Below are positions 1 through 64,000 of a stretch of 64,000 nucleotides of DNA, piece after piece. Source of the DNA: Emticicia agri (lineage in GTDB: Bacteria > Bacteroidota > Bacteroidia > Cytophagales > Spirosomataceae); the NCBI RefSeq assembly GCF_004168285.1, contig NZ_SEWF01000005.1:124001-188000 (forward strand). Direction: 5' to 3'. The notes under the pieces were generated by a model. The model made no database searches and was not told where the DNA came from. It saw only the letters and a program-made list of their open reading frames with translations. The position numbers were made by a program, and so were the translations under genes. How positions within the stretch are numbered: position 1 is the stretch's first letter; each line of letters opens with the position of its first letter.

Positions 1-2
1 CG

Positions 3-1076
3 ACCAGAATGGTAACCGACTTCTTTTCGGCAAGAGGTTACATTACGTTTAAGGCATTAAAAAATCTTACCTTACAGTTCGGACACGACAAAAATTTTAT
101 TGGCTCTGGCATAAGATCATTAATCCTTTCTGACTTCTCGGCACCTTATTTGCACCTGAAAGCCATTACACAGGTAGGACGGTTTCAGTACATCAATATA
201 TTTGCACAGGCTGTTAATAAGCAGGTACCCGTAGCCAAAGATGGCACCGAGCAAATTCCGCCTAAATACTTTACTTTTCATCACCTGAGTGCCAATGTTA
301 CCAAAAACCTTAATATTGGTCTGTTTGAAACCGTTGTATTTGGGCAGCGTAAAATAGGTTTTGATGTCAATTATCTTAATCCTGTTATTTTCTACCGGTA
401 TGTAGAAGGACACCTAGGGAGTGTAGATAATTCAATTATCGGTGCCGACTTTAAGTATAATTTCCTGCGTCGTTTTTCGCTTTACGGGCAATTGGTGTTA
501 GACGAGTTTAACTTCAAACATTTTCAAAGAAAAGGCTGGTGGGCAACAAAATATGCTACACAAATCGGCCTTCGCTATATAGACGCCCTGGGGGTGAAGA
601 ATCTTGACTTGCAGTTTGAATATAACCTGGCACGGCCTTATATTTACAGTCATAACTCTACTTACAGCAATTTTATACATTATAATATGCCTCTGGCTCA
701 TCCTTTGGGGGCAAATTTCCGTGAGTTTTTGTTCATTGCCCGTTATCAGCCTGTTAAAAGACTAACCCTGAACTATAATCTGATGATAGCCCAACACGGC
801 GAAGACTATAATTTTATTAACTGGGGGGGGAATATTCAGCGTAATTATAATCTCTTACGCCCTTACGATTACAATAACTTTATCGGGCAAGGCAACGAGG
901 CTAATATTCAATACATTGAGGTTGGAGCTTCGTATATGCTGGGTCATAATTTATTTATAGATGCAGGCTTTCAGAGCAGAAGAGTGAATTATCCAGAAAC
1001 AGCACAAACCACCACAAGCAATATATTCTCATTCGGTGTACGATGGAATATAGGTAAAAGACAGCTATTATTTTAG
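3..1076 (+). CDS. Outer-membrane beta-barrel protein, Wzi/RemB-like (5' end outside window)
   Basis: The reading frame is open from the first bases of the window, so the true start lies upstream; the ATG at 9 is only the first internal Met. The visible 357 residues are rich in alternating aromatic/hydrophobic strands (many NxxFxxYxY patterns) and end in a terminal Phe (RQLLF), as outer-membrane barrels usually do. Phrases such as GQRKIGFDVNYLNPVIFYR and HPLGANFREF resemble the Bacteroidota family annotated as capsule-assembly Wzi-like or gliding protein RemB. Function is inferred from that resemblance only: surface polysaccharide attachment or cell-surface adhesion. About 110 bases separate it from the TonB receptor, which has its own promoter and operator, so the two are probably not co-regulated. 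Confidence 0.6.
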   Translation, partial: TRMVTDFFSARGYITFKALKNLTLQFGHDKNFIGSGIRSLILSDFSAPYLHLKAITQVGRFQYINIFAQAVNKQVPVAKDGTEQIPPKYFTFHHLSANVTKNLNIGLFETVVFGQRKIGFDVNYLNPVIFYRYVEGHLGSVDNSIIGADFKYNFLRRFSLYGQLVLDEFNFKHFQRKGWWATKYATQIGLRYIDALGVKNLDLQFEYNLARPYIYSHNSTYSNFIHYNMPLAHPLGANFREFLFIARYQPVKRLTLNYNLMIAQHGEDYNFINWGGNIQRNYNLLRPYDYNNFIGQGNEANIQYIEVGASYMLGHNLFIDAGFQSRRVNYPETAQTTTSNIFSFGVRWNIGKRQLLF

Positions 1077-1127
1077 TATTTTCATCTACTTTTAATCTCA
1101 TTTCTACAGATTATTCATCTTTATTTG

Positions 1128-1148
1128 TAATTTTGCAATATAGTTGCA
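1128..1148 (+). promoter_or_regulatory. Promoter -7 element overlapping a Zur/Fur-type palindrome
   Basis: TAATTTTG at 1128-1135 fits the Bacteroidota -7 consensus TAnnTTTG; no clear TTG is seen at -33. The perfect palindrome TGCAA-TATAG-TTGCA occupies 1134-1148, overlapping the -7 box and the expected start site. The same palindrome occurs twice upstream of the lipoprotein gene at 3694. A repressor bound here would block transcription. The placement and the zinc-receptor-like target suggest a Fur-family regulator, perhaps Zur; this is inference. Confidence 0.6.
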
Positions 1149-1187
1149 TTTATAACAGTACGCCCTGATAATCGTACGATTGAACCA

Positions 1188-3581
1188 ATGAAGAAAGTCT
1201 TTTCCCTATTCTTTTATTTTTTATACTTCTCCTCTTTCAGCCAGACCAAAGAAGAAACCGCTAAACCCATTCATTGCGACTGCTTCATACATGGAGTAGT
1301 GCTTGATAATGTTACGAAAGAGCCTATTGTGGGAGCAGTAGTATTTATAAAAGAATTAAATAAAGGTGTTGTTACTGACCTGACCGGGCATTATCATATG
1401 GCTAACCTTTGCCAGGGTACTTATACAGTCATTGGTCGGATTGTAGGCTATCAGGAGAAAACCTATACCATTAAACTTGTTCATGAAGCTGAACAGGAAA
1501 TTAAACTTTCGGAAGGCGAATTGCATTTAGCTAATGTTGATATTAAAGCCGAAAAGATTGATAACCTGACCCAAACCAAAAATGTATTAGAAAATGCTGC
1601 ACTTGACCAGACACGGGGTCAATCTTTAGGTGAAACCCTGAAACAGATTTCAGGGGTAACCACACTCCAGACAGGTAGCTCTATTTCAAAGCCTGTTATT
1701 CATGGCATGCACTCAAACCGTGTGCTGATTCTGAATAATGGTGTTCGGCAGGAAGGACAACAATGGGGTAGCGAACATGCCCCTGAGATTGACCCTTTTG
1801 TAGCTAAGAAAATAACTGTACTGAAAGGTGCGGCAGGTGTAAGATATGGCTCTGATGCCATAGCTGGGGTAGTTATGCTTGAACCCGAAGCCCTGCCTGA
1901 CTCCACCACCATAGGTGGTGAAGTAAATACCGTTTACTTTACCAATGGCAATCAGATTGTAACATCAGCCATTGTAGAAGGTGGGCTTCGACCTAAAAAG
2001 GTAGCAGTTCCGCAATCTTTTGGGTATCGCTTACAGGGCACTTTTAAAAGAGGGGGTGATATTTCAACGCCCGATTACAGATTAGCCAATACAGGTGTTT
2101 CAGAAATCAATTTTTCGGTTGGCGCCAATTATAAAAGAAGAAACTGGCAATCAGAGGTTTTCTTTAGCCAGTTTAATACCCAGATTGGCGTATTCTCAGG
2201 GTCACATATCGGTAATGTAACTGATTTGATTGAAGCCATCAATCGTGGTAGCCCATTGAGTATTTATACGCCCGAAAACTTTACCTATACTATCGGTCGC
2301 CCGTATCAGGACGTACAACACAATCTGTTAAAACTCAAATCTATTCATGCTTTGCCGGGTGGTAAATTATCACTTACGTTAGGTCGTCAGTATAATTACA
2401 GAAAAGAAGTAGATATTCTGCGGGGCGATAAAAACCTTGTGCAGCTTTTTCAGATAACTACGTATACCGGAGAATTGCTTTTTGAGCATAAGCCGCTCTT
2501 CAGATTATTGACAGGCTCTATTGGCGTGAATGCCAATTTTCAACAAAATCTGACTACAGGCAACTTACGGGAACCTCGTTCTTCAACGGTTCTGATTCCT
2601 AATTTTCAGAACACAACAGGTGGCATATTTCTTATTGAAAGAATTGTAAAAAGCCAATGGGAAATAGAGGGAGGAGTAAGATACGACTTCCGTACGCTGA
2701 ATGTATATAGAATACCCAGAGGACAGCAGGATATGGTTGAGAGTCTGAAGAAAAATGAAAATTTTACTGGTACTTTCGGAGTAAATTTCAGACCCAATTC
2801 ACAGTGGAATTTTCTCTTTAATCTTACTTCTGCCTGGCGTGCCCCGACTGTCAATGAATTGTATAGCGATGGTGTACATCATGGTGCAGCCAGTTATGAA
2901 AAAGGCGACGAAAACCTGAATGCCGAAGTAGCCACTAATTTATCTTTTACAACCAATTATTTTACCAGACTATTCCAGTTAGAATTACATATGTATAATA
3001 ACTATATACAAAACTTTATTTTTCTGGCGCCAACCGGACGCCCTACCCTTACTATCCGTGGAGCATTCCCTGAATTCTGGTACACGCAAACCAATGCACG
3101 TTTCAGAGGAATTGATTTAACCGGAAATTTCCAGATTCAGAAGCATATTTCGCTCAACTCTAAATTATCGTATCTGCAAGCACAGGATATCAGCCATGCA
3201 CAGCCATTAATTATGATTCCACCCAATCGTTGGGAAAATACACTACGTTATGAATGGAAAAAGAGCGGTATTTCACTCACAAACCTATACGTAGCAAAAC
3301 AGAGCCGTGTGCCTGCTAAAGTAATTTTCAGCGAGATTCCGGCAGATGAAATTATCTTTAATCAGTATGGTGGCGACTTTGCGCCTCCCCCACCCGCTTA
3401 TATGCTTTGGTCGGCGGCGTTTACGCAACAATTAAAATTTAATAACAAAAATAGCTTAGACGTATCGCTCACAGTCAATAATTTATTAAATACTAACTAC
3501 CGCGATTACCTGAACCGCTTCAGATACTTTGCTGATGAAATAGGTAGAAATTTTGTTATAAGAGCCAAGTATTCTTTCTGA
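1188..3581 (+). CDS. TonB-dependent receptor, ZnuD-like (probable metal uptake)
   Basis: 797 residues. A signal peptide (about 1-19) is followed by a short H29-C30-D31-C32-x2-H35 cluster, a CarboxypepD_reg-like domain (about 35-110), a plug (about 120-235, with GETLKQISGVTTLQTG and LKGAAGVRYGSDAIAGVV) and a C-terminal barrel ending in Phe. The plug stretch GVRQEGQQWGSEHAPEID and the barrel loop YSDGVHHGAASYEKGD are typical of the ZnuD-like branch of outer-membrane receptors, which import zinc and are His/Asp-rich in their loops. The substrate is therefore probably a divalent metal, but siderophore or other metallophore uptake cannot be excluded. The palindrome at 1134-1148 sits on its promoter. 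The gene just downstream is a small lipoprotein with the same palindromes and is the likely partner. Confidence 0.85.
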   Translation: MKKVFSLFFYFLYFSSFSQTKEETAKPIHCDCFIHGVVLDNVTKEPIVGAVVFIKELNKGVVTDLTGHYHMANLCQGTYTVIGRIVGYQEKTYTIKLVHEAEQEIKLSEGELHLANVDIKAEKIDNLTQTKNVLENAALDQTRGQSLGETLKQISGVTTLQTGSSISKPVIHGMHSNRVLILNNGVRQEGQQWGSEHAPEIDPFVAKKITVLKGAAGVRYGSDAIAGVVMLEPEALPDSTTIGGEVNTVYFTNGNQIVTSAIVEGGLRPKKVAVPQSFGYRLQGTFKRGGDISTPDYRLANTGVSEINFSVGANYKRRNWQSEVFFSQFNTQIGVFSGSHIGNVTDLIEAINRGSPLSIYTPENFTYTIGRPYQDVQHNLLKLKSIHALPGGKLSLTLGRQYNYRKEVDILRGDKNLVQLFQITTYTGELLFEHKPLFRLLTGSIGVNANFQQNLTTGNLREPRSSTVLIPNFQNTTGGIFLIERIVKSQWEIEGGVRYDFRTLNVYRIPRGQQDMVESLKKNENFTGTFGVNFRPNSQWNFLFNLTSAWRAPTVNELYSDGVHHGAASYEKGDENLNAEVATNLSFTTNYFTRLFQLELHMYNNYIQNFIFLAPTGRPTLTIRGAFPEFWYTQTNARFRGIDLTGNFQIQKHISLNSKLSYLQAQDISHAQPLIMIPPNRWENTLRYEWKKSGISLTNLYVAKQSRVPAKVIFSEIPADEIIFNQYGGDFAPPPPAYMLWSAAFTQQLKFNNKNSLDVSLTVNNLLNTNYRDYLNRFRYFADEIGRNFVIRAKYSF

Positions 3582-3609
3582 AACTATTTTTTTAGACAGA
3601 TATTATTTT

Positions 3610-3665
3610 TGCAATATTGTTGCATAAGAAAAAACGTGATCTTATATTTGCACCATTGTTGCAAA
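3610..3665 (+). promoter_or_regulatory. Two Zur/Fur-type palindromes bracketing a promoter
   Basis: TGCAA-TATTG-TTGCA (3610-3624) covers a TTG (3620-3622) placed 20 bases before a perfect -7 box TATATTTG (3643-3650). A second palindrome, TGCAC-CATTG-TTGCA (3649-3663; outer arms TTTGCA/TGCAAA 3647-3665), overlaps the -7 box and start site. Operators on both -33 and start site suggest tight repression of the lipoprotein gene at 3694. The core matches the site at 1134-1148. Confidence 0.65.
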
Positions 3666-3693
3666 CACAAAATCATCATTAAATCTAAAACCC

Positions 3694-4254
3694 ATGCAAA
3701 AAAATCGCATCAGTATTTTCAGTTACTTTGCTTTAGCCTTGTTGTTTTCAATGGCAGCTTGTAAAGACACCTCTGTAGATATAGAAGAAGAAAATGAAAT
3801 CATCACGACAGTAAAATTAAATTTCACCTCTGCAGGTAATACACAAACCTTTGTATTTAATGACCCCGACGGTGAAGGAGGAAACACCCCTACTAAATTC
3901 GACAATATCACTCTTAAACCCAATACCAGCTATACGCTTACAGTTGAGTTGTTAGATGAGTCAAAAACACCTGCAGAAAATATTACAAATGAAGTAGCTA
4001 CTGAGAGCGACGAACATTTATTTGTATTTACACCATCACCAACAAGCCTCTTGACTTATACCTATACCGACAAAGATGCCCGTAATTTTCCGATTGGATT
4101 GGCTGGCACAGTACAGACAGGTGCCGCTGGCACAGGTAAATTAAAAGTACAATTACGTCATCAGCCGCCTGTAAATGGCAAAGAAGTAAAAGATGGTACC
4201 TCTGCACCGGGCAGTGATGATGTAAACTTAGATTTTAATCTTACAATTCAATAA
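3694..4254 (+). CDS. Small lipoprotein paired with the metal-type TonB receptor
   Basis: 186 residues. The signal peptide ends in a lipobox (S19-M-A-A-C23), so the mature protein should be lipid-anchored. An acidic stretch (DIEEENE) follows, then a beta-rich domain with repeated D/N/E-rich turns (DPDGEGGNTP, DESKTPAENI, ESDEHLF, YTDKDARNFPIG). The overall pattern resembles short lipoproteins often found immediately after ZnuD-like receptors in Bacteroidota and automatically named type 1 periplasmic binding fold proteins; I do not know of a demonstrated function. The gene has its own promoter with two palindromes matching that of the receptor, which argues for a shared regulon and a role in metal capture or hand-over at the cell surface. 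Confidence 0.7.
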   Translation: MQKNRISIFSYFALALLFSMAACKDTSVDIEEENEIITTVKLNFTSAGNTQTFVFNDPDGEGGNTPTKFDNITLKPNTSYTLTVELLDESKTPAENITNEVATESDEHLFVFTPSPTSLLTYTYTDKDARNFPIGLAGTVQTGAAGTGKLKVQLRHQPPVNGKEVKDGTSAPGSDDVNLDFNLTIQ

Positions 4255-4294
4255 AGATTTTCTTTTTAATCTTATATAGTTTAGTTTAGGTAAT

Positions 4295-4325
4295 AAATCC
4301 ACAGGCTTATGGTTTGTGGATTTTT
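4295..4325. terminator. Bidirectional hairpin terminator
   Basis: Arms AAATCCACA (4295-4303) and TGTGGATTT (4315-4323) pair perfectly over 9 bp with an 11-base loop, followed by further T on the plus strand and preceded by an AT-rich stretch for the minus strand. It lies between the convergent lipoprotein and lacI genes and can serve both. Confidence 0.75.
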
Positions 4326-5331
4326 AATTGGAAGAAGTACGCAGATTAACTTCTGTAGGTATTTTTACAGTTTTCACGGCTTTGGCTGTTTGCTTATTCT
4401 CAATAGTCTCTAAAAGAATTTCAGCGGCAGTTTTACCAATTTCAAAGGCAGGCTGCACAACAGTACTCAAAGGTGGGTCTAACAGGTGTGCTACCTGTAA
4501 ATTGGTAAACCCTATAAAAGCAACCTGCTTTGGTATATCAATGTCTTTTGCCTTTACAGCCGCATAACTATCAAGCGCAAGGCGGTCGCTGGCTGTAAAA
4601 ATAGCATCAGGGTGCTGTTTATCTAATACGTCAAAAATCACCTGCTGTGCTTCTTCGGGTGCAAACCCGCAATATCGCACCAGGTTTTCATCAAAGGCTA
4701 TTCCGTGTTTTTCGAGTGCTGCCTTGTAGCCTTCTAATCTCTGACTGGTTGTGTAAAGCAAAGAAGGGCTTGTAATATGGGCTATTCGTTTTCTGCCAGA
4801 TAATATAAGGTGTTCTGTTGCCTCAAAAGCTCCCTGAAAATTATCAGCAATTACTTTATTCGCTTCAATTTCATTCGAAATCCTGTCGAAAACCACCAAT
4901 GGCACTCCCCTCCTCTGTATTTCCTGCAAATGACTTACATCGGTAGTTTCACCTGATAAAGAAATCAGTAAACCATCTACCTTGCGTCCTACCAGATGCT
5001 GAATATTACTCAATTCTCTTTCGTAAGACTCATGGCTCTGAAAAATTACCACATGGTATCCCCGGTCATAAGCAACTGCTTCAATTCCGTTGATCGCCTG
5101 AGAAAAAAAGTTATTGGCTATTTCAGGCACAATTACCCCTATGGCTCTGCTCCGGTTTTCTTTTAAACTCAGTGCTATCGGGTTAGGGTGGTAATTCATC
5201 TTTTCAGCATATTCCAACACGAGTTTTTTCGTCTCGGAATTAATCTCATAGCTGCCCCTTAATGCCCTCGAAACCGTAGAAGTAGAGAGATTAAGTGCCT
5301 TAGCAATATCTTTGATGGTTATAGCTTCCAA
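4324..5331 (-). CDS. LacI-family transcriptional regulator (probable uronate/pectin regulator)
   Basis: 335 residues, normal for the family. The N-terminal helix-turn-helix (about 4-25, TIKDIAKALNLSTSTVSRAL) and hinge helix (HPNPIALSLKENRSR) are followed by a periplasmic-binding-protein-like effector domain (IGVIVPEIANNFF, about 63 onward; DAIFTASDRLALDSY; VAFIGFTNLQVAHLLDPPL). The gene is divergent from kduD-kduI-GH88, and an operator-like element lies between them at 5444-5476. The same element occurs before kdgF at 34957. The likely effector is a uronate breakdown product such as 2-keto-3-deoxygluconate or 5-keto-4-deoxyuronate, but that is inference from context. Whether it represses or activates cannot be told. 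Confidence 0.9.
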   Translation of the reverse strand: MEAITIKDIAKALNLSTSTVSRALRGSYEINSETKKLVLEYAEKMNYHPNPIALSLKENRSRAIGVIVPEIANNFFSQAINGIEAVAYDRGYHVVIFQSHESYERELSNIQHLVGRKVDGLLISLSGETTDVSHLQEIQRRGVPLVVFDRISNEIEANKVIADNFQGAFEATEHLILSGRKRIAHITSPSLLYTTSQRLEGYKAALEKHGIAFDENLVRYCGFAPEEAQQVIFDVLDKQHPDAIFTASDRLALDSYAAVKAKDIDIPKQVAFIGFTNLQVAHLLDPPLSTVVQPAFEIGKTAAEILLETIENKQTAKAVKTVKIPTEVNLRTSSN

Positions 5332-5443
5332 GATGCGTAAGTAAAATACAATTTTATAATTGGCTCATTAGAGAACGAATCTCTGAACAGGAACAACTAT
5401 CAAAGATATTAAAATTATCTGTACCTATGGTAGCAGGAAGTTT

Positions 5444-5476
5444 TTTTGGTAACGTTCCCGATAACGATTGCATAAA
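5444..5476. promoter_or_regulatory. LacI-type operator-like element, copy 1
   Basis: Core GGTAACGTTCCCGATAACG begins at 5448 and continues with ATTGCATAAA to 5476, with TTTT before it (5444-5447). AACGTT and AACGAT lie 12 bases apart, and the ends GTAA/TTGC give partial dyad symmetry. It matches copy 2 (34957-34990) at all but two core positions. It lies in the lacI/kduD divergent gap, about 80 bases upstream of the predicted kduD start site and 120 bases upstream of lacI. Confidence 0.7.
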
Positions 5477-5508
5477 TAAAGTCAATTATTTATTTGTTTA
5501 TTCCTATG

Positions 5509-5537
5509 TTGCGTTTGCATCTTCGTGTATAAATTTG
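5509..5537 (+). promoter_or_regulatory. Promoter of kduD
   Basis: TTG (5509-5511), an 18-base spacer and TAAATTTG (5530-5537) fit the Bacteroidota vegetative promoter TTG-N19-TAnnTTTG. The transcript would start near 5544 and leave a leader of about 55 bases before kduD. Confidence 0.6.
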
Positions 5538-5598
5538 AATGATTTCAAAGGCCTATTTGTAGGCTTTATCTTAGACTAACTTTATTACTCTCAGAAAA

Positions 5599-6354
5599 AT
5601 GTTCAATCTTTCAGGCAAAGTTGCCCTTGTAACAGGTTGCAATAAAGGCATCGGTAAAGCCATAGCTATCGGGCTTGCAGAAGCAGGTGCCGACATCATA
5701 GGGGTATCTGCCAGTATCGAATTAGAAAATAGTGCGGTAGAAATAGCCGTTAAAGGTTTACAGAGAAATTTTAAAGCCTATCAGGCCGACTTCGGTAATC
5801 GAGAGAGTCTTTATCAATTTATTAATCAGGTTAAAGCCGATTTTCCGGTTATTGATATTTTAATAAATAATGCAGGTACTATTATGCGCAAACCTGCCGC
5901 TGAACATCCGGACGAATATTGGGATAAAGTAATGACTATCAATCTTGATTCTCAGTTTATACTGGCACGTGAAATAGGAGCCGGAATGGTAGAACGGCAA
6001 TCAGGGAAAATCATATTTACTGCTTCATTACTAACCTTTCAGGGAGGTATCAATGTACCTGGATACGCTGCCAGTAAAGGAGCTATCGGTAGTTTAGTAA
6101 AAGCATTAGCCAATGAATGGGCATCGAAAGGCGTTAACGTAAATGCCATTGCGCCGGGGTATATTGCCACTGATAATACGGAAGCCTTAAGAAATGACCC
6201 CGACAGAAGCATATCGATATTAGCCCGTATTCCGGCAGGGCGTTGGGGAGAACCCGAAGATTTCAAAGGCCCCGCAGTATTTCTGGCTTCATCAGCTTCT
6301 GATTATATACACGGCACTATCCTGACTGTGGACGGCGGCTGGATGGGAAGGTAA
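5599..6354 (+). CDS. kduD: 2-dehydro-3-deoxy-D-gluconate 5-dehydrogenase (SDR family)
   Basis: 251 residues, a classical short-chain dehydrogenase. Visible are the cofactor motif G13-CNK-G17-I-G19, NNAG (90-93) and the catalytic triad S143, Y156, K160 (GYAASKGA). The C-terminal VDGGWMGR ending is typical of KduD. The enzyme interconverts 2,5-diketo-3-deoxygluconate and 2-keto-3-deoxygluconate in the cytoplasm, the last step from unsaturated uronates to KDG. It is first in a run with kduI and a GH88 hydrolase and lies behind a LacI-type operator. The SDR family is broad, but the neighbouring kduI makes this assignment firm. Confidence 0.9.
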   Translation: MFNLSGKVALVTGCNKGIGKAIAIGLAEAGADIIGVSASIELENSAVEIAVKGLQRNFKAYQADFGNRESLYQFINQVKADFPVIDILINNAGTIMRKPAAEHPDEYWDKVMTINLDSQFILAREIGAGMVERQSGKIIFTASLLTFQGGINVPGYAASKGAIGSLVKALANEWASKGVNVNAIAPGYIATDNTEALRNDPDRSISILARIPAGRWGEPEDFKGPAVFLASSASDYIHGTILTVDGGWMGR

Positions 6355-6357
6355 ACT

Positions 6358-6482
6358 ATTGAGTGATTGTGTGAATTAGTGATTAAGTGATTAGTCTCTA
6401 TTGCAAATACCTCTATCAGACTAAGGAATCAGTGAAATCCTAAAATCAGTTAAATCACAGTTCAAAGACACAATCACTCAAT
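6358..6482. repeat. 15-bp inverted repeat in the kduD-kduI gap
   Basis: ATTGAGTGATTGTGT (6358-6372) is exactly complementary to ACACAATCACTCAAT (6468-6482), enclosing about 95 bases. Each side also carries imperfect extra copies of the GTGATT/AATCAC unit. It could fold the intercistronic RNA into a long stem, perhaps modulating kduI translation or mRNA stability. No protein signal was seen in the gap. Confidence 0.7.
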
Positions 6483-6515
6483 CACTCAATTTTTAAAATC
6501 ACTAAATTAAAACAT

Positions 6516-7346
6516 ATGCAAGCAAGATATGAAAGTAGCCCCAAAGAAACGGCAAGCATGAATACTGCCGAATTAAGGAGTAATTTTCTGGTAGAAACTT
6601 TGTTTACACCTGACCAGATACATATAGTTTACTCTCACTATGACCGTATGATTTTAGGCGGAATTATGCCTAAGAACGAATCTTTAAACCTAAGCACTTA
6701 TGATGAATTAAAATCTGATTATTTTCTGGAAAGAAGAGAAATCGGTATCATCAATGTAGCAGGTGATGGCAAAATTACGGCAGATGGCGAGGTTTTTAGC
6801 ATTAGCAAATTAGACTGCCTTTATGTAGGTAAAGGAGTAAAAAAAGTAGTTTTCGAAAGTATCGACAGTACAAATCCTGCAAAGTATTTTATTCTTTCTG
6901 CACCTGCACATGCCACTTACCCAACCAGACTCATGACCAAAGAAGAGGCTTCTCCGGCTGTGATGGGTGCCATTGAAACAGCCAATCAAAGGGTAATTTA
7001 TAAATATATCCATTTAGAGGGTATCAAGAGTTGCCAGTTGGTGATGGGTTTAACCGTATTACAAATAGGTAGTGTATGGAATACAATGCCTTCTCATACA
7101 CACGACCGCCGCATGGAGGCCTATTGCTATTTTGATGTACCCGAAAATCATGGGGTATTACACCTGATGGGGCAACCACAAGAAACCCGCCATCTCTGGA
7201 TTAGCAACCATCAGGCAATCATTTCACCACCCTGGTCGGTTCATTCAGGTTGTGGTACCTCCAACTATTCGTTTATCTGGGGTATGGCAGGCGAAAACCA
7301 GTCTTTTTCAGATATGGATTTTATTCCAATTTCAGAGCTGCGTTAG
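6516..7346 (+). CDS. kduI: 5-dehydro-4-deoxy-D-glucuronate isomerase
   Basis: 276 residues, the usual length for KduI. The zinc ligands of this cupin-fold enzyme are all visible: H194 and H196 (PSHTHDRRMEAY), E201 and H243 (PPWSVHSGCG), at nearly the same positions as in the E. coli enzyme. It converts 5-keto-4-deoxyuronate, formed from 4,5-unsaturated uronic acids, to 2,5-diketo-3-deoxygluconate for KduD. The first ATG at 6516 is kept because the next Met (residue 15) would remove part of the conserved N-terminus. An inverted repeat fills the gap to kduD. Confidence 0.95.
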   Translation: MQARYESSPKETASMNTAELRSNFLVETLFTPDQIHIVYSHYDRMILGGIMPKNESLNLSTYDELKSDYFLERREIGIINVAGDGKITADGEVFSISKLDCLYVGKGVKKVVFESIDSTNPAKYFILSAPAHATYPTRLMTKEEASPAVMGAIETANQRVIYKYIHLEGIKSCQLVMGLTVLQIGSVWNTMPSHTHDRRMEAYCYFDVPENHGVLHLMGQPQETRHLWISNHQAIISPPWSVHSGCGTSNYSFIWGMAGENQSFSDMDFIPISELR

Positions 7347-7394
7347 TACCTATTTATTCATACGCTTATTTTTTATTTTCAACCGTTTATACAA

Positions 7395-8567
7395 ATGAAA
7401 CTTACCTCTAAATTGATTATTGCACTGCTTTTTGTTTCATCAATTGTTCTTGGCCAGAAGAAAATTGATGTAGCGAAAGAATTTGCCTTTGCTGCCCAGC
7501 AATATGAAGGCATGTTGAAAAGCCATCCTGATATTACTAAAACACCGCAATCGACTAATCCTGATGGCTCTCCAAGAGATATGCCTACCAGTTGGTGGTG
7601 CAGTGGCTTCTTTGGCGGTTCTCTATGGTATATTTTTGAACAAACCAAAGACCAGAAATGGAAAGAGGCAGCCGACAAATGGACAATGGCCATAGAAAAA
7701 GAACAATACAACACAGGCACGCATGATTTGGGCTTTATGCTGTATTGTCCTTTTGGTAATGGGTATCGTCTGACCAAAAACCCGAAATACAAAGAAATCA
7801 TGCTTACCGGAGCTAAATCTTTGGCTACCCGTTTTGGCCCGAAAGTAGGTGTAATCAAATCCTGGAATAACTGGAAAGGTTATAAATATCCGGTGATTGT
7901 GGATAACATGATGAACCTTGAATTTCTATTCTGGGCAGCACGTGAATCTGGTAATAAAGAATTTTACAATATCAGCGTAACTCATGCAGATAATACCATA
8001 AAAAATCATTTTCGCCCGGATAATAGCAGCTACCATGTAATTGCCTATGGTGAAAATGGTGAGGTACTGAAAAAAGGCACACATCAGGGCTATGCCGACG
8101 AATCGGCATGGGCAAGAGGTCAGGCATGGGCGTTATATGGCTATACCGATATGTATAGAGAAACCAAAGACAAAAAATATCTCGCACAAGCTGAGAAAAT
8201 CGCTGACTTTTACCTGAATCACCCAAACTTACCTAAAGACAAAATTCCTTACTGGGACTTTAATGCACCTAATATCCCGAACGAAGAACGTGATGCCTCT
8301 GCAGGTGCTATTACAGCATCAGCCTTATTAGAGTTGAGTACTTATGTAAGCAAAGCCAAAAGCAAAGTTTATTTTGATGCCGCCGAAACCATGTTAGAAA
8401 ATCTGGCAAGTCCTGCTTATAAAGCAAATTTAGGTGAGAACAACCATTTCATACTCAAACATTCGGTAGGTGCCAAGCCTCTTAAATCAGAAATAGACGT
8501 ACCACTGGTTTATGCTGATTATTATTTTCTGGAAGGGTTATTGCGTTATCAGAAATTAAAGAAATAA
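7395..8567 (+). CDS. Unsaturated glucuronyl hydrolase, GH88 family, exported
   Basis: 390 residues with a signal peptide (about 1-20, ending VLGQ), so it probably acts in the periplasm. The alpha/alpha-barrel motifs of GH88 are present: SWWCSGFFGGSLWY, the catalytic-type Asp111 (GTHDLGFML) and Asp170 (VIVDNMMNLE), and the substrate region GYADESAWARGQAW. The family hydrates the 4,5-double bond at the non-reducing end of lyase-made oligosaccharides, releasing an unsaturated uronate that opens to 5-keto-4-deoxyuronate. This product feeds KdgF, KduI and KduD, which explains its place as third gene of this run. The exact glycan cannot be read from the sequence. Confidence 0.9.
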   Translation: MKLTSKLIIALLFVSSIVLGQKKIDVAKEFAFAAQQYEGMLKSHPDITKTPQSTNPDGSPRDMPTSWWCSGFFGGSLWYIFEQTKDQKWKEAADKWTMAIEKEQYNTGTHDLGFMLYCPFGNGYRLTKNPKYKEIMLTGAKSLATRFGPKVGVIKSWNNWKGYKYPVIVDNMMNLEFLFWAARESGNKEFYNISVTHADNTIKNHFRPDNSSYHVIAYGENGEVLKKGTHQGYADESAWARGQAWALYGYTDMYRETKDKKYLAQAEKIADFYLNHPNLPKDKIPYWDFNAPNIPNEERDASAGAITASALLELSTYVSKAKSKVYFDAAETMLENLASPAYKANLGENNHFILKHSVGAKPLKSEIDVPLVYADYYFLEGLLRYQKLKK

Positions 8568-8595
8568 TAGAAAACCAGTCTTTATTATAAATAGT

Positions 8596-8643
8596 AAAAG
8601 TCTATCATAAACAGTGAAAAACTGACACTTATGATAGACTTTT
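8596..8643. terminator. Strong hairpin terminator after the GH88 gene
   Basis: AAAAGTCTATCATAA (8596-8610) pairs perfectly over 15 bp with 8629-8643. The 18-base loop itself holds a small ACAGT/ACTG stem. A-rich and T-rich ends flank the stem, so it can work in both directions. It closes the kduD-kduI-GH88 unit before the EPS locus. Confidence 0.75.
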
Positions 8644-8887
8644 GCAGTTATGATAAACGCTCTTTGTTTGCCTGGTACTGATGCCCCTTGTCAATACTGT
8701 TTCTCACATACTTTACCTTGTTGGTTCGGTTATATACCTAACTTTTCCATTCATCTAATCAAAAAACAATCTGCGTCCAAGTTATCCGATAAAAAGTTTG
8801 AAAAGGTTTACTATTATTTAGCAGACTTGGCATCAGGTTTGTGCATATTTTCTTGTTTTATACATTTAACTTTTCTTACTCACCCAA
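8644..8887. other. Gene-free spacer before the EPS locus
   Basis: The 320 bases between the GH88 gene and the first glycosyltransferase hold the terminator at 8596-8643 and then AT-rich DNA. A short open frame here is Cys/Phe-rich and overlaps the next gene; it looks random. No clear TTG/TAnnTTTG pair was found, although the EPS promoter must lie here. Confidence 0.5.
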
Positions 8888-10015
8888 ATGCCGGAAAACA
8901 AAAAAATAAGAATTCTACAAACAATCAGACAAGGGAAAATAGGCGGTGGTGAAACCCATGTTCTTGATTTGGTAAGTACGCTGGACCAAAACAAATACGA
9001 ATCAGTTGTGCTTTCTTTTACTGAAGGTCCAATGGTTGATAAAATGAAAGCTATGGGTGTAAAAACCTATATGATTTATACCGAAAAACCCTTTGATATA
9101 TCTGTATGGGATAAAGTCAAAACAATTCTGATAGAAGAGAAAATAGATATAGTGCATGCCCACGGCACAAGAGCCAATTCTAATACCTATTCTTCTGCTA
9201 AAAAACTGGGCATTCCTTTACTATATACCGTTCATGGTTGGTCTTTTCACAACGACCAGAATTTTCTGGTTAAAACTCTCAGAACTTACAGTGAAAAGTT
9301 TTTAGTGAAAAACGCCACAAAAACCATTTGCGTTTCTAAGAGCAACTATGAAGATGGTGCCAAAAGATTCAGCATGAAAAATGCCACCGTCATTACCAAT
9401 GGGATTAATCTGGCAAAATTTGACCTCAATAAATCGTTTAAAAATGTAAGAAAAGAGTTTAACATTAAAGAAAATGAAGTTTTAGTGGGCTTTATTGCAC
9501 GTATGACATCCCAGAAAGACCCTTTTACCTTGCTTAAAGCCATAGCAAAGATTCCTGCCGACAGCCTGATAAAATTCCTGTTGGTTGGCGATGGCGATAG
9601 TAAAGAAGAAGTTTTGAAAATGGCCGAAGATTTAGGCATTAATTCAAGGGTTATTTTTGAGAGCTTCAGAGAAGATATACCGGATATACTTCATGCTATT
9701 GATATTTTTTGTCTGCCATCATTATGGGAAGGCTTACCCATTGCTTTATTAGAAGCTATGGCTATGGCAAAAGCTGTAGTAGCCACTGCTATTGATGGCA
9801 CAAAAGAAGTAATTGTACATGAGAAAAACGGTTTATTAGTACAACCTTCCAACCCCGATGAATTGGCCAATGCCCTGATACGTTTAGCCAATGATAAAGC
9901 TTTACGGGAGCAACTGAGGAAAGAAGCCCGTATGACTGTTGAAAAGAACTATAATGTAGCACGTATGACACGGGAAGTTGAAAAGATTTACGACGAATTA
10001 CACCAACCACATTAA
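8888..10015 (+). CDS. Glycosyltransferase family 4
   Basis: 375 residues of GT-B architecture. The N-terminal domain begins ILQTIRQGKIGGGETHVLDL, with the glycine-rich acceptor-side loop; the central HAHGTRAN, VHGWSF and CVSKSNYEDG motifs are typical. The C-terminal donor-binding domain has the E-x7-E signature in SLWEGLPIALLEAMA. It should transfer an activated sugar to the growing lipid-linked EPS repeat unit at the inner face of the membrane; the sugar is not predictable. It is the first gene of the rightward arm of the EPS locus and is separated by 280 bases from the response-regulator gene, so it may be transcribed separately. Confidence 0.88.
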   Translation: MPENKKIRILQTIRQGKIGGGETHVLDLVSTLDQNKYESVVLSFTEGPMVDKMKAMGVKTYMIYTEKPFDISVWDKVKTILIEEKIDIVHAHGTRANSNTYSSAKKLGIPLLYTVHGWSFHNDQNFLVKTLRTYSEKFLVKNATKTICVSKSNYEDGAKRFSMKNATVITNGINLAKFDLNKSFKNVRKEFNIKENEVLVGFIARMTSQKDPFTLLKAIAKIPADSLIKFLLVGDGDSKEEVLKMAEDLGINSRVIFESFREDIPDILHAIDIFCLPSLWEGLPIALLEAMAMAKAVVATAIDGTKEVIVHEKNGLLVQPSNPDELANALIRLANDKALREQLRKEARMTVEKNYNVARMTREVEKIYDELHQPH

Positions 10016-10179
10016 CCATTCACGCTATCGATAAAAATTTATCTGCTACCTCAAATCTTAACATTCAGGCAATTATAAAAACCAGATTTATATGTATTTT
10101 GGCAAAATAATTGCTATATAACTTATTGACTGAAAGGTTAATAAAAAACTGTAATCATAGCAAAGAATATTTCTGTTAA

Positions 10180-10219
10180 CACTATTGCAACATTCAGACA
10201 CAGTAATCTACCAATAGTG
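10180..10219. repeat. Short inverted repeat upstream of the response regulator
   Basis: CACTATTG (10180-10187) and CAATAGTG (10212-10219) are perfect complements separated by 24 bases in the 280-base gap before the response-regulator gene. The rest of the gap is AT-rich with no gene. It may be a hairpin or a protein-binding dyad. Confidence 0.35.
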
Positions 10220-10295
10220 CTTTCTCAATTGTTAAATAGGGTTAAATACAGAATATTACCAATGCTTTTCTAAATTTTCTCAAAACTTAATAACG

Positions 10296-10700
10296 ATGAA
10301 CAAAAAATTAAAACTTCTGATAATTGATGATGAGGCAAGTATTAGAAAAGTTTTAGAGCATTTCCTTAATAAAGAGTTTGAAGTAACAGCCAAGAACGAT
10401 GGTATGGAAGGTATGAGCTGGCTTGAGGCCGGAAACGATACCGACTTTATTATTGCTGACCTGAATATGCCGAATCTGAACGGTAAAGAATTTACGAAGG
10501 TAATAAGAGCCAGTAATCTGTATGCAGATTTACCAATCATTATTCTTTCAGGGACTGACGAGAGTAAGGAACGGATTGAGTGTCTGAATATCGGAGCTGA
10601 CGACTTTATGCTGAAACCTTTCAATCCAATGGAAGTACATGCTAAAATCAAAGCGATTTTACGACGCGTAAAACCAAAATCTATAGTTGATTCATATTAA
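10296..10700 (+). CDS. Single-domain response regulator (CheY-like)
   Basis: 134 residues made of one receiver domain with no output domain. All phosphorylation residues are present: acidic pair D11-D12, phospho-acceptor D55 (IIADLNMP), S85 (LSGTD) and K107 (MLKPF). Such proteins work by binding a partner or relaying phosphate. The next gene, 15 bases downstream and surely in the same operon, begins with a receiver-like domain that has lost its acceptor Asp. The pair therefore suggests phosphorylation-dependent control of EPS initiation. A kinase and Hpt proteins that could feed it lie at 25.0-29.0 kb. Confidence 0.9.
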   Translation: MNKKLKLLIIDDEASIRKVLEHFLNKEFEVTAKNDGMEGMSWLEAGNDTDFIIADLNMPNLNGKEFTKVIRASNLYADLPIIILSGTDESKERIECLNIGADDFMLKPFNPMEVHAKIKAILRRVKPKSIVDSY

Positions 10701-10715
10701 CCTCATCATTCTTAT

Positions 10716-11912
10716 ATGAATAATACTGTACCAAATACTACGACACTTACAGAAGCAGAAAAACTTCCGATTAAGATAATTTTAGTTGAAAGAGATGACA
10801 AAGCAGTAGTGGATTTTCTGAAGAGATTCGGAGAGAAAATTCATGTAAAAGTGATGAACAGCGCTGAAAACTGTCTTGAATACCTGAAAAATACTTATCC
10901 GCCCGATGCCGTTGTCATTGGCAGAAGTAGCGGTGGCTTAAAATTCTTAGAAACCATTCGGGGACAAGCCTGGACAAGGACACTACCGGTAATTATTACA
11001 AGCGACCACATTACACATGGATTATTGAAAGAAATCCAAGAAAAAGGTGGTGACGACATCTATCCGAGTGATTTTAGTAGCGGAGACTTAATTACCCGTC
11101 TCGACTATTTCGTTAAGCGTCGTCATTACAAAGCGATGCAGCAAACCAAAGCCAGTATTTTAGATGTGAAAATTCCTTTATGGAAGAGATTTATAGATGT
11201 AACCACAACCGGATTAGCACTATTGTTGTTATCACCGCTTTTAATCATCGTAGCTATTTTAATCAAACTTGACTCTAAAGGTCCGGTTATTTATTTATCG
11301 AAACGTGTAGGTGCCGGATACAAGATTTTCAGCATTTATAAATTCCGTACCATGCGAACTGATGCCGATAAGCTGATTAAAAACATGGGTTCGCTGAATA
11401 TGTACACCAAAAATACAGAAACCAAACAAACAATCGGGCTCTGCGAAACCTGTGCCGGTATAGGTACCTGCCAACAGCAATTATATCTGGACGGTGAAAT
11501 GGTTTGTGAAAAAATGTACTTAACTGAGAAGAAAGAAAAAGTGGCTTTCATGAAATTTCAGAACGACCCGCGTATTACGAGATTAGGTAAATTTTTGCGC
11601 AATAGTAGTATAGATGAATTACCTCAGCTGTTCAATATTTTTTTAGGAGATATGTCTTTGGTTGGCAATCGTCCTTTGCCCTTATATGAGGCAGAAAAGC
11701 TGACAACTGATGAATACATAGAGCGTTTTGCAGGCCCCGGAGGCTTAACCGGACTATGGCAGGTAACCAAACGAGGCAAAGGTAAAAAAGACATGACCGA
11801 AGAAGAAAGAATTCAGTTAGATATTGAGTATGCAAGAAACTTCTCCTTCAAATATGATATGAAAATTTTCTTTATGACATTCCCTGCCTTGTTACAGTCT
11901 GAGAATGTTTAA
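10716..11912 (+). CDS. Pseudo-receiver domain fused to an initiating sugar-phosphate transferase
   Basis: 398 residues. Residues about 19-135 look like a receiver domain but the acceptor position is Gly69 (VVIGRSSGG), so it should not be phosphorylated. A membrane hairpin (about 163-185) precedes the bacterial sugar transferase catalytic domain: KRVGAG...YKFRTM (196-213), DPRITRLGKFLRNSSIDELPQ (from 284), GDMSLVGNRP and GLTGLWQ. It transfers a sugar phosphate from a nucleotide sugar to undecaprenyl phosphate, starting the EPS repeat unit at the membrane. Between FRTM and DPRITR there is an approximately 70-residue linker with C243, C246, C252 and C264, which could bind zinc or an iron-sulfur cluster. 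The usual WcaJ-type N-terminal membrane domain is replaced by the pseudo-receiver. Confidence 0.88.
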   Translation: MNNTVPNTTTLTEAEKLPIKIILVERDDKAVVDFLKRFGEKIHVKVMNSAENCLEYLKNTYPPDAVVIGRSSGGLKFLETIRGQAWTRTLPVIITSDHITHGLLKEIQEKGGDDIYPSDFSSGDLITRLDYFVKRRHYKAMQQTKASILDVKIPLWKRFIDVTTTGLALLLLSPLLIIVAILIKLDSKGPVIYLSKRVGAGYKIFSIYKFRTMRTDADKLIKNMGSLNMYTKNTETKQTIGLCETCAGIGTCQQQLYLDGEMVCEKMYLTEKKEKVAFMKFQNDPRITRLGKFLRNSSIDELPQLFNIFLGDMSLVGNRPLPLYEAEKLTTDEYIERFAGPGGLTGLWQVTKRGKGKKDMTEEERIQLDIEYARNFSFKYDMKIFFMTFPALLQSENV

Positions 11913-11983
11913 GGTTGTTTCTCATCACTTTTGAGCCTTTAACTTTCCTGAGTATAAAGCTTACCAATTACGTTTAGTCTTTT

Positions 11984-12901
11984 ATGTCAAGCAAAGCACC
12001 TAAAGTTTCAATTATTACAGTCAATTTCAATGGTACTGCTGTAACTGCCGATTTACTTCGTTCTTTGGAGAAAATCACCTATCCCTCTATTGAGGTAATT
12101 GTGGTTGATAATAGTAATAAAGAACCGGGACACCAGCTACCCATTGATTTTCCCTGGATTAAATATATTGAAACCGGAGCTAATTTAGGCTTTGCTGGTG
12201 GCAATAATCTTGGCATGGAAGCCGCCACAGGCGACTACTTTTTTTTATTGAATAATGATACAGAAGTTGACCCGGGATTCTTGGAGCCATTGGTGCAGCG
12301 TATGCAAAGCGATAGAAATATCGGTATAGTTTGTCCCAAACTACTCTATTTCGATGAACCTGACACTATTCAGTTTGCAGGTTTCTTGCCTATCAACCCG
12401 GTTACAGGCAGAGGTTTTTCAATTGGTCATTTAGAAAAAGATAAAGGACAACACGAAGTAGCCCGGCCTACCTCAAGGGCACATGGCGCAGCCATGATGT
12501 ATTCGAGAGAAGCCTTCGAAAAAGTAGGCATGATGGCCGAACTTTTCTTTCTGTATTATGAAGAAATGGACTATTGTGAAAGATTCAAGCGGGCAGGTTA
12601 TACCATCTGGTATGAACCTAAAAGCAGGGTCTGGCATAAAGAATCGATGAGTACCGGAAAAGGCTCTACTTTAAAAACATATTATTACAGCCGAAACAGG
12701 TTGCTTTATTTACGCCGCAATACCTTTGGCTTCCAGAAATTCCTGATGTTTATTTATTACTACCTGATAGCTGTGCCTAAAAATATGATAGGATATTTGT
12801 TTAAACGCGACTGGCCACATCTCAAAGCTTTCTGGCAAGGTTTTATCTGGAATTTCAGTAACAGTACTAAAGATGTGCATGATAAAATGAGTTTATCATA
12901 A
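11984..12901 (+). CDS. Glycosyltransferase family 2, rhamnosyltransferase type
   Basis: 305 residues with the GT-A fold. VSIITVNFNG at the N-terminus and LNNDTEVDPG (DxD-like metal/nucleotide site) are clear, as are NLGFAGGNNLGM and the acceptor-region motif FLYYEEMDYCERFKRAGY, which mark the WbbL-like rhamnosyltransferase subgroup. The substrate is only inferred. Two hydrophobic stretches near the C-terminus (LMFIYYYLIAVP) may attach it to the membrane. It follows the initiating transferase by about 70 bases and probably adds an early sugar of the repeat unit. Confidence 0.88.
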   Translation: MSSKAPKVSIITVNFNGTAVTADLLRSLEKITYPSIEVIVVDNSNKEPGHQLPIDFPWIKYIETGANLGFAGGNNLGMEAATGDYFFLLNNDTEVDPGFLEPLVQRMQSDRNIGIVCPKLLYFDEPDTIQFAGFLPINPVTGRGFSIGHLEKDKGQHEVARPTSRAHGAAMMYSREAFEKVGMMAELFFLYYEEMDYCERFKRAGYTIWYEPKSRVWHKESMSTGKGSTLKTYYYSRNRLLYLRRNTFGFQKFLMFIYYYLIAVPKNMIGYLFKRDWPHLKAFWQGFIWNFSNSTKDVHDKMSLS

Positions 12902-12983
12902 AGTTTGAGTTCATAGCTATTCTTACCGGAACTTTTACGCACGTTTTGTTTTTGTATCTACACATATTTTATTTACTTATCAG

Positions 12984-14117
12984 ATGCGTATAGGAATAGA
13001 AGCCCAACGAATTTTCCGACAAAAAAAGCATGGCATGGACATTGTCATACTTGAAATATTACGCCAGCTACAGCAAATAAAAACCCCTCACGAATACTTA
13101 GTTTATGCGCAATCCTATAAAGATACAGACACGCTTCGCTCTACCGAAAATGTCAATATCAAACTAAGTGGACCCACTTTATACCCCATCTGGGAGCAAT
13201 ACATTTTACCAAAGGCAATCAGAAAAGATAAAATAGATTTGTTGCATTGTACCAGCAATACCGCTCCTATTACTCCCACTATTCCTTTAGTAGTTACCAT
13301 TCATGATGTTATTTATCTCGAAAAAAAGGTAAGCAATAATGGCGTTTTTTACCAGCGATTAGGTGGCATTTATCGAAGATGGAATGTACCTCAGATTGCT
13401 AAAAAAGCCTCTATGATTGTTACAGTAAGTAATTATGAGCGCAACCGGATGATTGAAAAACTAAACCTGCCTGAAGAAAAGGTACGAACGGTTTATAATG
13501 CCTGCAGCAACCATTTTGCCGACGAATATAGTACAGAAGAGTTGAACGATTTTAGTAAACGAATGAATCTGCCTGAACGGTTTGTGTTATTTTTAGGCAA
13601 TACAGACCCGAAAAAGAATTTACCGAATGTAATAAGGACATTAGCATTACTTTATGAAAGGAAACAATTAGACTTTACTTTAGTAATTACTGATTTTAAG
13701 GAAGAACACCTGTTACCTTTATTAAAAGAACAAAACAACGAACATCTGCTGAAACATATTCTGCTTATTGGTTATGTGGTTAACCGGGAATTGCCTAAGC
13801 TCTATAAACTGGCGCAATTATTTTTGTATCCGTCTCTGAGAGAAAGTTTCGGGATTCCGATACTGGAAGCCATGCAGTGTGGTACACCAGTAATTACCAG
13901 TAATACCTCAGCTATGCCCGAAATAGCCGGAGCAGGCGCAGTATTGATAGACCCCACACAAATAGAAGATATTGCCGAAAAAATAGTAAGACTGTTAAAC
14001 GATGCTGATATGAGAGCAAAAGTAATAGCTTATGGTCTCGAAAGAGTCAAGCTATTTTCATGGAAACAGACAACTGAACAAATGGTTGGTATTTATAATG
14101 AGGTTTTAGGAGTTTAA
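12984..14117 (+). CDS. Glycosyltransferase family 4, mannosyltransferase-like
   Basis: 377 residues, GT-B fold. The N-terminus IGIEAQRIFRQKKHGMDI, the middle VVTIHDVIYLE and TVSNYERNRMIEKL, FLGNTDPKKNL, and the donor signature SLRESFGIPILEAMQCGTPV (E-x7-E) place it in GT4, close to capsular mannosyltransferases. It acts in the cytoplasm on the lipid-linked repeat unit. It ends the rightward arm of the EPS locus, 7 bases from the end of the convergent GT14 gene, so transcripts from both arms meet here. Confidence 0.88.
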   Translation: MRIGIEAQRIFRQKKHGMDIVILEILRQLQQIKTPHEYLVYAQSYKDTDTLRSTENVNIKLSGPTLYPIWEQYILPKAIRKDKIDLLHCTSNTAPITPTIPLVVTIHDVIYLEKKVSNNGVFYQRLGGIYRRWNVPQIAKKASMIVTVSNYERNRMIEKLNLPEEKVRTVYNACSNHFADEYSTEELNDFSKRMNLPERFVLFLGNTDPKKNLPNVIRTLALLYERKQLDFTLVITDFKEEHLLPLLKEQNNEHLLKHILLIGYVVNRELPKLYKLAQLFLYPSLRESFGIPILEAMQCGTPVITSNTSAMPEIAGAGAVLIDPTQIEDIAEKIVRLLNDADMRAKVIAYGLERVKLFSWKQTTEQMVGIYNEVLGV

Positions 14118-14124
14118 CCGATAG

Positions 14125-14979
14125 TCAGTGCAACTCCTTGTATTTAACTTTATCCAATTCGTCTAATAATTCATCAGAAAGTTGTGGACTGAATTTTCTG
14201 GCAAATATCTTTCCTGAATTTAGTAACACCTGAAAATCCTGCATTGTAAAAGTTTTTGGACTCGCCTTTCCTTCCGACCAGTCAATATACCTCAGATTAT
14301 CGTTTACAATATCTTCTCTGTAAGAAGAATTATACAGAATTGTCTGGAATATAATTTCATCTGCCCCCCAGGTCAATTCAAAGAATCGCTTAATCTGCGG
14401 ATTTTTCTGTAAGTATTCAACAATATAACTGACATGATTCAAGCTCATGGTAAACCACTGAGAACGCCCGACCGGAACTAACCCATTAGGCATCTTGCGG
14501 CGTGGAGTCAGCAAGTTCACCGCCTTTTCAAAGAAATATCTCCCTCTAAAATGGAAGTCCGCAAAATGATATTTTCTTATTCTTGGTAATGCTTCCTGCC
14601 ATTCAGTTTCTATGAGCAGAGCATCCATAAAAGCTTTTCCGGGCTGATGCGCTAAAAAATCATGAATAAATTCTGCACTCTTCAGCGGGTAATCCTGGCC
14701 ACTCAACAGATTTACATAGTCATATGGCTCATGTGAACCCAGAATTTCATTGAAGCTATTTACTGTTGCCTGCACAATACTATAAGCCCCCCAATAGACT
14801 TTTATACGTTTCTGAATGAAAAAAACATGATTACTTGCTAAAGGAAGTAGTGGCTCTATATCGGTCTTTAAGTCAACATGAATATAAAAATCTGCGTCAG
14901 GATGCGCTAAACTTTCTATCAATCTTTTTAATTGACCTGAATTATTCGCATGGGTTAATATTAAATGGGCTATTTTCAT
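14125..14979 (-). CDS. GT14-type beta-1,6-N-acetylglucosaminyltransferase-like enzyme
   Basis: 284 residues. KIAHLILTHANNSGQLKRLI, FYIHVDLKTD, VYWGAYSIVQATVN, YVNLLSGQDYPLKS and GRSQWFTMSLNHVSYI are characteristic of the core-2/I-branching enzyme family. In bacteria these members are thought to add branch sugars to surface polysaccharides. The gene is last in the long leftward operon (16.3 kb to 14.1 kb), ten bases after the flippase gene. A branching role in the EPS is inferred; the donor and acceptor are unknown. Confidence 0.85.
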   Translation of the reverse strand: MKIAHLILTHANNSGQLKRLIESLAHPDADFYIHVDLKTDIEPLLPLASNHVFFIQKRIKVYWGAYSIVQATVNSFNEILGSHEPYDYVNLLSGQDYPLKSAEFIHDFLAHQPGKAFMDALLIETEWQEALPRIRKYHFADFHFRGRYFFEKAVNLLTPRRKMPNGLVPVGRSQWFTMSLNHVSYIVEYLQKNPQIKRFFELTWGADEIIFQTILYNSSYREDIVNDNLRYIDWSEGKASPKTFTMQDFQVLLNSGKIFARKFSPQLSDELLDELDKVKYKELH

Positions 14980-14988
14980 AAGTAATTG

Positions 14989-16341
14989 TTAAGCAGTCTT
15001 ATTTTTATAGAAAAACTGACTGTATAATTGTTTGATTTCATTAAACCCTGTTGTAAAAAAACCCAATAGCGTAAAGTCCAGATACCTTTTCAACCAGATA
15101 TATCCAAAAATAATACCTGCCGAAAAAGTAAAGAAAGTAGCGATAGCCACACCAATAATGTCATTAAAAAGATAAAGACCTAAAAAATCAAAAGCGATAT
15201 TGGTCGATAACATGATTAATACTTTATAAAAATTGATTCTGGGCTGATGAATAATATCCAGCGTAACACCCATGAATCTATCAAGAGGAAAAAACATGGC
15301 AAAAGACATAAAAATGCGATAAACCGTAACTGCCTGCGTATCTACATACTTACCTCCGCCTAAAATACCAATGGCTAAATCTGCCAGTACTAAGGCTATC
15401 AGACTTATGGGTATCAGGCATATGGTAAGCATGCCCCCATATTTCTGCATAATATTTACAACCTCTTTTTTGTTATTTTTATTAAACGCTTCTGACATAG
15501 AAGGCATACCTGTTGCCAAAAAACTACGCAGAGGTATTTCTATAATTTCCATTAATCGCATCGGAATATTATACATGGCAACTGCAGCAGGTCCTGCTGT
15601 ACCTAATACAATCATAATAATGAAAGTATCTGAGCTACGGAGCAGGTTAGCACTGATGGTTGTTCCGACACTGTACTTTCCGAAATGAAACAGTTCACTG
15701 ATTGATTCTTTAGTACGTTTCTTGAATGTATCTAAATGCGTCCAGCCTTTCAGTAAACTGAAAATACTTACCACCAATACACAGGCGGCATTAATTATCA
15801 ATATCTTTGGCAGTGATAATTCATGAAATATGATCATCGCTAAAACAGCGAGAATAAACAATCCCTGATTGATGACTCTCAAAATCAGTAGTTTATCAAA
15901 TCTTTGTTCAGCCTGTAAAACCCACATGGCAATATTTGATGGTAAACTGCACAGAAAAGTAATGCCAAACCATTGAATTGTAATAACTGTACCTGTACTA
16001 TCGGTAAAATTTAAAAAAGGAACAGCCAATAGATTCAGTACTACCATAACCCCTGTAATAACAATACCCAGATACCATACCGAGCCTAATACCGCTTCGG
16101 CTTTGGCTTTTTCGGCACCTGTATAAAATTTTATCAATGCTACCTGCAAACAGCCACTTCTGAATGTATCTAACAATACAAATACAGACTGAAAAAAGAA
16201 CCAGTATCCGAGGTCGTCTGATGGCATGAATCTGAATAAAATACCGGCCAGCACCATTCCTAAAACAGCCATTGCGCCATTCCCAAACAGCGACAAAAAA
16301 TGTCTGTTACGCAGTTTTGATATAATACCCTTTAGATTCAT
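14989..16341 (-). CDS. Oligosaccharide flippase, Wzx/MOP superfamily
   Basis: 450 residues with about 12-14 hydrophobic membrane segments spread over the whole chain, the N-terminal FGNGAMAVLGMVLAGILFRFMP and a long central FGKYSVGTTISANLLRSSDTFIIMIVLG-type region broken by short loops. These are features of polysaccharide flippases that move undecaprenyl-linked repeat units across the inner membrane. It is the only flippase in the locus and pairs logically with the Wzy-like protein at 18952. It lies 8 bases after the preceding glycosyltransferase gene. Specificity cannot be told. Confidence 0.88.
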   Translation of the reverse strand: MNLKGIISKLRNRHFLSLFGNGAMAVLGMVLAGILFRFMPSDDLGYWFFFQSVFVLLDTFRSGCLQVALIKFYTGAEKAKAEAVLGSVWYLGIVITGVMVVLNLLAVPFLNFTDSTGTVITIQWFGITFLCSLPSNIAMWVLQAEQRFDKLLILRVINQGLFILAVLAMIIFHELSLPKILIINAACVLVVSIFSLLKGWTHLDTFKKRTKESISELFHFGKYSVGTTISANLLRSSDTFIIMIVLGTAGPAAVAMYNIPMRLMEIIEIPLRSFLATGMPSMSEAFNKNNKKEVVNIMQKYGGMLTICLIPISLIALVLADLAIGILGGGKYVDTQAVTVYRIFMSFAMFFPLDRFMGVTLDIIHQPRINFYKVLIMLSTNIAFDFLGLYLFNDIIGVAIATFFTFSAGIIFGYIWLKRYLDFTLLGFFTTGFNEIKQLYSQFFYKNKTA

Positions 16342-16349
16342 GCGAATGA

Positions 16350-17591
16350 TTACAGCGATGAAATGCTTTTAAGATGAGACTGGTCTTTTTCTGTTAATAA
16401 CTGGTCTTGTACTGCAAAGATTTTCTCAACGCAGGCTTCCCAGGTGTGGCTTTTGGCACAGTTGATAGCCGCTAACTTTTGCTCCATACTTTGTGGTTGC
16501 AGGGCTTTTTCTATGGCTTTCAGGTAACCTTCTAAGCCGACGGCTAACTCTACGTGTGGCAGAAACATTTTCATTGCCAGGGTTTCTGTAGCTACTGTTG
16601 GCTTACCCATTGATAAATACTCATCAATTTTCCGGGGATAATTGCCAATCGTTAACCCATTAATTACCTGCGGATTCATACATACATCCATATAGTGCAT
16701 ATAAGCAGGCAATTCGCTTGTTTTTTTTGCGCCTAAGAAATGTACGTTCGGAATCTCATGCAATCGGCTTTTTTCAAATACAGGGTCCTCTGGCCCTATC
16801 AATACAATCTGCCAGTCTTTTTTGGCCTCGGCGATTTGCTCTAATAATTGAATATCCAATCGCTCATGTGTCAGAAAACCTACGTAACCTATTCTTGGGT
16901 GCTTGATAGGTGCTAAGTCAGCAGGTTCTGTTTTCTCCGAAAAAGCATCATAGATGTCAGTTTCACACCCCTGCCCTATTTCCAGACTTCTTAAATTATA
17001 TTTTAAGCCATATTCGGTAAGATAAGCCGAATTACCAAAAATAGCATCAGCTTCTTTGATGGTAACAGGCTCTATACGTGGCCCGTGAAATCTAAAATAG
17101 GCCTGCTCAACCAGATTATCTCTGATATAGTAAAAACTTAATCTTGGATTAAAAAACTCTTTCACAAAAGGCCCTGCAAACATCTGGCTATCATTAAAAA
17201 CAATACAGTTTTCAGGTTGCCAGTTGAGTTTTTTTACCGCCTTTTTCAGGCTTTCAAAAAATCCTTTTGCATTTCTTCTGTTCAGCATATCATACAGCTT
17301 AAAATTTTTCAACCAGTTAATAGAGCTACTGATATTCTGTGGGGTATGTAACCATAAGTTATCGGCAAGTTTTTCGGTATTTTCACCTATGCCTAAAGCT
17401 AATTTCAATCGTTTACGTCCATAAGGCGTGCTGGCCCTGCTAATAAGCGATTTAACATTAGTATCAGGGTTTACATATATTACAGGCATGGTCTTACTGA
17501 TTTCCACGGCCAGATTACGGGCATTACTACCGAGGTTCAGTTCCCATTCCTGCTGTGCAATCAGAATAAATGCATCAACTTTTTTTGACAT
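16350..17591 (-). CDS. Glycosyltransferase, GT-B fold (GT1/GT4 type)
   Basis: 413 residues. The N-terminus (FILIAQQEWELNLGSNARNLA) and middle (RIGYVGFLTHERLDIQLLEQ, IVLIGPEDPVF, FLGAKKTSELPAYM) fit GT-B enzymes, and the donor domain has GLTIGNYPRKIDEYLSMGKP where the usual E-x7-E is shifted (PRKIDEYLSMGKPTVATE). The protein resembles glycosyltransferases in capsule loci whose sugars are not defined. It follows a tiny open frame that overlaps its start codon and precedes the flippase by 8 bases. Confidence 0.82.
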   Translation of the reverse strand: MSKKVDAFILIAQQEWELNLGSNARNLAVEISKTMPVIYVNPDTNVKSLISRASTPYGRKRLKLALGIGENTEKLADNLWLHTPQNISSSINWLKNFKLYDMLNRRNAKGFFESLKKAVKKLNWQPENCIVFNDSQMFAGPFVKEFFNPRLSFYYIRDNLVEQAYFRFHGPRIEPVTIKEADAIFGNSAYLTEYGLKYNLRSLEIGQGCETDIYDAFSEKTEPADLAPIKHPRIGYVGFLTHERLDIQLLEQIAEAKKDWQIVLIGPEDPVFEKSRLHEIPNVHFLGAKKTSELPAYMHYMDVCMNPQVINGLTIGNYPRKIDEYLSMGKPTVATETLAMKMFLPHVELAVGLEGYLKAIEKALQPQSMEQKLAAINCAKSHTWEACVEKIFAVQDQLLTEKDQSHLKSISSL

Positions 17592-17676
17592 AACGTTTAC
17601 TTTTAGTTTTCAGACCTTTCAAAAAACCCCAGACTATACCTATTATACCCACTACTGCAATAATATCCCAAGGCAT
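17575..17676 (-). CDS. Possible 33-residue single-pass membrane peptide
   Basis: An ATG at 17676 opens a 33-codon frame that begins MPWDIIAVVGIIGIVWGF, a short hydrophobic helix, and continues with a Lys/Arg-rich tail (LKGLKTKSKRYVKK). The stop overlaps the start of the next glycosyltransferase gene by 17 bases in another frame, consistent with translational coupling. It fills the 104-base gap between two operon genes. The composition is that of a bacterial small membrane protein (helix plus basic tail). No conserved family is recognised, and it could be chance. Confidence 0.35.
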   Translation of the reverse strand: MPWDIIAVVGIIGIVWGFLKGLKTKSKRYVKKS

Positions 17677-17695
17677 AATTACTCTAATTTAAGTG

Positions 17696-18871
17696 TTAAG
17701 ACTCACCATGTGGTGTATGAATAAACTGCTTGCGGGCTTTACCAATATGCAACATGGCTTTCAGCATTGAGAATAATGCGCTTGGTATCTGCAAAAATGC
17801 CATGAGCAGCTTTTTGTTATACCACTTAGCTGGAATGCCCATCAATAATGCTAAAACCAAAGCAAAAAACATTCCAATTGTTACATACAAAAACTCCTTA
17901 AAAAACAAGATTGTTAGTACTAACCAAAGGCATACTATGGCTACCAACATCACTCTTGGCAACAGATATGTCTGGAAAACTTTATCGAAAAAAGCCACAT
18001 TTCCTCTGAAAAGCTGAACCCAACCCTCAACAAAATATTTTTCAAAAAACTCAATTTGCATGGCTATCCAGCGGCTTCTTTGTTTGCTAAAAACATCAGT
18101 CTTAGCTACTTTTTCATCATAGACATAGCGCCCGTCCAGAAAAGCTATCTTTTTCCCTTGTCTGATAATTCTGTATTCCATTTCCTTATCTTCACCTGAT
18201 GTATCGCCGATATTATGCAGTAACGAAACAAAGAAATCCCATTGAAAAGCCATACCGCTACCAATCAGTGCCGAAGGCAAACCTACGGCCACGTGGCCTC
18301 TACGGAAAATATGATTATTAATTTCTTCAGTACAGGCATCTAACAAAGCAAATGGCGTTTTAAAATCCTTAGCAGTTCTGTGGCCTTGCACTACCTGATA
18401 CCCTTTTTCAAAAGCATTGTTTACCGCATGCAGAAAACCTTTAGACATATGATTATCAGCATCTAAAATCACTACGATGTCCACAGGTTCATGGGCTGTA
18501 GCGGCAACAGCTTTCTCTAAAGCCTTTCCTTTCGTACTTTTCTCAAAGCTCACTTCTATCACTTTAATCGGAAGTGTTTTAAGCGTAGCCAAGGTAGCTT
18601 CGCTGAAAGAGTCAGCTATAATGACGACCTCGTATTTATCTTTGGGATAATCTTGCAGAACAGCATCTTTTGCGGTATTGATAATTACGGCATCTTCTTT
18701 ATAACCCGGAATAAAAATCCTGATTTTTCTGAGTGTTTTTGCCTCTGCAAAAGTTTCTTTCCGGGCTATTTTACCTGCAATAGAATAAAAAAGCAGATAA
18801 GCTACCTGAATAAACAGATAGACAAGAATAATGTAGAGAAAAATGTTCAGTATAAGGTATAGTACACTCAT
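17696..18871 (-). CDS. Membrane glycosyltransferase family 2 with QxxRW motif
   Basis: 391 residues. One N-terminal membrane helix (about 4-28), a GT-A catalytic domain with FIPGYKEDAVI, VVIADSFSE and VVILDADNHM (DxD), GEDKEMEYRI and KQRSRW (the QxxRW signature of cellulose/hyaluronan-synthase-type enzymes), then three or four C-terminal helices. Enzymes of this shape add sugars at the membrane and some are processive. In this Wzx/Wzy locus it is more likely a repeat-unit transferase, but a synthase-type role cannot be excluded. About 80 bases separate it from the Wzy-like gene upstream. Confidence 0.85.
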   Translation of the reverse strand: MSVLYLILNIFLYIILVYLFIQVAYLLFYSIAGKIARKETFAEAKTLRKIRIFIPGYKEDAVIINTAKDAVLQDYPKDKYEVVIIADSFSEATLATLKTLPIKVIEVSFEKSTKGKALEKAVAATAHEPVDIVVILDADNHMSKGFLHAVNNAFEKGYQVVQGHRTAKDFKTPFALLDACTEEINNHIFRRGHVAVGLPSALIGSGMAFQWDFFVSLLHNIGDTSGEDKEMEYRIIRQGKKIAFLDGRYVYDEKVAKTDVFSKQRSRWIAMQIEFFEKYFVEGWVQLFRGNVAFFDKVFQTYLLPRVMLVAIVCLWLVLTILFFKEFLYVTIGMFFALVLALLMGIPAKWYNKKLLMAFLQIPSALFSMLKAMLHIGKARKQFIHTPHGES

Positions 18872-18951
18872 CGTTTGATTAGGTTTTGCCCAAAGGTGAT
18901 TACATATTTGAAATAGAACTGATTCATGAAAAACACTTATTAGATGCTTAA

Positions 18952-20424
18952 TTAAGCCATTACTTCCTGACCTTCTTCAATTTTTACCTCTTTAGGTGCA
19001 GGCGTGTCCCATCTTGGACTTAACCATATAAAGGCAAAACTTACATAAACAACAGCTTCTGACGGCATGGCATTGAGTACCTCGTTGCCATAGCTACAAA
19101 GCAGAATACCGGCTGCTCCCGAACATAGCGATACCAGTTGATTTTTAAGCACCGGGTCACGTGTTTTCCAGATGATTCCGGCACTTTTACCCATAATATA
19201 CATCATCATTCCAAACCATATCAGAAAACCTACAATGCCGTACATACCCCATATTTTTACATAAAGGCTGTCGGGTGGTATAGTAGAAATATATTTATCC
19301 TTATTATAGATAGTACCCCATGTACCCATTGTACCTACTCCTGCACCAAAAGGCTTGGTGCGTATATATTCAGCCAATATTTTCTGGTTGATAAATCGTA
19401 CCTGTAAAGAAGCATCTTTAGGGTCTAATGAGGTACGCAAACGTCTTACTTCAGCATTCTGGTTTCCTATGGTAGTATATTTCAGAACTCCAAGGGCTCC
19501 TCCACCTACTATTGCGCCTAAGAGCAGAATTTTTATCTGCTTACTTAGTATCAGAAAGGTAAAGCCCCCTCCTACCAGGCCAAACAAAGCACCTCTTGTG
19601 CCGGATATAAGCATCCCATACATAATTACCAACCCTGCAATCATATACACTATTTTCTTTTTCTTTGTATAAGGCCCAACTGCCAGAATGATACACATAA
19701 TGGCAATCTGTGCCTGAGATGCACCAAATTGTCCGGCATCAGAGTAATAGGAGAAAACCCTGAGTTTGCCGAACAAAACGTGTGTTTTCTTAGGTCCTTC
19801 TTCCAGCCACCTGTTTTCGGCAGCATCAGGCCCTAATTTCATTTGTTTTACCCCATATATGGCGCCTATAAAAGAAAGCACGATAATAATGGTCAGAAAA
19901 GTGTTAATATCTTTCTTTTTATAAAAGAGTAAAATAGCCAGTGGAATGGTTAATATCCAGTATAATGTTGCCGAACGCATTTCATATACCCAACCTAAAA
20001 CACTGGGTCTTTCGGGATTACCTAATTGCAGTACAGTAATCACAAACCATACTACTGCTGTCCAGAACAAATCGTTGTTGATATATCTGAACTTAAACTT
20101 ATCGCTCCTGAAAAACAATACGGCAAACAGCGTAAGAAACAGCAAAGCATCTGTACCTAAACCAGCCTGCAACCCCGGCACGTGCTTACCAATAGTTGGC
20201 ATCAGAAAACAGTACACAATGTAGGTAAACATGCCTATACGAGGTTTCAGAAACACTAATGTTACAAAGCCTACAATAAATGGTAATACCAAAAGAATTA
20301 TGCCGATAGCAACCCCCATCTTGGCTATTATCCAACCAAAGGCAACGGCAAAAAGAACAATGGGTATCAGCCAGATATTCTTTATGACATTACGGTTAGT
20401 TGTATAAAAAACATTGCTTTCCAT
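18952..20424 (-). CDS. O-antigen ligase/polymerase family protein (Wzy-like)
   Basis: 490 residues with about eleven membrane segments and one large periplasmic loop (roughly 300-390, containing RRLRTSLDPKDASLQVRF and RTKPFGAGVGTMGTWG). This loop carries the conserved Arg and Pro-Gly-containing motif typical of the Wzy_C/WaaL family. In this setting the likely role is polymerisation of flipped repeat units in the periplasm. It is 12 bases downstream of the chain-length protein gene, which is the usual partner of a Wzy polymerase. A ligase function is possible but less likely without lipid-A core genes nearby. Confidence 0.85.
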   Translation of the reverse strand: MESNVFYTTNRNVIKNIWLIPIVLFAVAFGWIIAKMGVAIGIILLVLPFIVGFVTLVFLKPRIGMFTYIVYCFLMPTIGKHVPGLQAGLGTDALLFLTLFAVLFFRSDKFKFRYINNDLFWTAVVWFVITVLQLGNPERPSVLGWVYEMRSATLYWILTIPLAILLFYKKKDINTFLTIIIVLSFIGAIYGVKQMKLGPDAAENRWLEEGPKKTHVLFGKLRVFSYYSDAGQFGASQAQIAIMCIILAVGPYTKKKKIVYMIAGLVIMYGMLISGTRGALFGLVGGGFTFLILSKQIKILLLGAIVGGGALGVLKYTTIGNQNAEVRRLRTSLDPKDASLQVRFINQKILAEYIRTKPFGAGVGTMGTWGTIYNKDKYISTIPPDSLYVKIWGMYGIVGFLIWFGMMMYIMGKSAGIIWKTRDPVLKNQLVSLCSGAAGILLCSYGNEVLNAMPSEAVVYVSFAFIWLSPRWDTPAPKEVKIEEGQEVMA

Positions 20425-20436
20425 GCGTACTACTGC

Positions 20437-22644
20437 TTATCCTCTATAGACAGATTTTCTGTTACCAAATTCAAATTTTACCACTTTCTTTATAAACGAC
20501 CTTATGGCATTACGTTTCTTAGGCACTTCACCAATGTATTCTTCGGCAAAATCAGTTTCTACCCCATTCAGAATAAACATTGGTTGACTGCCGGTAGTCT
20601 GGGTAAAGATTGAAACCATTTGTTTATCTTTTGTATCCCAGATACGATTGGCTCTACAAACAAGAATAGAATGACTGAGTGGTGGAAAAAGGCCGGGCTT
20701 AATTACCATTTTTTCTAAGGCAGGAAACTCTACCAATACAAAATCTTTTTCTTTCTTTCTTACCAACTCCCCCCCTTGCATTTTCAGTAGTCCGGTATCC
20801 TGATGCTGTTTGATAATCTCCTGTTCATTGGCCCATTCTATCTGGTGAGCCGCTAAACTAAGAGGCATAGAAATACCTAATTGCCGATACTCGGTATTTG
20901 ATAATAATAGTTGTTTTTCGACATGGTAATTAAGGTCTAATAACTGTCTCTCTAATATATCAATAATTGTGCTTTTACCCTCTCCTTTTTGTGTACTGAT
21001 AAAACCTAAATAAATGGTATCCTGACGGCCATCTATTTTAGCAAGCACATGTTGCAAGAGTCTCAGGTCGGCTTGTCTTAAAAAATCAGGATTATCGTTC
21101 AGCAGCGGATAGATTCCTAACAATGGTAAATTAACCATTTTTTTAGCCCTTGATGGCTCTAATAATGTTTTATTAATAAAGGCCCTGCCAATAATCACAG
21201 CCATTACCAATACAAAACCCACCATAAAACCTACTATAACCAATATAATACGTTTAGACGGATTAGGTTTTAATGGAAGAAACGGTGGGTCAACCACATC
21301 TAATCTTGATGTAAGCTCGGTATTTTGTTGCGAGAGCTTTGCCTGATTAAGGTCGTGCAATAGTTGCAGGTACTCCTGTTCCGAGACATTGATTTGCCTT
21401 TCAATCTTTTTGAGAATGGCACCCAATGGTGCAAATTTCCTATATTCTTCAGTAAACTCTTTTTTGCGTTTATCCATAACGGCCAGTTTTGCTTTGCTTT
21501 GTTCAAAAGCAAGCGTTGTTCTCAGCCATTCGTCCAGCACATTCTTGGTCGGGATTCCATTAGGGGTATTTGTCTGCTGATTCAGGTTATTGAGCGATTT
21601 CTTGATATTAGCCTCATAAGTAGCAGCCAGGTTTTTAAGGCTATCTAATTCTCTTTTATTAGAACCATCTTTATTAACAATTTCGCTATTGGCAATTTTG
21701 TTATAGATATCCGACAGTTTCTGACGCTCGTCAATAATTTCACTTCCATAAATCGACTGATATACACGGTTTTTGATGCTTTCATTTACTTTATCCAAAG
21801 ATTTACTGGAGGCCAGCTCTTCCATTTCCAAATCATGATTCATGGCATACAAATCTTCTCTTTCCCCTGCTACAGCTTTGGTTTGTTCGTAGTAGTTAAT
21901 GATGTCGTTATTTTTATTAAAATCCAGGAAGAGTTTTTCTACCGAATCAAGCTTGATAAAAGCTTTTCTGGTTTGTGTTTCAAAATAATCTACTACCGAG
22001 GTAGTCTGTCCACCTTTCACCGACTTGTATTTTTCCATAAAAATACTTTCCAGCAACTCCAACGTCCGCTTGCAGATAAAAGGGTCATTGGTTTCGTAGG
22101 AGATTTTCACCAAATCACTGGAACTGATACGATTCGCTTCAATTTTCTTGAGTGCATCTAAAGAATAGAAAGGCTCTTTCGAATTCAGAAGTTCATATAT
22201 CAGATTATCGTCGCTACTCTCCATAAATTTAGTGATAGCTTCACGTGTTTCAGATAGTGTTGGCTTTACTATTATTTGTCTAATACTATCCGGCACCTGC
22301 CTGCTTAGTTCGTCGTATGCCAACCAGGTCATTACCTGTGGGTCATGTTTTTTTAGGGATAAATGCTCTGCCAGTAATGAAATGGCAACATCTTGTTTAG
22401 TTTCCCGTGATTGAATAAGCGTAAGGAGGTTATCAAATGCATTGCTGGTAGAAAAGAAGTCAGCCTTAATTTCGCCACTAAGGCTATATCCTGAGGCAAT
22501 ACCCGTGTAAATAGTTGATTCTGAAGCATATACTTTTTTCTCCTTACGTGTAAAATAAAAAATCGCAACAGCTAATACGATAGGTACCAATATCAGCCAT
22601 TTAAGATTTTTATAAACCAGATTAAGGAAATGCAAGAAACTCAT
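20437..22644 (-). CDS. Wzz/Wzc-like polysaccharide co-polymerase with degenerate kinase domain
   Basis: 735 residues. Two membrane helices (about 14-31 and 480-505, RIILVIVGFMVGFVLVMAV) flank a long, coiled-coil-rich periplasmic region, the layout of chain-length regulators. The cytoplasmic tail has a P-loop (STQKGEGKSTI, about 547-557) as in bacterial tyrosine kinases. However, the expected Walker A' Asp and the Walker B Asp are not visible (VLVEFPAL in place of hhhDxPP), and there is no C-terminal tyrosine cluster. The protein probably sets EPS chain length without autophosphorylating. Its ATG overlaps the TGA of the TolC-like gene (ATGA, 22641-22644), so the two are translationally coupled. 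Confidence 0.85.
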   Translation of the reverse strand: MSFLHFLNLVYKNLKWLILVPIVLAVAIFYFTRKEKKVYASESTIYTGIASGYSLSGEIKADFFSTSNAFDNLLTLIQSRETKQDVAISLLAEHLSLKKHDPQVMTWLAYDELSRQVPDSIRQIIVKPTLSETREAITKFMESSDDNLIYELLNSKEPFYSLDALKKIEANRISSSDLVKISYETNDPFICKRTLELLESIFMEKYKSVKGGQTTSVVDYFETQTRKAFIKLDSVEKLFLDFNKNNDIINYYEQTKAVAGEREDLYAMNHDLEMEELASSKSLDKVNESIKNRVYQSIYGSEIIDERQKLSDIYNKIANSEIVNKDGSNKRELDSLKNLAATYEANIKKSLNNLNQQTNTPNGIPTKNVLDEWLRTTLAFEQSKAKLAVMDKRKKEFTEEYRKFAPLGAILKKIERQINVSEQEYLQLLHDLNQAKLSQQNTELTSRLDVVDPPFLPLKPNPSKRIILVIVGFMVGFVLVMAVIIGRAFINKTLLEPSRAKKMVNLPLLGIYPLLNDNPDFLRQADLRLLQHVLAKIDGRQDTIYLGFISTQKGEGKSTIIDILERQLLDLNYHVEKQLLLSNTEYRQLGISMPLSLAAHQIEWANEQEIIKQHQDTGLLKMQGGELVRKKEKDFVLVEFPALEKMVIKPGLFPPLSHSILVCRANRIWDTKDKQMVSIFTQTTGSQPMFILNGVETDFAEEYIGEVPKKRNAIRSFIKKVVKFEFGNRKSVYRG

Positions 22645-23402
22645 TTTATTCTCTTTAATAATGACGCTAAAGTTGTTCCTGTGAATGTCTCTAATTGCAT
22701 AAGATTAGTCTGAAACAGGTTTACTGTCTGCTCATATTCTATCTTAGCTTTATTATTCATATCAAGTACTCTCGAAAGTTGCTCAACAGTCAGTTGTCCT
22801 TGCAAAAACTCTTTCTCAGCCAGGTCATAATTCAATTGTGACGATTGCTTATTACTGGTAGTGATAGCCAGTAATTTCTGAGAGAGTTTCAGTTCCTGAT
22901 ACATCCGTATTACCTCTTGCTTTACCGCCATCGTAGCCGATTCTCTTTCATGACCAAATATTTCCATCTGCATCTGAGCCGTTTTTACCAGATGTTTACG
23001 GTTGATAACTGTGGTAATAGGTAAAGATATACCTACACCTAAATTATAAAAGCCTGTTTGGGTAGTAGTAAGTCTGTTAAAATTGGTCGATGCCGTAGCA
23101 TCCGCTACCGCAGCATAATTGGTACCGTAGGCATAACTGGCCTGCAAACCAAGCGCACTATAAATAGAATTCTTATTTATTTTCACGTTGGCCTGAGCCA
23201 TTTGAATACTCTTATCGAATCTTTTTATATCTCCCGAATTTTTTAAGGCAGCATCGATCAGAAAAGGCAGGAGTTCATCGGTGGCAAATGCTTTTGCCAG
23301 AGTGGCGTCAACAGAGGTAACCTGAGCATGTACTTCTGTATTAATAGAAATAAGGATAAATACAGCAATAAACACTGTAGAAAGTCTTCTAAGGCACGTC
23401 AT
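22641..23402 (-). CDS. Short TolC-family outer-membrane protein
   Basis: 253 residues from the Met at 23402, chosen because it begins a good signal peptide (MTCLRRLSTVFIAVFILIS...EVHAQ); an upstream in-frame Met would put 28 hydrophilic residues before it. The mature chain is helical and coiled-coil-like with the TolC pattern (GVGISLPITT, LAEKEFLQGQLTVEQLSRVLDMNNKAKIEYEQ). It is about half the length of ordinary TolC proteins, so it holds roughly one of the two structural repeats. It is first in the EPS operon, coupled by ATGA overlap to the Wzz/Wzc-like gene. It may replace the missing Wza-type export channel. Confidence 0.8.
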   Translation of the reverse strand: MTCLRRLSTVFIAVFILISINTEVHAQVTSVDATLAKAFATDELLPFLIDAALKNSGDIKRFDKSIQMAQANVKINKNSIYSALGLQASYAYGTNYAAVADATASTNFNRLTTTQTGFYNLGVGISLPITTVINRKHLVKTAQMQMEIFGHERESATMAVKQEVIRMYQELKLSQKLLAITTSNKQSSQLNYDLAEKEFLQGQLTVEQLSRVLDMNNKAKIEYEQTVNLFQTNLMQLETFTGTTLASLLKRIK

Positions 23403-23660
23403 TTTTTTATCAACAAAGGTTTGTTGTCTTTCAATATAAGTTAAGCCTAAAGGCTTATTAGCAAGTTCCTCAAATATCATACCCAATCTTATTTTGGTAA
23501 GAAATACTTATCAAAAATCACTTTTCTTTTTTTTGAGTAACCCAATAGCAGAGTTCAAGAGGATAGCAGGAGTTCAGGAAAAGGAGGAAAATTTTGATTC
23601 AATTACAGCAATAATTATAAATTCTGTGAATTTATAATACAATTAACACTCTTTCTGAAT

Positions 23661-23696
23661 AAAAACAGCTACTAATGTTTTAGTAACTGTTTTTTT
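23661..23696. terminator. Bidirectional terminator between the family 2 glycosyltransferase and TolC-like genes
   Basis: AAAAACAGCTACTAA (from 23661) pairs with TTAGTAACTGTTTTTTT (to 23696) with one mismatch and a tight loop; long A and T runs lie outside the stem, so both strands end in T. It stands 20 bases after the stop of the leftward glycosyltransferase gene at 23717 and divides the locus into transcription units. The remaining DNA from 23403 to 23716 holds no gene; the TolC-operon promoter should be in it but no clear match was found. Confidence 0.75.
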
Positions 23697-23716
23697 CGAA
23701 AATTATTATATTTTTA

Positions 23717-24925
23717 TCATTGCGCACGTTTAACTTTCTCCCAGATACCGGAAGTAATTCCCTGGCGATAGCGGTTATAGCCTTTAATAGCACAATAGTT
23801 CATGAATGAAAAGTAAAATGGTACAAAAAGCAGTTTTATTCTGATTTTCTGATTTTCTAACCAATAGCCTACTATGGCTAATACATAAAACACAATCTGT
23901 GCAACCAGTAATGCTTTATAAAAAGTTACAGGCTCGTTCATATCTTCCATCAATACCAAAGCCAGATTCAATAAAAATATAATAGGCAGGCAAAACGGTG
24001 CTACTGCCCAACGCATGGCTCTATGCGATACGTATTGAAAAGATAACCAGCCATACTTAAATATATTCCATAAAAACCCAAGACGGGCAATAGACTGAAA
24101 TCCTCCTGTGGCAATACGGATTTTTCGTTTCATTTCGTCCTGAATAGAAAAAGATGGTCGCTCAATAGCATAGGCTTCCGGTTCATAGATTACCCGATAT
24201 CCGTTAGCGGCCACCCTTAGCGAAACCATAAAGTCGTCAAGCAAAGTATCTTTTTCAACCGAGCCATAAAGATTTGTTCTGACAGCAAATAATTCACCTG
24301 CTGCCCCAACTACCGAATAAAGCTTGGTATCTAATTTTTTCAGAAAAGACTCGTACTTCCAGTATAACCCCTCTCCTGCGCCTGCCGCAGCTTCACTATC
24401 ATCAACCTGAATACGTTTCTCTCCTGCTACTGCTCCTACGTTTTCATCTTTAAAATGGCGGACAATATTCTTGATAACTGCTTTATTCAGTGTGGTGTTA
24501 GCGTCGGTAAAAATAACAATCGGCGTATCAATTGTTTTAATTGCCATATTCATGGCTTCTATCTTTCCCTTACGTTCGTTGCCTCCAATGATTTTCAGGT
24601 TCGGATAAGTAGCCATCAAAGACTGTATATATTCGGTAGTACCATCATTTGAACCCTCTGTTACAAACAGAATATCTATTTTATCTGCCGGATAATCTAA
24701 GCCAAAAGAATTTTTCACTTTTGCTTCGATACAACTCATTTCGTTGTAGGCAGGAATCGCCAGCGTAACTTTAGGCTGAAAAGCAGGGTCATTCAATGTT
24801 GGGAAGGAGATTCCCAGTAGGGTTCTGATTTTAACAAATAGCCAGGCTACTATGCCATAGCCTATATAAGTGTAAAAAACCAGACCTATACAAACCCAGA
24901 AAAGAATTTCAATGATAGTTTTCAT
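23717..24925 (-). CDS. Membrane glycosyltransferase family 2
   Basis: 402 residues from the Met at 24925, preferred over an earlier Met because it directly begins the N-terminal membrane helix (MKTIIEILFWVCIGLVFYTYIGYG). The GT-A domain shows LAIPAYNEMSCIEAKV, FVTEGSNDGTTE, IFTDANTT (DxD-like), AGELFAVR, LDDFMVSLRV and the RKIRIATGGFQS segment, and two or three helices close the C-terminus. It resembles membrane glycosyltransferases that build EPS backbones. It is cut off from the rest of the EPS genes by a terminator and may be a monocistronic unit upstream of them. Confidence 0.85.
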   Translation of the reverse strand: MKTIIEILFWVCIGLVFYTYIGYGIVAWLFVKIRTLLGISFPTLNDPAFQPKVTLAIPAYNEMSCIEAKVKNSFGLDYPADKIDILFVTEGSNDGTTEYIQSLMATYPNLKIIGGNERKGKIEAMNMAIKTIDTPIVIFTDANTTLNKAVIKNIVRHFKDENVGAVAGEKRIQVDDSEAAAGAGEGLYWKYESFLKKLDTKLYSVVGAAGELFAVRTNLYGSVEKDTLLDDFMVSLRVAANGYRVIYEPEAYAIERPSFSIQDEMKRKIRIATGGFQSIARLGFLWNIFKYGWLSFQYVSHRAMRWAVAPFCLPIIFLLNLALVLMEDMNEPVTFYKALLVAQIVFYVLAIVGYWLENQKIRIKLLFVPFYFSFMNYCAIKGYNRYRQGITSGIWEKVKRAQ

Positions 24926-25022
24926 TATGAATCTAATAAGTAGCAGGAAAGTTCTATAATACAAAAACAACGATTGACCAGATAGGAACTTGCCTTACCG
25001 GAACAAATCATTATTTTTTTAA

Positions 25023-25391
25023 TTAAACATAATCTTCCATTCGCTTCAGGTCTTCTTCAATTACCAGTTTTGCATGATTAACATCTACTGCAATCTGTTG
25101 GTATTGAGTCAGCAACTCTCCCTGAGCAGGGCCTGATTTGGCAAAAGTTTCAAAGGCCTGAATCTTGGGATGTAAGAAAGTTAACCCTACCATCGAAAAC
25201 GACGGTTTAATCTGATGAGCCAGACGACCAACTTCAGCATAATTTTTACTGACTATTTTATCGTACATCTCATTCCATACCGGAATGCTTTCTTCTAAAA
25301 AAGAACTAAACATGATTTGTACGATAGATAAATCTCCACCATAAATTTCGTTGATATAGTCGGCGTCAAGATGAGCATTAAACTCAAACAT
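25023..25391 (-). CDS. Stand-alone Hpt (histidine phosphotransfer) domain protein
   Basis: 122 residues from the Met at 25391; the longer frame begins with a hydrophobic stretch absent from related domains. The phospho-accepting His lies in GRLAHQIKPSFSMVGL. The whole protein aligns with the C-terminal Hpt domain of the kinase at 26198 (VHKLKPTLAMVGLTELE; IYGGDLSIVQIMFSSFLEE against MYGNDKEYAADMFQTFLTE), so one probably arose from the other by duplication. It should carry phosphate between receiver domains in the cytoplasm. It is the third gene after the hybrid kinase and the LytTR regulator, with a gap of about 120 bases. Confidence 0.88.
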   Translation of the reverse strand: MFEFNAHLDADYINEIYGGDLSIVQIMFSSFLEESIPVWNEMYDKIVSKNYAEVGRLAHQIKPSFSMVGLTFLHPKIQAFETFAKSGPAQGELLTQYQQIAVDVNHAKLVIEEDLKRMEDYV

Positions 25392-25511
25392 ACAAGTATA
25401 ATTTTTTAGGTAAGAATAAAGCAAAAAAAGTACCATTATGAACTTTTCACTGAAAAATATTTCAGCGAAACTCTGGTAGTTTTTCAGGGGTTAACAGGAG
25501 AGCTGAAATGG

Positions 25512-26201
25512 TTAGAGCATATTAAGGCGGTTCATTAACTCAGGTTTATTGGCTCGGCTGATAGGAATTACTTTCTTGGCTATAACCAGGTTGTTTTCTT
25601 CTATATCAACAATTTTATCGAGATGAACAATGAAAGAACGATGTACACGTAGAAACTGGTTGCCTAATTTTTCTTCCAGATACTTCATGGTTGTATGAAT
25701 AATGTAAGAATTGTCTTGTGTAAAAATTTTGACATAATCGCCTATGTTTTCAATATACAGAATATCTGCATAGGCCAGACGTATATATCTGCCATCTGTT
25801 TTTACATAAATCTCTTGTCGTTGTGTGGAAACCGTCGTTTTCCGGGCATTCAGTTCCAATACCTTATCAACTGCCATTTTAAACCGTGGCAGCATAACAG
25901 GTTTTTTCAGATAATCGGTTACTTGATACTGATAGGCATCAAAGGCATATTCTATCTTAGTAGTAGTCATTATCACCTGAGGTATAGAGGTCAGGTTTTC
26001 CAGCAAATCAAATCCTGAAAGTCCTGGCATCTCTACGTCAAGCCATATAATATCCACTTTTTCAGTCGATAAGAAAACTAAAGCATCTTCGGCATTCTCA
26101 AAAACAGAAACTAAGTCAAGCGACTCATGTTGTTCGCAGAGTCGCTGTAATGATTTCCGAGCCATTACTTCATCTTCAACGATGATACATTTTAATTTCA
26201 T
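25512..26201 (-). CDS. LytTR-family response regulator
   Basis: 229 residues. The receiver domain (about 3-118) has E9-D10, acceptor D55 (IIWLDVEMPG) and a Lys in LKKPVMLP. The C-terminal LytTR DNA-binding domain (about 128-228) shows DYVKIFTQDNSYIIHTTM, FLRVHRSFIVHLDKI and PISRANKPELMNRL. It binds DNA as a dimer, usually at direct repeats. Its ATG overlaps the TGA of the hybrid kinase (ATGA at 26198-26201), a strong sign that the pair works together. LytTR regulators often control extracellular polysaccharide or surface genes; the EPS locus next door is a plausible but unproven target. Confidence 0.92.
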   Translation of the reverse strand: MKLKCIIVEDEVMARKSLQRLCEQHESLDLVSVFENAEDALVFLSTEKVDIIWLDVEMPGLSGFDLLENLTSIPQVIMTTTKIEYAFDAYQYQVTDYLKKPVMLPRFKMAVDKVLELNARKTTVSTQRQEIYVKTDGRYIRLAYADILYIENIGDYVKIFTQDNSYIIHTTMKYLEEKLGNQFLRVHRSFIVHLDKIVDIEENNLVIAKKVIPISRANKPELMNRLNML

Positions 26202-29038
26202 GTTCGTAATTTGGCTAATTCATTTTTTATAATTGGAAGGCTCTGATTTATATCAGCAAAAATATCTTTCCAGATGTTCAATAAATTTTCTTTATCCGGC
26301 GTAATCCTTACTTTTTCTTCAAAATCAAGCATTCTTTTTTCCAGTTCTGTCAATCCTACCATAGCCAGTGTAGGTTTCAGTTTATGAACTGCTTTTGCCA
26401 GATTCTCCCAGTCTTCATTAGTAATTGCCCCTTGCAAAGTACCAAAATCAGGTACCACCTCTGTAAGAAAGGTCTGGAACATATCAGCAGCATATTCTTT
26501 ATCATTGCCATACATTTCCGTCAGACAGGCACGGTTCAGTTCTATTTTTCCTCCTGTACTCGAAACCACTTCTTTAGCCGGAGCTTTTTTTGCATTCAGA
26601 TACTCCTGAATAGTTCCTAAAAGATGGTTCGGTGTAAACGGTTTTGATATAAAATCGTTCATTCCTACGGCCATTGCCCTGTTTTTTTGGTCAATCATGG
26701 CAGAGGCAGTCAAGGCTATTATAGGTGTTTTCTTATTCAGGTTTTCAGTATTTCTGATGTGGATAGTAGCTTCATAACCATCCATATTTGGCATCTGAAT
26801 ATCCATAAGAATAATATCAAATGTTTGTTGTTGAGCCAGTTCAACGGCTTTTTTGCCATCGGGTGCAATAATAAACGGTATATTCCACTTATTCAAAAGA
26901 TTACTTATATACTTCTGATTCATGGCATTATCTTCAGCCACTAATACCTGACTCACACTCAAATCATCAGCCGATGGTTCTTTTTTAATGGTACCATCTG
27001 CTACTCTCTGGAGTGGCAGCGTAAAAGTGAAAGTAGAACCTTGTCCTTCGTGGCTTTTTACTGAGATACTCCCCCCCTGCAATTCTATCAACTGCTTGGT
27101 AATAGTGAGCCCCAATCCGGTTCCTTTGTGTTTATTGCCATGGATGGTTACCTGCTCAAATTTTTGAAAAATCAGGTCTAATTTTTCTTCAGGAATACCA
27201 ATTCCCGTATCAGATACCTTAAACTCAAGTAAACAATTATCGCCTTCTTCTTTTTTGACTTTCACCATTATATCTATGGCACCTTCCTGTGTGAATTTTT
27301 CGGCATTGCCTACAATATTCAGCAGAATCTGGTTAAGCAATAAATCATCTCCTATATAATTACCCGAAATCTGCCCATCAATCATCAGGTCTAACGTAAT
27401 CGGGCGGTTTCCTAACTTAATTTTAAATATCTGTTGTGTTGTACGCAACAAACCAATTAAGTCGAAAGATTTTTTCTTTACTTCTATTTTGCCATCTTCT
27501 ATTTTGGCCATATCTAATAAGTTAGAGATAAGCCCATGAAGAAAATCGGCTGTTGTTTTTAATATATCAAGGTATTCTTTCTGTTGCTGGCTTGGGCGCG
27601 TATCAAACAACAGGTGGGTCATTCCGATAATAGCATTGAGCGGCGTTCGTATTTCATGACTCATATTGGCTAAAAACTGTTTCTCGGCCTGACTGGCTTC
27701 TTCTGCTACCTGCTTGGCTTTCTCCAGTTCCTGCTCTAATTCTTTACGCTGGGTAATATCGTAATGAATACCTATAGAACCTACTGTATTGCCATATTCG
27801 TCTATAATTGGCGTTCCGCTGATAATAGCCCAGAGAGGGTTCCCGTCTTTTCTGATGAGTTTCATCTCATAAGAACTTCCCTTACCGTGGCTTCTTTTTT
27901 CCTGTTCTGCTTCAAGCACACTTTCGTATTCTTTTGATATAAATAATTCGGGTGCAATTTTACCTACCAGTTCTTCTTCTGAATAGCCAATCATTTTGCA
28001 GAAACGGTCATAGGCACGTATAATTCTCTGGTCATTATCAACCTCCAGAAGGCCTAACTCCATATTATCCATAATACTACGGTATTTTTCTTCACTCTTA
28101 CGAATAGTTTCGGTAGATAAGTGTCTTTGTGTGATGTCGGCATATTCCCAGAGATTTCCCCTGTAAGCCCCCTCTAAAAAAATCGGAATGTAGTCTCGCT
28201 CCAATATTCTTCCGTCAGCAGTAGTCAGTTTTTCTTCCACTACTATTTCCTGATTATTCAGCAATTCAGTCATTCGTTGAACAAAACCCTCGGCATCTTC
28301 GAACGAATACATGACTTGTGCCAATGACTCTGTATAATTAGTACCTATCAAAGCTTCGGGGGTAGCAGCAATACCAAAAAAATCGCAGAATAATTGATTG
28401 ACCAGAATCACCTTTCGGTTTTCATCTTCAACCAGTACAGCTTTTTGCAGGTTAGTAATCAAAGCCGCCAAGCGGCCCTGAGTAGTTCGTAGCACATCTC
28501 CGGTGTTTTTCTTTTCAGTTATGTCACGAGCAACGGCAGACAGTTCGACAATTCTGTTGTCTTGTTTAAGAAGGTGTACGCTCTGGCCAATCCATACGGT
28601 TCTTTGGTCTTTAGCCAGCACAGGGAATTCAGTATATGTACTTCCCTGTTTTTCCTTCATCATGTTCCAGTAAAAATTCACGAGTGGTTCTCTATATTCA
28701 GGTAAAACTAATTCGGTAAAATGTTTTCCGATTATTTCTTTTTCATCATATCCCAATACTTGCTCAACTACCGGATTCACAAAAGTAAAATAGCCCTCAG
28801 GCGAGATTTTATAAATAATATCTCTTAAAGATTCAATTAATTGCTGATAACGGTTCTCGCTTTGCTGTAGTGCAGCATCTCCTTCTTCTATCTGGCGTTC
28901 AAAATTCGCATTTACTTTATGCAACTGTTCTTTTACCTGACTCAACTGCATAGTTTGTTCCTGCAGAAGAGCCTCAGCCTTCATACGAGCATCACGTTCT
29001 TGTTCAATCTGTTTCTTCAGAAGTTCTATTTCTTCCAT
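26198..29038 (-). CDS. Hybrid histidine kinase: coiled coil, three PAS, HisKA, HATPase, REC, Hpt
   Basis: 946 residues and no membrane segment, so it is a cytoplasmic sensor. Order: N-terminal coiled coil (1-60), PAS domains at about 60-175, 185-305 and 315-435 (first two and third each followed by a DIT(E/Q)(K/R) tail), HisKA with the phospho-His in MSHEIRTPLNAIIGM (about 465), ATPase domain (NIVGNAEKF, DTGIGIPEEKLD, GTGLGLTI), receiver (VAEDNAMN, ILMDIQMPNMDGYE) and a C-terminal Hpt (VHKLKPTLAMVGL). It can therefore run a His-Asp-His-Asp relay to the adjacent LytTR regulator. The signal is unknown; PAS domains often sense redox, oxygen or small ligands. Confidence 0.93.
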   Translation of the reverse strand: MEEIELLKKQIEQERDARMKAEALLQEQTMQLSQVKEQLHKVNANFERQIEEGDAALQQSENRYQQLIESLRDIIYKISPEGYFTFVNPVVEQVLGYDEKEIIGKHFTELVLPEYREPLVNFYWNMMKEKQGSTYTEFPVLAKDQRTVWIGQSVHLLKQDNRIVELSAVARDITEKKNTGDVLRTTQGRLAALITNLQKAVLVEDENRKVILVNQLFCDFFGIAATPEALIGTNYTESLAQVMYSFEDAEGFVQRMTELLNNQEIVVEEKLTTADGRILERDYIPIFLEGAYRGNLWEYADITQRHLSTETIRKSEEKYRSIMDNMELGLLEVDNDQRIIRAYDRFCKMIGYSEEELVGKIAPELFISKEYESVLEAEQEKRSHGKGSSYEMKLIRKDGNPLWAIISGTPIIDEYGNTVGSIGIHYDITQRKELEQELEKAKQVAEEASQAEKQFLANMSHEIRTPLNAIIGMTHLLFDTRPSQQQKEYLDILKTTADFLHGLISNLLDMAKIEDGKIEVKKKSFDLIGLLRTTQQIFKIKLGNRPITLDLMIDGQISGNYIGDDLLLNQILLNIVGNAEKFTQEGAIDIMVKVKKEEGDNCLLEFKVSDTGIGIPEEKLDLIFQKFEQVTIHGNKHKGTGLGLTITKQLIELQGGSISVKSHEGQGSTFTFTLPLQRVADGTIKKEPSADDLSVSQVLVAEDNAMNQKYISNLLNKWNIPFIIAPDGKKAVELAQQQTFDIILMDIQMPNMDGYEATIHIRNTENLNKKTPIIALTASAMIDQKNRAMAVGMNDFISKPFTPNHLLGTIQEYLNAKKAPAKEVVSSTGGKIELNRACLTEMYGNDKEYAADMFQTFLTEVVPDFGTLQGAITNEDWENLAKAVHKLKPTLAMVGLTELEKRMLDFEEKVRITPDKENLLNIWKDIFADINQSLPIIKNELAKLRT

Positions 29039-29691
29039 ATATTATTTTACAATCACAAAAAATGCGACCACAATCTATAAGACTCATACCCATCAGCCAA
29101 TCATGAAGAACAAGGTATTTGCTAAGGATTATAGACCCTAAATATTAATTGATTGGTAGCAGTTTTGAAAATATATTGAGAGCACTAAAATTATTATCAC
29201 ATAGATTTCTATTAGAATACTATACACTCCAAATCTATTCTAATACAGCAAAATTTGATTTAAAATCTACACAGTAAAATTGTCTCACTTCGCAAAATCT
29301 TTATTGGTACTCCTGAACTGAAAGATTGCAATAAGTATGCCTATTTTTTTAAAACTTGAAATATATTTATTATATGGGCTATTTGTCTGGATTTTTAATA
29401 AACTTTTAATTGTTGTATCAAAAGCTATACTTCAGAAATAAGGCGTAATTATAACTTTTCTACCCCCTGAAAGGTTTTGAACAGAGTTACTAAATACCTA
29501 TAAAACAATTCTTCAAACTCCCTTACTTTATCGCTTCTTACCTGAATCTTATCTATAAAAATTACTATTTCATAGCTAAGTCCAAAAATCAGACAAGCTT
29601 TTGTATATATCAATCTCGTTGTATAAAATGTAGATAATACAGATAGTCTTCTTACATTTATCACACTAAAACCAAATATATTCACATTCCT
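29039..29691. other. 650-bp divergent spacer between the kinase and susC, with an AT-rich inverted repeat
   Basis: No gene is convincing here; a 78-codon frame on the minus strand has no family features. The spacer holds a perfect 10-bp inverted repeat TATTAGAATA / TATTCTAATA (29210-29219 and 29236-29245, 16-base loop). The minus-strand -7-like box TAGATTTG (29237-29230) runs into its right arm, so the repeat could be an operator for the kinase operon. No good -33 is present, and no promoter match for susC was found. Confidence 0.4.
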
Positions 29692-32600
29692 ATGAAAAAA
29701 AAGCTACACAAACTGTGTTTTTTACTCTGCCTTTTGCTCTCCTTACACGTATCTGCACAGAATACAATCAGAGGAAAAGTTACATCTGCAGATGATGGCA
29801 CGGCAATTCCGGGTGTCAATGTTACAGCCAAAGGAAAAAATGTTGGAACTGTTACAGATGCTAATGGCGAATACAGCATCTCGGCAACTCAAGGCACTGA
29901 ACTGATATTCAGTTTTGTGGGGATGGAAACCCAAACCGTATTGGTGCAAAACCAGACTACTATCAATGTTGTAATGACCTCTTCAGCTTCGGCCTTAGGC
30001 GAAGTTGTAGTTACTGCCTTAGGGCAGACACAGGAAAAGCGTGCGATTGGCTATTCTATTCAGGCCATTAAAGCAGATGAAATCAAGAATTCGGGTAATC
30101 AGAATGTGGTTGGTGCTTTGCAAGGGAAAATCGCCGGAGCTGTTATTACCGGTTCGGGTGGTGCACCGGGTTCCGGTATCAACATTATTCTAAGAGGGGT
30201 TACCTCGTTGAGCGGGAATGCTGATAACCAGCCTTTATTTGTAATAGACGGCATTATTATCTCAAACTCAACCAGTGTGGGTAATCCATTACCAAGCGCA
30301 GGAAGTAACTCACCTGGTGCAGGAGAACAGTTTGCCAACACCAACCGTGCGGCTGATATTAACCCTGATGATATTGAAAGTATATCTATCTTAAAAGGCC
30401 CTTCGGCTACTGCACTTTATGGGTTACGTGCGTCAAACGGAGCTATTATTATTACTACTAAAAGAGGAAAATCAGGTAAACTCAACCTCTCAGTTTCTTC
30501 TTCAGTTAGTGCCGATGTATTAGGCAAATCACCCGATATACAAACTACGTTCCTGCAAGGTAGATTAGGCGAATTTATTCCGTTAGGCCCCGGTAGAACA
30601 CCCTATCAATCATTTGGTCCGGTTTTAGACCCACAGAATACTACTGATAAGATTTATGACAACTTCCGTGGATTTTACAGAACCGGGCTAACCAATAACA
30701 ACAATATTACATTGACCAAAGGGGGCGATAAAGGCAATATTTATTTGTCTTTAGGGCGTAGCTATCAAGCGGGTATTGTGCCTAATACAGACTTTGGCCG
30801 TACTTCTGCCAAAGTAGCCGGGCTCTATAATATTACTAAAAACTTCTCGGTTTCGGCCTCATTCAATTACATCAATTCAGGAGGTAAACGCCCACCTGCC
30901 GGAGATAAATCTATCTTTAGTGCCTTAGGGTACTGGCCTAATACTTATGATGTAAACGATTATCTGAATCCGGATGGAACACAGAAAAATATTCTTCCGG
31001 GTTTTACAGACAACCCTCGTTATCTGGTTGAAAAAAGTCCTCGCATTGATAAAGTAAACCGCTACATAGCCGATGTTACTTTAAATTATAAAATCACTGA
31101 CTGGTTATCGGCCAAATATCAGTTAACCTATGATACTTATCACGAGACACGTAGCCGCCAGGTGGATAGTACCTTTGACGTAGGGATACAGGTGAAAGGC
31201 TTCCTGGTGAATGAATTTCTGAATTACCGCGAGCTTAACTCAAACTTATATGTAACCGCAACAAAAGATTTCAGCGATAGCTGGAGTGGCTCATTAATGG
31301 TGGGAAATTCTTTAGTAAACAGCAAACGTCCTGATAGCTATTATATTCGTGGGGAAGGGTGGAAAACACCATTTACCAATGACCTCAGTTCATACCGGAA
31401 TCAGCAGACACGTTTTTATTCTCCGGCGCATTATCGCATAGCCAGTTTCTTTGCCGATGCCAAATTGAGTTATAAAGATATTTTATATCTGAATGCAACC
31501 GGACGTAACGATATTGTTTCTACCCTACCACAAGCCAATAACTCATTCTTTTATCCGTCATTCAGCGCAGGGTATATCTTCACCGAGCATTTTGCCAGTA
31601 ATAATACCTTGTCTTATGGTAAATTGCGGGCGTCGTGGGCACAGGTGGGTAAAGGTACTGACCCTTATGTATCGGGCAATTATTTTGACATTACTGATAA
31701 CTTCCCATTTGGTAATAATGTGCCGGGGTATTTCCGTAGGTCAACAACGGCTGACCCTAACCTGAAGCCTGAACGCACCACTTCTATAGAGTTAGGTACA
31801 GAACTACGTTTCTTCAAAAACCGCTTTATGATTGATGCTACTTATTTTACGATGGATAGCCGAGACCAGATTGTAAGGGCTCCGGTTTCAAACGTATCGG
31901 GTTATTCTTTCTATTATACCAATATTGGGTTGATTCGCAACAAAGGGGTAGAATTATTGGCTACGGCAAAAATTATCCAGAACAAGGATTTTAGCTGGGA
32001 TGCTTCCATCAACTGGTCGAAAATGTCGGGTAAAGTCATTGAAATGCCTGCCGAACTAAAAGAGATAGCCTATTATGACAACGTAGTAGGTAGTTTAAGA
32101 ATCCGTGAGGGCAGTAAAATAGGTGATTTATGGGGATATGATTACAGAAGAGCCCCAGACGGACAATTGATTATTGATGCGAATACAGGCTTCCCTATTA
32201 CCAGTACAACTTTGACCCAATACGGTAATGCTTTACCTGATTGGCTGGGAGGCTTGACCAATACCTTCAACTATAAAGGTTTAAGCCTATCGGCCTTGTT
32301 AGAATGGCGACACGGTGGCGATGCCATTGACTTGGGCGAAAGAAATGCGCTAAGAAGTGGTTCTATCAAACTAACCGAAAGACGATATGAAAGAGTAGTT
32401 TTTAATGGTGTAGTTGAGCAAAAAGGCACAGACGGAACCGTAAGCTATGTACCTAATACAAGAGAAGTGTTTTTAGATGATGCCCTGTACAACCCATCTA
32501 CCTCTACCCGTTTCAATAGCTGGTCGAAACTGAATATTCAGGATGCTTCTTGGGTGCGTCTTCGTACGGTAAGCCTTAACTACTCACTGCCTCAAAGCCT

Positions 32601-32793
32601 GATTGGTAAGTCAGTATTTAAAAATGGGGTGCGTTTCAGCTTTACCGGAACGAACTTATTCCTGAATACACCCTTCCGTGGATATGACCCGGAGGCATTA
32701 TCTTTTGGTTCAGGAACCAACATCATTGGTTTTGTAGGCAGAAACAACCCTGCTACCAAAAGCTTTATGTTTGGTGTATCAGCTAATTTCTAA
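29692..32793 (+). CDS. susC: SusC/RagA-type TonB-linked outer-membrane transporter
   Basis: 1033 residues. A signal peptide (1-23, ending HVSAQ) is followed by the CarboxypepD_reg-like domain (about 24-105, GKVTSADDGTAIPGVNVTAKGKN), a plug (about 110-260, with the family signature PLFVIDGIII and SILKGPSATALYGLRASNGAI) and a large barrel to the terminal Phe. There is no N-terminal STN domain, so it is not expected to signal to an anti-sigma factor. With the SusD-like lipoprotein behind it, it should import oligosaccharides across the outer membrane with TonB energy. The downstream enzymes point to uronate- and rhamnose-containing glycans. Confidence 0.93.
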   Translation: MKKKLHKLCFLLCLLLSLHVSAQNTIRGKVTSADDGTAIPGVNVTAKGKNVGTVTDANGEYSISATQGTELIFSFVGMETQTVLVQNQTTINVVMTSSASALGEVVVTALGQTQEKRAIGYSIQAIKADEIKNSGNQNVVGALQGKIAGAVITGSGGAPGSGINIILRGVTSLSGNADNQPLFVIDGIIISNSTSVGNPLPSAGSNSPGAGEQFANTNRAADINPDDIESISILKGPSATALYGLRASNGAIIITTKRGKSGKLNLSVSSSVSADVLGKSPDIQTTFLQGRLGEFIPLGPGRTPYQSFGPVLDPQNTTDKIYDNFRGFYRTGLTNNNNITLTKGGDKGNIYLSLGRSYQAGIVPNTDFGRTSAKVAGLYNITKNFSVSASFNYINSGGKRPPAGDKSIFSALGYWPNTYDVNDYLNPDGTQKNILPGFTDNPRYLVEKSPRIDKVNRYIADVTLNYKITDWLSAKYQLTYDTYHETRSRQVDSTFDVGIQVKGFLVNEFLNYRELNSNLYVTATKDFSDSWSGSLMVGNSLVNSKRPDSYYIRGEGWKTPFTNDLSSYRNQQTRFYSPAHYRIASFFADAKLSYKDILYLNATGRNDIVSTLPQANNSFFYPSFSAGYIFTEHFASNNTLSYGKLRASWAQVGKGTDPYVSGNYFDITDNFPFGNNVPGYFRRSTTADPNLKPERTTSIELGTELRFFKNRFMIDATYFTMDSRDQIVRAPVSNVSGYSFYYTNIGLIRNKGVELLATAKIIQNKDFSWDASINWSKMSGKVIEMPAELKEIAYYDNVVGSLRIREGSKIGDLWGYDYRRAPDGQLIIDANTGFPITSTTLTQYGNALPDWLGGLTNTFNYKGLSLSALLEWRHGGDAIDLGERNALRSGSIKLTERRYERVVFNGVVEQKGTDGTVSYVPNTREVFLDDALYNPSTSTRFNSWSKLNIQDASWVRLRTVSLNYSLPQSLIGKSVFKNGVRFSFTGTNLFLNTPFRGYDPEALSFGSGTNIIGFVGRNNPATKSFMFGVSANF

Positions 32794-32831
32794 TCGAATC
32801 CACTTGTAAAAACAATATTCCAATTATTGCA

Positions 32832-34265
32832 ATGAAAAAAGTACAATATATATACACACTTTTAGTGGCCGGGTTCGTGACCCTTTTATCGGGATGTCAG
32901 GATTTTCTGGACGTGAACGTTGACCCCACACTAAAATCTGATGCCACAGTACAGGAGCTTTTACCGACTGCGCAGTTTTATACCAGCGAAGCCAGTTATC
33001 AGCAAGCCTATTTTGCTGGTCAGTATGCACAACAATTAGGCAGTAACTTAGGCACGAATGGTACTGATGCTTATTATGAGGCCGAAAATGCCACCGGATG
33101 GTCAAACTTATACTTATATGTGATTCCGCAATTAAATCTGATTATTCAGAAAGGCACAACCGAAAACAATCCGGCTTATGTGGGTATTGCTAAAACCTTA
33201 TTGGCTTATAATCTGGGCATTGCTACTGCCAACTGGGAGAATGTACCTTATTCACAAGCCGACCAGAAAAACTTTTCTCCGGCCTACGATAGCCAGCAAA
33301 CCGTTTATACCACTATTCAGAAGTTGTTAGACGAAGGAATTACTGAACTGGCTAAAAACTCAGGTACAAAACCCGGTGCTGATGATATGATTTATGGTGG
33401 CGATTTGGCTAAATGGTCTCGTCTGGCTTACTCATTGAAAGCCCGATATGCCATGCACCAATCAGCTTTAAACCCCCAGACCGCCTCGCAGACAGCCTTA
33501 ACTGCTTTGCAGAATGCCATGACAAGTAACGCTGACGATTTCCAGTTACAATACAACTCCAAAAACCTGAGCCCCTGGTACAGCCGTGTAGCATTGGCTA
33601 ACAGCACAGGTAACCTGTCAATTACTTATGGCAGCACCTTTGTTGACTTGATGAATGGAAAGATACAAGGCATTGTTGACCCTCGCCTACCGATTGTTGT
33701 GAGCCTGAAAACCGGACAAACTACCTATGCAGGCGTGATTCCGGGTTCAGGAGCAGGTTCAACCGTTGACCTGACTACAAGAGCATGGCATTCAAACATC
33801 AATTCGCCGATTGTGATGATGAACTATGCCGAAGTAAAAGCCATAGAAGCCGAAGCAAGATTTCTGGCCAATGGTGGCTCTATCACCTCAACAGGTACTA
33901 CTACCGAAGCCTACAACGCTTATTTAGAAATTGCCAGAGCTAATATGCAAAAGCTGGGTGTAAGTGCTGAAAATATTAATACTTACTTATCGGCTCCTGT
34001 GGTTAATACAGGTGCTGCTAATCTCAGTTTATTACATATTATGCGTGAAAAATACAAAGCGATGTTTCTGATTGGCGATATATGGACCGATGTAAGAAAG
34101 TATAATTACCTTGATTTCCCGATGCCACTTAATACCAATCCTGATTTAAATGGTCAGCGTATTCAGCGCATGAAATACCCATCGTCAGAATTAACCAGAA
34201 ATGCCCAGAATGCAGAGTCCAATCTGAAACAGCCGGGCATAAAAATGTGGGTATTTACCAAATAA
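32832..34265 (+). CDS. susD: SusD/RagB-family glycan-binding lipoprotein
   Basis: 477 residues with a lipobox at L18-L-S-G-C22, so it is anchored at the outer-membrane surface. FLDVNVDPTLKSDATVQELLPTAQ, FAGQYAQQLGSN, MMNYAEVKAIEAEARFL and ILHIMREKYKAMFLIGDIWTDVRKY-like segments mark the SusD-like helical (TPR) scaffold, of the SusD_2 subtype. It forms the lid of the SusC channel and captures oligosaccharides. The gap to susC is 38 bases, so the two are co-transcribed. Ligand specificity cannot be read from sequence. Confidence 0.92.
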   Translation: MKKVQYIYTLLVAGFVTLLSGCQDFLDVNVDPTLKSDATVQELLPTAQFYTSEASYQQAYFAGQYAQQLGSNLGTNGTDAYYEAENATGWSNLYLYVIPQLNLIIQKGTTENNPAYVGIAKTLLAYNLGIATANWENVPYSQADQKNFSPAYDSQQTVYTTIQKLLDEGITELAKNSGTKPGADDMIYGGDLAKWSRLAYSLKARYAMHQSALNPQTASQTALTALQNAMTSNADDFQLQYNSKNLSPWYSRVALANSTGNLSITYGSTFVDLMNGKIQGIVDPRLPIVVSLKTGQTTYAGVIPGSGAGSTVDLTTRAWHSNINSPIVMMNYAEVKAIEAEARFLANGGSITSTGTTTEAYNAYLEIARANMQKLGVSAENINTYLSAPVVNTGAANLSLLHIMREKYKAMFLIGDIWTDVRKYNYLDFPMPLNTNPDLNGQRIQRMKYPSSELTRNAQNAESNLKQPGIKMWVFTK

Positions 34266-34322
34266 TCAGGCTTGTCAAAACAGGCATTAAAAATGAAATT
34301 ATCGATTTTAAATTCAAGAGAT

Positions 34323-34799
34323 ATGAAAAATATAAAAGGAATAGTATTCACCTTACTGGCTTTTTCGGCAGTCTTTATCACAGGGTGTTACGAAGAACCC
34401 AACTTACTTAGCGAAATAACTACCAGCAAAGGCAAAGTACCACAGATTTCAGTGGTCTGGATAGGTACAACCCGTACTACTACGGCTAATACATCGGTAG
34501 TAACCGGACTTACTACTGCGCCGGGTACTACTACTAATTTCAATATTGAATATACATCAGAAGTTCCTGTGAAAGAGTTCAGAGTTTATTGGGCACCTAC
34601 AGCATCCGGTACACAAACTTTAGTTACCAGTATTCCGGTGGGTACACAAAAATATGATGCTACACTCAGGAATTATGTATTAGCCGTACCGATTACAGCA
34701 CAGGAAACCTCTAAAACCTCACGTGTTTTCTTTGCTGAAATTGTTTCAGAAAACGGACTGGTTTCGGCTCAAAGGTCAGCAACCTTAACTACTAACTAA
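34323..34799 (+). CDS. Small lipoprotein of the SusCD operon
   Basis: 158 residues from the Met at 34323, chosen because it starts a clean lipoprotein signal ending in I19-T-G-C22; a longer frame from 34272 adds a non-signal leader. The mature part is rich in Thr, Ser and Val (VVTGLTTAPGTTTNFNIEYTSEVP) and looks like one beta-sandwich domain. No family is recognised. As the third gene after susC and susD, before a terminator, it may be a surface glycan-binding accessory protein comparable in position to SusE-type proteins. Confidence 0.75.
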   Translation: MKNIKGIVFTLLAFSAVFITGCYEEPNLLSEITTSKGKVPQISVVWIGTTRTTTANTSVVTGLTTAPGTTTNFNIEYTSEVPVKEFRVYWAPTASGTQTLVTSIPVGTQKYDATLRNYVLAVPITAQETSKTSRVFFAEIVSENGLVSAQRSATLTTN

Positions 34800-34833
34800 T
34801 ATAGATCCGGATATTAAACTATAATTATTCTCC

Positions 34834-34870
34834 AAAAATCCTGATAGCTACCAGACTGTCAGGATTTTTT
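34834..34870 (+). terminator. Rho-independent terminator of the susCD unit
   Basis: AAAAATCCTGA (34834-34844) pairs with TCAGGATTTTT (34859-34869), with a 14-base loop and T6 at the end. It lies 35 bases after the lipoprotein stop, separating susC-susD-lipoprotein from the kdgF operon. Confidence 0.85.
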
Positions 34871-34956
34871 ATGGACAAATAATAGAGATTAAGGTATTCT
34901 GTATGGTTTTTAACAGATTTCTTAGATATTTACAATTCAATTAAACCTAAGTGCAA

Positions 34957-34990
34957 TTTTGGCAACGTTCCCGATAACGTTTGCATAAAA
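34957..34990. promoter_or_regulatory. LacI-type operator-like element, copy 2
   Basis: GGCAACGTTCCCGATAACG starts at 34961 and continues with TTTGCATAAA, preceded by TTTT (34957-34960). Two AACGTT hexamers are 12 bases apart and the ends (GCAA / TTTGC) are complementary. It matches copy 1 at 5444-5476 over about 33 bases with only two core changes (T/C and A/T). It is the only such element upstream of the kdgF-to-uxaC enzyme genes. Confidence 0.7.
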
Positions 34991-35057
34991 ATATCAATCA
35001 GGATTAAATATTTTCCTTAGAAATAATAGGTACTTTTACTTTACTGTAGAAGTATAA

Positions 35058-35216
35058 GAAACTGTATAACTTAATCTCTTTAAATCAAAATGAATTATTT
35101 TTTGCAAAGACAAGGCGCTAAAACCGCAGCTTAGCAGAGCTAAGTGAGGATTTTTGCAACGCAGTATTTGCGAAAAAGAATCATTTTGAACAAATAGGAT
35201 TAAGTTATACAGTTTC
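35058..35216. repeat. 159-bp near-perfect palindromic element (MITE-like)
   Basis: The outer 19 bases, GAAACTGTATAACTTAATC (35058-35076), are exactly complementary to 35198-35216. Inside, the arms remain largely complementary (TCAAAATGA / TCATTTTGA; GCAAA / TTTGC) and meet at CTTAGC-AGA-GCTAAG (35130-35144). The centre of the outer arms and of the inner stem both fall at 35137, so the whole element is one symmetric palindrome able to form a long hairpin. It contains no real gene. It sits between the operator at 34957 and kdgF, ending 33 bases before the kdgF start, and looks like an inserted non-autonomous element. The 450-base gap holds, besides this, only the terminator and operator. Confidence 0.85.
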
Positions 35217-35249
35217 AATATTCAATCAACTATCTATTAAGCACAAACC

Positions 35250-35609
35250 TTGAACTCTTTCGTACATACGGTCTTTGAAAAAACATTAGTAGCCGACAAT
35301 GAGCTACCCTGGGAAGTAGTCAATGATAAAATCAGGCGAAAAATCATGTCTTATTCTAAAGACCTGATGCTGGTAAAAGTCGCTTTTGAAAAAGGCGGTA
35401 TTGGCACTATTCACAAGCATCCACATCTGCAAATCAGCTATATTGCCAGCGGTGTTTTTGAAATCACTATTAATGATGAAACCAAAACCCTGAAAGAAGG
35501 CGATGTATATTTTGTACCATCTGATGTTTTGCACGGGGCAGTTTGTATAGAAGATGGTGTGCTGATTGATGTCTTTAACCCCATGCGAGAAGATTTTATT
35601 TATACTTAA
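35250..35609 (+). CDS. kdgF: KdgF-type cupin, linearises unsaturated uronates (TTG start)
   Basis: 119 residues, one cupin fold. The metal-binding residues appear as HKHPHLQ and a later His in VPSDVLHGAVC, in the arrangement of KdgF (pectin degradation protein), which converts 4,5-unsaturated galacturonate or guluronate to 5-keto-4-deoxyuronate. The start at 35250 is a TTG: an in-frame stop at 35238 rules out any earlier start and the first in-frame ATG (35346) would delete the conserved N-terminus. The product feeds KduI and KduD at 5.6-7.3 kb. A palindromic element ends 33 bases upstream. Confidence 0.85.
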   Translation: MNSFVHTVFEKTLVADNELPWEVVNDKIRRKIMSYSKDLMLVKVAFEKGGIGTIHKHPHLQISYIASGVFEITINDETKTLKEGDVYFVPSDVLHGAVCIEDGVLIDVFNPMREDFIYT

Positions 35610-35623
35610 CTCTATTCACTCCT

Positions 35624-36784
35624 ATGAAAACCTTATTTTTCATCATTTGTCTTACTTTGGTTGGTTTTTGTGCGTTCAGCCAGTACAATCCCGAAAAACC
35701 TGACTTGATGCAGGGGAAATTCTATACCGAAGAACAGGCTGTAAAAGTGCATGAAGATTTAGCTAAACAATACTCGGATAAAAAAAGCTGGGAGAAACAC
35801 GCCAATCTTATCCGAAAAGGTATTTTAGAGGGTTCGGAATTGGATCAGCTAAAATTGAAGAAACCTACGAATATTACGATACACAGCAAGAAAGAATTAA
35901 ATGGTTATAGCGTTGAGAATGTTTCTTTCCAGACCTTAGGAGGTATTTATGTAACAGGCAATCTGTATCATCCGTTGAATCACACCGGAAAAATGGCAGG
36001 TATTCTTTGCCCTCATGGACACGGACAAGACCCACGTTTCAAAGAATATACGCAACAGCGTTGTGCTACGCTGGCACGTATGGGAGCAACTGTATTTGCC
36101 TACGACATGATTGGCATGGGAGATTCCAAACAATGCGACCACAAAATCCCGAAAGCCGTAAAAGTACAATTAGCTAATGGCATTGCTGCTTTAGATTTCC
36201 TGCTGGGTTTGCCGGATATAGATAAAGACAGAATCGGTATGACCGGAGAATCAGGCGGTGGTACACAAACCTTTTTATTAACAGCAATAGACCAGAGAAT
36301 AAAAGTATCTGTACCTGTGGTAATGGTATCAGGTTATTTCTTTGGTGGGTGTGTTTGCGAGAGTGGTATGCCTGTTCATAAACGCCCTACCCATACTACC
36401 AGCAATGTTGAGATAGCGGCTCTTGCTGCTCCTCGTCCCATGATAATGATTTCAGACGGTGGCGACTGGACAAAAAATACACCGGAATTAGAGTATCCTT
36501 TTATTAAAAGAATCTACGGTTTCTATGGTGCCGAAAACCAGTTAGAAAACGTGCATCTGCCAAACGAAAAACATGATTATGGTATTTCTAAACGCTTGGC
36601 TGCTTATGATTTTTTAGCTAAACATCTGAAATTAGACATCAATAAAGTAAAGGTAAATGGCAAAGTAGATGAAAGTGCCAATGCAGTTTTAACTGCGGCA
36701 GATTTAAAGGTATTTGATGAAAAACATCCTTTACCGGCTAATGCCTTAGTGGGAGACGAAGCAGTAATGAAATTATTAAACTAA
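35624..36784 (+). CDS. Exported alpha/beta hydrolase, acetyl-esterase-like
   Basis: 386 residues, signal peptide about 1-19 (CAFSQ). The alpha/beta hydrolase fold shows an oxyanion-type loop (LCPHGHGQDPR, from 129), YDMIGMGDSKQ and the nucleophile elbow GES210GGG; a later acid and a His (EKHDYGISKR) complete a likely triad. It resembles prolyl-oligopeptidase-like and acetyl xylan esterase-like enzymes common in Bacteroidota glycan loci, which remove acyl or methyl groups from glycans. Position between kdgF and the glycoside hydrolases supports de-esterification of pectic oligosaccharides. The natural ester cannot be deduced. Confidence 0.8.
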   Translation: MKTLFFIICLTLVGFCAFSQYNPEKPDLMQGKFYTEEQAVKVHEDLAKQYSDKKSWEKHANLIRKGILEGSELDQLKLKKPTNITIHSKKELNGYSVENVSFQTLGGIYVTGNLYHPLNHTGKMAGILCPHGHGQDPRFKEYTQQRCATLARMGATVFAYDMIGMGDSKQCDHKIPKAVKVQLANGIAALDFLLGLPDIDKDRIGMTGESGGGTQTFLLTAIDQRIKVSVPVVMVSGYFFGGCVCESGMPVHKRPTHTTSNVEIAALAAPRPMIMISDGGDWTKNTPELEYPFIKRIYGFYGAENQLENVHLPNEKHDYGISKRLAAYDFLAKHLKLDINKVKVNGKVDESANAVLTAADLKVFDEKHPLPANALVGDEAVMKLLN

Positions 36785-36791
36785 GCCCGTG

Positions 36792-37997
36792 ATGAAGAAA
36801 ATTCTTTCAACCTTATTGGCATTATCAGTCTGGGCTTGTAATACTGACACACAGACCAGGGAAACACAAACAACTATGAAATCGGAAGAGACTTTTGGGT
36901 ATGATTATGATTTTTTGAAAAAATATAAGGAAGTAGTCTTATTAGAGCAAGACAGCATGAAAGTGGCTATTGTAGGCGACTATCAGGCACGCGTGATGAC
37001 AAGTTCAGCCAAAGGTATGAATGGCTTCAGTTATGGATGGATTAATCATGAGTTTATTGCCTCCGGTAAATTTACACCACACATGAATGCTTTTGGCGGT
37101 GAAGAACGTTTCTGGTTCGGTCCGGAGGGTGGGCAGTTTTCAGTCTTTTTCAAAAAAGGGAGTACATTCGACTTCGCTAATTGGCAGACCCCTGCTGAAA
37201 TAGATACGGTTTCTTATGATTTAGTAGAGAAACAAGCCGATAAGGCCCTATTCTCGAAAGATATGGAATTAGAAAACTATTCGGGTACAAAATTTAAAGT
37301 AAACCTGAATCGTGAAATCAGTTTGCTGAACAATGCCGATGCTGAGAAACTTTTAGGCGTTTCACTTAAGGATATAAATTGGGTTGGCTACCAGACTAAG
37401 AATGTACTGAAAAATACCGGAGCCGAAGACTGGGATAAATCAAAAGGAGTACTTTCTATCTGGCTTTTGGGTATGATGAAAGCCTCTCCACAAAATACCA
37501 TTATTATCCCTTATCAATCAGGTAAAGCCGACCAGATTAATGATAGTTACTTTGGCAAAATAGCTGCTGAACGATTGGTAAAAAAAGATGATATACTATT
37601 TTTCAAAGCCGATGCGCAATCAAGAGGTAAAATCGGTATTCCTCCGCAAGCTCTGAAACCCGTAGCAGGAAGCTATGACGTAGAAAATAAAATCCTGACG
37701 ATTGTTCAGTTTGATTATAATGGAGAAACGGACTATGTAAATTCGATGTGGGAGATACAGAAAAATCCGTACAAAGGCGATGCCATTAATGCCTATAATG
37801 ATGGCAAGAACGATTCAGGCTCACAGATGGGACAATTTTATGAATTAGAGACCTCCTCCCCTGCCATTGCCTTAAAACGCAATGAATCCCTTACGCATAC
37901 GCAACGGACATTCCATTTTGAAGGAACTGAAAACGCCTTAGATGCCATCAGTAAAAAAATCTTGGGCGTTAACCTATCAGAAGTACCTAAACTCTGA
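36792..37997 (+). CDS. DUF6786-like lipoprotein of unknown function
   Basis: 401 residues from the ATG at 36792; a GTG one codon earlier is possible but less likely. A signal peptide is followed by Cys (SVWACN), so a lipoprotein is likely. The rest is beta-rich ([40 protein letters not shown]), reminiscent of galactose-mutarotase-like folds, and the match to DUF6786 is by memory only. In this operon it could be an aldose epimerase-like or glycan-binding protein. The gap to the esterase gene is only 7 bases. Confidence 0.6.
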
Positions 37998-38013
37998 CAC
38001 TAACTTGTGGCGC

Positions 38014-38030
38014 GAGCTTCCAGCTCGCAG
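38014..38030. repeat. Small GC-rich hairpin, REP-like
   Basis: GCGAGCT-TCC-AGCTCGC (38014-38030) is a perfect 7-bp stem with a 3-base loop in an AT-rich spacer just after the DUF6786-like gene, preceded by GTGGC. Its GC content contrasts with the surroundings. It may be a REP-like element or an RNA 3' end that separates the upstream genes from the GH95 gene. Confidence 0.6.
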
Positions 38031-38086
38031 TTTGTAGTCGAATCAATTCTTACTTAAACTCTAAACTAAAGGATAAAACTCCTGGC

Positions 38087-40480
38087 ATGAAAAAATACAA
38101 ACTACTACTACTTCTTTTCACCATTACAAATATCAGCTACGCACAACCTGATAAAACACTTTGGTATAAAAAACCAGCACAATATTTTGAAGAATCCTTA
38201 GTGCTCGGCAATGGAAAATTAGGTGCTACAGTTTTTGGTGGTGTACAATCTGAAAAAATTTACCTGAATGATGCCACTTTGTGGTCGGGTGAGCCTGTGA
38301 ATGCCCGTATGAATCCCGAAGCATATAAGCATATTCCGGAAATAAGAGAAGCCTTAAAAAACGAAGACTATCAGTTGGCAGATAAACTGTATCGAAAAAT
38401 ACAAGGCAAATACTCCGAGTCTTTTGCCCCATTAGGCACTTTATATATCAATTTTGCCAATGCTGATAATGCACAAAACTATTATCGGGAATTAAATATC
38501 AGCGATGCTGTTTCTAAAACGACGTATGAAATTGATGGAGTAAAATATACAAGAGAATACTTTGTCTCTCACCCCGACCAGGTTATGGTAATTAAGTTAA
38601 GCAGCAACAAGCCCGACGCACTGAACTTTGACGTTAAGTTTAACAGCTTACTAAAAAACAAGGTTTCAGGAACTGATAATCTGCTGACCGTAAACGGTTA
38701 TGCTCCTGTAAAAGCAGCGCCTAACTATGTAAATATTCCTGATGCAGTTGTATTTGATGAGAGCAAAGGAACACGTTTTACTACTTTAGCCAAAATCAAA
38801 AACAATGGCAGTGGCGAGGTAGTACATACCGATAGCACCATAGGCATTAAAAATGGCACTGACGCACTAATTTTTGTTGCCATAGCTACCAGCTTTAATG
38901 GTTTTGATAAAAACCCTGCCACCGAGGGTCTTGATAATCAGGCAATAGCAGCAGCAAATCTGAATAAAGCCTTTGCCAGAACTTATACGCAGTTAAAGCA
39001 GGCACATATCAAAGACTATCAAACCTATTTCAATAGAGTTGATTTAAATTTAGGTACTTCACAAGCTCCTATCTTACCCACCGACGAGCGATTGAGACGC
39101 TATGCCGAGGGTAAAGAAGACAAGGTTTTAGAAGTTTTGTACTTCCAGTATGGCCGTTATTTATTAATCAGTAGTTCCCGAAGCAAAGGTGTACCTGCCA
39201 ACCTTCAAGGCATCTGGAATCCATACATGCGTCCGCCCTGGAGTAGTAATTATACCACCAATATCAATGCCGAAGAAAATTACTGGTTGGCAGAAAACAC
39301 CAACTTATCTGAAATGCACGCACCGCTTTTAGGTTTCATTAAAAATGCATCTGAAACCGGAAAGGTTACTGCTAAAACCTTTTATGGAGTCAACGGCTGG
39401 ACAGTAGCCCACAACTCTGATATATGGGCGATGAGTAATCCGGTAGGTGATTTTGGCAAAGGCGACCCTGTATGGGCCAACTGGACGATGGGTGGTACCT
39501 GGTTAAGCACCCACCTATGGGAGCATTACATTTTTACAAAAGACCTGAATTTCCTGAAAAATGAAGCTTATGACCTCATGCGAGGCGCAGCACAGTTTTG
39601 TCTGGAGTTTATGATTGAAGATAAAAACGGACATCTGATTACCTCCCCTTCTACCTCTCCTGAAAACAAATATGTCAATTCGGCAGGTTATAAAGGCGCT
39701 ACACTTTATGGGGGTACTGCCGACCTTGCCATGATTAGAGAGTGCTTTGAACAAACCATCAAAGCCGCTAAAATACTGAATACTGACGCTGAATTCAGAG
39801 GAAAATTGGAGCAGGCATTAGCTAAGCTTTATCCTTATCAGATTGGCAAAAAAGGCAATCTACAGGAATGGTACTATGATTGGGAAGACGAAGACCCGAA
39901 ACACCGCCACCAGTCGCATTTGTTTGGTTTGTTTCCGGGCAACCATATTACCCCTGAAAAAACACCTCTGTTGGCCGATGCCTGCCGAAAAACCTTAGAG
40001 ATAAAAGGCGATGAAACCACAGGTTGGTCTAAAGGTTGGCGCATTAACCTCTGGGCAAGGCTTTGGGACGGCAATCATGCCTATAAAATGTATCGTGAGT
40101 TATTGCACTATGTAGAGCCTGATGGTGTAAAAACCAACTATTCCCGTGGAGGCGGCACTTACCCTAATTTATTTGATGCGCACCCACCTTTCCAGATTGA
40201 TGGGAATTTCGGTGGCGCAGCTGCTGTAGCTGAAATGTTGGTACAGTCAGACGAAAATCAAATTCTTTTATTGCCTGCTTTACCCGACGACTGGGTAACT
40301 GGCTCGGTAAAAGGTTTATGTGCCAGAGGAGGTTTTGAAATTTCAATGACATGGGCCAATAAGTCTATCAAGACCCTGACTATTTTCTCGAAAAAAGGTG
40401 GAGAAACCACGCTTCTTAACGGCAAGAAATCAAAAAAAATCAACCTGAAAGCAGGGCAGAAATTGAATGTAACCTGGTAA
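38087..40480 (+). CDS. Glycoside hydrolase family 95 (alpha-L-fucosidase/alpha-L-galactosidase)
   Basis: 797 residues, typical for the family, with a signal peptide (about 1-20). The N-terminal domain ([39 protein letters not shown]) and the (alpha/alpha)6 barrel motifs [21 protein letters not shown] and [16 protein letters not shown] are those of GH95. Family members release terminal alpha-L-fucose or alpha-L-galactose. Together with GH105, GH106 and uronate genes this suggests pectin side chains such as those of rhamnogalacturonan, where L-galactose occurs; fucose is the alternative. Likely periplasmic. Confidence 0.92.
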
Positions 40481-40523
40481 TATCAAACTGCCCTGTAATT
40501 ATTCATATTTATTATTTCTGATA

Positions 40524-42437
40524 ATGAAACTTACAAAATTATTGGTTATTCTATTTATCAGTAGTCTGAGTAGTCTGGCACAAAAACCTTATTCTGTTCA
40601 GATGGCAGAGTCGTTTATGACATGGTACAAAGACTCTATTGCTGTTAAACCTAATAGACCTGCGGCCTGGGACTACGAACAAGGATTAATGCTGAAAGCC
40701 CTCGAAAAAGTATGGTATCGAACCGGAGACGGAAGATATTTTGAGTATATCCGTAAAGACCTTGACCGCTATGTGCAAAAAGATGGCAGTATCCGCACCT
40801 ATCCTTACAATGATTTCAATCTCGATAATATTCCTACCGGCAGGGCTTTGTTGATGCTTGCGCAGCAAACCCAACCCGACAAAGAAAAATATATTAAAGC
40901 CGCTAATCAATTATGGAAACAAATTGAAAATCAACCCAAAACCAAAGAGGGTGGGTATTGGCATAAACAAAGGTATCCCTACCAGATGTGGTTAGACGGG
41001 CTGTTTATGTGTGAGCCTTTTGCAGCTGAATACAGCAAGTTATTCAATAAACCTGAGCATTTTGATGAAATTGCCAAACAATTTGCCCTGATAGAAAAAT
41101 ATGCGGTAGATGAACAAACAGGCTTGGTTTATCATGGCTATGACGAAAGCCGGGAGCAAAAATGGGCAGATAAAAAAACCGGACTTTCGCCACATTTCTG
41201 GAGCCGTGCCATTGGTTGGTATGCTATGGCTCTGGTAGATGTATTGGATTATTTCCCTGAACATAACCCCGAAAAAGCCAATCTTATTAAATACCTGCAA
41301 AGATTGGCTCCTGCCTTGGTAAAATATCAGGATGCCAAAACAGGCGTATGGTATCAGATGACTACGCAAGGAACCAGAAAAGGCAATTACTTTGAGGCAT
41401 CCGGGTCATGTATGTTTGTATATGCCTTAGCGAAAGGTGTACGACAAGGGTATTTAGACCCAAAATATCTGACAGCAGCTAAAAAAGGCTATGCAGGCAT
41501 ATTGAAAGAGTTTGTAGAAAAAGAAAAAGATGGCACCATCAGTCTTAATAAAACTGTGAGTGTAGGAGGCTTGGGTGGTAATCCCTACCGTGATGGTTCT
41601 TATGAATATTACCTGAGTGAGCCTATTCGTAAAAACGATTTAAAAGGCGTAGGACCGTTTATTTTTGCCAGTGTAGAAATGGAAATTGCCAACGAAAATA
41701 CCCTTGGCAAAGGTAAAATAGTTGCAGTAGATGGACATTTCAACAATGAGTTCAGAAAAGATTTGAATGGCAATCAGGAGAACTTCCACTATACATGGGA
41801 AGACCGTATGCACTCAGGTTTCTGGGTATGGGGAAAAATCTTTAATGAATTAGGTGCCAGAACAACTACCATTAAAACCGCACCAACTGCCGAAAACCTG
41901 AAAGACGTGAATGTGTATATCATTGTTGACCCTGATACCAGAAAAGAAACAGCCAAACCGAATTTTATTCAGGCCGATGCTATTAAAAATATAAGTGACT
42001 GGGTAAGCAATGGGGGTGTATTAGTTATGATGGCGAATGATACAGCCAACTGTGAACACAAAAACTTCAATCTGTTAGCTAAAGAATTCGGTATTCAGTT
42101 CCTGCCCAAAAATATCAATATGGTGCAAGGTACACAATGGGAACAGGGACGTCTGGATATTCCGGCTAATAATCCTGTTTTTAAAAATACAAAGGCTGTT
42201 TATATCAAAGAACTTTCACCACTTGCCCTAACCGGCTCTGCAAAAGCTATATTGAGTGATAAAGGGGAGGTAATTATTGCAGTAGCAAAAGTGGGCAAAG
42301 GGACTGTTTTTGCCGTAGGAGACCCCTGGCTATACAATGAATATACCGATGGCCGACGCATTCCTATTGTGTATGAAAATTTCAATGCCGCTAAGGATTT
42401 GGCGACGTGGTTGTTACAACAAAGCCCTAAGAAATAA
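40524..42437 (+). CDS. GH105 unsaturated rhamnogalacturonyl hydrolase with C-terminal DUF4350-like domain
   Basis: 637 residues, signal peptide 1-20 (SSLAQ). The GH105 part (about 25-385) shows the catalytic Asp158 (YPYQMWLDGLFMC), SPHFWSRAIGWYAMALVDVL and GVGPFIFASVEM. The family hydrates the unsaturated uronate on the end of rhamnogalacturonan oligosaccharides. The C-terminal part (about 395-637, IVAVDGHFNNEFRKDLNG, YIIVDPDTRKE, NGGVLVMMANDTANCEH) looks like the DUF4350/glutamine-amidotransferase-like domain often fused in Bacteroidota. It is missing from classical YteR/YesR proteins, and its function is unknown. Confidence 0.88.
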   Translation: MKLTKLLVILFISSLSSLAQKPYSVQMAESFMTWYKDSIAVKPNRPAAWDYEQGLMLKALEKVWYRTGDGRYFEYIRKDLDRYVQKDGSIRTYPYNDFNLDNIPTGRALLMLAQQTQPDKEKYIKAANQLWKQIENQPKTKEGGYWHKQRYPYQMWLDGLFMCEPFAAEYSKLFNKPEHFDEIAKQFALIEKYAVDEQTGLVYHGYDESREQKWADKKTGLSPHFWSRAIGWYAMALVDVLDYFPEHNPEKANLIKYLQRLAPALVKYQDAKTGVWYQMTTQGTRKGNYFEASGSCMFVYALAKGVRQGYLDPKYLTAAKKGYAGILKEFVEKEKDGTISLNKTVSVGGLGGNPYRDGSYEYYLSEPIRKNDLKGVGPFIFASVEMEIANENTLGKGKIVAVDGHFNNEFRKDLNGNQENFHYTWEDRMHSGFWVWGKIFNELGARTTTIKTAPTAENLKDVNVYIIVDPDTRKETAKPNFIQADAIKNISDWVSNGGVLVMMANDTANCEHKNFNLLAKEFGIQFLPKNINMVQGTQWEQGRLDIPANNPVFKNTKAVYIKELSPLALTGSAKAILSDKGEVIIAVAKVGKGTVFAVGDPWLYNEYTDGRRIPIVYENFNAAKDLATWLLQQSPKK

Positions 42438-42462
42438 ATATATTCATATTTTATTAATGCAA

Positions 42463-42531
42463 AAGCCGACTTGAGTCGGCTTAGGTACAAAATACAACCT
42501 TTGTTACTTTAGCCACCGAATTCATTCGGTG
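42463..42531. terminator. Two adjacent hairpins after the GH105 gene
   Basis: AAGCCGAC-TTGA-GTCGGCTT (42463-42482) is a perfect 8-bp stem 25 bases after the GH105 stop. A second, CACCGAA-TTCA-TTCGGTG (42514-42531), follows within 32 bases and is succeeded by CTTTTTA. Both stems have 4-base loops. They probably end the transcript, or act as REP-like elements. They separate the hydrolase genes from uxaC. Confidence 0.65.
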
Positions 42532-42632
42532 AACTTTTTATGATTATAAAGTCATTCTTCCTTAAATTCTATTTTGTCAAAATAGTATTAAAAAAAGAAA
42601 AATTAGGGCAGAATAAATTAATTGAAACTAAA

Positions 42633-42640
42633 TAGTTTTG
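42633..42640 (+). promoter_or_regulatory. Candidate -7 element before uxaC
   Basis: TAGTTTTG (42633-42640) matches TAnnTTTG and lies 88 bases before the uxaC start. No good TTG is seen at -33, so the match is weak, but the terminator-like hairpins upstream imply a promoter here. Confidence 0.4.
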
Positions 42641-42727
42641 CTGAATCAATATTTTATAATTATCAGGAACAGAGCAAAGGACTGAAATTCCTTGTGTCGT
42701 TCTTCAAAATTTAGCCTTTCAGAGAGC

Positions 42728-44128
42728 ATGAAACCGTTTTTAGACGAAGATTTTTTGTTGCAAACCAAAACCGCCCGCACACTCTACCATGAGTTTGCGA
42801 AAGATATGCCTATCATTGATTACCACAATCACTTGCCTCCTGACCAGATTTTAGGAGATAAAGTATTCAAAAATATCACTGAAATATGGCTGTATGGCGA
42901 CCATTATAAATGGCGTGCCATGCGTACTAATGGAATCAATGAAAAATACTGCACGGGTGATGCCTCTGATTACGAAAAATTTGAGAAATGGGCTGAGACC
43001 GTACCTTATACCATGCGTAACCCGTTGTATCACTGGACACACCTTGAATTACAACGCTATTTTGATATAAAGGACACGTTAAGTCCGGCAACAGCTAAAA
43101 AAATTTACGACATCAGTTCAGAAAAAGTCAACTCTCCTGAATTTTCGGTAAGGAATCTGCTTCGTAAAATGAATGTAAAAGTAGTTTGTACAACCGATGA
43201 CCCATTAGATTCATTAGAATACCACCAGAAATTAAGAGAAGCAGGTGATTTTGAAATAAAAGTACTTCCGGCATTCAGACCTGACAAGTTTATATTGATT
43301 GACAACCCTAATTTCCCGACTTATATCCAGAAATTAGGAGCGATTGTCAATTTTGAAATACAATCATTTGAGGACTTACTAAAAGCACTTCGCCAGAGAG
43401 CAGATTTCTTTGCTTCGCAAGGCGGTCAAATCTCAGACCACGGTTTAGAACAAATCTATGCCGCCGATTTCACACCGGAAACCGCCGATAGTGCCTTTAA
43501 AAATGCCCTTGCCGGAAAAACCCTCTCAGAAGCAGAAGCACTGATTTTTAAATCAGCTATTCTGCACGAATTAGGTAAAATGTATGCCGAATTAGGCTGG
43601 ACACAACAGTTTCATTTAGGAGCGTTGCGCAATAATAACAAGCGTGCCATGCGCCTTTTAGGTCCTGATACAGGTTGGGACTCTATCGGCGACTGGTCAC
43701 AGGCAATCGCCTTATCTAAGTTTTTAGGGAAATTAGATGAATACGACCAGTTAGCCAAAACCATTATTTATAACCTGAATCCCCGGGATAATGAGTTAAT
43801 TGCCACAATGGTGGGTAATTTCAATGATGGCTCAATGGCCGGAAAAGTTCAGTTTGGCTCGGGTTGGTGGTTCCTCGACCAGAAAGATGGCATGGAAAGA
43901 CAAATCAATGCCTTATCAAACATGGGTCTTTTAAGCCGCTTTATTGGCATGTTAACAGATTCGCGCAGTTTCTTGTCATTTCCTCGTCACGAATATTTCC
44001 GCCGCATCCTTTGCAATATTTATGGCAATGACATCGAAAACGGTGAGTTACCTAACGACATTCCGTGGATTGGTGAAACTATACAAAACATTTGCTATAA
44101 CAACGCCAAAAACTATTTTGGCTGGTAA
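42728..44128 (+). CDS. uxaC: Uronate (glucuronate/galacturonate) isomerase
   Basis: 466 residues from the Met at 42728, the length expected for UxaC; an earlier ATG at 42692 adds 12 residues unlike family members. The metal-binding motif IDYHNHLPP near the N-terminus and GWDSIGDWSQAIALSKFLG, FGSGWWFLDQKDGMERQI and SFLSFPRHEYFRRILCN near the C-terminus are family hallmarks of this amidohydrolase-superfamily enzyme. It converts D-glucuronate to D-fructuronate and D-galacturonate to D-tagaturonate in the cytoplasm. The following reductase and dehydratase genes (uxaB/uxuB, uxaA/uxuA) are not in the window. Confidence 0.95.
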   Translation: MKPFLDEDFLLQTKTARTLYHEFAKDMPIIDYHNHLPPDQILGDKVFKNITEIWLYGDHYKWRAMRTNGINEKYCTGDASDYEKFEKWAETVPYTMRNPLYHWTHLELQRYFDIKDTLSPATAKKIYDISSEKVNSPEFSVRNLLRKMNVKVVCTTDDPLDSLEYHQKLREAGDFEIKVLPAFRPDKFILIDNPNFPTYIQKLGAIVNFEIQSFEDLLKALRQRADFFASQGGQISDHGLEQIYAADFTPETADSAFKNALAGKTLSEAEALIFKSAILHELGKMYAELGWTQQFHLGALRNNNKRAMRLLGPDTGWDSIGDWSQAIALSKFLGKLDEYDQLAKTIIYNLNPRDNELIATMVGNFNDGSMAGKVQFGSGWWFLDQKDGMERQINALSNMGLLSRFIGMLTDSRSFLSFPRHEYFRRILCNIYGNDIENGELPNDIPWIGETIQNICYNNAKNYFGW

Positions 44129-44139
44129 CTGATAGTTCT

Positions 44140-46671
44140 ATGAAACGCTTTGTTATTCTTTTTTGTCTGATTGCTTGTCAGGTTTCGGCACAAGTATCTA
44201 CTACAAAGCCCTGGGCTTACTGGTGGTGGATGGGTAGTGCCGTTACAAAAGAGGGAATCAGGCAAAACCTACAGGAATATGCCAAAGCGGGTTTTGGTGG
44301 TATGCACATCATTCCAATTTATGGCGTAAAAGGAGAAGAAAGCAAGTTTTTACCCTTTCTATCAAAAGAATGGTTAGATATGCTTGATTTCACCTTGCAG
44401 GAAGCTAAGAAAAATAATTTAGGCATTGACCTCACCTTAGGGACAGGTTGGCCTTTTGGTGGTAAAAATGTATCTGTTCAAGATGCAGCCCAAGCCTTTA
44501 AAATACAGGAACAAGGCGGCAAGTACACACTTACCTTTGCCCCAACCAATCAGAAAGTAAAAAGAGCCGCACCGGGTGGTGAAGGATTAGTGGTTGACCC
44601 TTTCAACAAAGCGGCTATAGAACGCTATCTGCAAACTTTTAAAGAGGCTTTCGGACAAAAAAATTATCCTGTCCGTGCTTTTTATAATGATTCCTACGAA
44701 GCCTATGGTGCTAACTGGACAGCAAATTTCTTTCAGAGATTCAAAGAACTCAGAGGATACGATTTAGCCAGGCACCTCGATGTATTGGCTAAAGAAAAAG
44801 CAGAAACCGAAAGAGAAAAACTCATTTGGGGAGATTATAATGAAACTCTCTCAGATATTCTTCATGATGATTTCACCAAAACATGGGTAAACTGGTCGAA
44901 AAAACAAGGTAAAATTACCCGTAACGAAGCCCACGGCTCACCTGCCAATATTTTAGATTTATATGCTATTGCCGACATTCCCGAAACAGAATTTTTCGGC
45001 AGTAAACCTTATGATATTCCGCTGTCTCGCATTGACCCTGATTATGAGGAAAAACGCTTTGGCGTACCTGATGCCCTGGTTTTGAAATTGGCTTCTTCTG
45101 TAGCCCATGTAACAGGTAAAAAGTTAGTGAGTTCAGAAACAGCCACCTGGCTCGGCAACCATTTTAAAGTATCACTTTCGCAAGTCAAACCTATTATTGA
45201 TGAGTCATTCACTGGGGGAGTTAATCATGTTTTTTATCATGGACTCCCTTATTCGCCACCCAATGAACCATTTCCGGGTTGGTTGTTTTATGCCTCTACC
45301 AATTTCAATCAACAAAGTCATTTCTGGGAATACCTGCCTGAATTGAACCATTATATTGCCCGTTGTCAGGAAAAACTGCAAAACAGCAAGCCGAATAATG
45401 ATATTCTGATGTATTTCCCTATCTATGATTTATGGCAATCAGTGGGTAATAAAGCTAAAACGCATGCAATAGACGTACACGCCATTATGAGAGATGGCAT
45501 GCTGAAATCTGCTTTTGGCGATGCGTGTAAAGAATTAGTTAATCATGGTTACAGTTTCGATTTTATTTCTGACTTACAACTCAAAAATGCTCAGATTGCC
45601 AAAAAACAGTTGATTACACAAGGAAAACAAGCCTACAAAGCAATCGTGGTTCCTCCTATGCAATATCTTCCGGTAGAAACATTAGTTTATTTAGATAAAT
45701 GTAAAAGCGCAGGAATCCCCGTATTTTTTGTAAATCAGTTGCCACAATCTACCACAGGTTTTCATGAATGGGACACACGCCAGAAGCAATTTGAACAACT
45801 CTTATCTAAATTTAATACAAGCATTAGTTCAAATATCATTGAGAGTTTAAAGTCAGCTAAAATCAGACAAGAGTCAATGGCTGAATCGGGTTTATCATTT
45901 ATCCGTAAGAAAAATGCAACGGGTGCTGTGTACTTTGTCAGCAACTTAGGTAATCAGTTTCAACAAGGCAATATTCAACTGGCAACTACGGCACAGGCTG
46001 TCAGATTATATGACCCACTCCATCAGAAAAGTATGTGGGTTTCAGTCAAAAAAGTCAATAACAATCTGATAGAAATACCTTTGACACTTTTTGGAGGAGA
46101 AAGTGTATTTATTGAAACCTTCAATCAAAAACCTGCCAGTGCTAAAGTATCTTCAGGCAAAAAGGCAGTTGAAACCATCACCTTGAAAGGTAACTGGAAA
46201 GTAGATTTTGTAAAAGGGCAGCCTTTTATCCCTAATTCGTTCCAGACCGATAGTCTGCAATCATGGGTTAATATGACTGACTCGACAGGTCAATACTTTA
46301 GCGGCACAGCGCATTATCAATTGCAATTCAGCTTAGATAAAAGCCAGATTAAAAACGGCTATTTAGATTTAGGCGATGTAAGAGAAATGGCAATCGTGAA
46401 ACTCAATGGCAAAGACTTAGGCAAATACTGGTCTTTACCTTTCAGGGTACCATTTACAGCAGACATGTTAAGTACCACTAATAGATTAGAAATAGAAGTA
46501 ACCAATCTATCGGCTAACCGGATTAGGTATTTAGACAAAACAGGAGTAAATTGGAAGAAATTTTATGACACCAATATGGTGGACATCCGTTATCAACCCT
46601 TTAATTCGGCTAAATGGCAACCCGTTCCATCAGGATTGTTAAGCCCTGTAAAATTAGTTTTTGAACAATAA
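44140..46671 (+). CDS. Glycoside hydrolase family 106, alpha-L-rhamnosidase type
   Basis: 843 residues, signal peptide 1-18 (CQVSAQ). The N-terminal motif PWAYWWWMGSAVTKEGI, GFGGMHIIPIYGVKG, LGIDLTLGTGWPFGG, AFYNDSYEAYG and VSSETATWLGNHF are characteristic of GH106. The C-terminal part (about 690-830, GTAHYQLQFSLDKSQ, LDLGDVREMAIVKLNGKDLGKYW) is a beta-sandwich galactose-binding-like domain usual in this family. It should release L-rhamnose from rhamnogalacturonan-type oligosaccharides. It starts 12 bases after uxaC, so both are probably in one operon with the transporter. Confidence 0.9.
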   Translation: MKRFVILFCLIACQVSAQVSTTKPWAYWWWMGSAVTKEGIRQNLQEYAKAGFGGMHIIPIYGVKGEESKFLPFLSKEWLDMLDFTLQEAKKNNLGIDLTLGTGWPFGGKNVSVQDAAQAFKIQEQGGKYTLTFAPTNQKVKRAAPGGEGLVVDPFNKAAIERYLQTFKEAFGQKNYPVRAFYNDSYEAYGANWTANFFQRFKELRGYDLARHLDVLAKEKAETEREKLIWGDYNETLSDILHDDFTKTWVNWSKKQGKITRNEAHGSPANILDLYAIADIPETEFFGSKPYDIPLSRIDPDYEEKRFGVPDALVLKLASSVAHVTGKKLVSSETATWLGNHFKVSLSQVKPIIDESFTGGVNHVFYHGLPYSPPNEPFPGWLFYASTNFNQQSHFWEYLPELNHYIARCQEKLQNSKPNNDILMYFPIYDLWQSVGNKAKTHAIDVHAIMRDGMLKSAFGDACKELVNHGYSFDFISDLQLKNAQIAKKQLITQGKQAYKAIVVPPMQYLPVETLVYLDKCKSAGIPVFFVNQLPQSTTGFHEWDTRQKQFEQLLSKFNTSISSNIIESLKSAKIRQESMAESGLSFIRKKNATGAVYFVSNLGNQFQQGNIQLATTAQAVRLYDPLHQKSMWVSVKKVNNNLIEIPLTLFGGESVFIETFNQKPASAKVSSGKKAVETITLKGNWKVDFVKGQPFIPNSFQTDSLQSWVNMTDSTGQYFSGTAHYQLQFSLDKSQIKNGYLDLGDVREMAIVKLNGKDLGKYWSLPFRVPFTADMLSTTNRLEIEVTNLSANRIRYLDKTGVNWKKFYDTNMVDIRYQPFNSAKWQPVPSGLLSPVKLVFEQ

Positions 46672-46731
46672 TCCATCACTGAAAGGAAGAGAACCCTTTC
46701 CTGAACCTAATCTTTTTTAACCCTATAAACT

Positions 46732-48027
46732 ATGGAAAAAATCGGAAAGTATCGTTGGACTATCTGTAGTCTTCTTTTTATTGCTACCACTATTAATTAC
46801 CTCGACCGAAACGTAATCTCTTATTTAAAACCTTATCTGGCCGAAGCCTTTGGCTGGACCCCTACACAGGAAGTAAACGACTACGCCAACATTGAGTTAG
46901 CCTTCAAATTTGCCTATGCCTTCGGGATGTTTTTTGCAGGTGGCTTTGTTGATAAATTCGGAACAAAATTAGGTTATGCTATTGCAACCGGGCTTTGGAG
47001 TGTGGCGGCTGTTGCTCATGCCTTTTGTACAGGCACTTTGGGTTTTATTGTTGCCCGTATTTTTTTAGGAGTTACCGAAGCCGGAAACTTTCCTGCGGCT
47101 ATTAAAGCAGTCGCCGAATGGTTTCCTCAAAAAGAAAGAGCTTTAGCTGCCGGTTTTTTCAATTCAGGCACTAATATCGGTGCTATTATAGTACCTTTAA
47201 GTGTACCCCTGATTGCTGAAACCTGGGGTTGGCAATGGGCATTTATTCTGACAGGGGTTATTGGTTTTGGCTGGCTCATTTTATGGTTTATTTATTATGA
47301 AGTACCAGAAAAACAAAAACGCTTATCAAAGGCCGAATACGATTATATTCAGTCTGATAAAGCAGAACCTGTTTCACAAGAAAGCGTCCCGTGGTCAAAA
47401 CTTCTGACTTATCGTCAGACTTGGGCGTTTGCTATTGGTAAATTCCTGACCGACCCTGTATGGTGGTTCTATTTATTCTGGTTACCTGACTTTCTGATGA
47501 AAGAATATGGTCTTTCTAAAACCGAAGTTGCCTGGCCCTCAGCATTAGTATATATCATTGGCAGTATCGGAAGTATTGCCGGAGGATGGTTACCTTTGAG
47601 CCTGATTAATAAAAAATGGCCTGCTTTCAAAGCACGTAAAACCAGTATGCTTATCTATGCCTTTGCGGTATTGCCTGTATTATTCTCACAATATTTAGGT
47701 GCCATTAATATGTGGCTGGCTGTATTGGTAATTGGTATTGCGGCATCAGCCCATCAGGCATGGAGTGCTAATATTTTCACTACGGTATCAGATATGTTCC
47801 CTAAAAAAGCAACGGGTTCTGTAACAGGTATTGGTGGGATGTTTGGTGGATTAGGGGGTATTTTATTGACCTGGTTAGTCCAGAAAAATATGTTTGTTTA
47901 TTATACCGAAATAGGGCAAATCCAGACTGGCTACTTCATTATGTTTTGTATTTGTGGGGGTGCTTATTTATTAGCATGGCTTATCATGCACTTCCTGGTA
48001 CCTACTATGAAAAAAGTAGACTTATAA
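46732..48027 (+). CDS. exuT: MFS hexuronate transporter, ExuT-like
   Basis: 431 residues with 12 membrane helices in two six-helix halves. The ACS-family motifs are clear: TTINYLDRNVISYLKPYL at helix 1, GGFVDKFGTKLGYAIATG, ARIFLGVTEAGNFPAAIKAVAEWFP and the second-half ATGSVTGIGGMFGGLGGIL. This family carries organic anions, especially hexuronates, with protons. Lying after uxaC and GH106, it should bring glucuronate/galacturonate or related acids into the cytoplasm. Other carboxylates cannot be excluded. Confidence 0.88.
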   Translation: MEKIGKYRWTICSLLFIATTINYLDRNVISYLKPYLAEAFGWTPTQEVNDYANIELAFKFAYAFGMFFAGGFVDKFGTKLGYAIATGLWSVAAVAHAFCTGTLGFIVARIFLGVTEAGNFPAAIKAVAEWFPQKERALAAGFFNSGTNIGAIIVPLSVPLIAETWGWQWAFILTGVIGFGWLILWFIYYEVPEKQKRLSKAEYDYIQSDKAEPVSQESVPWSKLLTYRQTWAFAIGKFLTDPVWWFYLFWLPDFLMKEYGLSKTEVAWPSALVYIIGSIGSIAGGWLPLSLINKKWPAFKARKTSMLIYAFAVLPVLFSQYLGAINMWLAVLVIGIAASAHQAWSANIFTTVSDMFPKKATGSVTGIGGMFGGLGGILLTWLVQKNMFVYYTEIGQIQTGYFIMFCICGGAYLLAWLIMHFLVPTMKKVDL

Positions 48028-48069
48028 TAAAAAACCTGTTTTGCTATTCAACCAAAATAAAAGTTTACC

Positions 48070-48510
48070 ATGAGAAAAATTTTTGTATTAGTTGTACTCC
48101 TATGTATTACTCAATTTTCTTTCGGGCAAGATATAAAAGCCACTATTGAAGATTTAGAAAGAAAACGCTTTGCCGCACAGGTTGCCAAAGATGGAGATTA
48201 TCTGAATAAAATCTTCGCTGATGATTTAATATATGTACATTCGAGCGGAAAAAAAGATAATAAAGAGGCCTATGTTGCGTCGGTTCTGAATGGAGGTAGT
48301 GTCTATTCAAAAGTAGATATAGAAGACATAACCGTAAGAGCCTATAATAAAGACCAGACAGCCGTTGTGAACGGAACCGTTCTGATTACGCAACCACCTG
48401 TTGATGGTAAGCCTGTGCTTTTACACTTGCGCTATCTGGTTGTTTATACCAAAGATAGCAAGAAAGGCTGGCAATTAAACTCGTGGCAGTCTTCAAGGTT
48501 ACCAAATTAA
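48070..48510 (+). CDS. Exported NTF2-like/DUF4440 protein
   Basis: 146 residues with a signal peptide (1-20, SFGQ). The SnoaL/DUF4440-type cone fold is indicated by IEDLERKRFAAQVAKDGDYLNKIFADDLIYVHSSGKK and the later WQLNSWQSSRLP ending. These proteins bind small ligands or have weak enzymatic activity, and the family has no fixed role. It closes the uronate utilisation operon, 42 bases after the transporter, and ends 1 base from a convergent Uma2 gene. Confidence 0.8.
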   Translation: MRKIFVLVVLLCITQFSFGQDIKATIEDLERKRFAAQVAKDGDYLNKIFADDLIYVHSSGKKDNKEAYVASVLNGGSVYSKVDIEDITVRAYNKDQTAVVNGTVLITQPPVDGKPVLLHLRYLVVYTKDSKKGWQLNSWQSSRLPN

Positions 48511-48511
48511 A

Positions 48512-49117
48512 TTAGTCAAGCTCAACGTTCATCGTAGATAAATACTCACCCAAATTCATTTGGATTCCTTCAATCAAATCAATGGTTTTGTTCCAATCCA
48601 CAATTCTCCAGTCTTGATGTGGTTCAGCAATCCAGATGGTTTGGGTGGTAGTAAAAACCCAAATCAGTTTTTCTACGCCAAACTCTAATAAACGCTTTGT
48701 TTTTTGAGTAACATATTGATTATCAGTGATATTACTATTATCAATATTGGTATCTACTTCGACTTGTAGCATAGGAGCTACTTCAAGGTATTTTTTCGTA
48801 AAAACAGGTATCTGGCCAGTTTTATAAACCATTATATCGCCTGATAAATTATTTTTATGGCTCAAATGCAGACCTACTTCTCCTGTAAGGGGCAAGTATA
48901 ACTTTTCATCAAGGTTTTTTATGAGCAATTTTTGTATGAATAATATAATCAAGCCTTGTAGTCCACTTGAGCCCATAATTTCCTCTAAAGTTTTATTTCC
49001 ATTCAGAACACTTTTATATCCTTTATAATAAATGGGAGTTCCGTTTAATACTTCCTTTACCAGATATTCAGGAATTTTTCTCTCTCGTTTTTTGGGAGTT
49101 AAGAGCGTCGTTTCCAT
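48512..49117 (-). CDS. Uma2 family protein (DUF820), PD-(D/E)XK-like
   Basis: 201 residues. LQVEVDTNIDNSNITDNQYVTQKTKRLLEFGVEKLIWVF contains the VEVxS...D...K-Y...GVxxxWxV pattern of the Uma2/DUF820 restriction-endonuclease-like fold; the acidic and Lys residues (E in VEVD, K in QKTK) resemble a degraded active site. Family members are abundant in cyanobacteria and Bacteroidota, often in multiple copies, and their role is not established. It interrupts a run of plus-strand genes on the opposite strand and is convergent with the NTF2-like gene. It may be a mobile or recently acquired gene. Confidence 0.8.
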   Translation of the reverse strand: METTLLTPKKRERKIPEYLVKEVLNGTPIYYKGYKSVLNGNKTLEEIMGSSGLQGLIILFIQKLLIKNLDEKLYLPLTGEVGLHLSHKNNLSGDIMVYKTGQIPVFTKKYLEVAPMLQVEVDTNIDNSNITDNQYVTQKTKRLLEFGVEKLIWVFTTTQTIWIAEPHQDWRIVDWNKTIDLIEGIQMNLGEYLSTMNVELD

Positions 49118-49174
49118 ACTATTTTATTTTATCTTTGACAAAAATACCAAAAAACAGCTATAACCCTACCATCA

Positions 49175-50449
49175 ATGAAAAAATTAGCTTCTCTATCAGG
49201 CTTCTTGTTACTCTTTCTACTGACCGGAGTGAATGCCCAGATACCGCAAGTACTGACACAAGCCAAAACAGCCGAAGAAGCAGGTTTTTCGAGTGAGAAG
49301 TTGAAGCGATTAGATACTCACTTTCAGGAAATTATAGACAAAGGTATTGCCCCCAATGTAGTTACATTGGTAGCTCGTAAAGGCAAAATTGTGCATGAAA
49401 AAGCCTTTGGATATAGTAATTTAGAACATAAGACTCCACTCAAAAAAGATGATATTTTCAGGATTGCCTCTCAATCGAAACTGATTACGACTGTTGGCTT
49501 GATGATGCTGTTTGAAGAAGGTAAGTTCTTTTTAGACGAACCTATCTCTAAATATATTCCTTCGTTCAAAAACGCTAAAGTACTGGTAAGTTATGACGAA
49601 AAAGACCGTAACAAGTATATTACTCGCCCGGCTAAATCTTCTATTACCATCCGCCAGTTACTAAGCCATTCAGCAGGGATTCCTTACGAGCACCCTTTGC
49701 AGGAATTGCCCGAATTTAAAGTACCGTTCTTTTGCTCGGTTGAGAATGATATGCTGAAAGATGTGGTAGATAAGATAGCTGTCCGTCCGCTCCTGTCAGA
49801 CCCCGGCACACAGTTTACTTACGGGCTTAATACCGATGTAATAGGCCGCTTGATTGAAGTGCTTTCGGGAATGTCGTTTGATGAGTACTTACGTAAAAAA
49901 GTACTCAATCCTTTGGGCATGAATGATACATACTTTTACTTACCTGCCGATAAAGCCAGCCGATTGGTTGAGTTATACTCTAAAGGTAGCACCGCAGATA
50001 ATCTGACTTTACACACCAACGAAACTTATCGGAAATTTGCCGTAACCGGACAACAAACCTATTTCTCCGGCGGAGCAGGTTTAGTAAGTACAATTCAGGA
50101 TTATGCCAGAATATGCCAATTGATATTAAACAAAGGGGAGTTCAATGGCAAAAAACTATTGAGTAGAAGTACCATAGACTTAATGGCAAGAAATCAGATA
50201 GGCGAAAGTTTTGTATGGGACAGGCAGGATAAGTTTGGTTTAGGCTTACAGATTATTACCCCCGAATCGCATTATGGCGATAACGCAACGCCCGGCTCAC
50301 TTACCTGGGGTGGTATGTATTGTTCAGAATATACCATCGACCCTAAAGAAGACCTGATTCTTCTGGTTTTTACTAATGTTCAACCTTATGCGCATTATTC
50401 TGATATTGTGCGTAAATTCAGGATTCTGGTATATCAGGCACTTTTGTAG
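49175..50449 (+). CDS. Exported serine hydrolase, class C beta-lactamase/DD-peptidase fold
   Basis: 424 residues, signal peptide 1-21 (VNAQ). The penicillin-binding fold shows S99-x-x-K102 (RIASQSKLIT), the YxN-type motif TYGLNTDV (about 208) and a late G-rich strand (TPGSLTWGGMY, about 375). These active-site features imply a serine hydrolase active on a peptide, ester or lactam. Homologous esterases and D-aminopeptidases exist, so an antibiotic-resistance role should not be assumed. It follows the Uma2 gene divergently, with a short leader, and seems independent of the sugar genes. Confidence 0.85.
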   Translation: MKKLASLSGFLLLFLLTGVNAQIPQVLTQAKTAEEAGFSSEKLKRLDTHFQEIIDKGIAPNVVTLVARKGKIVHEKAFGYSNLEHKTPLKKDDIFRIASQSKLITTVGLMMLFEEGKFFLDEPISKYIPSFKNAKVLVSYDEKDRNKYITRPAKSSITIRQLLSHSAGIPYEHPLQELPEFKVPFFCSVENDMLKDVVDKIAVRPLLSDPGTQFTYGLNTDVIGRLIEVLSGMSFDEYLRKKVLNPLGMNDTYFYLPADKASRLVELYSKGSTADNLTLHTNETYRKFAVTGQQTYFSGGAGLVSTIQDYARICQLILNKGEFNGKKLLSRSTIDLMARNQIGESFVWDRQDKFGLGLQIITPESHYGDNATPGSLTWGGMYCSEYTIDPKEDLILLVFTNVQPYAHYSDIVRKFRILVYQALL

Positions 50450-50489
50450 ATTTATCATCTATGCAAAGTCTTTTGAGGTGCTTTGTAAA

Positions 50490-50513
50490 GCAAACGACCT
50501 GTTATCGTTTTGC
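50490..50513. promoter_or_regulatory. Dyad upstream of dapA
   Basis: GCAAACGA (50490-50497) is complementary to TCGTTTTGC (50505-50513) with one extra T, separated by CCTGTTA. GCAAAG/CTTTG units flank it on both sides. It lies in the 123-base gap between the serine hydrolase and dapA. It could be an operator for a LacI-type or other regulator, or an mRNA 3' hairpin; it differs from the kduD/kdgF element. Confidence 0.4.
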
Positions 50514-50572
50514 AAAGTCCGATTTTCTGACGAACTTTGTCCCTCTCGACATTATCTATTATTTCAATAAAA

Positions 50573-51457
50573 ATGGCACATCCGTTAGAAGGAGTAGGTG
50601 TAGCTTTAATAACACCATTTAATGAACAGCACGAAGTTGATTTTGAGGCTTACGGTCGGCTGCTCGATTTTACAAGCACAGGTGGGGTAGATTATTTTGT
50701 TGTACAAGGTACAACAGGAGAAACCTCTACTACTTCTGCCAAAGAAAAGACTGATTTACTAAAGTATACAAAGGAACATAATCCCAAGAACCTGCCAATA
50801 GTTTATGGTTTGGGGGGCAACAATACCAAAGCAGTTTTAGAAACCATCAAGGCTACTGATTTATCAGGCGTTACAGCTATTCTATCGGTTTGTCCTTATT
50901 ATAACAAGCCTCCGCAAGCCGGGCTGATTGCTCACTTTACAGCAATTGCCGATGCCTCTCCGGTGCCGGTTTTGCTCTATAATGTTCCGGGACGTACAGT
51001 GATTAGTTTACAAATTCCGACGATTGTTGAATTAGCCAAGCATCCGAATATTATTGGGATTAAAGATGCCAGTACCATCGAAAACGCACAGGAATTAGCC
51101 AAACGTTGTCCGGAAGATTTTCTTTTATTATCTGGTGATGATAATCTGGTTACTACGTCTGTCAGCATAGGCTTCAGAGGAGTTATTTCAGTCATTGCCA
51201 ATGCTTTTCCGAAAGAATTTGGTGAATTGACCTGGGCAGCCCTGAATGGCGATTTTGACAAAGCCGCTGAAATACAGAAAAGATTTATCGATTTTGACAC
51301 CCTGCTTTATACCGAATCCAATCCGGTTGGTATTAAAAAATGCCTTGAAATTAAAGGTATTTGTAGTTCAGAAGTACGCTTGCCATTGGTAAAGGCTTCT
51401 GATGCTTTAGGAGTAAAATTAGAAAAAGCCATGAATGCCGAGGGCTTCTGGCAATAA
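50573..51457 (+). CDS. dapA: 4-hydroxy-tetrahydrodipicolinate synthase
   Basis: 294 residues from the Met at 50573, the length of DapA; the earlier ATG at 50537 adds 12 residues before the conserved start GVGVALITPFN. The (beta/alpha)8 barrel shows VQGTTGETSTTS, YYNKPPQAGLIAHF, the Tyr and Arg of LYNVPGRT and the Schiff-base Lys in IIGIKDASTI. It condenses pyruvate and aspartate semialdehyde for lysine/diaminopimelate synthesis. The family also includes KDG aldolases and sialate lyases. The GRT Arg, which binds the second carboxylate, favours DapA despite the nearby uronate genes. Confidence 0.93.
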   Translation: MAHPLEGVGVALITPFNEQHEVDFEAYGRLLDFTSTGGVDYFVVQGTTGETSTTSAKEKTDLLKYTKEHNPKNLPIVYGLGGNNTKAVLETIKATDLSGVTAILSVCPYYNKPPQAGLIAHFTAIADASPVPVLLYNVPGRTVISLQIPTIVELAKHPNIIGIKDASTIENAQELAKRCPEDFLLLSGDDNLVTTSVSIGFRGVISVIANAFPKEFGELTWAALNGDFDKAAEIQKRFIDFDTLLYTESNPVGIKKCLEIKGICSSEVRLPLVKASDALGVKLEKAMNAEGFWQ

Positions 51458-51472
51458 GAAAACATATATTTA

Positions 51473-52387
51473 TTATTGTAAAGGTGAGTCAATCTCACCT
51501 TTTTCAATTTTATAGGTAGTCAGTGCTTCTCTTACAGTAATGCTGATTTCAAAGCCAAGAATTAGAATAAGTGCAATCAGGTATAGCCATACCATCAATG
51601 CGATCAATGTGCCTATTGAGCCGTAAAGTTTATTATAGGAGTTAAAATTAGCCAGATAAAATGAAAAAAGGTTAGTGGCTAAAATCCCGAGGAAAGACGA
51701 TATAAAAGCACCCACATTGAAGAACTTCAGCCTTTTATGAACTGCGGGCGCAAAATAGTAGATAACACAAATACCAAAATAAAAAATCAGAAAGATGCCG
51801 CCATACCTCACTACCTGAAATAAGTAAAATGTAAAGTTTTCGTTCAGCAAACCTTTACCAAACAGAAAATCAATGATAATTCGTCCAACAACTAAGATTA
51901 CAATAGCACAAACCATTACAATAATCAATAATACCGTCAGAAAAAGCGCAATTAGTCTGGCTTTCAGGTAATTCCGTTTTTCTTTTACATGCAATGCCAT
52001 ATTAAAAGCACGCATCAGTGCCATCATGCCATTGGTAGCGGCAAAAACCGTGAAGAAAAAACCAAACGATAATATATCGCTCCGCTTTCTGCTTACAATA
52101 TCCTGTATAGTTAGTGAGGTATTTTCATAAATCCCTCGCGGCATGGCATCCTCCAGAAAATCCATAATCAACTTGTCAAGATGGTTGATTGGAATAAAAG
52201 GAATCAGGGTAAATAAGAAGATAATTCCCGGAAAAACAGCTAATAAAAAACTATAGGAAACCGAGGCCGCACGCTGGTCAATATCAAAAGTTATAATTTT
52301 TTCCCAAAGAATTTTCAACAAATTATAGAGTGAAACAGTTGTGTTCCATAGATAGATGCTTTTAAGGAAGTCTTTCAGGCGTTTCAA
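51473..52387 (-). CDS. YihY/BrkB family membrane protein
   Basis: 304 residues with about six membrane segments. The family region IDQRAASVSYSFLLAVFPGIIFLFTLIPFI, the G-rich SFGFFFTVFAATNGMMALMRAFN and GSIGTLIALMVWLYLIALILILGFEI are conserved. The family was once named after ribonuclease BN, but those reports refer to a different gene, and the real function is unknown, possibly transport or envelope maintenance. It is divergent from porX, 187 bases away, with its own promoter at 52420-52451. Confidence 0.88.
   Translation of the reverse strand: MKRLKDFLKSIYLWNTTVSLYNLLKILWEKIITFDIDQRAASVSYSFLLAVFPGIIFLFTLIPFIPINHLDKLIMDFLEDAMPRGIYENTSLTIQDIVSRKRSDILSFGFFFTVFAATNGMMALMRAFNMALHVKEKRNYLKARLIALFLTVLLIIVMVCAIVILVVGRIIIDFLFGKGLLNENFTFYLFQVVRYGGIFLIFYFGICVIYYFAPAVHKRLKFFNVGAFISSFLGILATNLFSFYLANFNSYNKLYGSIGTLIALMVWLYLIALILILGFEISITVREALTTYKIEKGEIDSPLQ
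51480..51504. terminator. Terminator of dapA inside the 3' end of the YihY-type gene
   Basis: AAAGGTGAG-TCAAT-CTCACCTTT (51480-51502) is a perfect 9-bp stem followed by two more T. It begins 22 bases after the dapA stop and overlaps the last codons of the convergent gene at 51473, so the coding sequence itself provides the hairpin. Confidence 0.75.
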
Positions 52388-52419
52388 ATGAATAGCTCTT
52401 TGGTCTTTTTACAAAAATA

Positions 52420-52451
52420 CAAATTTACTTGAATAACTATTTACATGCCAA
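52420..52451 (-). promoter_or_regulatory. Promoter of the YihY-type gene
   Basis: On the minus strand TTG (52451-52449), a 21-base spacer and TAAATTTG (52427-52420) fit the Bacteroidota consensus. The transcript would start near 52413, about 25 bases before the ATG. Confidence 0.55.
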
Positions 52452-52528
52452 TTTTCATGAATTTCTACAATATTGCAATCTACACAAATTAAGAAAAATT
52501 AAGCGTGCGTATAGGCAATAAAAGTTCA

Positions 52529-52536
52529 TATTTTTG
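52529..52536 (+). promoter_or_regulatory. -7 element of porX
   Basis: TATTTTTG (52529-52536) matches TAnnTTTG, 38 bases before the porX start codon. The -33 region lacks a clear TTG, so the promoter may be weak or need an activator. Confidence 0.5.
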
Positions 52537-52574
52537 CATTGTAGCTTTACACAATTTATAAAACCGATAATCTT

Positions 52575-54137
52575 ATGCGATATAACATACTCTGGGCAGA
52601 CGACGAGATTGATTTACTAAAACCATACATAATTTTTCTACAAGGCAAGGGCTATGATGTTACTCCAGTACCAAGCGGAGCCGATGCCATTGACAAAGTA
52701 GAAACCGAGCGTTTTGATGTAGTTTTTTTAGATGAAATGATGCCCGGCATGACAGGGCTCGAAACACTTTCACAGATAAAACTCCTCAAACCAAATCTGC
52801 CCATAGTCATGATTACAAAGTCGGAAGAAGAGCGAATTATGGAAGATGCCATTGGCTCAAACATTGCCGACTATCTCATAAAACCGCTTAATCCGAACCA
52901 GATTCTGCTTTCAGTAAAAAAGATTCTTGAAAATAAACGCCTGATTTCAGAAAAAACCAATTTAGGTTACCAACAGGATTTCCGAAATCTGGCGATGCAA
53001 TACAACGACCGTATCGGGCATCAGGAGTGGGCAGAAATCTATAAAAAACTGATTTACTGGGAGCTCCAGCTTGACCGCTCGGAAGATAAAAGCATGGAAG
53101 AGGTTTTTGGTATGCAAAAATCAGAAGCCAATTCTAATTTCTGTAAATTCATTGAAGAAAATTACGAAGACTGGCTCAATGACCCTAAAGCCGATAAGCC
53201 TTTACTTTCGCACCAATTAATGAAGAAAAAGGTTTTCCCTTTGGTGCAGTCAAATTCTCCCCTGTTCTTTTTGTTAATTGATAATCTGCGTTACGACCAA
53301 TGGAAAGTACTTGAAGAGGTAATTAACGATTATTTCAACGTAGAAGAAGAAAGCGATTATTACGCTATTCTGCCTACGGCTACTTCTTATGCCCGTAATG
53401 CCATTTTCTCGGGGCTGATGCCTTCTGATATGGCCAGACAACATCCAGACCTCTGGGTAAACGATGAAGGCGAAAACGAAGATGCACTCAACAATAATGA
53501 AGCTGAGTTTCTGAAACGCCAGATTGATAAAAGTCGCCTGAATATCAGTTTCTCTTACCACAAAATTTTAAATACAAATCAGGGCAAGAGTTTGGTTGAT
53601 AACTTTAATAACTTATTAAAAAACCAACTCATAGCCATTGTTTACAACTTTGTTGACATGCTTTCGCATGCCCGTACAGAAATGGGAATGATTAAGGAAC
53701 TGGCGCCTGACGAGTCGGCTTATCGTTCAATTACGAGGTCATGGATTGAACACTCACCATTATTAGATTTATTGAAAAAAATTTCAGAGAAAAAAGGCCG
53801 ACTGGTAATTACAACCGATCACGGGATGATTCGGGTACGACACCCGAAAAGAATTGTTGGCGATAGAAACGTAAATACTAATTTGCGCTACAAGCAAGGG
53901 AAAAACCTGAATCTGGACGATAAAGACGACCATGTGCTGGTAGTAAGAAAACCTGAGGTATTTATGTTACCCAAGCCTAATGTATCAACAGCTTATTTCT
54001 TTACGATGGAAGATTATTTCTTTGCGTATCCGAATAACTATAACCACTATGTGAGCCATTATAAGGATACTTTTCAGCATGGAGGAATTTCGATTGAAGA
54101 AATGATAGTTCCATTTGCTTACCTGACTGCAAAATAG
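52575..54137 (+). CDS. porX: PorX: response regulator with PglZ domain, type IX secretion control
   Basis: 520 residues. The receiver domain (about 3-120) has D9-D10, acceptor D53 (VVFLDEMMPG) and K103 (YLIKPLNP). The C-terminal half (about 205-515) is a PglZ/alkaline-phosphatase-like domain with FFLLIDNLRYDQW, LPTATSYARNAIFSG, VYNFVDMLSHAR and the metal-binding ITTDHGMIRVR. This combination is PorX, which with the kinase PorY and sigma factor SigP controls type IX secretion genes. Its presence implies that the organism has the T9SS; other components are not in the window. The next gene follows after 8 bases. Confidence 0.93.
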   Translation: MRYNILWADDEIDLLKPYIIFLQGKGYDVTPVPSGADAIDKVETERFDVVFLDEMMPGMTGLETLSQIKLLKPNLPIVMITKSEEERIMEDAIGSNIADYLIKPLNPNQILLSVKKILENKRLISEKTNLGYQQDFRNLAMQYNDRIGHQEWAEIYKKLIYWELQLDRSEDKSMEEVFGMQKSEANSNFCKFIEENYEDWLNDPKADKPLLSHQLMKKKVFPLVQSNSPLFFLLIDNLRYDQWKVLEEVINDYFNVEEESDYYAILPTATSYARNAIFSGLMPSDMARQHPDLWVNDEGENEDALNNNEAEFLKRQIDKSRLNISFSYHKILNTNQGKSLVDNFNNLLKNQLIAIVYNFVDMLSHARTEMGMIKELAPDESAYRSITRSWIEHSPLLDLLKKISEKKGRLVITTDHGMIRVRHPKRIVGDRNVNTNLRYKQGKNLNLDDKDDHVLVVRKPEVFMLPKPNVSTAYFFTMEDYFFAYPNNYNHYVSHYKDTFQHGGISIEEMIVPFAYLTAK

Positions 54138-54145
54138 AAACTAAA

Positions 54146-54850
54146 ATGAGAGCCTTACTTTGCATATTCTTTTGTACGGTTTTGTTTGAGGCTGTTGCGC
54201 AGGAACAACAGCCTAAATACATTGAAGATAAATACTCCTATTTTATTGCCTTAAATTTAGGGAATGCCCTTGGTAGTTACCGCACCGTATTGAAAGAAGG
54301 TAATAAGGCAGGCACCAAGTTTGGGCTGACCGGAGGTGTTTTGTTTAATCCTTATGGCCGAAAAAAGGCTTCTCCTGTGTTTTACGGGGCTGAAGTTGGT
54401 TTTCAGGGAGATGGTCGGGAAGACCCGATTACTACTTACAGCGGAGACTTTCGTGTGAGTAATACCTCTTACTGGATTAATGGATTGACACGGTATCGCC
54501 CTATTCTCTGGAGTTCAAAAATTAATCCTTATATGGATGCGTTTTTCGGAGCAAAAATTATTCAGACTTTACTGGTAGAACAATTAAATGAAGAAGACTC
54601 TGAAACCCTGGAACGATGGACTAAAGTAACGCCCAATTATGGATTAGGTGTAGGTGTAGGTATTAAGTTATTCGGCAATATGAAAAATAGCTATTTAGAC
54701 ATAGGTGTATATTATCAGCAAGCCGAAGCTACTAAAATTGTGAAACCTAATACGGTAGAGATTGACACTAATTTTGAGTATAAAAGTAAACAGGTATTGA
54801 CAACAACCAACCAGTGGGTGGTTAAAGTGGGGATTACCGGATTTAACTAA
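54146..54850 (+). CDS. Small outer-membrane beta-barrel protein
   Basis: 234 residues with a signal peptide (1-18, AVAQE). The mature part has alternating hydrophobic strands (YFIALNLGNALGSY, FGLTGGVLFNP, YLDIGVYYQQAEATK) ending GITGFN, as in small barrels. No family is recognised. It begins 8 bases after porX and is likely co-transcribed, which raises the possibility of a surface or secretion-linked role. It ends 6 bases from the convergent ftsE. Confidence 0.7.
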   Translation: MRALLCIFFCTVLFEAVAQEQQPKYIEDKYSYFIALNLGNALGSYRTVLKEGNKAGTKFGLTGGVLFNPYGRKKASPVFYGAEVGFQGDGREDPITTYSGDFRVSNTSYWINGLTRYRPILWSSKINPYMDAFFGAKIIQTLLVEQLNEEDSETLERWTKVTPNYGLGVGVGIKLFGNMKNSYLDIGVYYQQAEATKIVKPNTVEIDTNFEYKSKQVLTTTNQWVVKVGITGFN

Positions 54851-54856
54851 GGTTTC

Positions 54857-55537
54857 CTAAAGACTTTCTGATAAATCCTGTACTAATCCTTTATCGCAAT
54901 ACAGGGTGCGTCGTGGATAACGTTCTATCAATTCAAAATCGTGGGTAGCCATCAATACTGCCGTTTTCGATTTTTCATTAATATCCATAAATAATTTCAG
55001 AATTTCCACCGACATTTCGGCATCAAGGTTACCTGTTGGCTCATCAGCTAACAATATCTGTGGCTGATTCAACAAGGCACGGGCAATGCCTACCCGTTGC
55101 TGTTCGCCTCCTGATAACTGATGAGGCATTTTTGCAAGAATATGCGGCAGATTCACTAAAGTTAATACTTCGTTTATCCTCACGTTCATTTCTTCTTTAT
55201 CTTTCCAGCCCATCGCTTTCAGATAAAATATGAGGTTTTTCTCTATATTTCTATCGCCTAATAGCTGGAAATCCTGAAAAACTATTCCTATATTTCTTCT
55301 CAAATAAGGTATCTGTGAGCGCTTCAACGCATGAAGTTCATAACCTGCCACTACCCCTGAGCCTTTTTCAAGCCAGAGGTCTGCATATAACGTCTGTAAA
55401 ACCGAAGATTTTCCGCTACCTGTGCGCCCAATTAAATACACAAACTCACCTTTATGAATAGTAAAATTGACTGCTGACAACACCAGTTGGTCTCTTTGAT
55501 AAATATAGGCATTCTGCAGAAAAATAACGGGTTCCAT
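54857..55537 (-). CDS. ftsE: FtsE-type ABC transporter ATP-binding protein
   Basis: 226 residues, a single ABC ATPase: Walker A GRTGSGKSS (37-45), Q-loop VFQDFQLL, signature LSGGEQQR, Walker B ILLADEPTGNLD and the switch His in ATHDFEL. The FtsE subgroup is suggested by length and by the DRNIEKNLIFYLKAMG region. With FtsX it couples ATP hydrolysis to periplasmic peptidoglycan hydrolases at division. FtsX is not next to it here, so a related ATPase such as LolD is possible, but the sequence favours FtsE. Confidence 0.85.
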   Translation of the reverse strand: MEPVIFLQNAYIYQRDQLVLSAVNFTIHKGEFVYLIGRTGSGKSSVLQTLYADLWLEKGSGVVAGYELHALKRSQIPYLRRNIGIVFQDFQLLGDRNIEKNLIFYLKAMGWKDKEEMNVRINEVLTLVNLPHILAKMPHQLSGGEQQRVGIARALLNQPQILLADEPTGNLDAEMSVEILKLFMDINEKSKTAVLMATHDFELIERYPRRTLYCDKGLVQDLSESL

Positions 55538-55566
55538 GTGTCGGGCATTAATATTCTATCAATAGT

Positions 55567-55600
55567 AAGCAGTTTCTGCTAAATGCGGCAAAAACTGCTT
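55567..55600. repeat. Hairpin between ftsE and the transaldolase gene
   Basis: AAGCAGTTT (55567-55575) and AAACTGCTT (55592-55600) are perfect complements with an inner TGC/GCA. GTAAGC (55565-55570) and GCTTAC (55606-55611) form a further overlapping pair. It lies in the 81-base gap between two leftward genes and may be a terminator of the transaldolase transcript or a leader of ftsE; there is no long U-tract. Confidence 0.5.
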
Positions 55601-55618
55601 AATATTGCTTACAAAAAC

Positions 55619-56278
55619 TTATTTCTGGTTTACTTTGGCATGGTCGGCTAAGAATTTTGCCAGACCACTGTCAGTAAGCGGGTGATTCAATAAAGCTAAA
55701 ATTGCTGAAAGAGGGCCTGTCATTACATCAGCTCCGATTTTAGCACACTGAATAATGTGCATAGGATGGCGAACCGAAGCAGCTAAAATCTGTGTTTCGT
55801 ATCCATAGTTATCATAAATTAAACGAATATCTTCAATCAAGGTCATACCGTCAGTTGAAATATCATCTAAACGGCCAACAAATGGTGATACATAGGTTGC
55901 ACCTGCTTTAGCTGCTAACAATGCCTGACCCGGTGAAAATACCAAGGTACAGTTGGTTTTAATACCTCTTTCCGAAAAATATTTGATAGCTTTAATTCCA
56001 TCTTTTATCATCGGTATTTTTACTACTATCTGCTCATCTATTTCGGCCAGTTCTTCACCTTCGTTAATCATCTCTTCGTATTTGGTCGAGATTACTTCTG
56101 CGCTTACATCACCATCCACAATCTCGCAAATAGCCTTATAGTGGCGCATTACATTGTCTTTTCCGGCAATACCTTCTTTTGCCATTAACGATGGATTGGT
56201 AGTAACACCATCAAGCACACCAATGTCTTGTGCTTCTTGTATTTCTTTAAGGGAGGCGGTATCGATAAAAAATTTCAT
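55619..56278 (-). CDS. Small transaldolase (TalC/fructose-6-phosphate aldolase family)
   Basis: 219 residues from the Met at 56278 ([13 protein letters not shown]), the usual length; a longer frame adds a 40-residue leader with no family resemblance. [15 protein letters not shown], the Schiff-base Lys in [41 protein letters not shown] and VMTGPLSAI(L) are typical of the short transaldolases. It exchanges dihydroxyacetone units in the pentose phosphate pathway, or acts as fructose-6-phosphate aldolase; these cannot be told apart here. An SRP RNA gene is next to it on the same strand. Confidence 0.92.
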
Positions 56279-56403
56279 AGAACATTTAGCCCCATATCCG
56301 AAAAACCGGAAGATTTTGTTAGGACTTTCATGCCTTTGGGGGTTAGCTACATGAAAGTAGTGGTTTATATTTGAACAATTGCTACGAGCCAAAAACAAAA
56401 AAA

Positions 56404-56480
56404 GGCAAATTCACCGCTCAACCACAATACCCTTGCTTCGGTCAAGACCTGGGGGATTCAGCAGGAGCTGGTAATTTGCC
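56404..56480 (-). ncRNA. ffs: Signal recognition particle RNA, small bacterial type (4.5S-like)
   Basis: Read on the minus strand, the ends GGCAAATTACC and GGTGAATTTGCC pair to close a hairpin of about 77 nt. The apical domain has the SRP-specific asymmetric pattern CCCCCAGG ... GAAGCAAGGGTA, i.e. CAGG, ten bases, then AGCA, as in the M-domain binding site of Ffh. A run of T follows the 3' arm (below 56404), giving an intrinsic terminator. The ten apical bases (TCTTGACCGA) differ from the usual GGAA tetraloop. A perfect promoter lies directly upstream (56485-56516). The 418-base gap between the transaldolase and the tail-fibre gene holds this and nothing else recognisable. Confidence 0.87.
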
Positions 56481-56484
56481 GCTG

Positions 56485-56516
56485 CAAAGGTAAGAAACTT
56501 TTCTTCTCTCTACAAA
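56485..56516 (-). promoter_or_regulatory. Promoter of the SRP RNA
   Basis: On the minus strand TTTG (56516-56513), a 20-base spacer and TACCTTTG (56492-56485) form a near-ideal Bacteroidota promoter. Its spacing puts the transcript start at about 56480, exactly at the 5' end of the RNA helix. Confidence 0.85.
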
Positions 56517-56696
56517 TGGTTTTAGAAAAAAGACTGATTTGATAAGTAAAAACAACTATACCTTTTGATAATTTTTAAAGGTTAAAAAGTTAATTAAAAG
56601 ACAATTATCTTATTAAAAAATAATATCTTTGAAAATTATAAGTGAATATACTTATTAATTGTCAACCATTAGATATAACCATAAAAACTAATTTTA

Positions 56697-58001
56697 ATGA
56701 AAACAACCTCTACCACACTTTTCAGGTGTATCTTGTTTTTGTGCTCAATGGTGTTTTACGATTCTTTTTCGCAGAACATCAAAAAAAGCCAGAAAAAACC
56801 AAAGACCGACGACCAATACGTTGTGCCGAAAGTGTATGCACAACGCAAAAGCCCCGAACAATTTCTAAAAGATCAGTTAGGTCAGAAAATCGAACTGAAA
56901 GAACGTAGCATTGCCGACCAGGTAATTGCCGATGATTTAATAGTACAAGGAAGCGAATGTGTCGGTATTGACTGTGTGAATAATGAAAGTTTTGGGTTTA
57001 ATACTATTCGTTTAAAAGAGAACAATCTCCGTATTACATTTGATGATACCAGCGTCTCTTCTGGGTTCCCTGCCAATGATTGGGAACTTGAAGCGAATGA
57101 AAGCGCAAATGGGGGTAATAACTCTTTTGCTATTAATGATGTAACCGGAGCAAAGGTTCCTTTTAAGATTATAGCAGGCGCACCGACCAATAGTTTCTTT
57201 ATGGGTTCTAACGGAAAAATCGGTTTACAAACTGCCACACCTGTATTAGATGTGCACATGAATACCAACAACACCCCGGCGATAAGACTGGAACAAAATA
57301 GCTCCGGTGGCTTCACCTCACAAACGTGGGATATGGCCGGGAATGAAGCCAACTTCTTTGTCAGAGATGTTACAGGGGGCAGTCGTTTGCCTTTCAGAAT
57401 AAGACCCGGTGCGCCTACCAGTAGTATTGATATTGCAGCCTCGGGCAATGTGGGTATTGGTATAGCAAGCCCCCAAACCAGATTACATGTAAAAGGTATG
57501 GGCTTTTTTGAAGATACGCTCTATGTAGCAGGGGCACTTATGCCGGGAGGCTCTATGGTTACACCATCTGATATGAAACTGAAAAGAAATATCATGGATA
57601 TGAGCAGTATGTCAAAAATTATCAGCTCATTAAGCCCCAAAACTTTCTATTATAAAACAGATGAGTATCCCAGGTTAGGCTTTTCTAATACCTTACAATA
57701 TGGACTGATTGCGCAGGAAGTAGAAAAGGTTTTACCTTCTTTTGTAAGCCCTACCCGATTTCCGGGAGAAAACACGTCTTTCAAGACTGTTAATTATGTC
57801 GGGCTCATTCCTATTTTATTGCAGGGTATGAAAGAACAGATAGCTGTGAATGAGCAACAAAAGGCAGAGATTGAGGATTTAAAAGCCAAACTGGCTCAAT
57901 ATGAAGCATTAAATACCCGATTAGAACGATTAGAGGCTGTCTTGAATAAAGAAGCTATTTTGAGTAAAGAAGAAAAAGACAAAAAAGCCGACAAAAAATA
58001 A
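56697..58001 (+). CDS. Exported tail-fibre-type protein with S74 chaperone domain
   Basis: 434 residues, signal peptide about 1-24. The middle holds two repeats of about 60 residues with the DWELEANESANGG/TWDMAGNEAN...PFRI.PGAPT(N/S)S pattern (about 130-260). The C-terminal S74-type intramolecular chaperone is clear: SDMKLKRNIMDM, PKTFYYKTDEYPRLGF, YGLIAQEVEKVLPSFV and VNYVGLIPILLQGMKEQ, followed by a coiled coil. In phage the domain trimerises and cleaves itself; in bacterial proteins it is often found in exported fibre-like repeats. A leading short AT-rich spacer precedes it. It is followed, after 10 bases, by the sorting-domain-like gene, so the two probably work together. Confidence 0.85.
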   Translation: MKTTSTTLFRCILFLCSMVFYDSFSQNIKKSQKKPKTDDQYVVPKVYAQRKSPEQFLKDQLGQKIELKERSIADQVIADDLIVQGSECVGIDCVNNESFGFNTIRLKENNLRITFDDTSVSSGFPANDWELEANESANGGNNSFAINDVTGAKVPFKIIAGAPTNSFFMGSNGKIGLQTATPVLDVHMNTNNTPAIRLEQNSSGGFTSQTWDMAGNEANFFVRDVTGGSRLPFRIRPGAPTSSIDIAASGNVGIGIASPQTRLHVKGMGFFEDTLYVAGALMPGGSMVTPSDMKLKRNIMDMSSMSKIISSLSPKTFYYKTDEYPRLGFSNTLQYGLIAQEVEKVLPSFVSPTRFPGENTSFKTVNYVGLIPILLQGMKEQIAVNEQQKAEIEDLKAKLAQYEALNTRLERLEAVLNKEAILSKEEKDKKADKK

Positions 58002-58011
58002 ATCTGAAAAA

Positions 58012-58392
58012 ATGAAGACTATTTATACACTCATTACGCTATGTTTGCTGAGCATGTCTGCTTTTTGTCAGAATATCGACCAGAACGGACGTACGCCCGA
58101 ACAGCAAAAAATAACTTCTGTAGCCCCTGTGCAGGAAGTTTATCTGCAAGAAGATGCTTCTGCTAAAACCATTGCCTCTTTCAAATTAAAATATACTTTA
58201 CCTGCCGGAAAAACCGCCGGTGAAATCGTACTGTTTCATCCGAAAGCCGACCAGGTTCTGAAAAAAATCAGTTTAACCCAACAACAGGGTTCAATTGAAG
58301 TTTCAACAAAAGATTTACCTGTTACGGGCGTTATTGTGGCTTTATATACCGATAGTGTACCTTTACAAACCAGAAATATTAAATTCGAGTAA
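58012..58392 (+). CDS. Small exported protein resembling a stand-alone T9SS sorting domain
   Basis: 126 residues with a signal peptide (1-19, SAFCQ). The rest, FKLKYTLPAGKTAGEIVLFHPKADQ..LKKISL..GSIEVSTKDLPVTGVIVALYTDSVPLQTRNIKF, follows the strand order of C-terminal type IX secretion domains (YTLP...G...V.hy...G.....L...G......L..G.Y...L..G......K). There is no cargo domain in front. The resemblance is structural pattern-matching; a sequence profile would be needed to confirm it. It lies 10 bases after the tail-fibre gene, so the two are a likely operon. The perfect terminator at 58411 ends the unit. Confidence 0.55.
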   Translation: MKTIYTLITLCLLSMSAFCQNIDQNGRTPEQQKITSVAPVQEVYLQEDASAKTIASFKLKYTLPAGKTAGEIVLFHPKADQVLKKISLTQQQGSIEVSTKDLPVTGVIVALYTDSVPLQTRNIKFE

Positions 58393-58410
58393 GATACAAT
58401 TATGACTAAG

Positions 58411-58445
58411 AGTCCGATAGCAACTACACACTATCGGACTTTTTT
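58411..58445. terminator. Bidirectional terminator
   Basis: AGTCCGATAG (58411-58420) and CTATCGGACT (58431-58440) pair perfectly over 10 bp with a 10-base loop, followed by T5. It lies 18 bases after the sorting-domain-like gene and directly at the end of the convergent FG-GAP gene, so it can serve both. Confidence 0.88.
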
Positions 58446-61400
58446 ATTTACCCTTAAAGACTTTCAGGGGAGCTTTATTCTGAGATACTATATACAATTT
58501 GTTTTTTGAGGCGGTTTTTACAACTACAATATCTTTACAATCGCCATCGGCTACAAATCCTGTTTTATCATAAAGCGCAGGTTTAAAGCCCCCCTTACCA
58601 TCTCCCATCAGCACAAGCCCGACTGAAGCATCGTATCTACCCGCAATGGGCTCTGCATCATAGGCATTACCTACCATCATTACATCCAGATTACCATCCT
58701 GATTAACATCGTCTATCAACATACGCTGAACAGGTGCCCATTGAGCCATCTGTGATAGAGGTTTTAAAGTAAACTTTCCATGACCAAGATTTTCGGCATA
58801 CATACTTTCTTGTACATAGGCTTTTTTAATAATAGCTTGCTTCATTTGTAGCTCTGTCAGCACCTCTTTCATAGTGGCTTTAGCATAACTACCGTAATTA
58901 GGGAATTTTTTACGAAATGACGGCAATTGCCTCAATAAATCATCTCTCGTAGGAATCGGGTGTTCTTTTCCATTAATGTAATAAGAAGGTATTCCATCCC
59001 AGTGACCATTCTCATCATAATCGGCTCCATAAACTGTCAGGGGTTCATTCAAAGAGAAATGATAACGGGTATTTAAACCTATATTTCCTAATACCATATC
59101 TATATCTCCATCTTTGTCAAAATCGGCGGCGGCTACAGTATTCCAGAACCCCTCTGAATTAGGGAAAGCATCTGATTTGCTTAATTTCCCTTGAGTGTTC
59201 TTAAAGACAGTAACAGGCATAAACTCTCCTACTACTATTAAATCAAGCCAGGTATCATTATCAATATCTATCCATAGCGCATCTGTAACCATACCCACTT
59301 TGGCAAGTTCGGTAGAAGCCTGTGCAGTATAATTACTGAAAATGCCATAATCGTTTTTCAGCAGATAACTTTCGCCCGATTGAGGATACTGCAAGGGTGT
59401 TAGTCGCCCACCCCGAAAAATATCTAAATCACCGTCTTTATCAAAATCGGCTACTGCCACACACGAGCCACTATGCCTGATCTCAGGAAGCTGACTGGTA
59501 GCATCAGTAAAATTACCTTTGCCATCGTTGAGGTACAATCTGTCCTGATAATATTTTGAACCATCAGGATACTCATTAGAACCACTTACGATGTATAAAT
59601 CCAGGTCTTTGTCACGGTCGGCATCAAACAATATCATTTCTATATCTTCTTCTCCTTTAGGTAAGCTTTCATTCGTATAAGACTTCTGAATAAACTGCCC
59701 TGCAGGAGTCTGAACAAAGAATTTACCATAGTTTTTATAAGAACCGCCTACAAAAAAATCATCAAGACCGTCATTATTGATGTCTCCAACAGCCATTTTA
59801 GGCCCTTGTTGTGACAGTTTATGCAACAAGAGCGTTTCTACATGATAATCTACATAGCGTTCTTCCTGAGGCTGAAAATTGATATTTACTGCTGACGTTA
59901 CATCTGCAAATAGTGTAGCCTCCTGTTGCTTGTCAGGTTTAGTAGCTGTGGTAGCGTTTGTATAATCTAAAGTAAGTGTCTGATTGGCTTTGATATTTTT
60001 CAGTTTCTGTGCTTTACCATCAGTCCAGACTATTTCAAGAGAATCTATCTGAGTGTTTTTCCCTAAGCCAAAATGTATGGTATAATCAACCGAAGAGGCA
60101 TATCCTTTTGTAACAGCCTGATGATATTTCTGTAAATACCCGTTGGCATAAATACTGACTTCACTGCCTAAACCATACCTGTTCTTCGGTCTACCTTTCA
60201 GCAGAATTTTCAAAAAATTAGCCGTTGGTGCATCATTCCGCATGATATAAGCGGGTTTATTTGTATTATTTACAACCAGGTCTAAATCTCCGTCATTATC
60301 CAGGTCGGCATAAGCAGCGCCATTAGAAACAGAAAGAGAATCACCAAACCAGGCTTTTGTTGTGTTTTCAAAGGTCAGGTCTCCTTTATTTCTAAAAAAA
60401 CAATTGACATCATTCCATGAAGGTAGCTCTAACGATCGGTCAATCATATATCTTCTTAAATTACCGAGATTTTTTTGCTCATAAGCTACATTATACGAGA
60501 TAAAATCAAGGTTGGTAATATCTCTCAGATAACCATTTGAAATAAACAAATCTCTTAACCCGTCATTATCGAAATCGGCAAATAAGGGAGCCCAGCTCCA
60601 TTGACTGCTATGCACACCTGCAATTTGGCCTATTTCTGAAAAAAGTATTCGCCCGTCAGGTGATTTGCCTAAATTCAGGTGAAGCATATTCCGCATAAAC
60701 TGCGAATGATAACCTGTATTTAATTCTACTTCATATTGTTCAAAATTTCCCGGACCAGTCATCATTTTTCGTTGCTCATTATTGGCAGGCAACATATCTA
60801 CCATCATAATGTCTGCCCTGCCATCATTATTAAAATCAGACACATCATTACCCATCGAAAAACGGCTGTGGTGTTTCAGGTACTCTTTTGCCATTTCTTT
60901 AAAAGTACCGTCATGATTATTAATATAAAGCAAATCATTCGGCAGAAAATCGTTGCTCACAAAAACATCTTCCCAACCGTCGTTGTCAATATCACATATG
61001 GATAATCCCAGACCATTGCCGTCATGTAAAATTCCTGCTTTCCGGCTTACATCAATAAATCTGGCATTACCATCATTTTCATATAATTTATCTGCCGAAT
61101 AACCTGTTCCGTCATTAACAGGCACAGTAATCCTGTTAGGATTTCTAACCAGATTGGTGGTAGTCAGCAAATACATATCCAGATCACCATCTTTATCATA
61201 GTCAAAAAAAGCCGCCTGACTTGAATAGGTTGTATCAGCTAAACCATATTGCTGTGCCATTTCTTTAAAAGTTGGTACGCCATTCTGCCCTGCTCCCTGA
61301 TTAATATACAACTGATTAGCCCGCAGACTACCTGTATAGTTGCCTGATTTGCATACATAGATATCTAACAGACCATCGGCATTGACATCTGCTAAGGTTA

Positions 61401-61749
61401 CACCTGTTGACCACCCCCCTTTATGTATTCCGGCTTTATCAGTAATATCCTGAAATTTCAAAGAACCTTTTTCATTGTCGCTTATATTGATATACATGCG
61501 GTCTCCGGACATATTTCCGGTAAAATATAAATCAGGCAGGTTATCATTATTCAAATCGCCGACAGCTACCCCTGCCCCATTATATACATTATGGAAATCG
61601 TAGAGATTAAACTGTTCGTTTTCAATAACAGTATTCTGAAAAGTAACGCCTGTTTCAGAACCCGGCAATAATGTAAATAGTGTTTTTGGCTCGCTATTAC
61701 AGGAAAGTAAGAAAGGGAGGAAAAGAAATAGAAGAAATCTGAGGTTCAT
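58444..61749 (-). CDS. Large lipoprotein with FG-GAP/VCBS repeats and an ASPIC/UnbV domain
   Basis: 1101 residues. The signal peptide ends in a lipobox (F14-L-L-S-C17). Many DxDxDGxxD calcium-binding loops follow, e.g. DLNNDNLPD, DVNADGLLD, DYDKDGDLD, DIDNDGWED and DFDKDGDLD, forming several beta-propeller-like FG-GAP/VCBS groups. Residues about 515-590 (GSEVSIYANGY..., LEIVWTDGKAQKLKNI) fit the ASPIC/UnbV domain. Such surface lipoproteins are common in Bacteroidota and are thought to bind carbohydrate or protein partners. No gene partner stands next to it, and no enzyme motif is seen. Confidence 0.88.
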   Translation of the reverse strand: MNLRFLLFLFLPFLLSCNSEPKTLFTLLPGSETGVTFQNTVIENEQFNLYDFHNVYNGAGVAVGDLNNDNLPDLYFTGNMSGDRMYINISDNEKGSLKFQDITDKAGIHKGGWSTGVTLADVNADGLLDIYVCKSGNYTGSLRANQLYINQGAGQNGVPTFKEMAQQYGLADTTYSSQAAFFDYDKDGDLDMYLLTTTNLVRNPNRITVPVNDGTGYSADKLYENDGNARFIDVSRKAGILHDGNGLGLSICDIDNDGWEDVFVSNDFLPNDLLYINNHDGTFKEMAKEYLKHHSRFSMGNDVSDFNNDGRADIMMVDMLPANNEQRKMMTGPGNFEQYEVELNTGYHSQFMRNMLHLNLGKSPDGRILFSEIGQIAGVHSSQWSWAPLFADFDNDGLRDLFISNGYLRDITNLDFISYNVAYEQKNLGNLRRYMIDRSLELPSWNDVNCFFRNKGDLTFENTTKAWFGDSLSVSNGAAYADLDNDGDLDLVVNNTNKPAYIMRNDAPTANFLKILLKGRPKNRYGLGSEVSIYANGYLQKYHQAVTKGYASSVDYTIHFGLGKNTQIDSLEIVWTDGKAQKLKNIKANQTLTLDYTNATTATKPDKQQEATLFADVTSAVNINFQPQEERYVDYHVETLLLHKLSQQGPKMAVGDINNDGLDDFFVGGSYKNYGKFFVQTPAGQFIQKSYTNESLPKGEEDIEMILFDADRDKDLDLYIVSGSNEYPDGSKYYQDRLYLNDGKGNFTDATSQLPEIRHSGSCVAVADFDKDGDLDIFRGGRLTPLQYPQSGESYLLKNDYGIFSNYTAQASTELAKVGMVTDALWIDIDNDTWLDLIVVGEFMPVTVFKNTQGKLSKSDAFPNSEGFWNTVAAADFDKDGDIDMVLGNIGLNTRYHFSLNEPLTVYGADYDENGHWDGIPSYYINGKEHPIPTRDDLLRQLPSFRKKFPNYGSYAKATMKEVLTELQMKQAIIKKAYVQESMYAENLGHGKFTLKPLSQMAQWAPVQRMLIDDVNQDGNLDVMMVGNAYDAEPIAGRYDASVGLVLMGDGKGGFKPALYDKTGFVADGDCKDIVVVKTASKNKLYIVSQNKAPLKVFKGK

Positions 61750-61871
61750 GGCGTAACTAAAAAAATCCGGAAAGGTGTTGAGCAGGAAAGTTATAAAACT
61801 TTTAACTTGACAACAAATGTTTTTTTAGGTTGTTTTGATAAGCCAATCCTTATTATAAAATCTTTCAACCA

Positions 61872-62210
61872 ATGGTCAAAAAAATTATTCTATGGCTTTT
61901 TATGGCCTTTTTTGTGTATGCGGCTATCATGCAGTATAATGACCCTGACCCTTATGTCTGGATACCTACCTATCTGATTCCCGTTTTTTTATGCTATCAT
62001 AAACTACAAGGGAAAGGAGAACCAATCGTTTATTTTGCGATAGGGCTGTTATATCTTATGTGGTCAATTAATCAGTTTCCGCCTCAATGGGAAGGAATAA
62101 AACTGAATGAGATGGGTATGAAAACGATTAATATTGAATTAGGCCGCGAATCTCTTGGCTTAGGTGTATGTGCGGTTGCTTTATGGATAGCTGCCTTATT
62201 GAAGAAGTAA
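61872..62210 (+). CDS. Small TMEM220-like membrane protein
   Basis: 112 residues with four hydrophobic segments. The motif MQYNDPDPYVWIPTYLIP at 21-38 and GRESLGLGVCAVALWIA near the C-terminus are typical of the transmembrane 220 family, which is found across bacteria and eukaryotes and has no known function. It is a single gene, divergent from the FG-GAP lipoprotein and convergent with kdsB, with an imperfect inverted repeat after it. Confidence 0.8.
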   Translation: MVKKIILWLFMAFFVYAAIMQYNDPDPYVWIPTYLIPVFLCYHKLQGKGEPIVYFAIGLLYLMWSINQFPPQWEGIKLNEMGMKTINIELGRESLGLGVCAVALWIAALLKK

Positions 62211-62242
62211 CTGAAAGAAGAAAGGAAAATGGAGAACGGAAC

Positions 62243-62340
62243 AGGGAAAATGGAAAAGGAATATGAAAATCTTTTCACAGTTAAGCCTTATTGAAAGTAT
62301 AGTAAACTAATTCTTCCTTTTTCCATTCTCCAGTTTCCCT
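62243..62340. terminator. Imperfect inverted repeat, probable shared terminator
   Basis: The purine-rich AGGGAAAATGGAAAAGGAA (62243-62261) is nearly complementary to TTCCTTTTTCCATTCTCC with TTTCCCT (62313-62340), giving a long imperfect stem with a 50-base loop in the convergent gap between the TMEM220-like gene and kdsB. It may end both transcripts. Poly-purine content could also favour other structures. Confidence 0.45.
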
Positions 62341-62353
62341 AGAACCAAATGTG

Positions 62354-63088
62354 TTATTTGCCTATTTTTTCTAAATCTTCTTTGGTATCGATACCAAAAC
62401 TCTCGTAATTGGTTACAACCGCATAAATTTTGTATCCATAGCCCAACCAACGAAGCTGCTCTAATTTTTCAGTATTTTCTAACGGAGACGTAGGAATATG
62501 AGAAATCTGTTCTAAAACATCGCTCCGATACGCATAAATACCGATATGTTTATAAAAGTCAGCATGTTCCAGCCATTCTTCCGGCTCATAGCCGCGTACA
62601 TATGGAACTACCTGACGACTGAAATATAAACATTGCTTACGCATGGTCAGAACCGCCTTCACTACATTAGGGTCTTTCAGGGTTTCATAATCCTTTATTT
62701 TTTTAACTGCCGTTGCAATTTCAGTCTTAAAATCCAATAACCCGGAAATCTGGTCTATTGTATCAGGGTCAATAAAGGGTTCATCTCCCTGAATATTGAT
62801 GGCATAATCGTACTTTGTTACGCCGCCAGCTTTTTCAAGTGCTTCAAAACAACGGTCCGTTCCTGTCGGATGACTACTTGAAGTCATTACGGCATCACCA
62901 CCAAACTCTAGCACATGATTCAGAATTCTTGCATCATCTGTTGCCACTACAACTCTTTGTAGACTCTTGGCTTTCAATGCCTGTTCATACACACGCTGAA
63001 TCATACTTTTGCCGTTAATATCGACAAGAGGTTTGCCCGGAAAACGACTTGAGGCATATCTTGACGGTATAATTCCAAGAATTTTCAT
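62354..63088 (-). CDS. kdsB: 3-deoxy-manno-octulosonate cytidylyltransferase
   Basis: 244 residues from the Met at 63088, chosen because MKILGIIPSRYASSRFPGKPL is the family start (R10, R15 and K19 bind CTP); an upstream frame adds 24 unrelated residues. INIQGDEPFIDPDTI, VVATDDARI and KHIGIYAYRSDVL are further KdsB motifs. The enzyme activates Kdo with CMP for lipopolysaccharide core assembly in the cytoplasm. Its presence shows that the organism makes Kdo-containing LPS. It is divergent from the LysM gene. Confidence 0.95.
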   Translation of the reverse strand: MKILGIIPSRYASSRFPGKPLVDINGKSMIQRVYEQALKAKSLQRVVVATDDARILNHVLEFGGDAVMTSSSHPTGTDRCFEALEKAGGVTKYDYAINIQGDEPFIDPDTIDQISGLLDFKTEIATAVKKIKDYETLKDPNVVKAVLTMRKQCLYFSRQVVPYVRGYEPEEWLEHADFYKHIGIYAYRSDVLEQISHIPTSPLENTEKLEQLRWLGYGYKIYAVVTNYESFGIDTKEDLEKIGK

Positions 63089-63160
63089 AGGTTTCAATGT
63101 TTTATTCGGGGCGAATTTACACGAAAAAAAAATATATGCGTTAATCTCTCGCAGAATCAT

Positions 63161-63168
63161 TAAATTTG
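63161..63168 (+). promoter_or_regulatory. -7 element before the LysM gene
   Basis: TAAATTTG (63161-63168) matches TAnnTTTG. A start site near 63175 gives a short leader of about 20 bases before the ATG at 63194. No good TTG was found at -33. Confidence 0.5.
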
Positions 63169-63193
63169 CGTTAAATCCAATCGCTTGACTACC

Positions 63194-64000
63194 ATGTTAA
63201 GATACCTTTTTACTACGGCTTTTCTCGTGCTTTACCTGACAAAATCATTCAGTAATTCACTTCCAACTCCTCTCGATTCTATTGGTATTGAGAAAAAAAA
63301 CGGCAAGTTGTTTGTTCTACATAAAATAGAACAAGGCGAGACTCTCTACTCGATTCTGAAACGTTACAATGCTTCAGAAAAAGAATTTTATGCAGCCAAC
63401 CCTGAGTTTAAGAAAGATGCGATTATGGCCAGCGACCAGGTAATCAGTATTCCTCTTAATACTAAAAGCAAAAGCGTACCCCGACCCAGAGTAGCAGAAG
63501 TACTGCCTACACAGGATAGTACCCGACCGAGAGGTGTTATAGATGAAAATGGCATAGAAGTAATTGATATTCCGGAGGCAACGCCTAAAGATGCTTTAGC
63601 TAACAACGAAGACAGCCTGAAAAACTCAGCAACTGATAATGTTACTGATACAAAAAATATCAAACTCAAAACCCATACAGTTGTAGCAGGCGATAAACTC
63701 TTTAGTGTGGCTACTAAATACAAGGTAAAAGTATGGCAACTGAAAGAATGGAATAAGCTGACTACAGATGTGCTTCGTGTAAACCAAGTACTGGTAGTAG
63801 AAAAACCAGTAGATTTAGTAGCCAATGTCCCTAAAGAAGAGAAAAAAGAAGTTGCTAAGGCAAAGCCTGTGGTAAAACCTATCGCTACGGTCAGCAAACC
63901 TAAAACGGCTTCTGGCCCTGCCGGAGACGTTGAGAAAGACAAAAAGTCAACAACGGTAGTAACCAAGCCTCTGGCTAACAAGCCTCAGACACCCGTACCA
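63194..64000 (+). CDS. LysM peptidoglycan-binding protein (3' end outside window)
   Basis: The frame begins at an ATG (63194) and is open to the window end, giving 269 residues so far. A short hydrophobic N-terminus (about 4-17, probable signal peptide) precedes two LysM domains: HKIEQGETLYSILKRYNA (43-86) and HTVVAGDKLFSVATKYKV (161-203), which bind the glycan backbone of peptidoglycan. The linkers are Pro/Lys/Thr-rich, and after 210 a low-complexity KPVVKPIATVSKPKT region begins. The C-terminal domain, possibly a peptidoglycan hydrolase or structural part, is not visible. A long minus-strand frame over the same bases is only its shadow. Confidence 0.85.
   Translation, partial: MLRYLFTTAFLVLYLTKSFSNSLPTPLDSIGIEKKNGKLFVLHKIEQGETLYSILKRYNASEKEFYAANPEFKKDAIMASDQVISIPLNTKSKSVPRPRVAEVLPTQDSTRPRGVIDENGIEVIDIPEATPKDALANNEDSLKNSATDNVTDTKNIKLKTHTVVAGDKLFSVATKYKVKVWQLKEWNKLTTDVLRVNQVLVVEKPVDLVANVPKEEKKEVAKAKPVVKPIATVSKPKTASGPAGDVEKDKKSTTVVTKPLANKPQTPVP

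Follow-up and report, generated by a model that had tools for sequence, protein, structure and literature searches.

The window examined here, meaning the whole 64,000-nucleotide stretch of Emticicia agri DNA that was analysed (Spirosomataceae; contig NZ_SEWF01000005.1, positions 124,001 to 188,000), contains an EPS locus in which two open reading frames, both on the plus strand and separated by 15 bp, encode a small receiver protein and a sugar transferase, at the positions and with the lengths originally predicted from the sequence. The features of the pair and of its surroundings are the following.

10296..10700, plus strand: single-domain receiver (SDRR) with no output domain, 134 aa; Pfam Response_reg, E 4e-25
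10458..10460, plus strand: codon of D55, the predicted phospho-acceptor; Asp in 158 and Glu in 15 of the 176 receiver genes aligned
10716..11912, plus strand: fusion of a pseudo-receiver and a phosphoglycosyl transferase (PGT), 398 aa
10767..11153, plus strand: pseudo-receiver domain, about residues 18-146; AlphaFold2, Foldseek, loss of active-site residues
10920..10922, plus strand: codon of G69, the acceptor position at the end of beta3; sequence and AlphaFold2 model
11055..11057, plus strand: codon of D114, equivalent to PhoB D101 and BfmR D103; Asp in 85% of pseudo-receivers, Glu in 10%
11097..11099, plus strand: codon of R128, equivalent to PhoB R115 and BfmR R117; Arg in 78% of pseudo-receivers, Lys in 12%
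11169..11909, plus strand: small monotopic PGT catalytic domain; Pfam Bac_transf, PglC match, catalytic residues
11442..11507, plus strand: four-cysteine insert (C243, C246, C252, C264) within the PGT domain
8888..24970, no strand assigned: Wzx/Wzy-type EPS locus around the pair, including glycosyltransferases; Pfam and annotation of the open reading frames
14989-16341: flippase of the EPS locus
18952-20424: polymerase/ligase of the EPS locus
20437-22644: Wzc/Wzz-like gene of the EPS locus
22641-23486: outer-membrane TolC-like gene of the EPS locus
25512..26201, minus strand: LytTR-type response regulator, its gene overlapping that of the hybrid kinase; Pfam LytTR and Response_reg
26198..29038, minus strand: candidate upstream hybrid histidine kinase, 3xPAS-HisKA-HATPase-REC-HPt, 946 aa; Pfam

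The smaller protein is, as had been proposed, a complete single-domain receiver: its Pfam match covers residues 8-119, and residues D11, D12, D55, S85 and K107 are all intact, so that it corresponds to the definition of a single-domain response regulator. These positions are strongly maintained among the aligned receiver genes, with K107 found in 176 of 176 and a serine or threonine at position 85 in 175 of 176.

The 398-residue protein has a single Pfam match, to Bac_transf (residues 157-393, E 9e-58), and no Pfam family was matched by its first 150 residues; among NCBIfam models the same N-terminal region displays weak similarity to the receiver-containing PleD (9.5e-06) and PhoB (3.4e-05). 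An AlphaFold2 model of the transferase, built with a 67-sequence alignment, contains a complete (beta-alpha)5 receiver fold in this region (pLDDT 96-98), and a Foldseek search matched it to solved receivers (3t6k, TMt 0.84; CpxR, TMt 0.81). The observation that Gly69 occupies the acceptor position was borne out by the model, where that residue ends strand beta3. Because the acidic pair and the lysine have been lost alongside the acceptor aspartate, the domain is a pseudo-receiver, as that term has been defined (a (beta-alpha)5 fold lacking the residues for phosphotransfer; PMC12632262), and not a mere variant at the aspartate.

The remainder of the protein is a small monotopic PGT according to published motif definitions (PMC12802240): it contains D161-x12-P174, K209, R295, the D300-E301 dyad and R319, at positions that are invariant or nearly so across 67 members, together with a single re-entrant membrane helix (residues 155-186 in the AlphaFold2 model) and one hydrophobic segment (residues 159-194, Kyte-Doolittle). 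Its nearest solved fold in Foldseek is PglC (TMt 0.83), the Campylobacter prototype of the small PGTs, with which it has the catalytic domain, residues and fold in common; PglC differs in possessing neither a regulatory domain nor the four-cysteine insert. A large monotopic PGT of the WbaP, WcaJ or EpsZ kind was considered and rejected, given the one hydrophobic segment and an N-terminal domain with a receiver fold rather than a four-helix bundle and DUF, and the transferase scores below the curated cut-offs of the models for all three. The suggestion that the membrane-spanning N-terminus of WcaJ or WbaP had been replaced is accordingly better worded as a small monotopic PGT with an added N-terminal domain, since small PGTs do not have such a membrane N-terminus. 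The cysteine insert follows the pattern CxxC-x5-C-x11-C, is kept in 119 of 154 members with a pseudo-receiver versus only 2 of 15 with an intact fused receiver, and is possibly a metal site.

Relatives of the PGT, with their flanks, were drawn from 60 named loci and from profile searches at the level of the order (291 genomes) and of the phylum (395 genomes). After duplicates, large PGTs and truncated genes had been dropped, each of 200 PGTs was sorted according to what state its N-terminal domain is in and whether the gene directly before it, in the same orientation, encodes a receiver, a fused receiver being called intact where the acidic pair, Asp and Lys were all there. This survey demonstrated: (i) that 157 PGTs carry a degenerate receiver, 154 with an upstream receiver gene and 3 without; (ii) that none of the 15 with an intact fused receiver has such a gene; and (iii) that those with no N-terminal domain include 19 with a receiver gene and 9 without it (Fisher's p = 6e-19, a figure that ignores relatedness). 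The pairing, whose frequency in other genomes had been left by the original prediction for a survey, is not rare: with two threshold misses counted (a receiver at a 323-bp gap in L157 and about 640 bp upstream in L208), it comes to 156 of the 157 degenerate forms; at L207 no receiver gene lies within 3.2 kb of the PGT.

The adjacent pair was found in approximately 170 distinct loci across the Bacteroidota, a recurrence that is more than chance, with a median gap of 13 bp between receiver and PGT (30 bp or less in 131 of 173). Of 117 loci, 105 have a member of the receiver cluster at position -1; in the same set, no other gene family keeps a constant position across most loci. The pair is present in gut members of the Bacteroidales (Bacteroides finegoldii and Parabacteroides distasonis), its genes there bearing only the annotations 'response regulator' and 'sugar transferase'. 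An EPS-initiating PGT of the Bacteroidota usually comes with a phosphorylatable receiver, which is either fused to it or encoded as a small neighbour beside a degenerate copy.

The relationship between the free and fused receivers was further examined in genomes possessing only the fused form. In five of five such genomes (G007, G004, G005, G273 and G191), which have no separate receiver gene beside the PGT, the best genome-wide match of the window's receiver is the intact fused domain (78-101 bits, with the next best at 64-75); in these genomes the free and fused receivers look like one gene in two arrangements. Where both kinds of PGT are present, one genome (G133) gave the expected result, the best match being the free receiver beside the degenerate-type PGT, and another (G217) does not fit, its fused receiver scoring 60 bits and falling under several kinases. 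In a receiver tree of 122 rows and 123 columns, in which most forks are unresolved and by which the fusions are not dated, the receiver genes and the intact fused receivers separate together from 27 background receivers with a support of 79. The intact fused state has about four origins on the best PGT tree, one of them on well supported branches, and the independent pairs run in the predicted direction but are too few for a phylogeny-corrected sign test to reach significance. Two loci (L121 and L126) combine a fused domain that has Glu at the acceptor position and keeps its Lys with a separate receiver gene, and are possible intermediates between the intact and degenerate forms.

The reading that we favour, at a probability of roughly three in four, is that the small receiver acts as a dedicated trans-acting phospho-switch of the PGT that starts the EPS pathway encoded at this locus. 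According to the proposed mechanism, D55 would be phosphorylated by a phosphorelay, for which the hybrid kinase nearby, acting via its HPt domain, is the most likely source; the phosphorylated receiver would then dock on the PGT, in the Emticicia lineage largely through an N-terminal pseudo-receiver that has presumably lost phosphorylation while keeping its alpha4-beta5-alpha5 docking surface; and docking would alter the state of the membrane-bound catalytic domain so that transfer of sugar-1-phosphate to undecaprenyl phosphate is switched on. The broader proposal, that PGTs throughout the phylum form a module with the phospho-acceptor either in cis (as an intact fusion) or in trans (as a dedicated receiver docking on a degenerate one), seems to us evenly balanced between right and wrong.

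The idea of a docking surface derives from the pattern of conservation within the pseudo-receiver. Prolines and the starting methionine aside, D114 and R128 are its best-conserved side chains in weighted counts, and were kept while the active site drifted freely. They align with D101 and R115 of PhoB (whose sequence was checked against the PDB), and in BfmR the corresponding Arg117 and Asp103' form a salt bridge between protomers in the alpha4-beta5-alpha5 dimer interface (PMC4888885). When single chains were compared by sequence against the pairs that define an OmpR/PhoB interface (the equivalents of PhoB R91-E111 and BfmR R117-D103), the window's receiver was found to carry R93, D103, E113 and K117 at the matching positions, and the pseudo-receiver D114, R128 and D124 with no equivalent of PhoB R91. 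This is what a receiver docking face would look like; a salt bridge between D114 and R128 inside one domain is also possible. Covariation between receivers and pseudo-receivers (154 pairs, Neff of about 80) gave top scores barely above those of mis-paired controls and scattered over the fold.

The 19 loci that retain a receiver next to a PGT that could not accommodate a pseudo-receiver, several of them at separate places on the PGT tree, define how much of the original proposal survives. Phosphorylation-dependent gating carries over in the form of a trans-acting switch, to which the absence of the receiver gene from fused-intact relatives and the retention of interface residues both point; a heterodimer of receiver and pseudo-receiver falls short as the whole mechanism, because these loci have the one and lack the other. 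For the same reason, one receiver per PGT would be the constant element and the pseudo-receiver a frequent but dispensable adaptor, serving as an optional docking platform and not as the switch. The same loci, and the intact fusions that likewise have no pseudo-receiver, also lend themselves to the strongest competing explanation, in which the receiver acts directly on the catalytic domain and the degenerate domain is no more than a tether or a remnant in decay. We regard this as doubtful, although a serious contender, given that the degenerate domain has been kept in 157 of 200 PGTs with selective conservation of its interface aspartate and arginine, neither of which a dead tether needs.

The source of the signal assumed for the trans-acting switch was approached through gene linkage. 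In 9 of 12 genomes, Emticicia among them, the nearest ortholog of the hybrid kinase lies some 7-23 kb away from the PGT, a proportion to which inherited gene order contributes, the linked genomes being mostly of one genus; linkage was also found in three genomes with the fused form. On a Hymenobacter plasmid (L281), a single stretch carries a hybrid kinase, a LytTR regulator, an HPt protein, glycosyltransferases, the receiver and the PGT, together with TolC, an O-antigen ligase family protein and, in the place of Wzc, a large hypothetical protein. These observations make a relay running from the kinase via HPt to the receiver the best candidate for the input, and the overlapping LytTR regulator a possible second output of that relay. 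A kinase directly beside the receiver was rejected as a conserved feature, kinase-like genes flanking just 16 of 116 loci.

The 15 partner receivers with Glu at the acceptor position, a substitution that often acts as a phospho-mimic, keep the Ser and Lys and belong mostly to one Spirosoma-like clade (L107, L109-L113, L146-L167), as if locked on; if Glu mimics phospho-Asp in these proteins, there is a hint that the phosphorylated receiver is the active form. The opposite sign, with phosphorylation of the receiver inhibiting the PGT, gains some room from the fact that a sign is not readable from sequence alone, and is nevertheless unlikely in view of those Glu-bearing receivers and of the one tested analogue known, EpsW~P, which activates its PGT (PMC12802240).

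Markedly less probable is a third explanation, in which the pseudo-receiver senses a ligand such as c-di-GMP and the receiver gene is a mere operon neighbour or acts elsewhere, for instance on a kinase or the LytTR regulator: the first receiver domain of Caulobacter ShkA (REC1) does bind c-di-GMP on its beta5-alpha5 surface (PMC7010744), a face that is conserved in the pseudo-receiver, but this leaves unexplained both the consistent lack of a receiver gene beside intact fusions and the position of the fused domain as the receiver's nearest relative in fused-only genomes. Ordinary operon conservation, with no functional coupling and a complementary pattern reflecting a few lineage effects, can appeal to the small number of independent changes on the PGT tree, about four, and is slightly weaker still, since the pair is adjacent in many families, in several orders and in gut Bacteroidales within neighbourhoods that otherwise vary.

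The closest precedent for a receiver acting in trans on a PGT is found in Myxococcus xanthus, where EpsW~P activates EpsZ (mBio, November 2025, PMC12802240); the same report proposes a wider principle, citing receiver domains on small PGTs, and its text does not mention the Bacteroidota. Control in both cases would be post-translational and would fall on the first committed step, and a comparable co-occurrence of receiver and PGT was found in the present survey. The Bacteroidota pair is nonetheless a distinct variant. As a large PGT, EpsZ has a cytoplasmic DUF and four TM helices, whereas the Emticicia enzyme is small, bears a pseudo-receiver and scores 141 bits against the EpsZ model (cut-off 800); the Bacteroidota genes, unlike those of EpsW and EpsZ, are adjacent and alternate with an intact fused receiver; and the kinase for EpsW is the Dif chemosensory kinase DifE, while an HPt-containing hybrid kinase is the candidate in Emticicia. 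Small monotopic PGTs with an N-terminal fused receiver, as described by O'Toole et al. 2021 according to the citation in PMC12802240, resemble the intact-fusion members (L085, L242 and L159); relative to the fusions as cited there, the Emticicia fused receiver is degenerate and without a Pfam match, and the phospho-acceptor resides in a separate gene. In Caulobacter PleD (receiver, pseudo-receiver and GGDEF), the effect of a phosphorylated receiver on an enzyme passes through a pseudo-receiver (PMC12632262), and positions 155-280 of PleD give a weak alignment with the Emticicia N-terminal domain; all of PleD lies on one polypeptide, whose output is a diguanylate cyclase, in contrast to the two proteins and PGT output described here.

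A literature search, which covered few subscription journals, found no description of the pairing of a receiver with a pseudo-receiver PGT, its spread through the phylum or its cis/trans interchange, and no biochemistry on this family. On that weak evidence these three elements appear to be new, control of a PGT by a single-domain regulator being already known. How pseudo-receivers are turned on and off has been called the central unanswered question about them, and phosphorylation-dependent receiver/pseudo-receiver heterodimers were raised merely as a possibility in the same review (PMC12632262). If the proposal of a phylum-wide module is correct, receiver/pseudo-receiver pairs of this kind would form a large family found in nature, with an enzyme as output, and would show that one class of pseudo-receivers is controlled by means of a phosphorylated partner. 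The module offers well over 100 naturally occurring one-to-one pairs whose enzyme output can be measured, and natural fusions and losses as controls. The survey suggests direct gating by a phosphate signal at the start of EPS synthesis across the Bacteroidota, human gut species included, and direct phospho-control of the step that initiates surface polysaccharide synthesis, demonstrated in one myxobacterium, may be general in this phylum.

One PGT of 958 aa (L224:3995-6871) has about 600 extra N-terminal residues ahead of its pseudo-receiver, with no receiver gene directly upstream. A Salinibacter ruber plasmid (pSR84, Rhodothermota; L279) encodes a related PGT without an N-terminal domain, approximately 4 kb from a divergently oriented receiver gene (with a KPFNP motif) and a PAS protein, and the system may therefore reach beyond the Bacteroidota.
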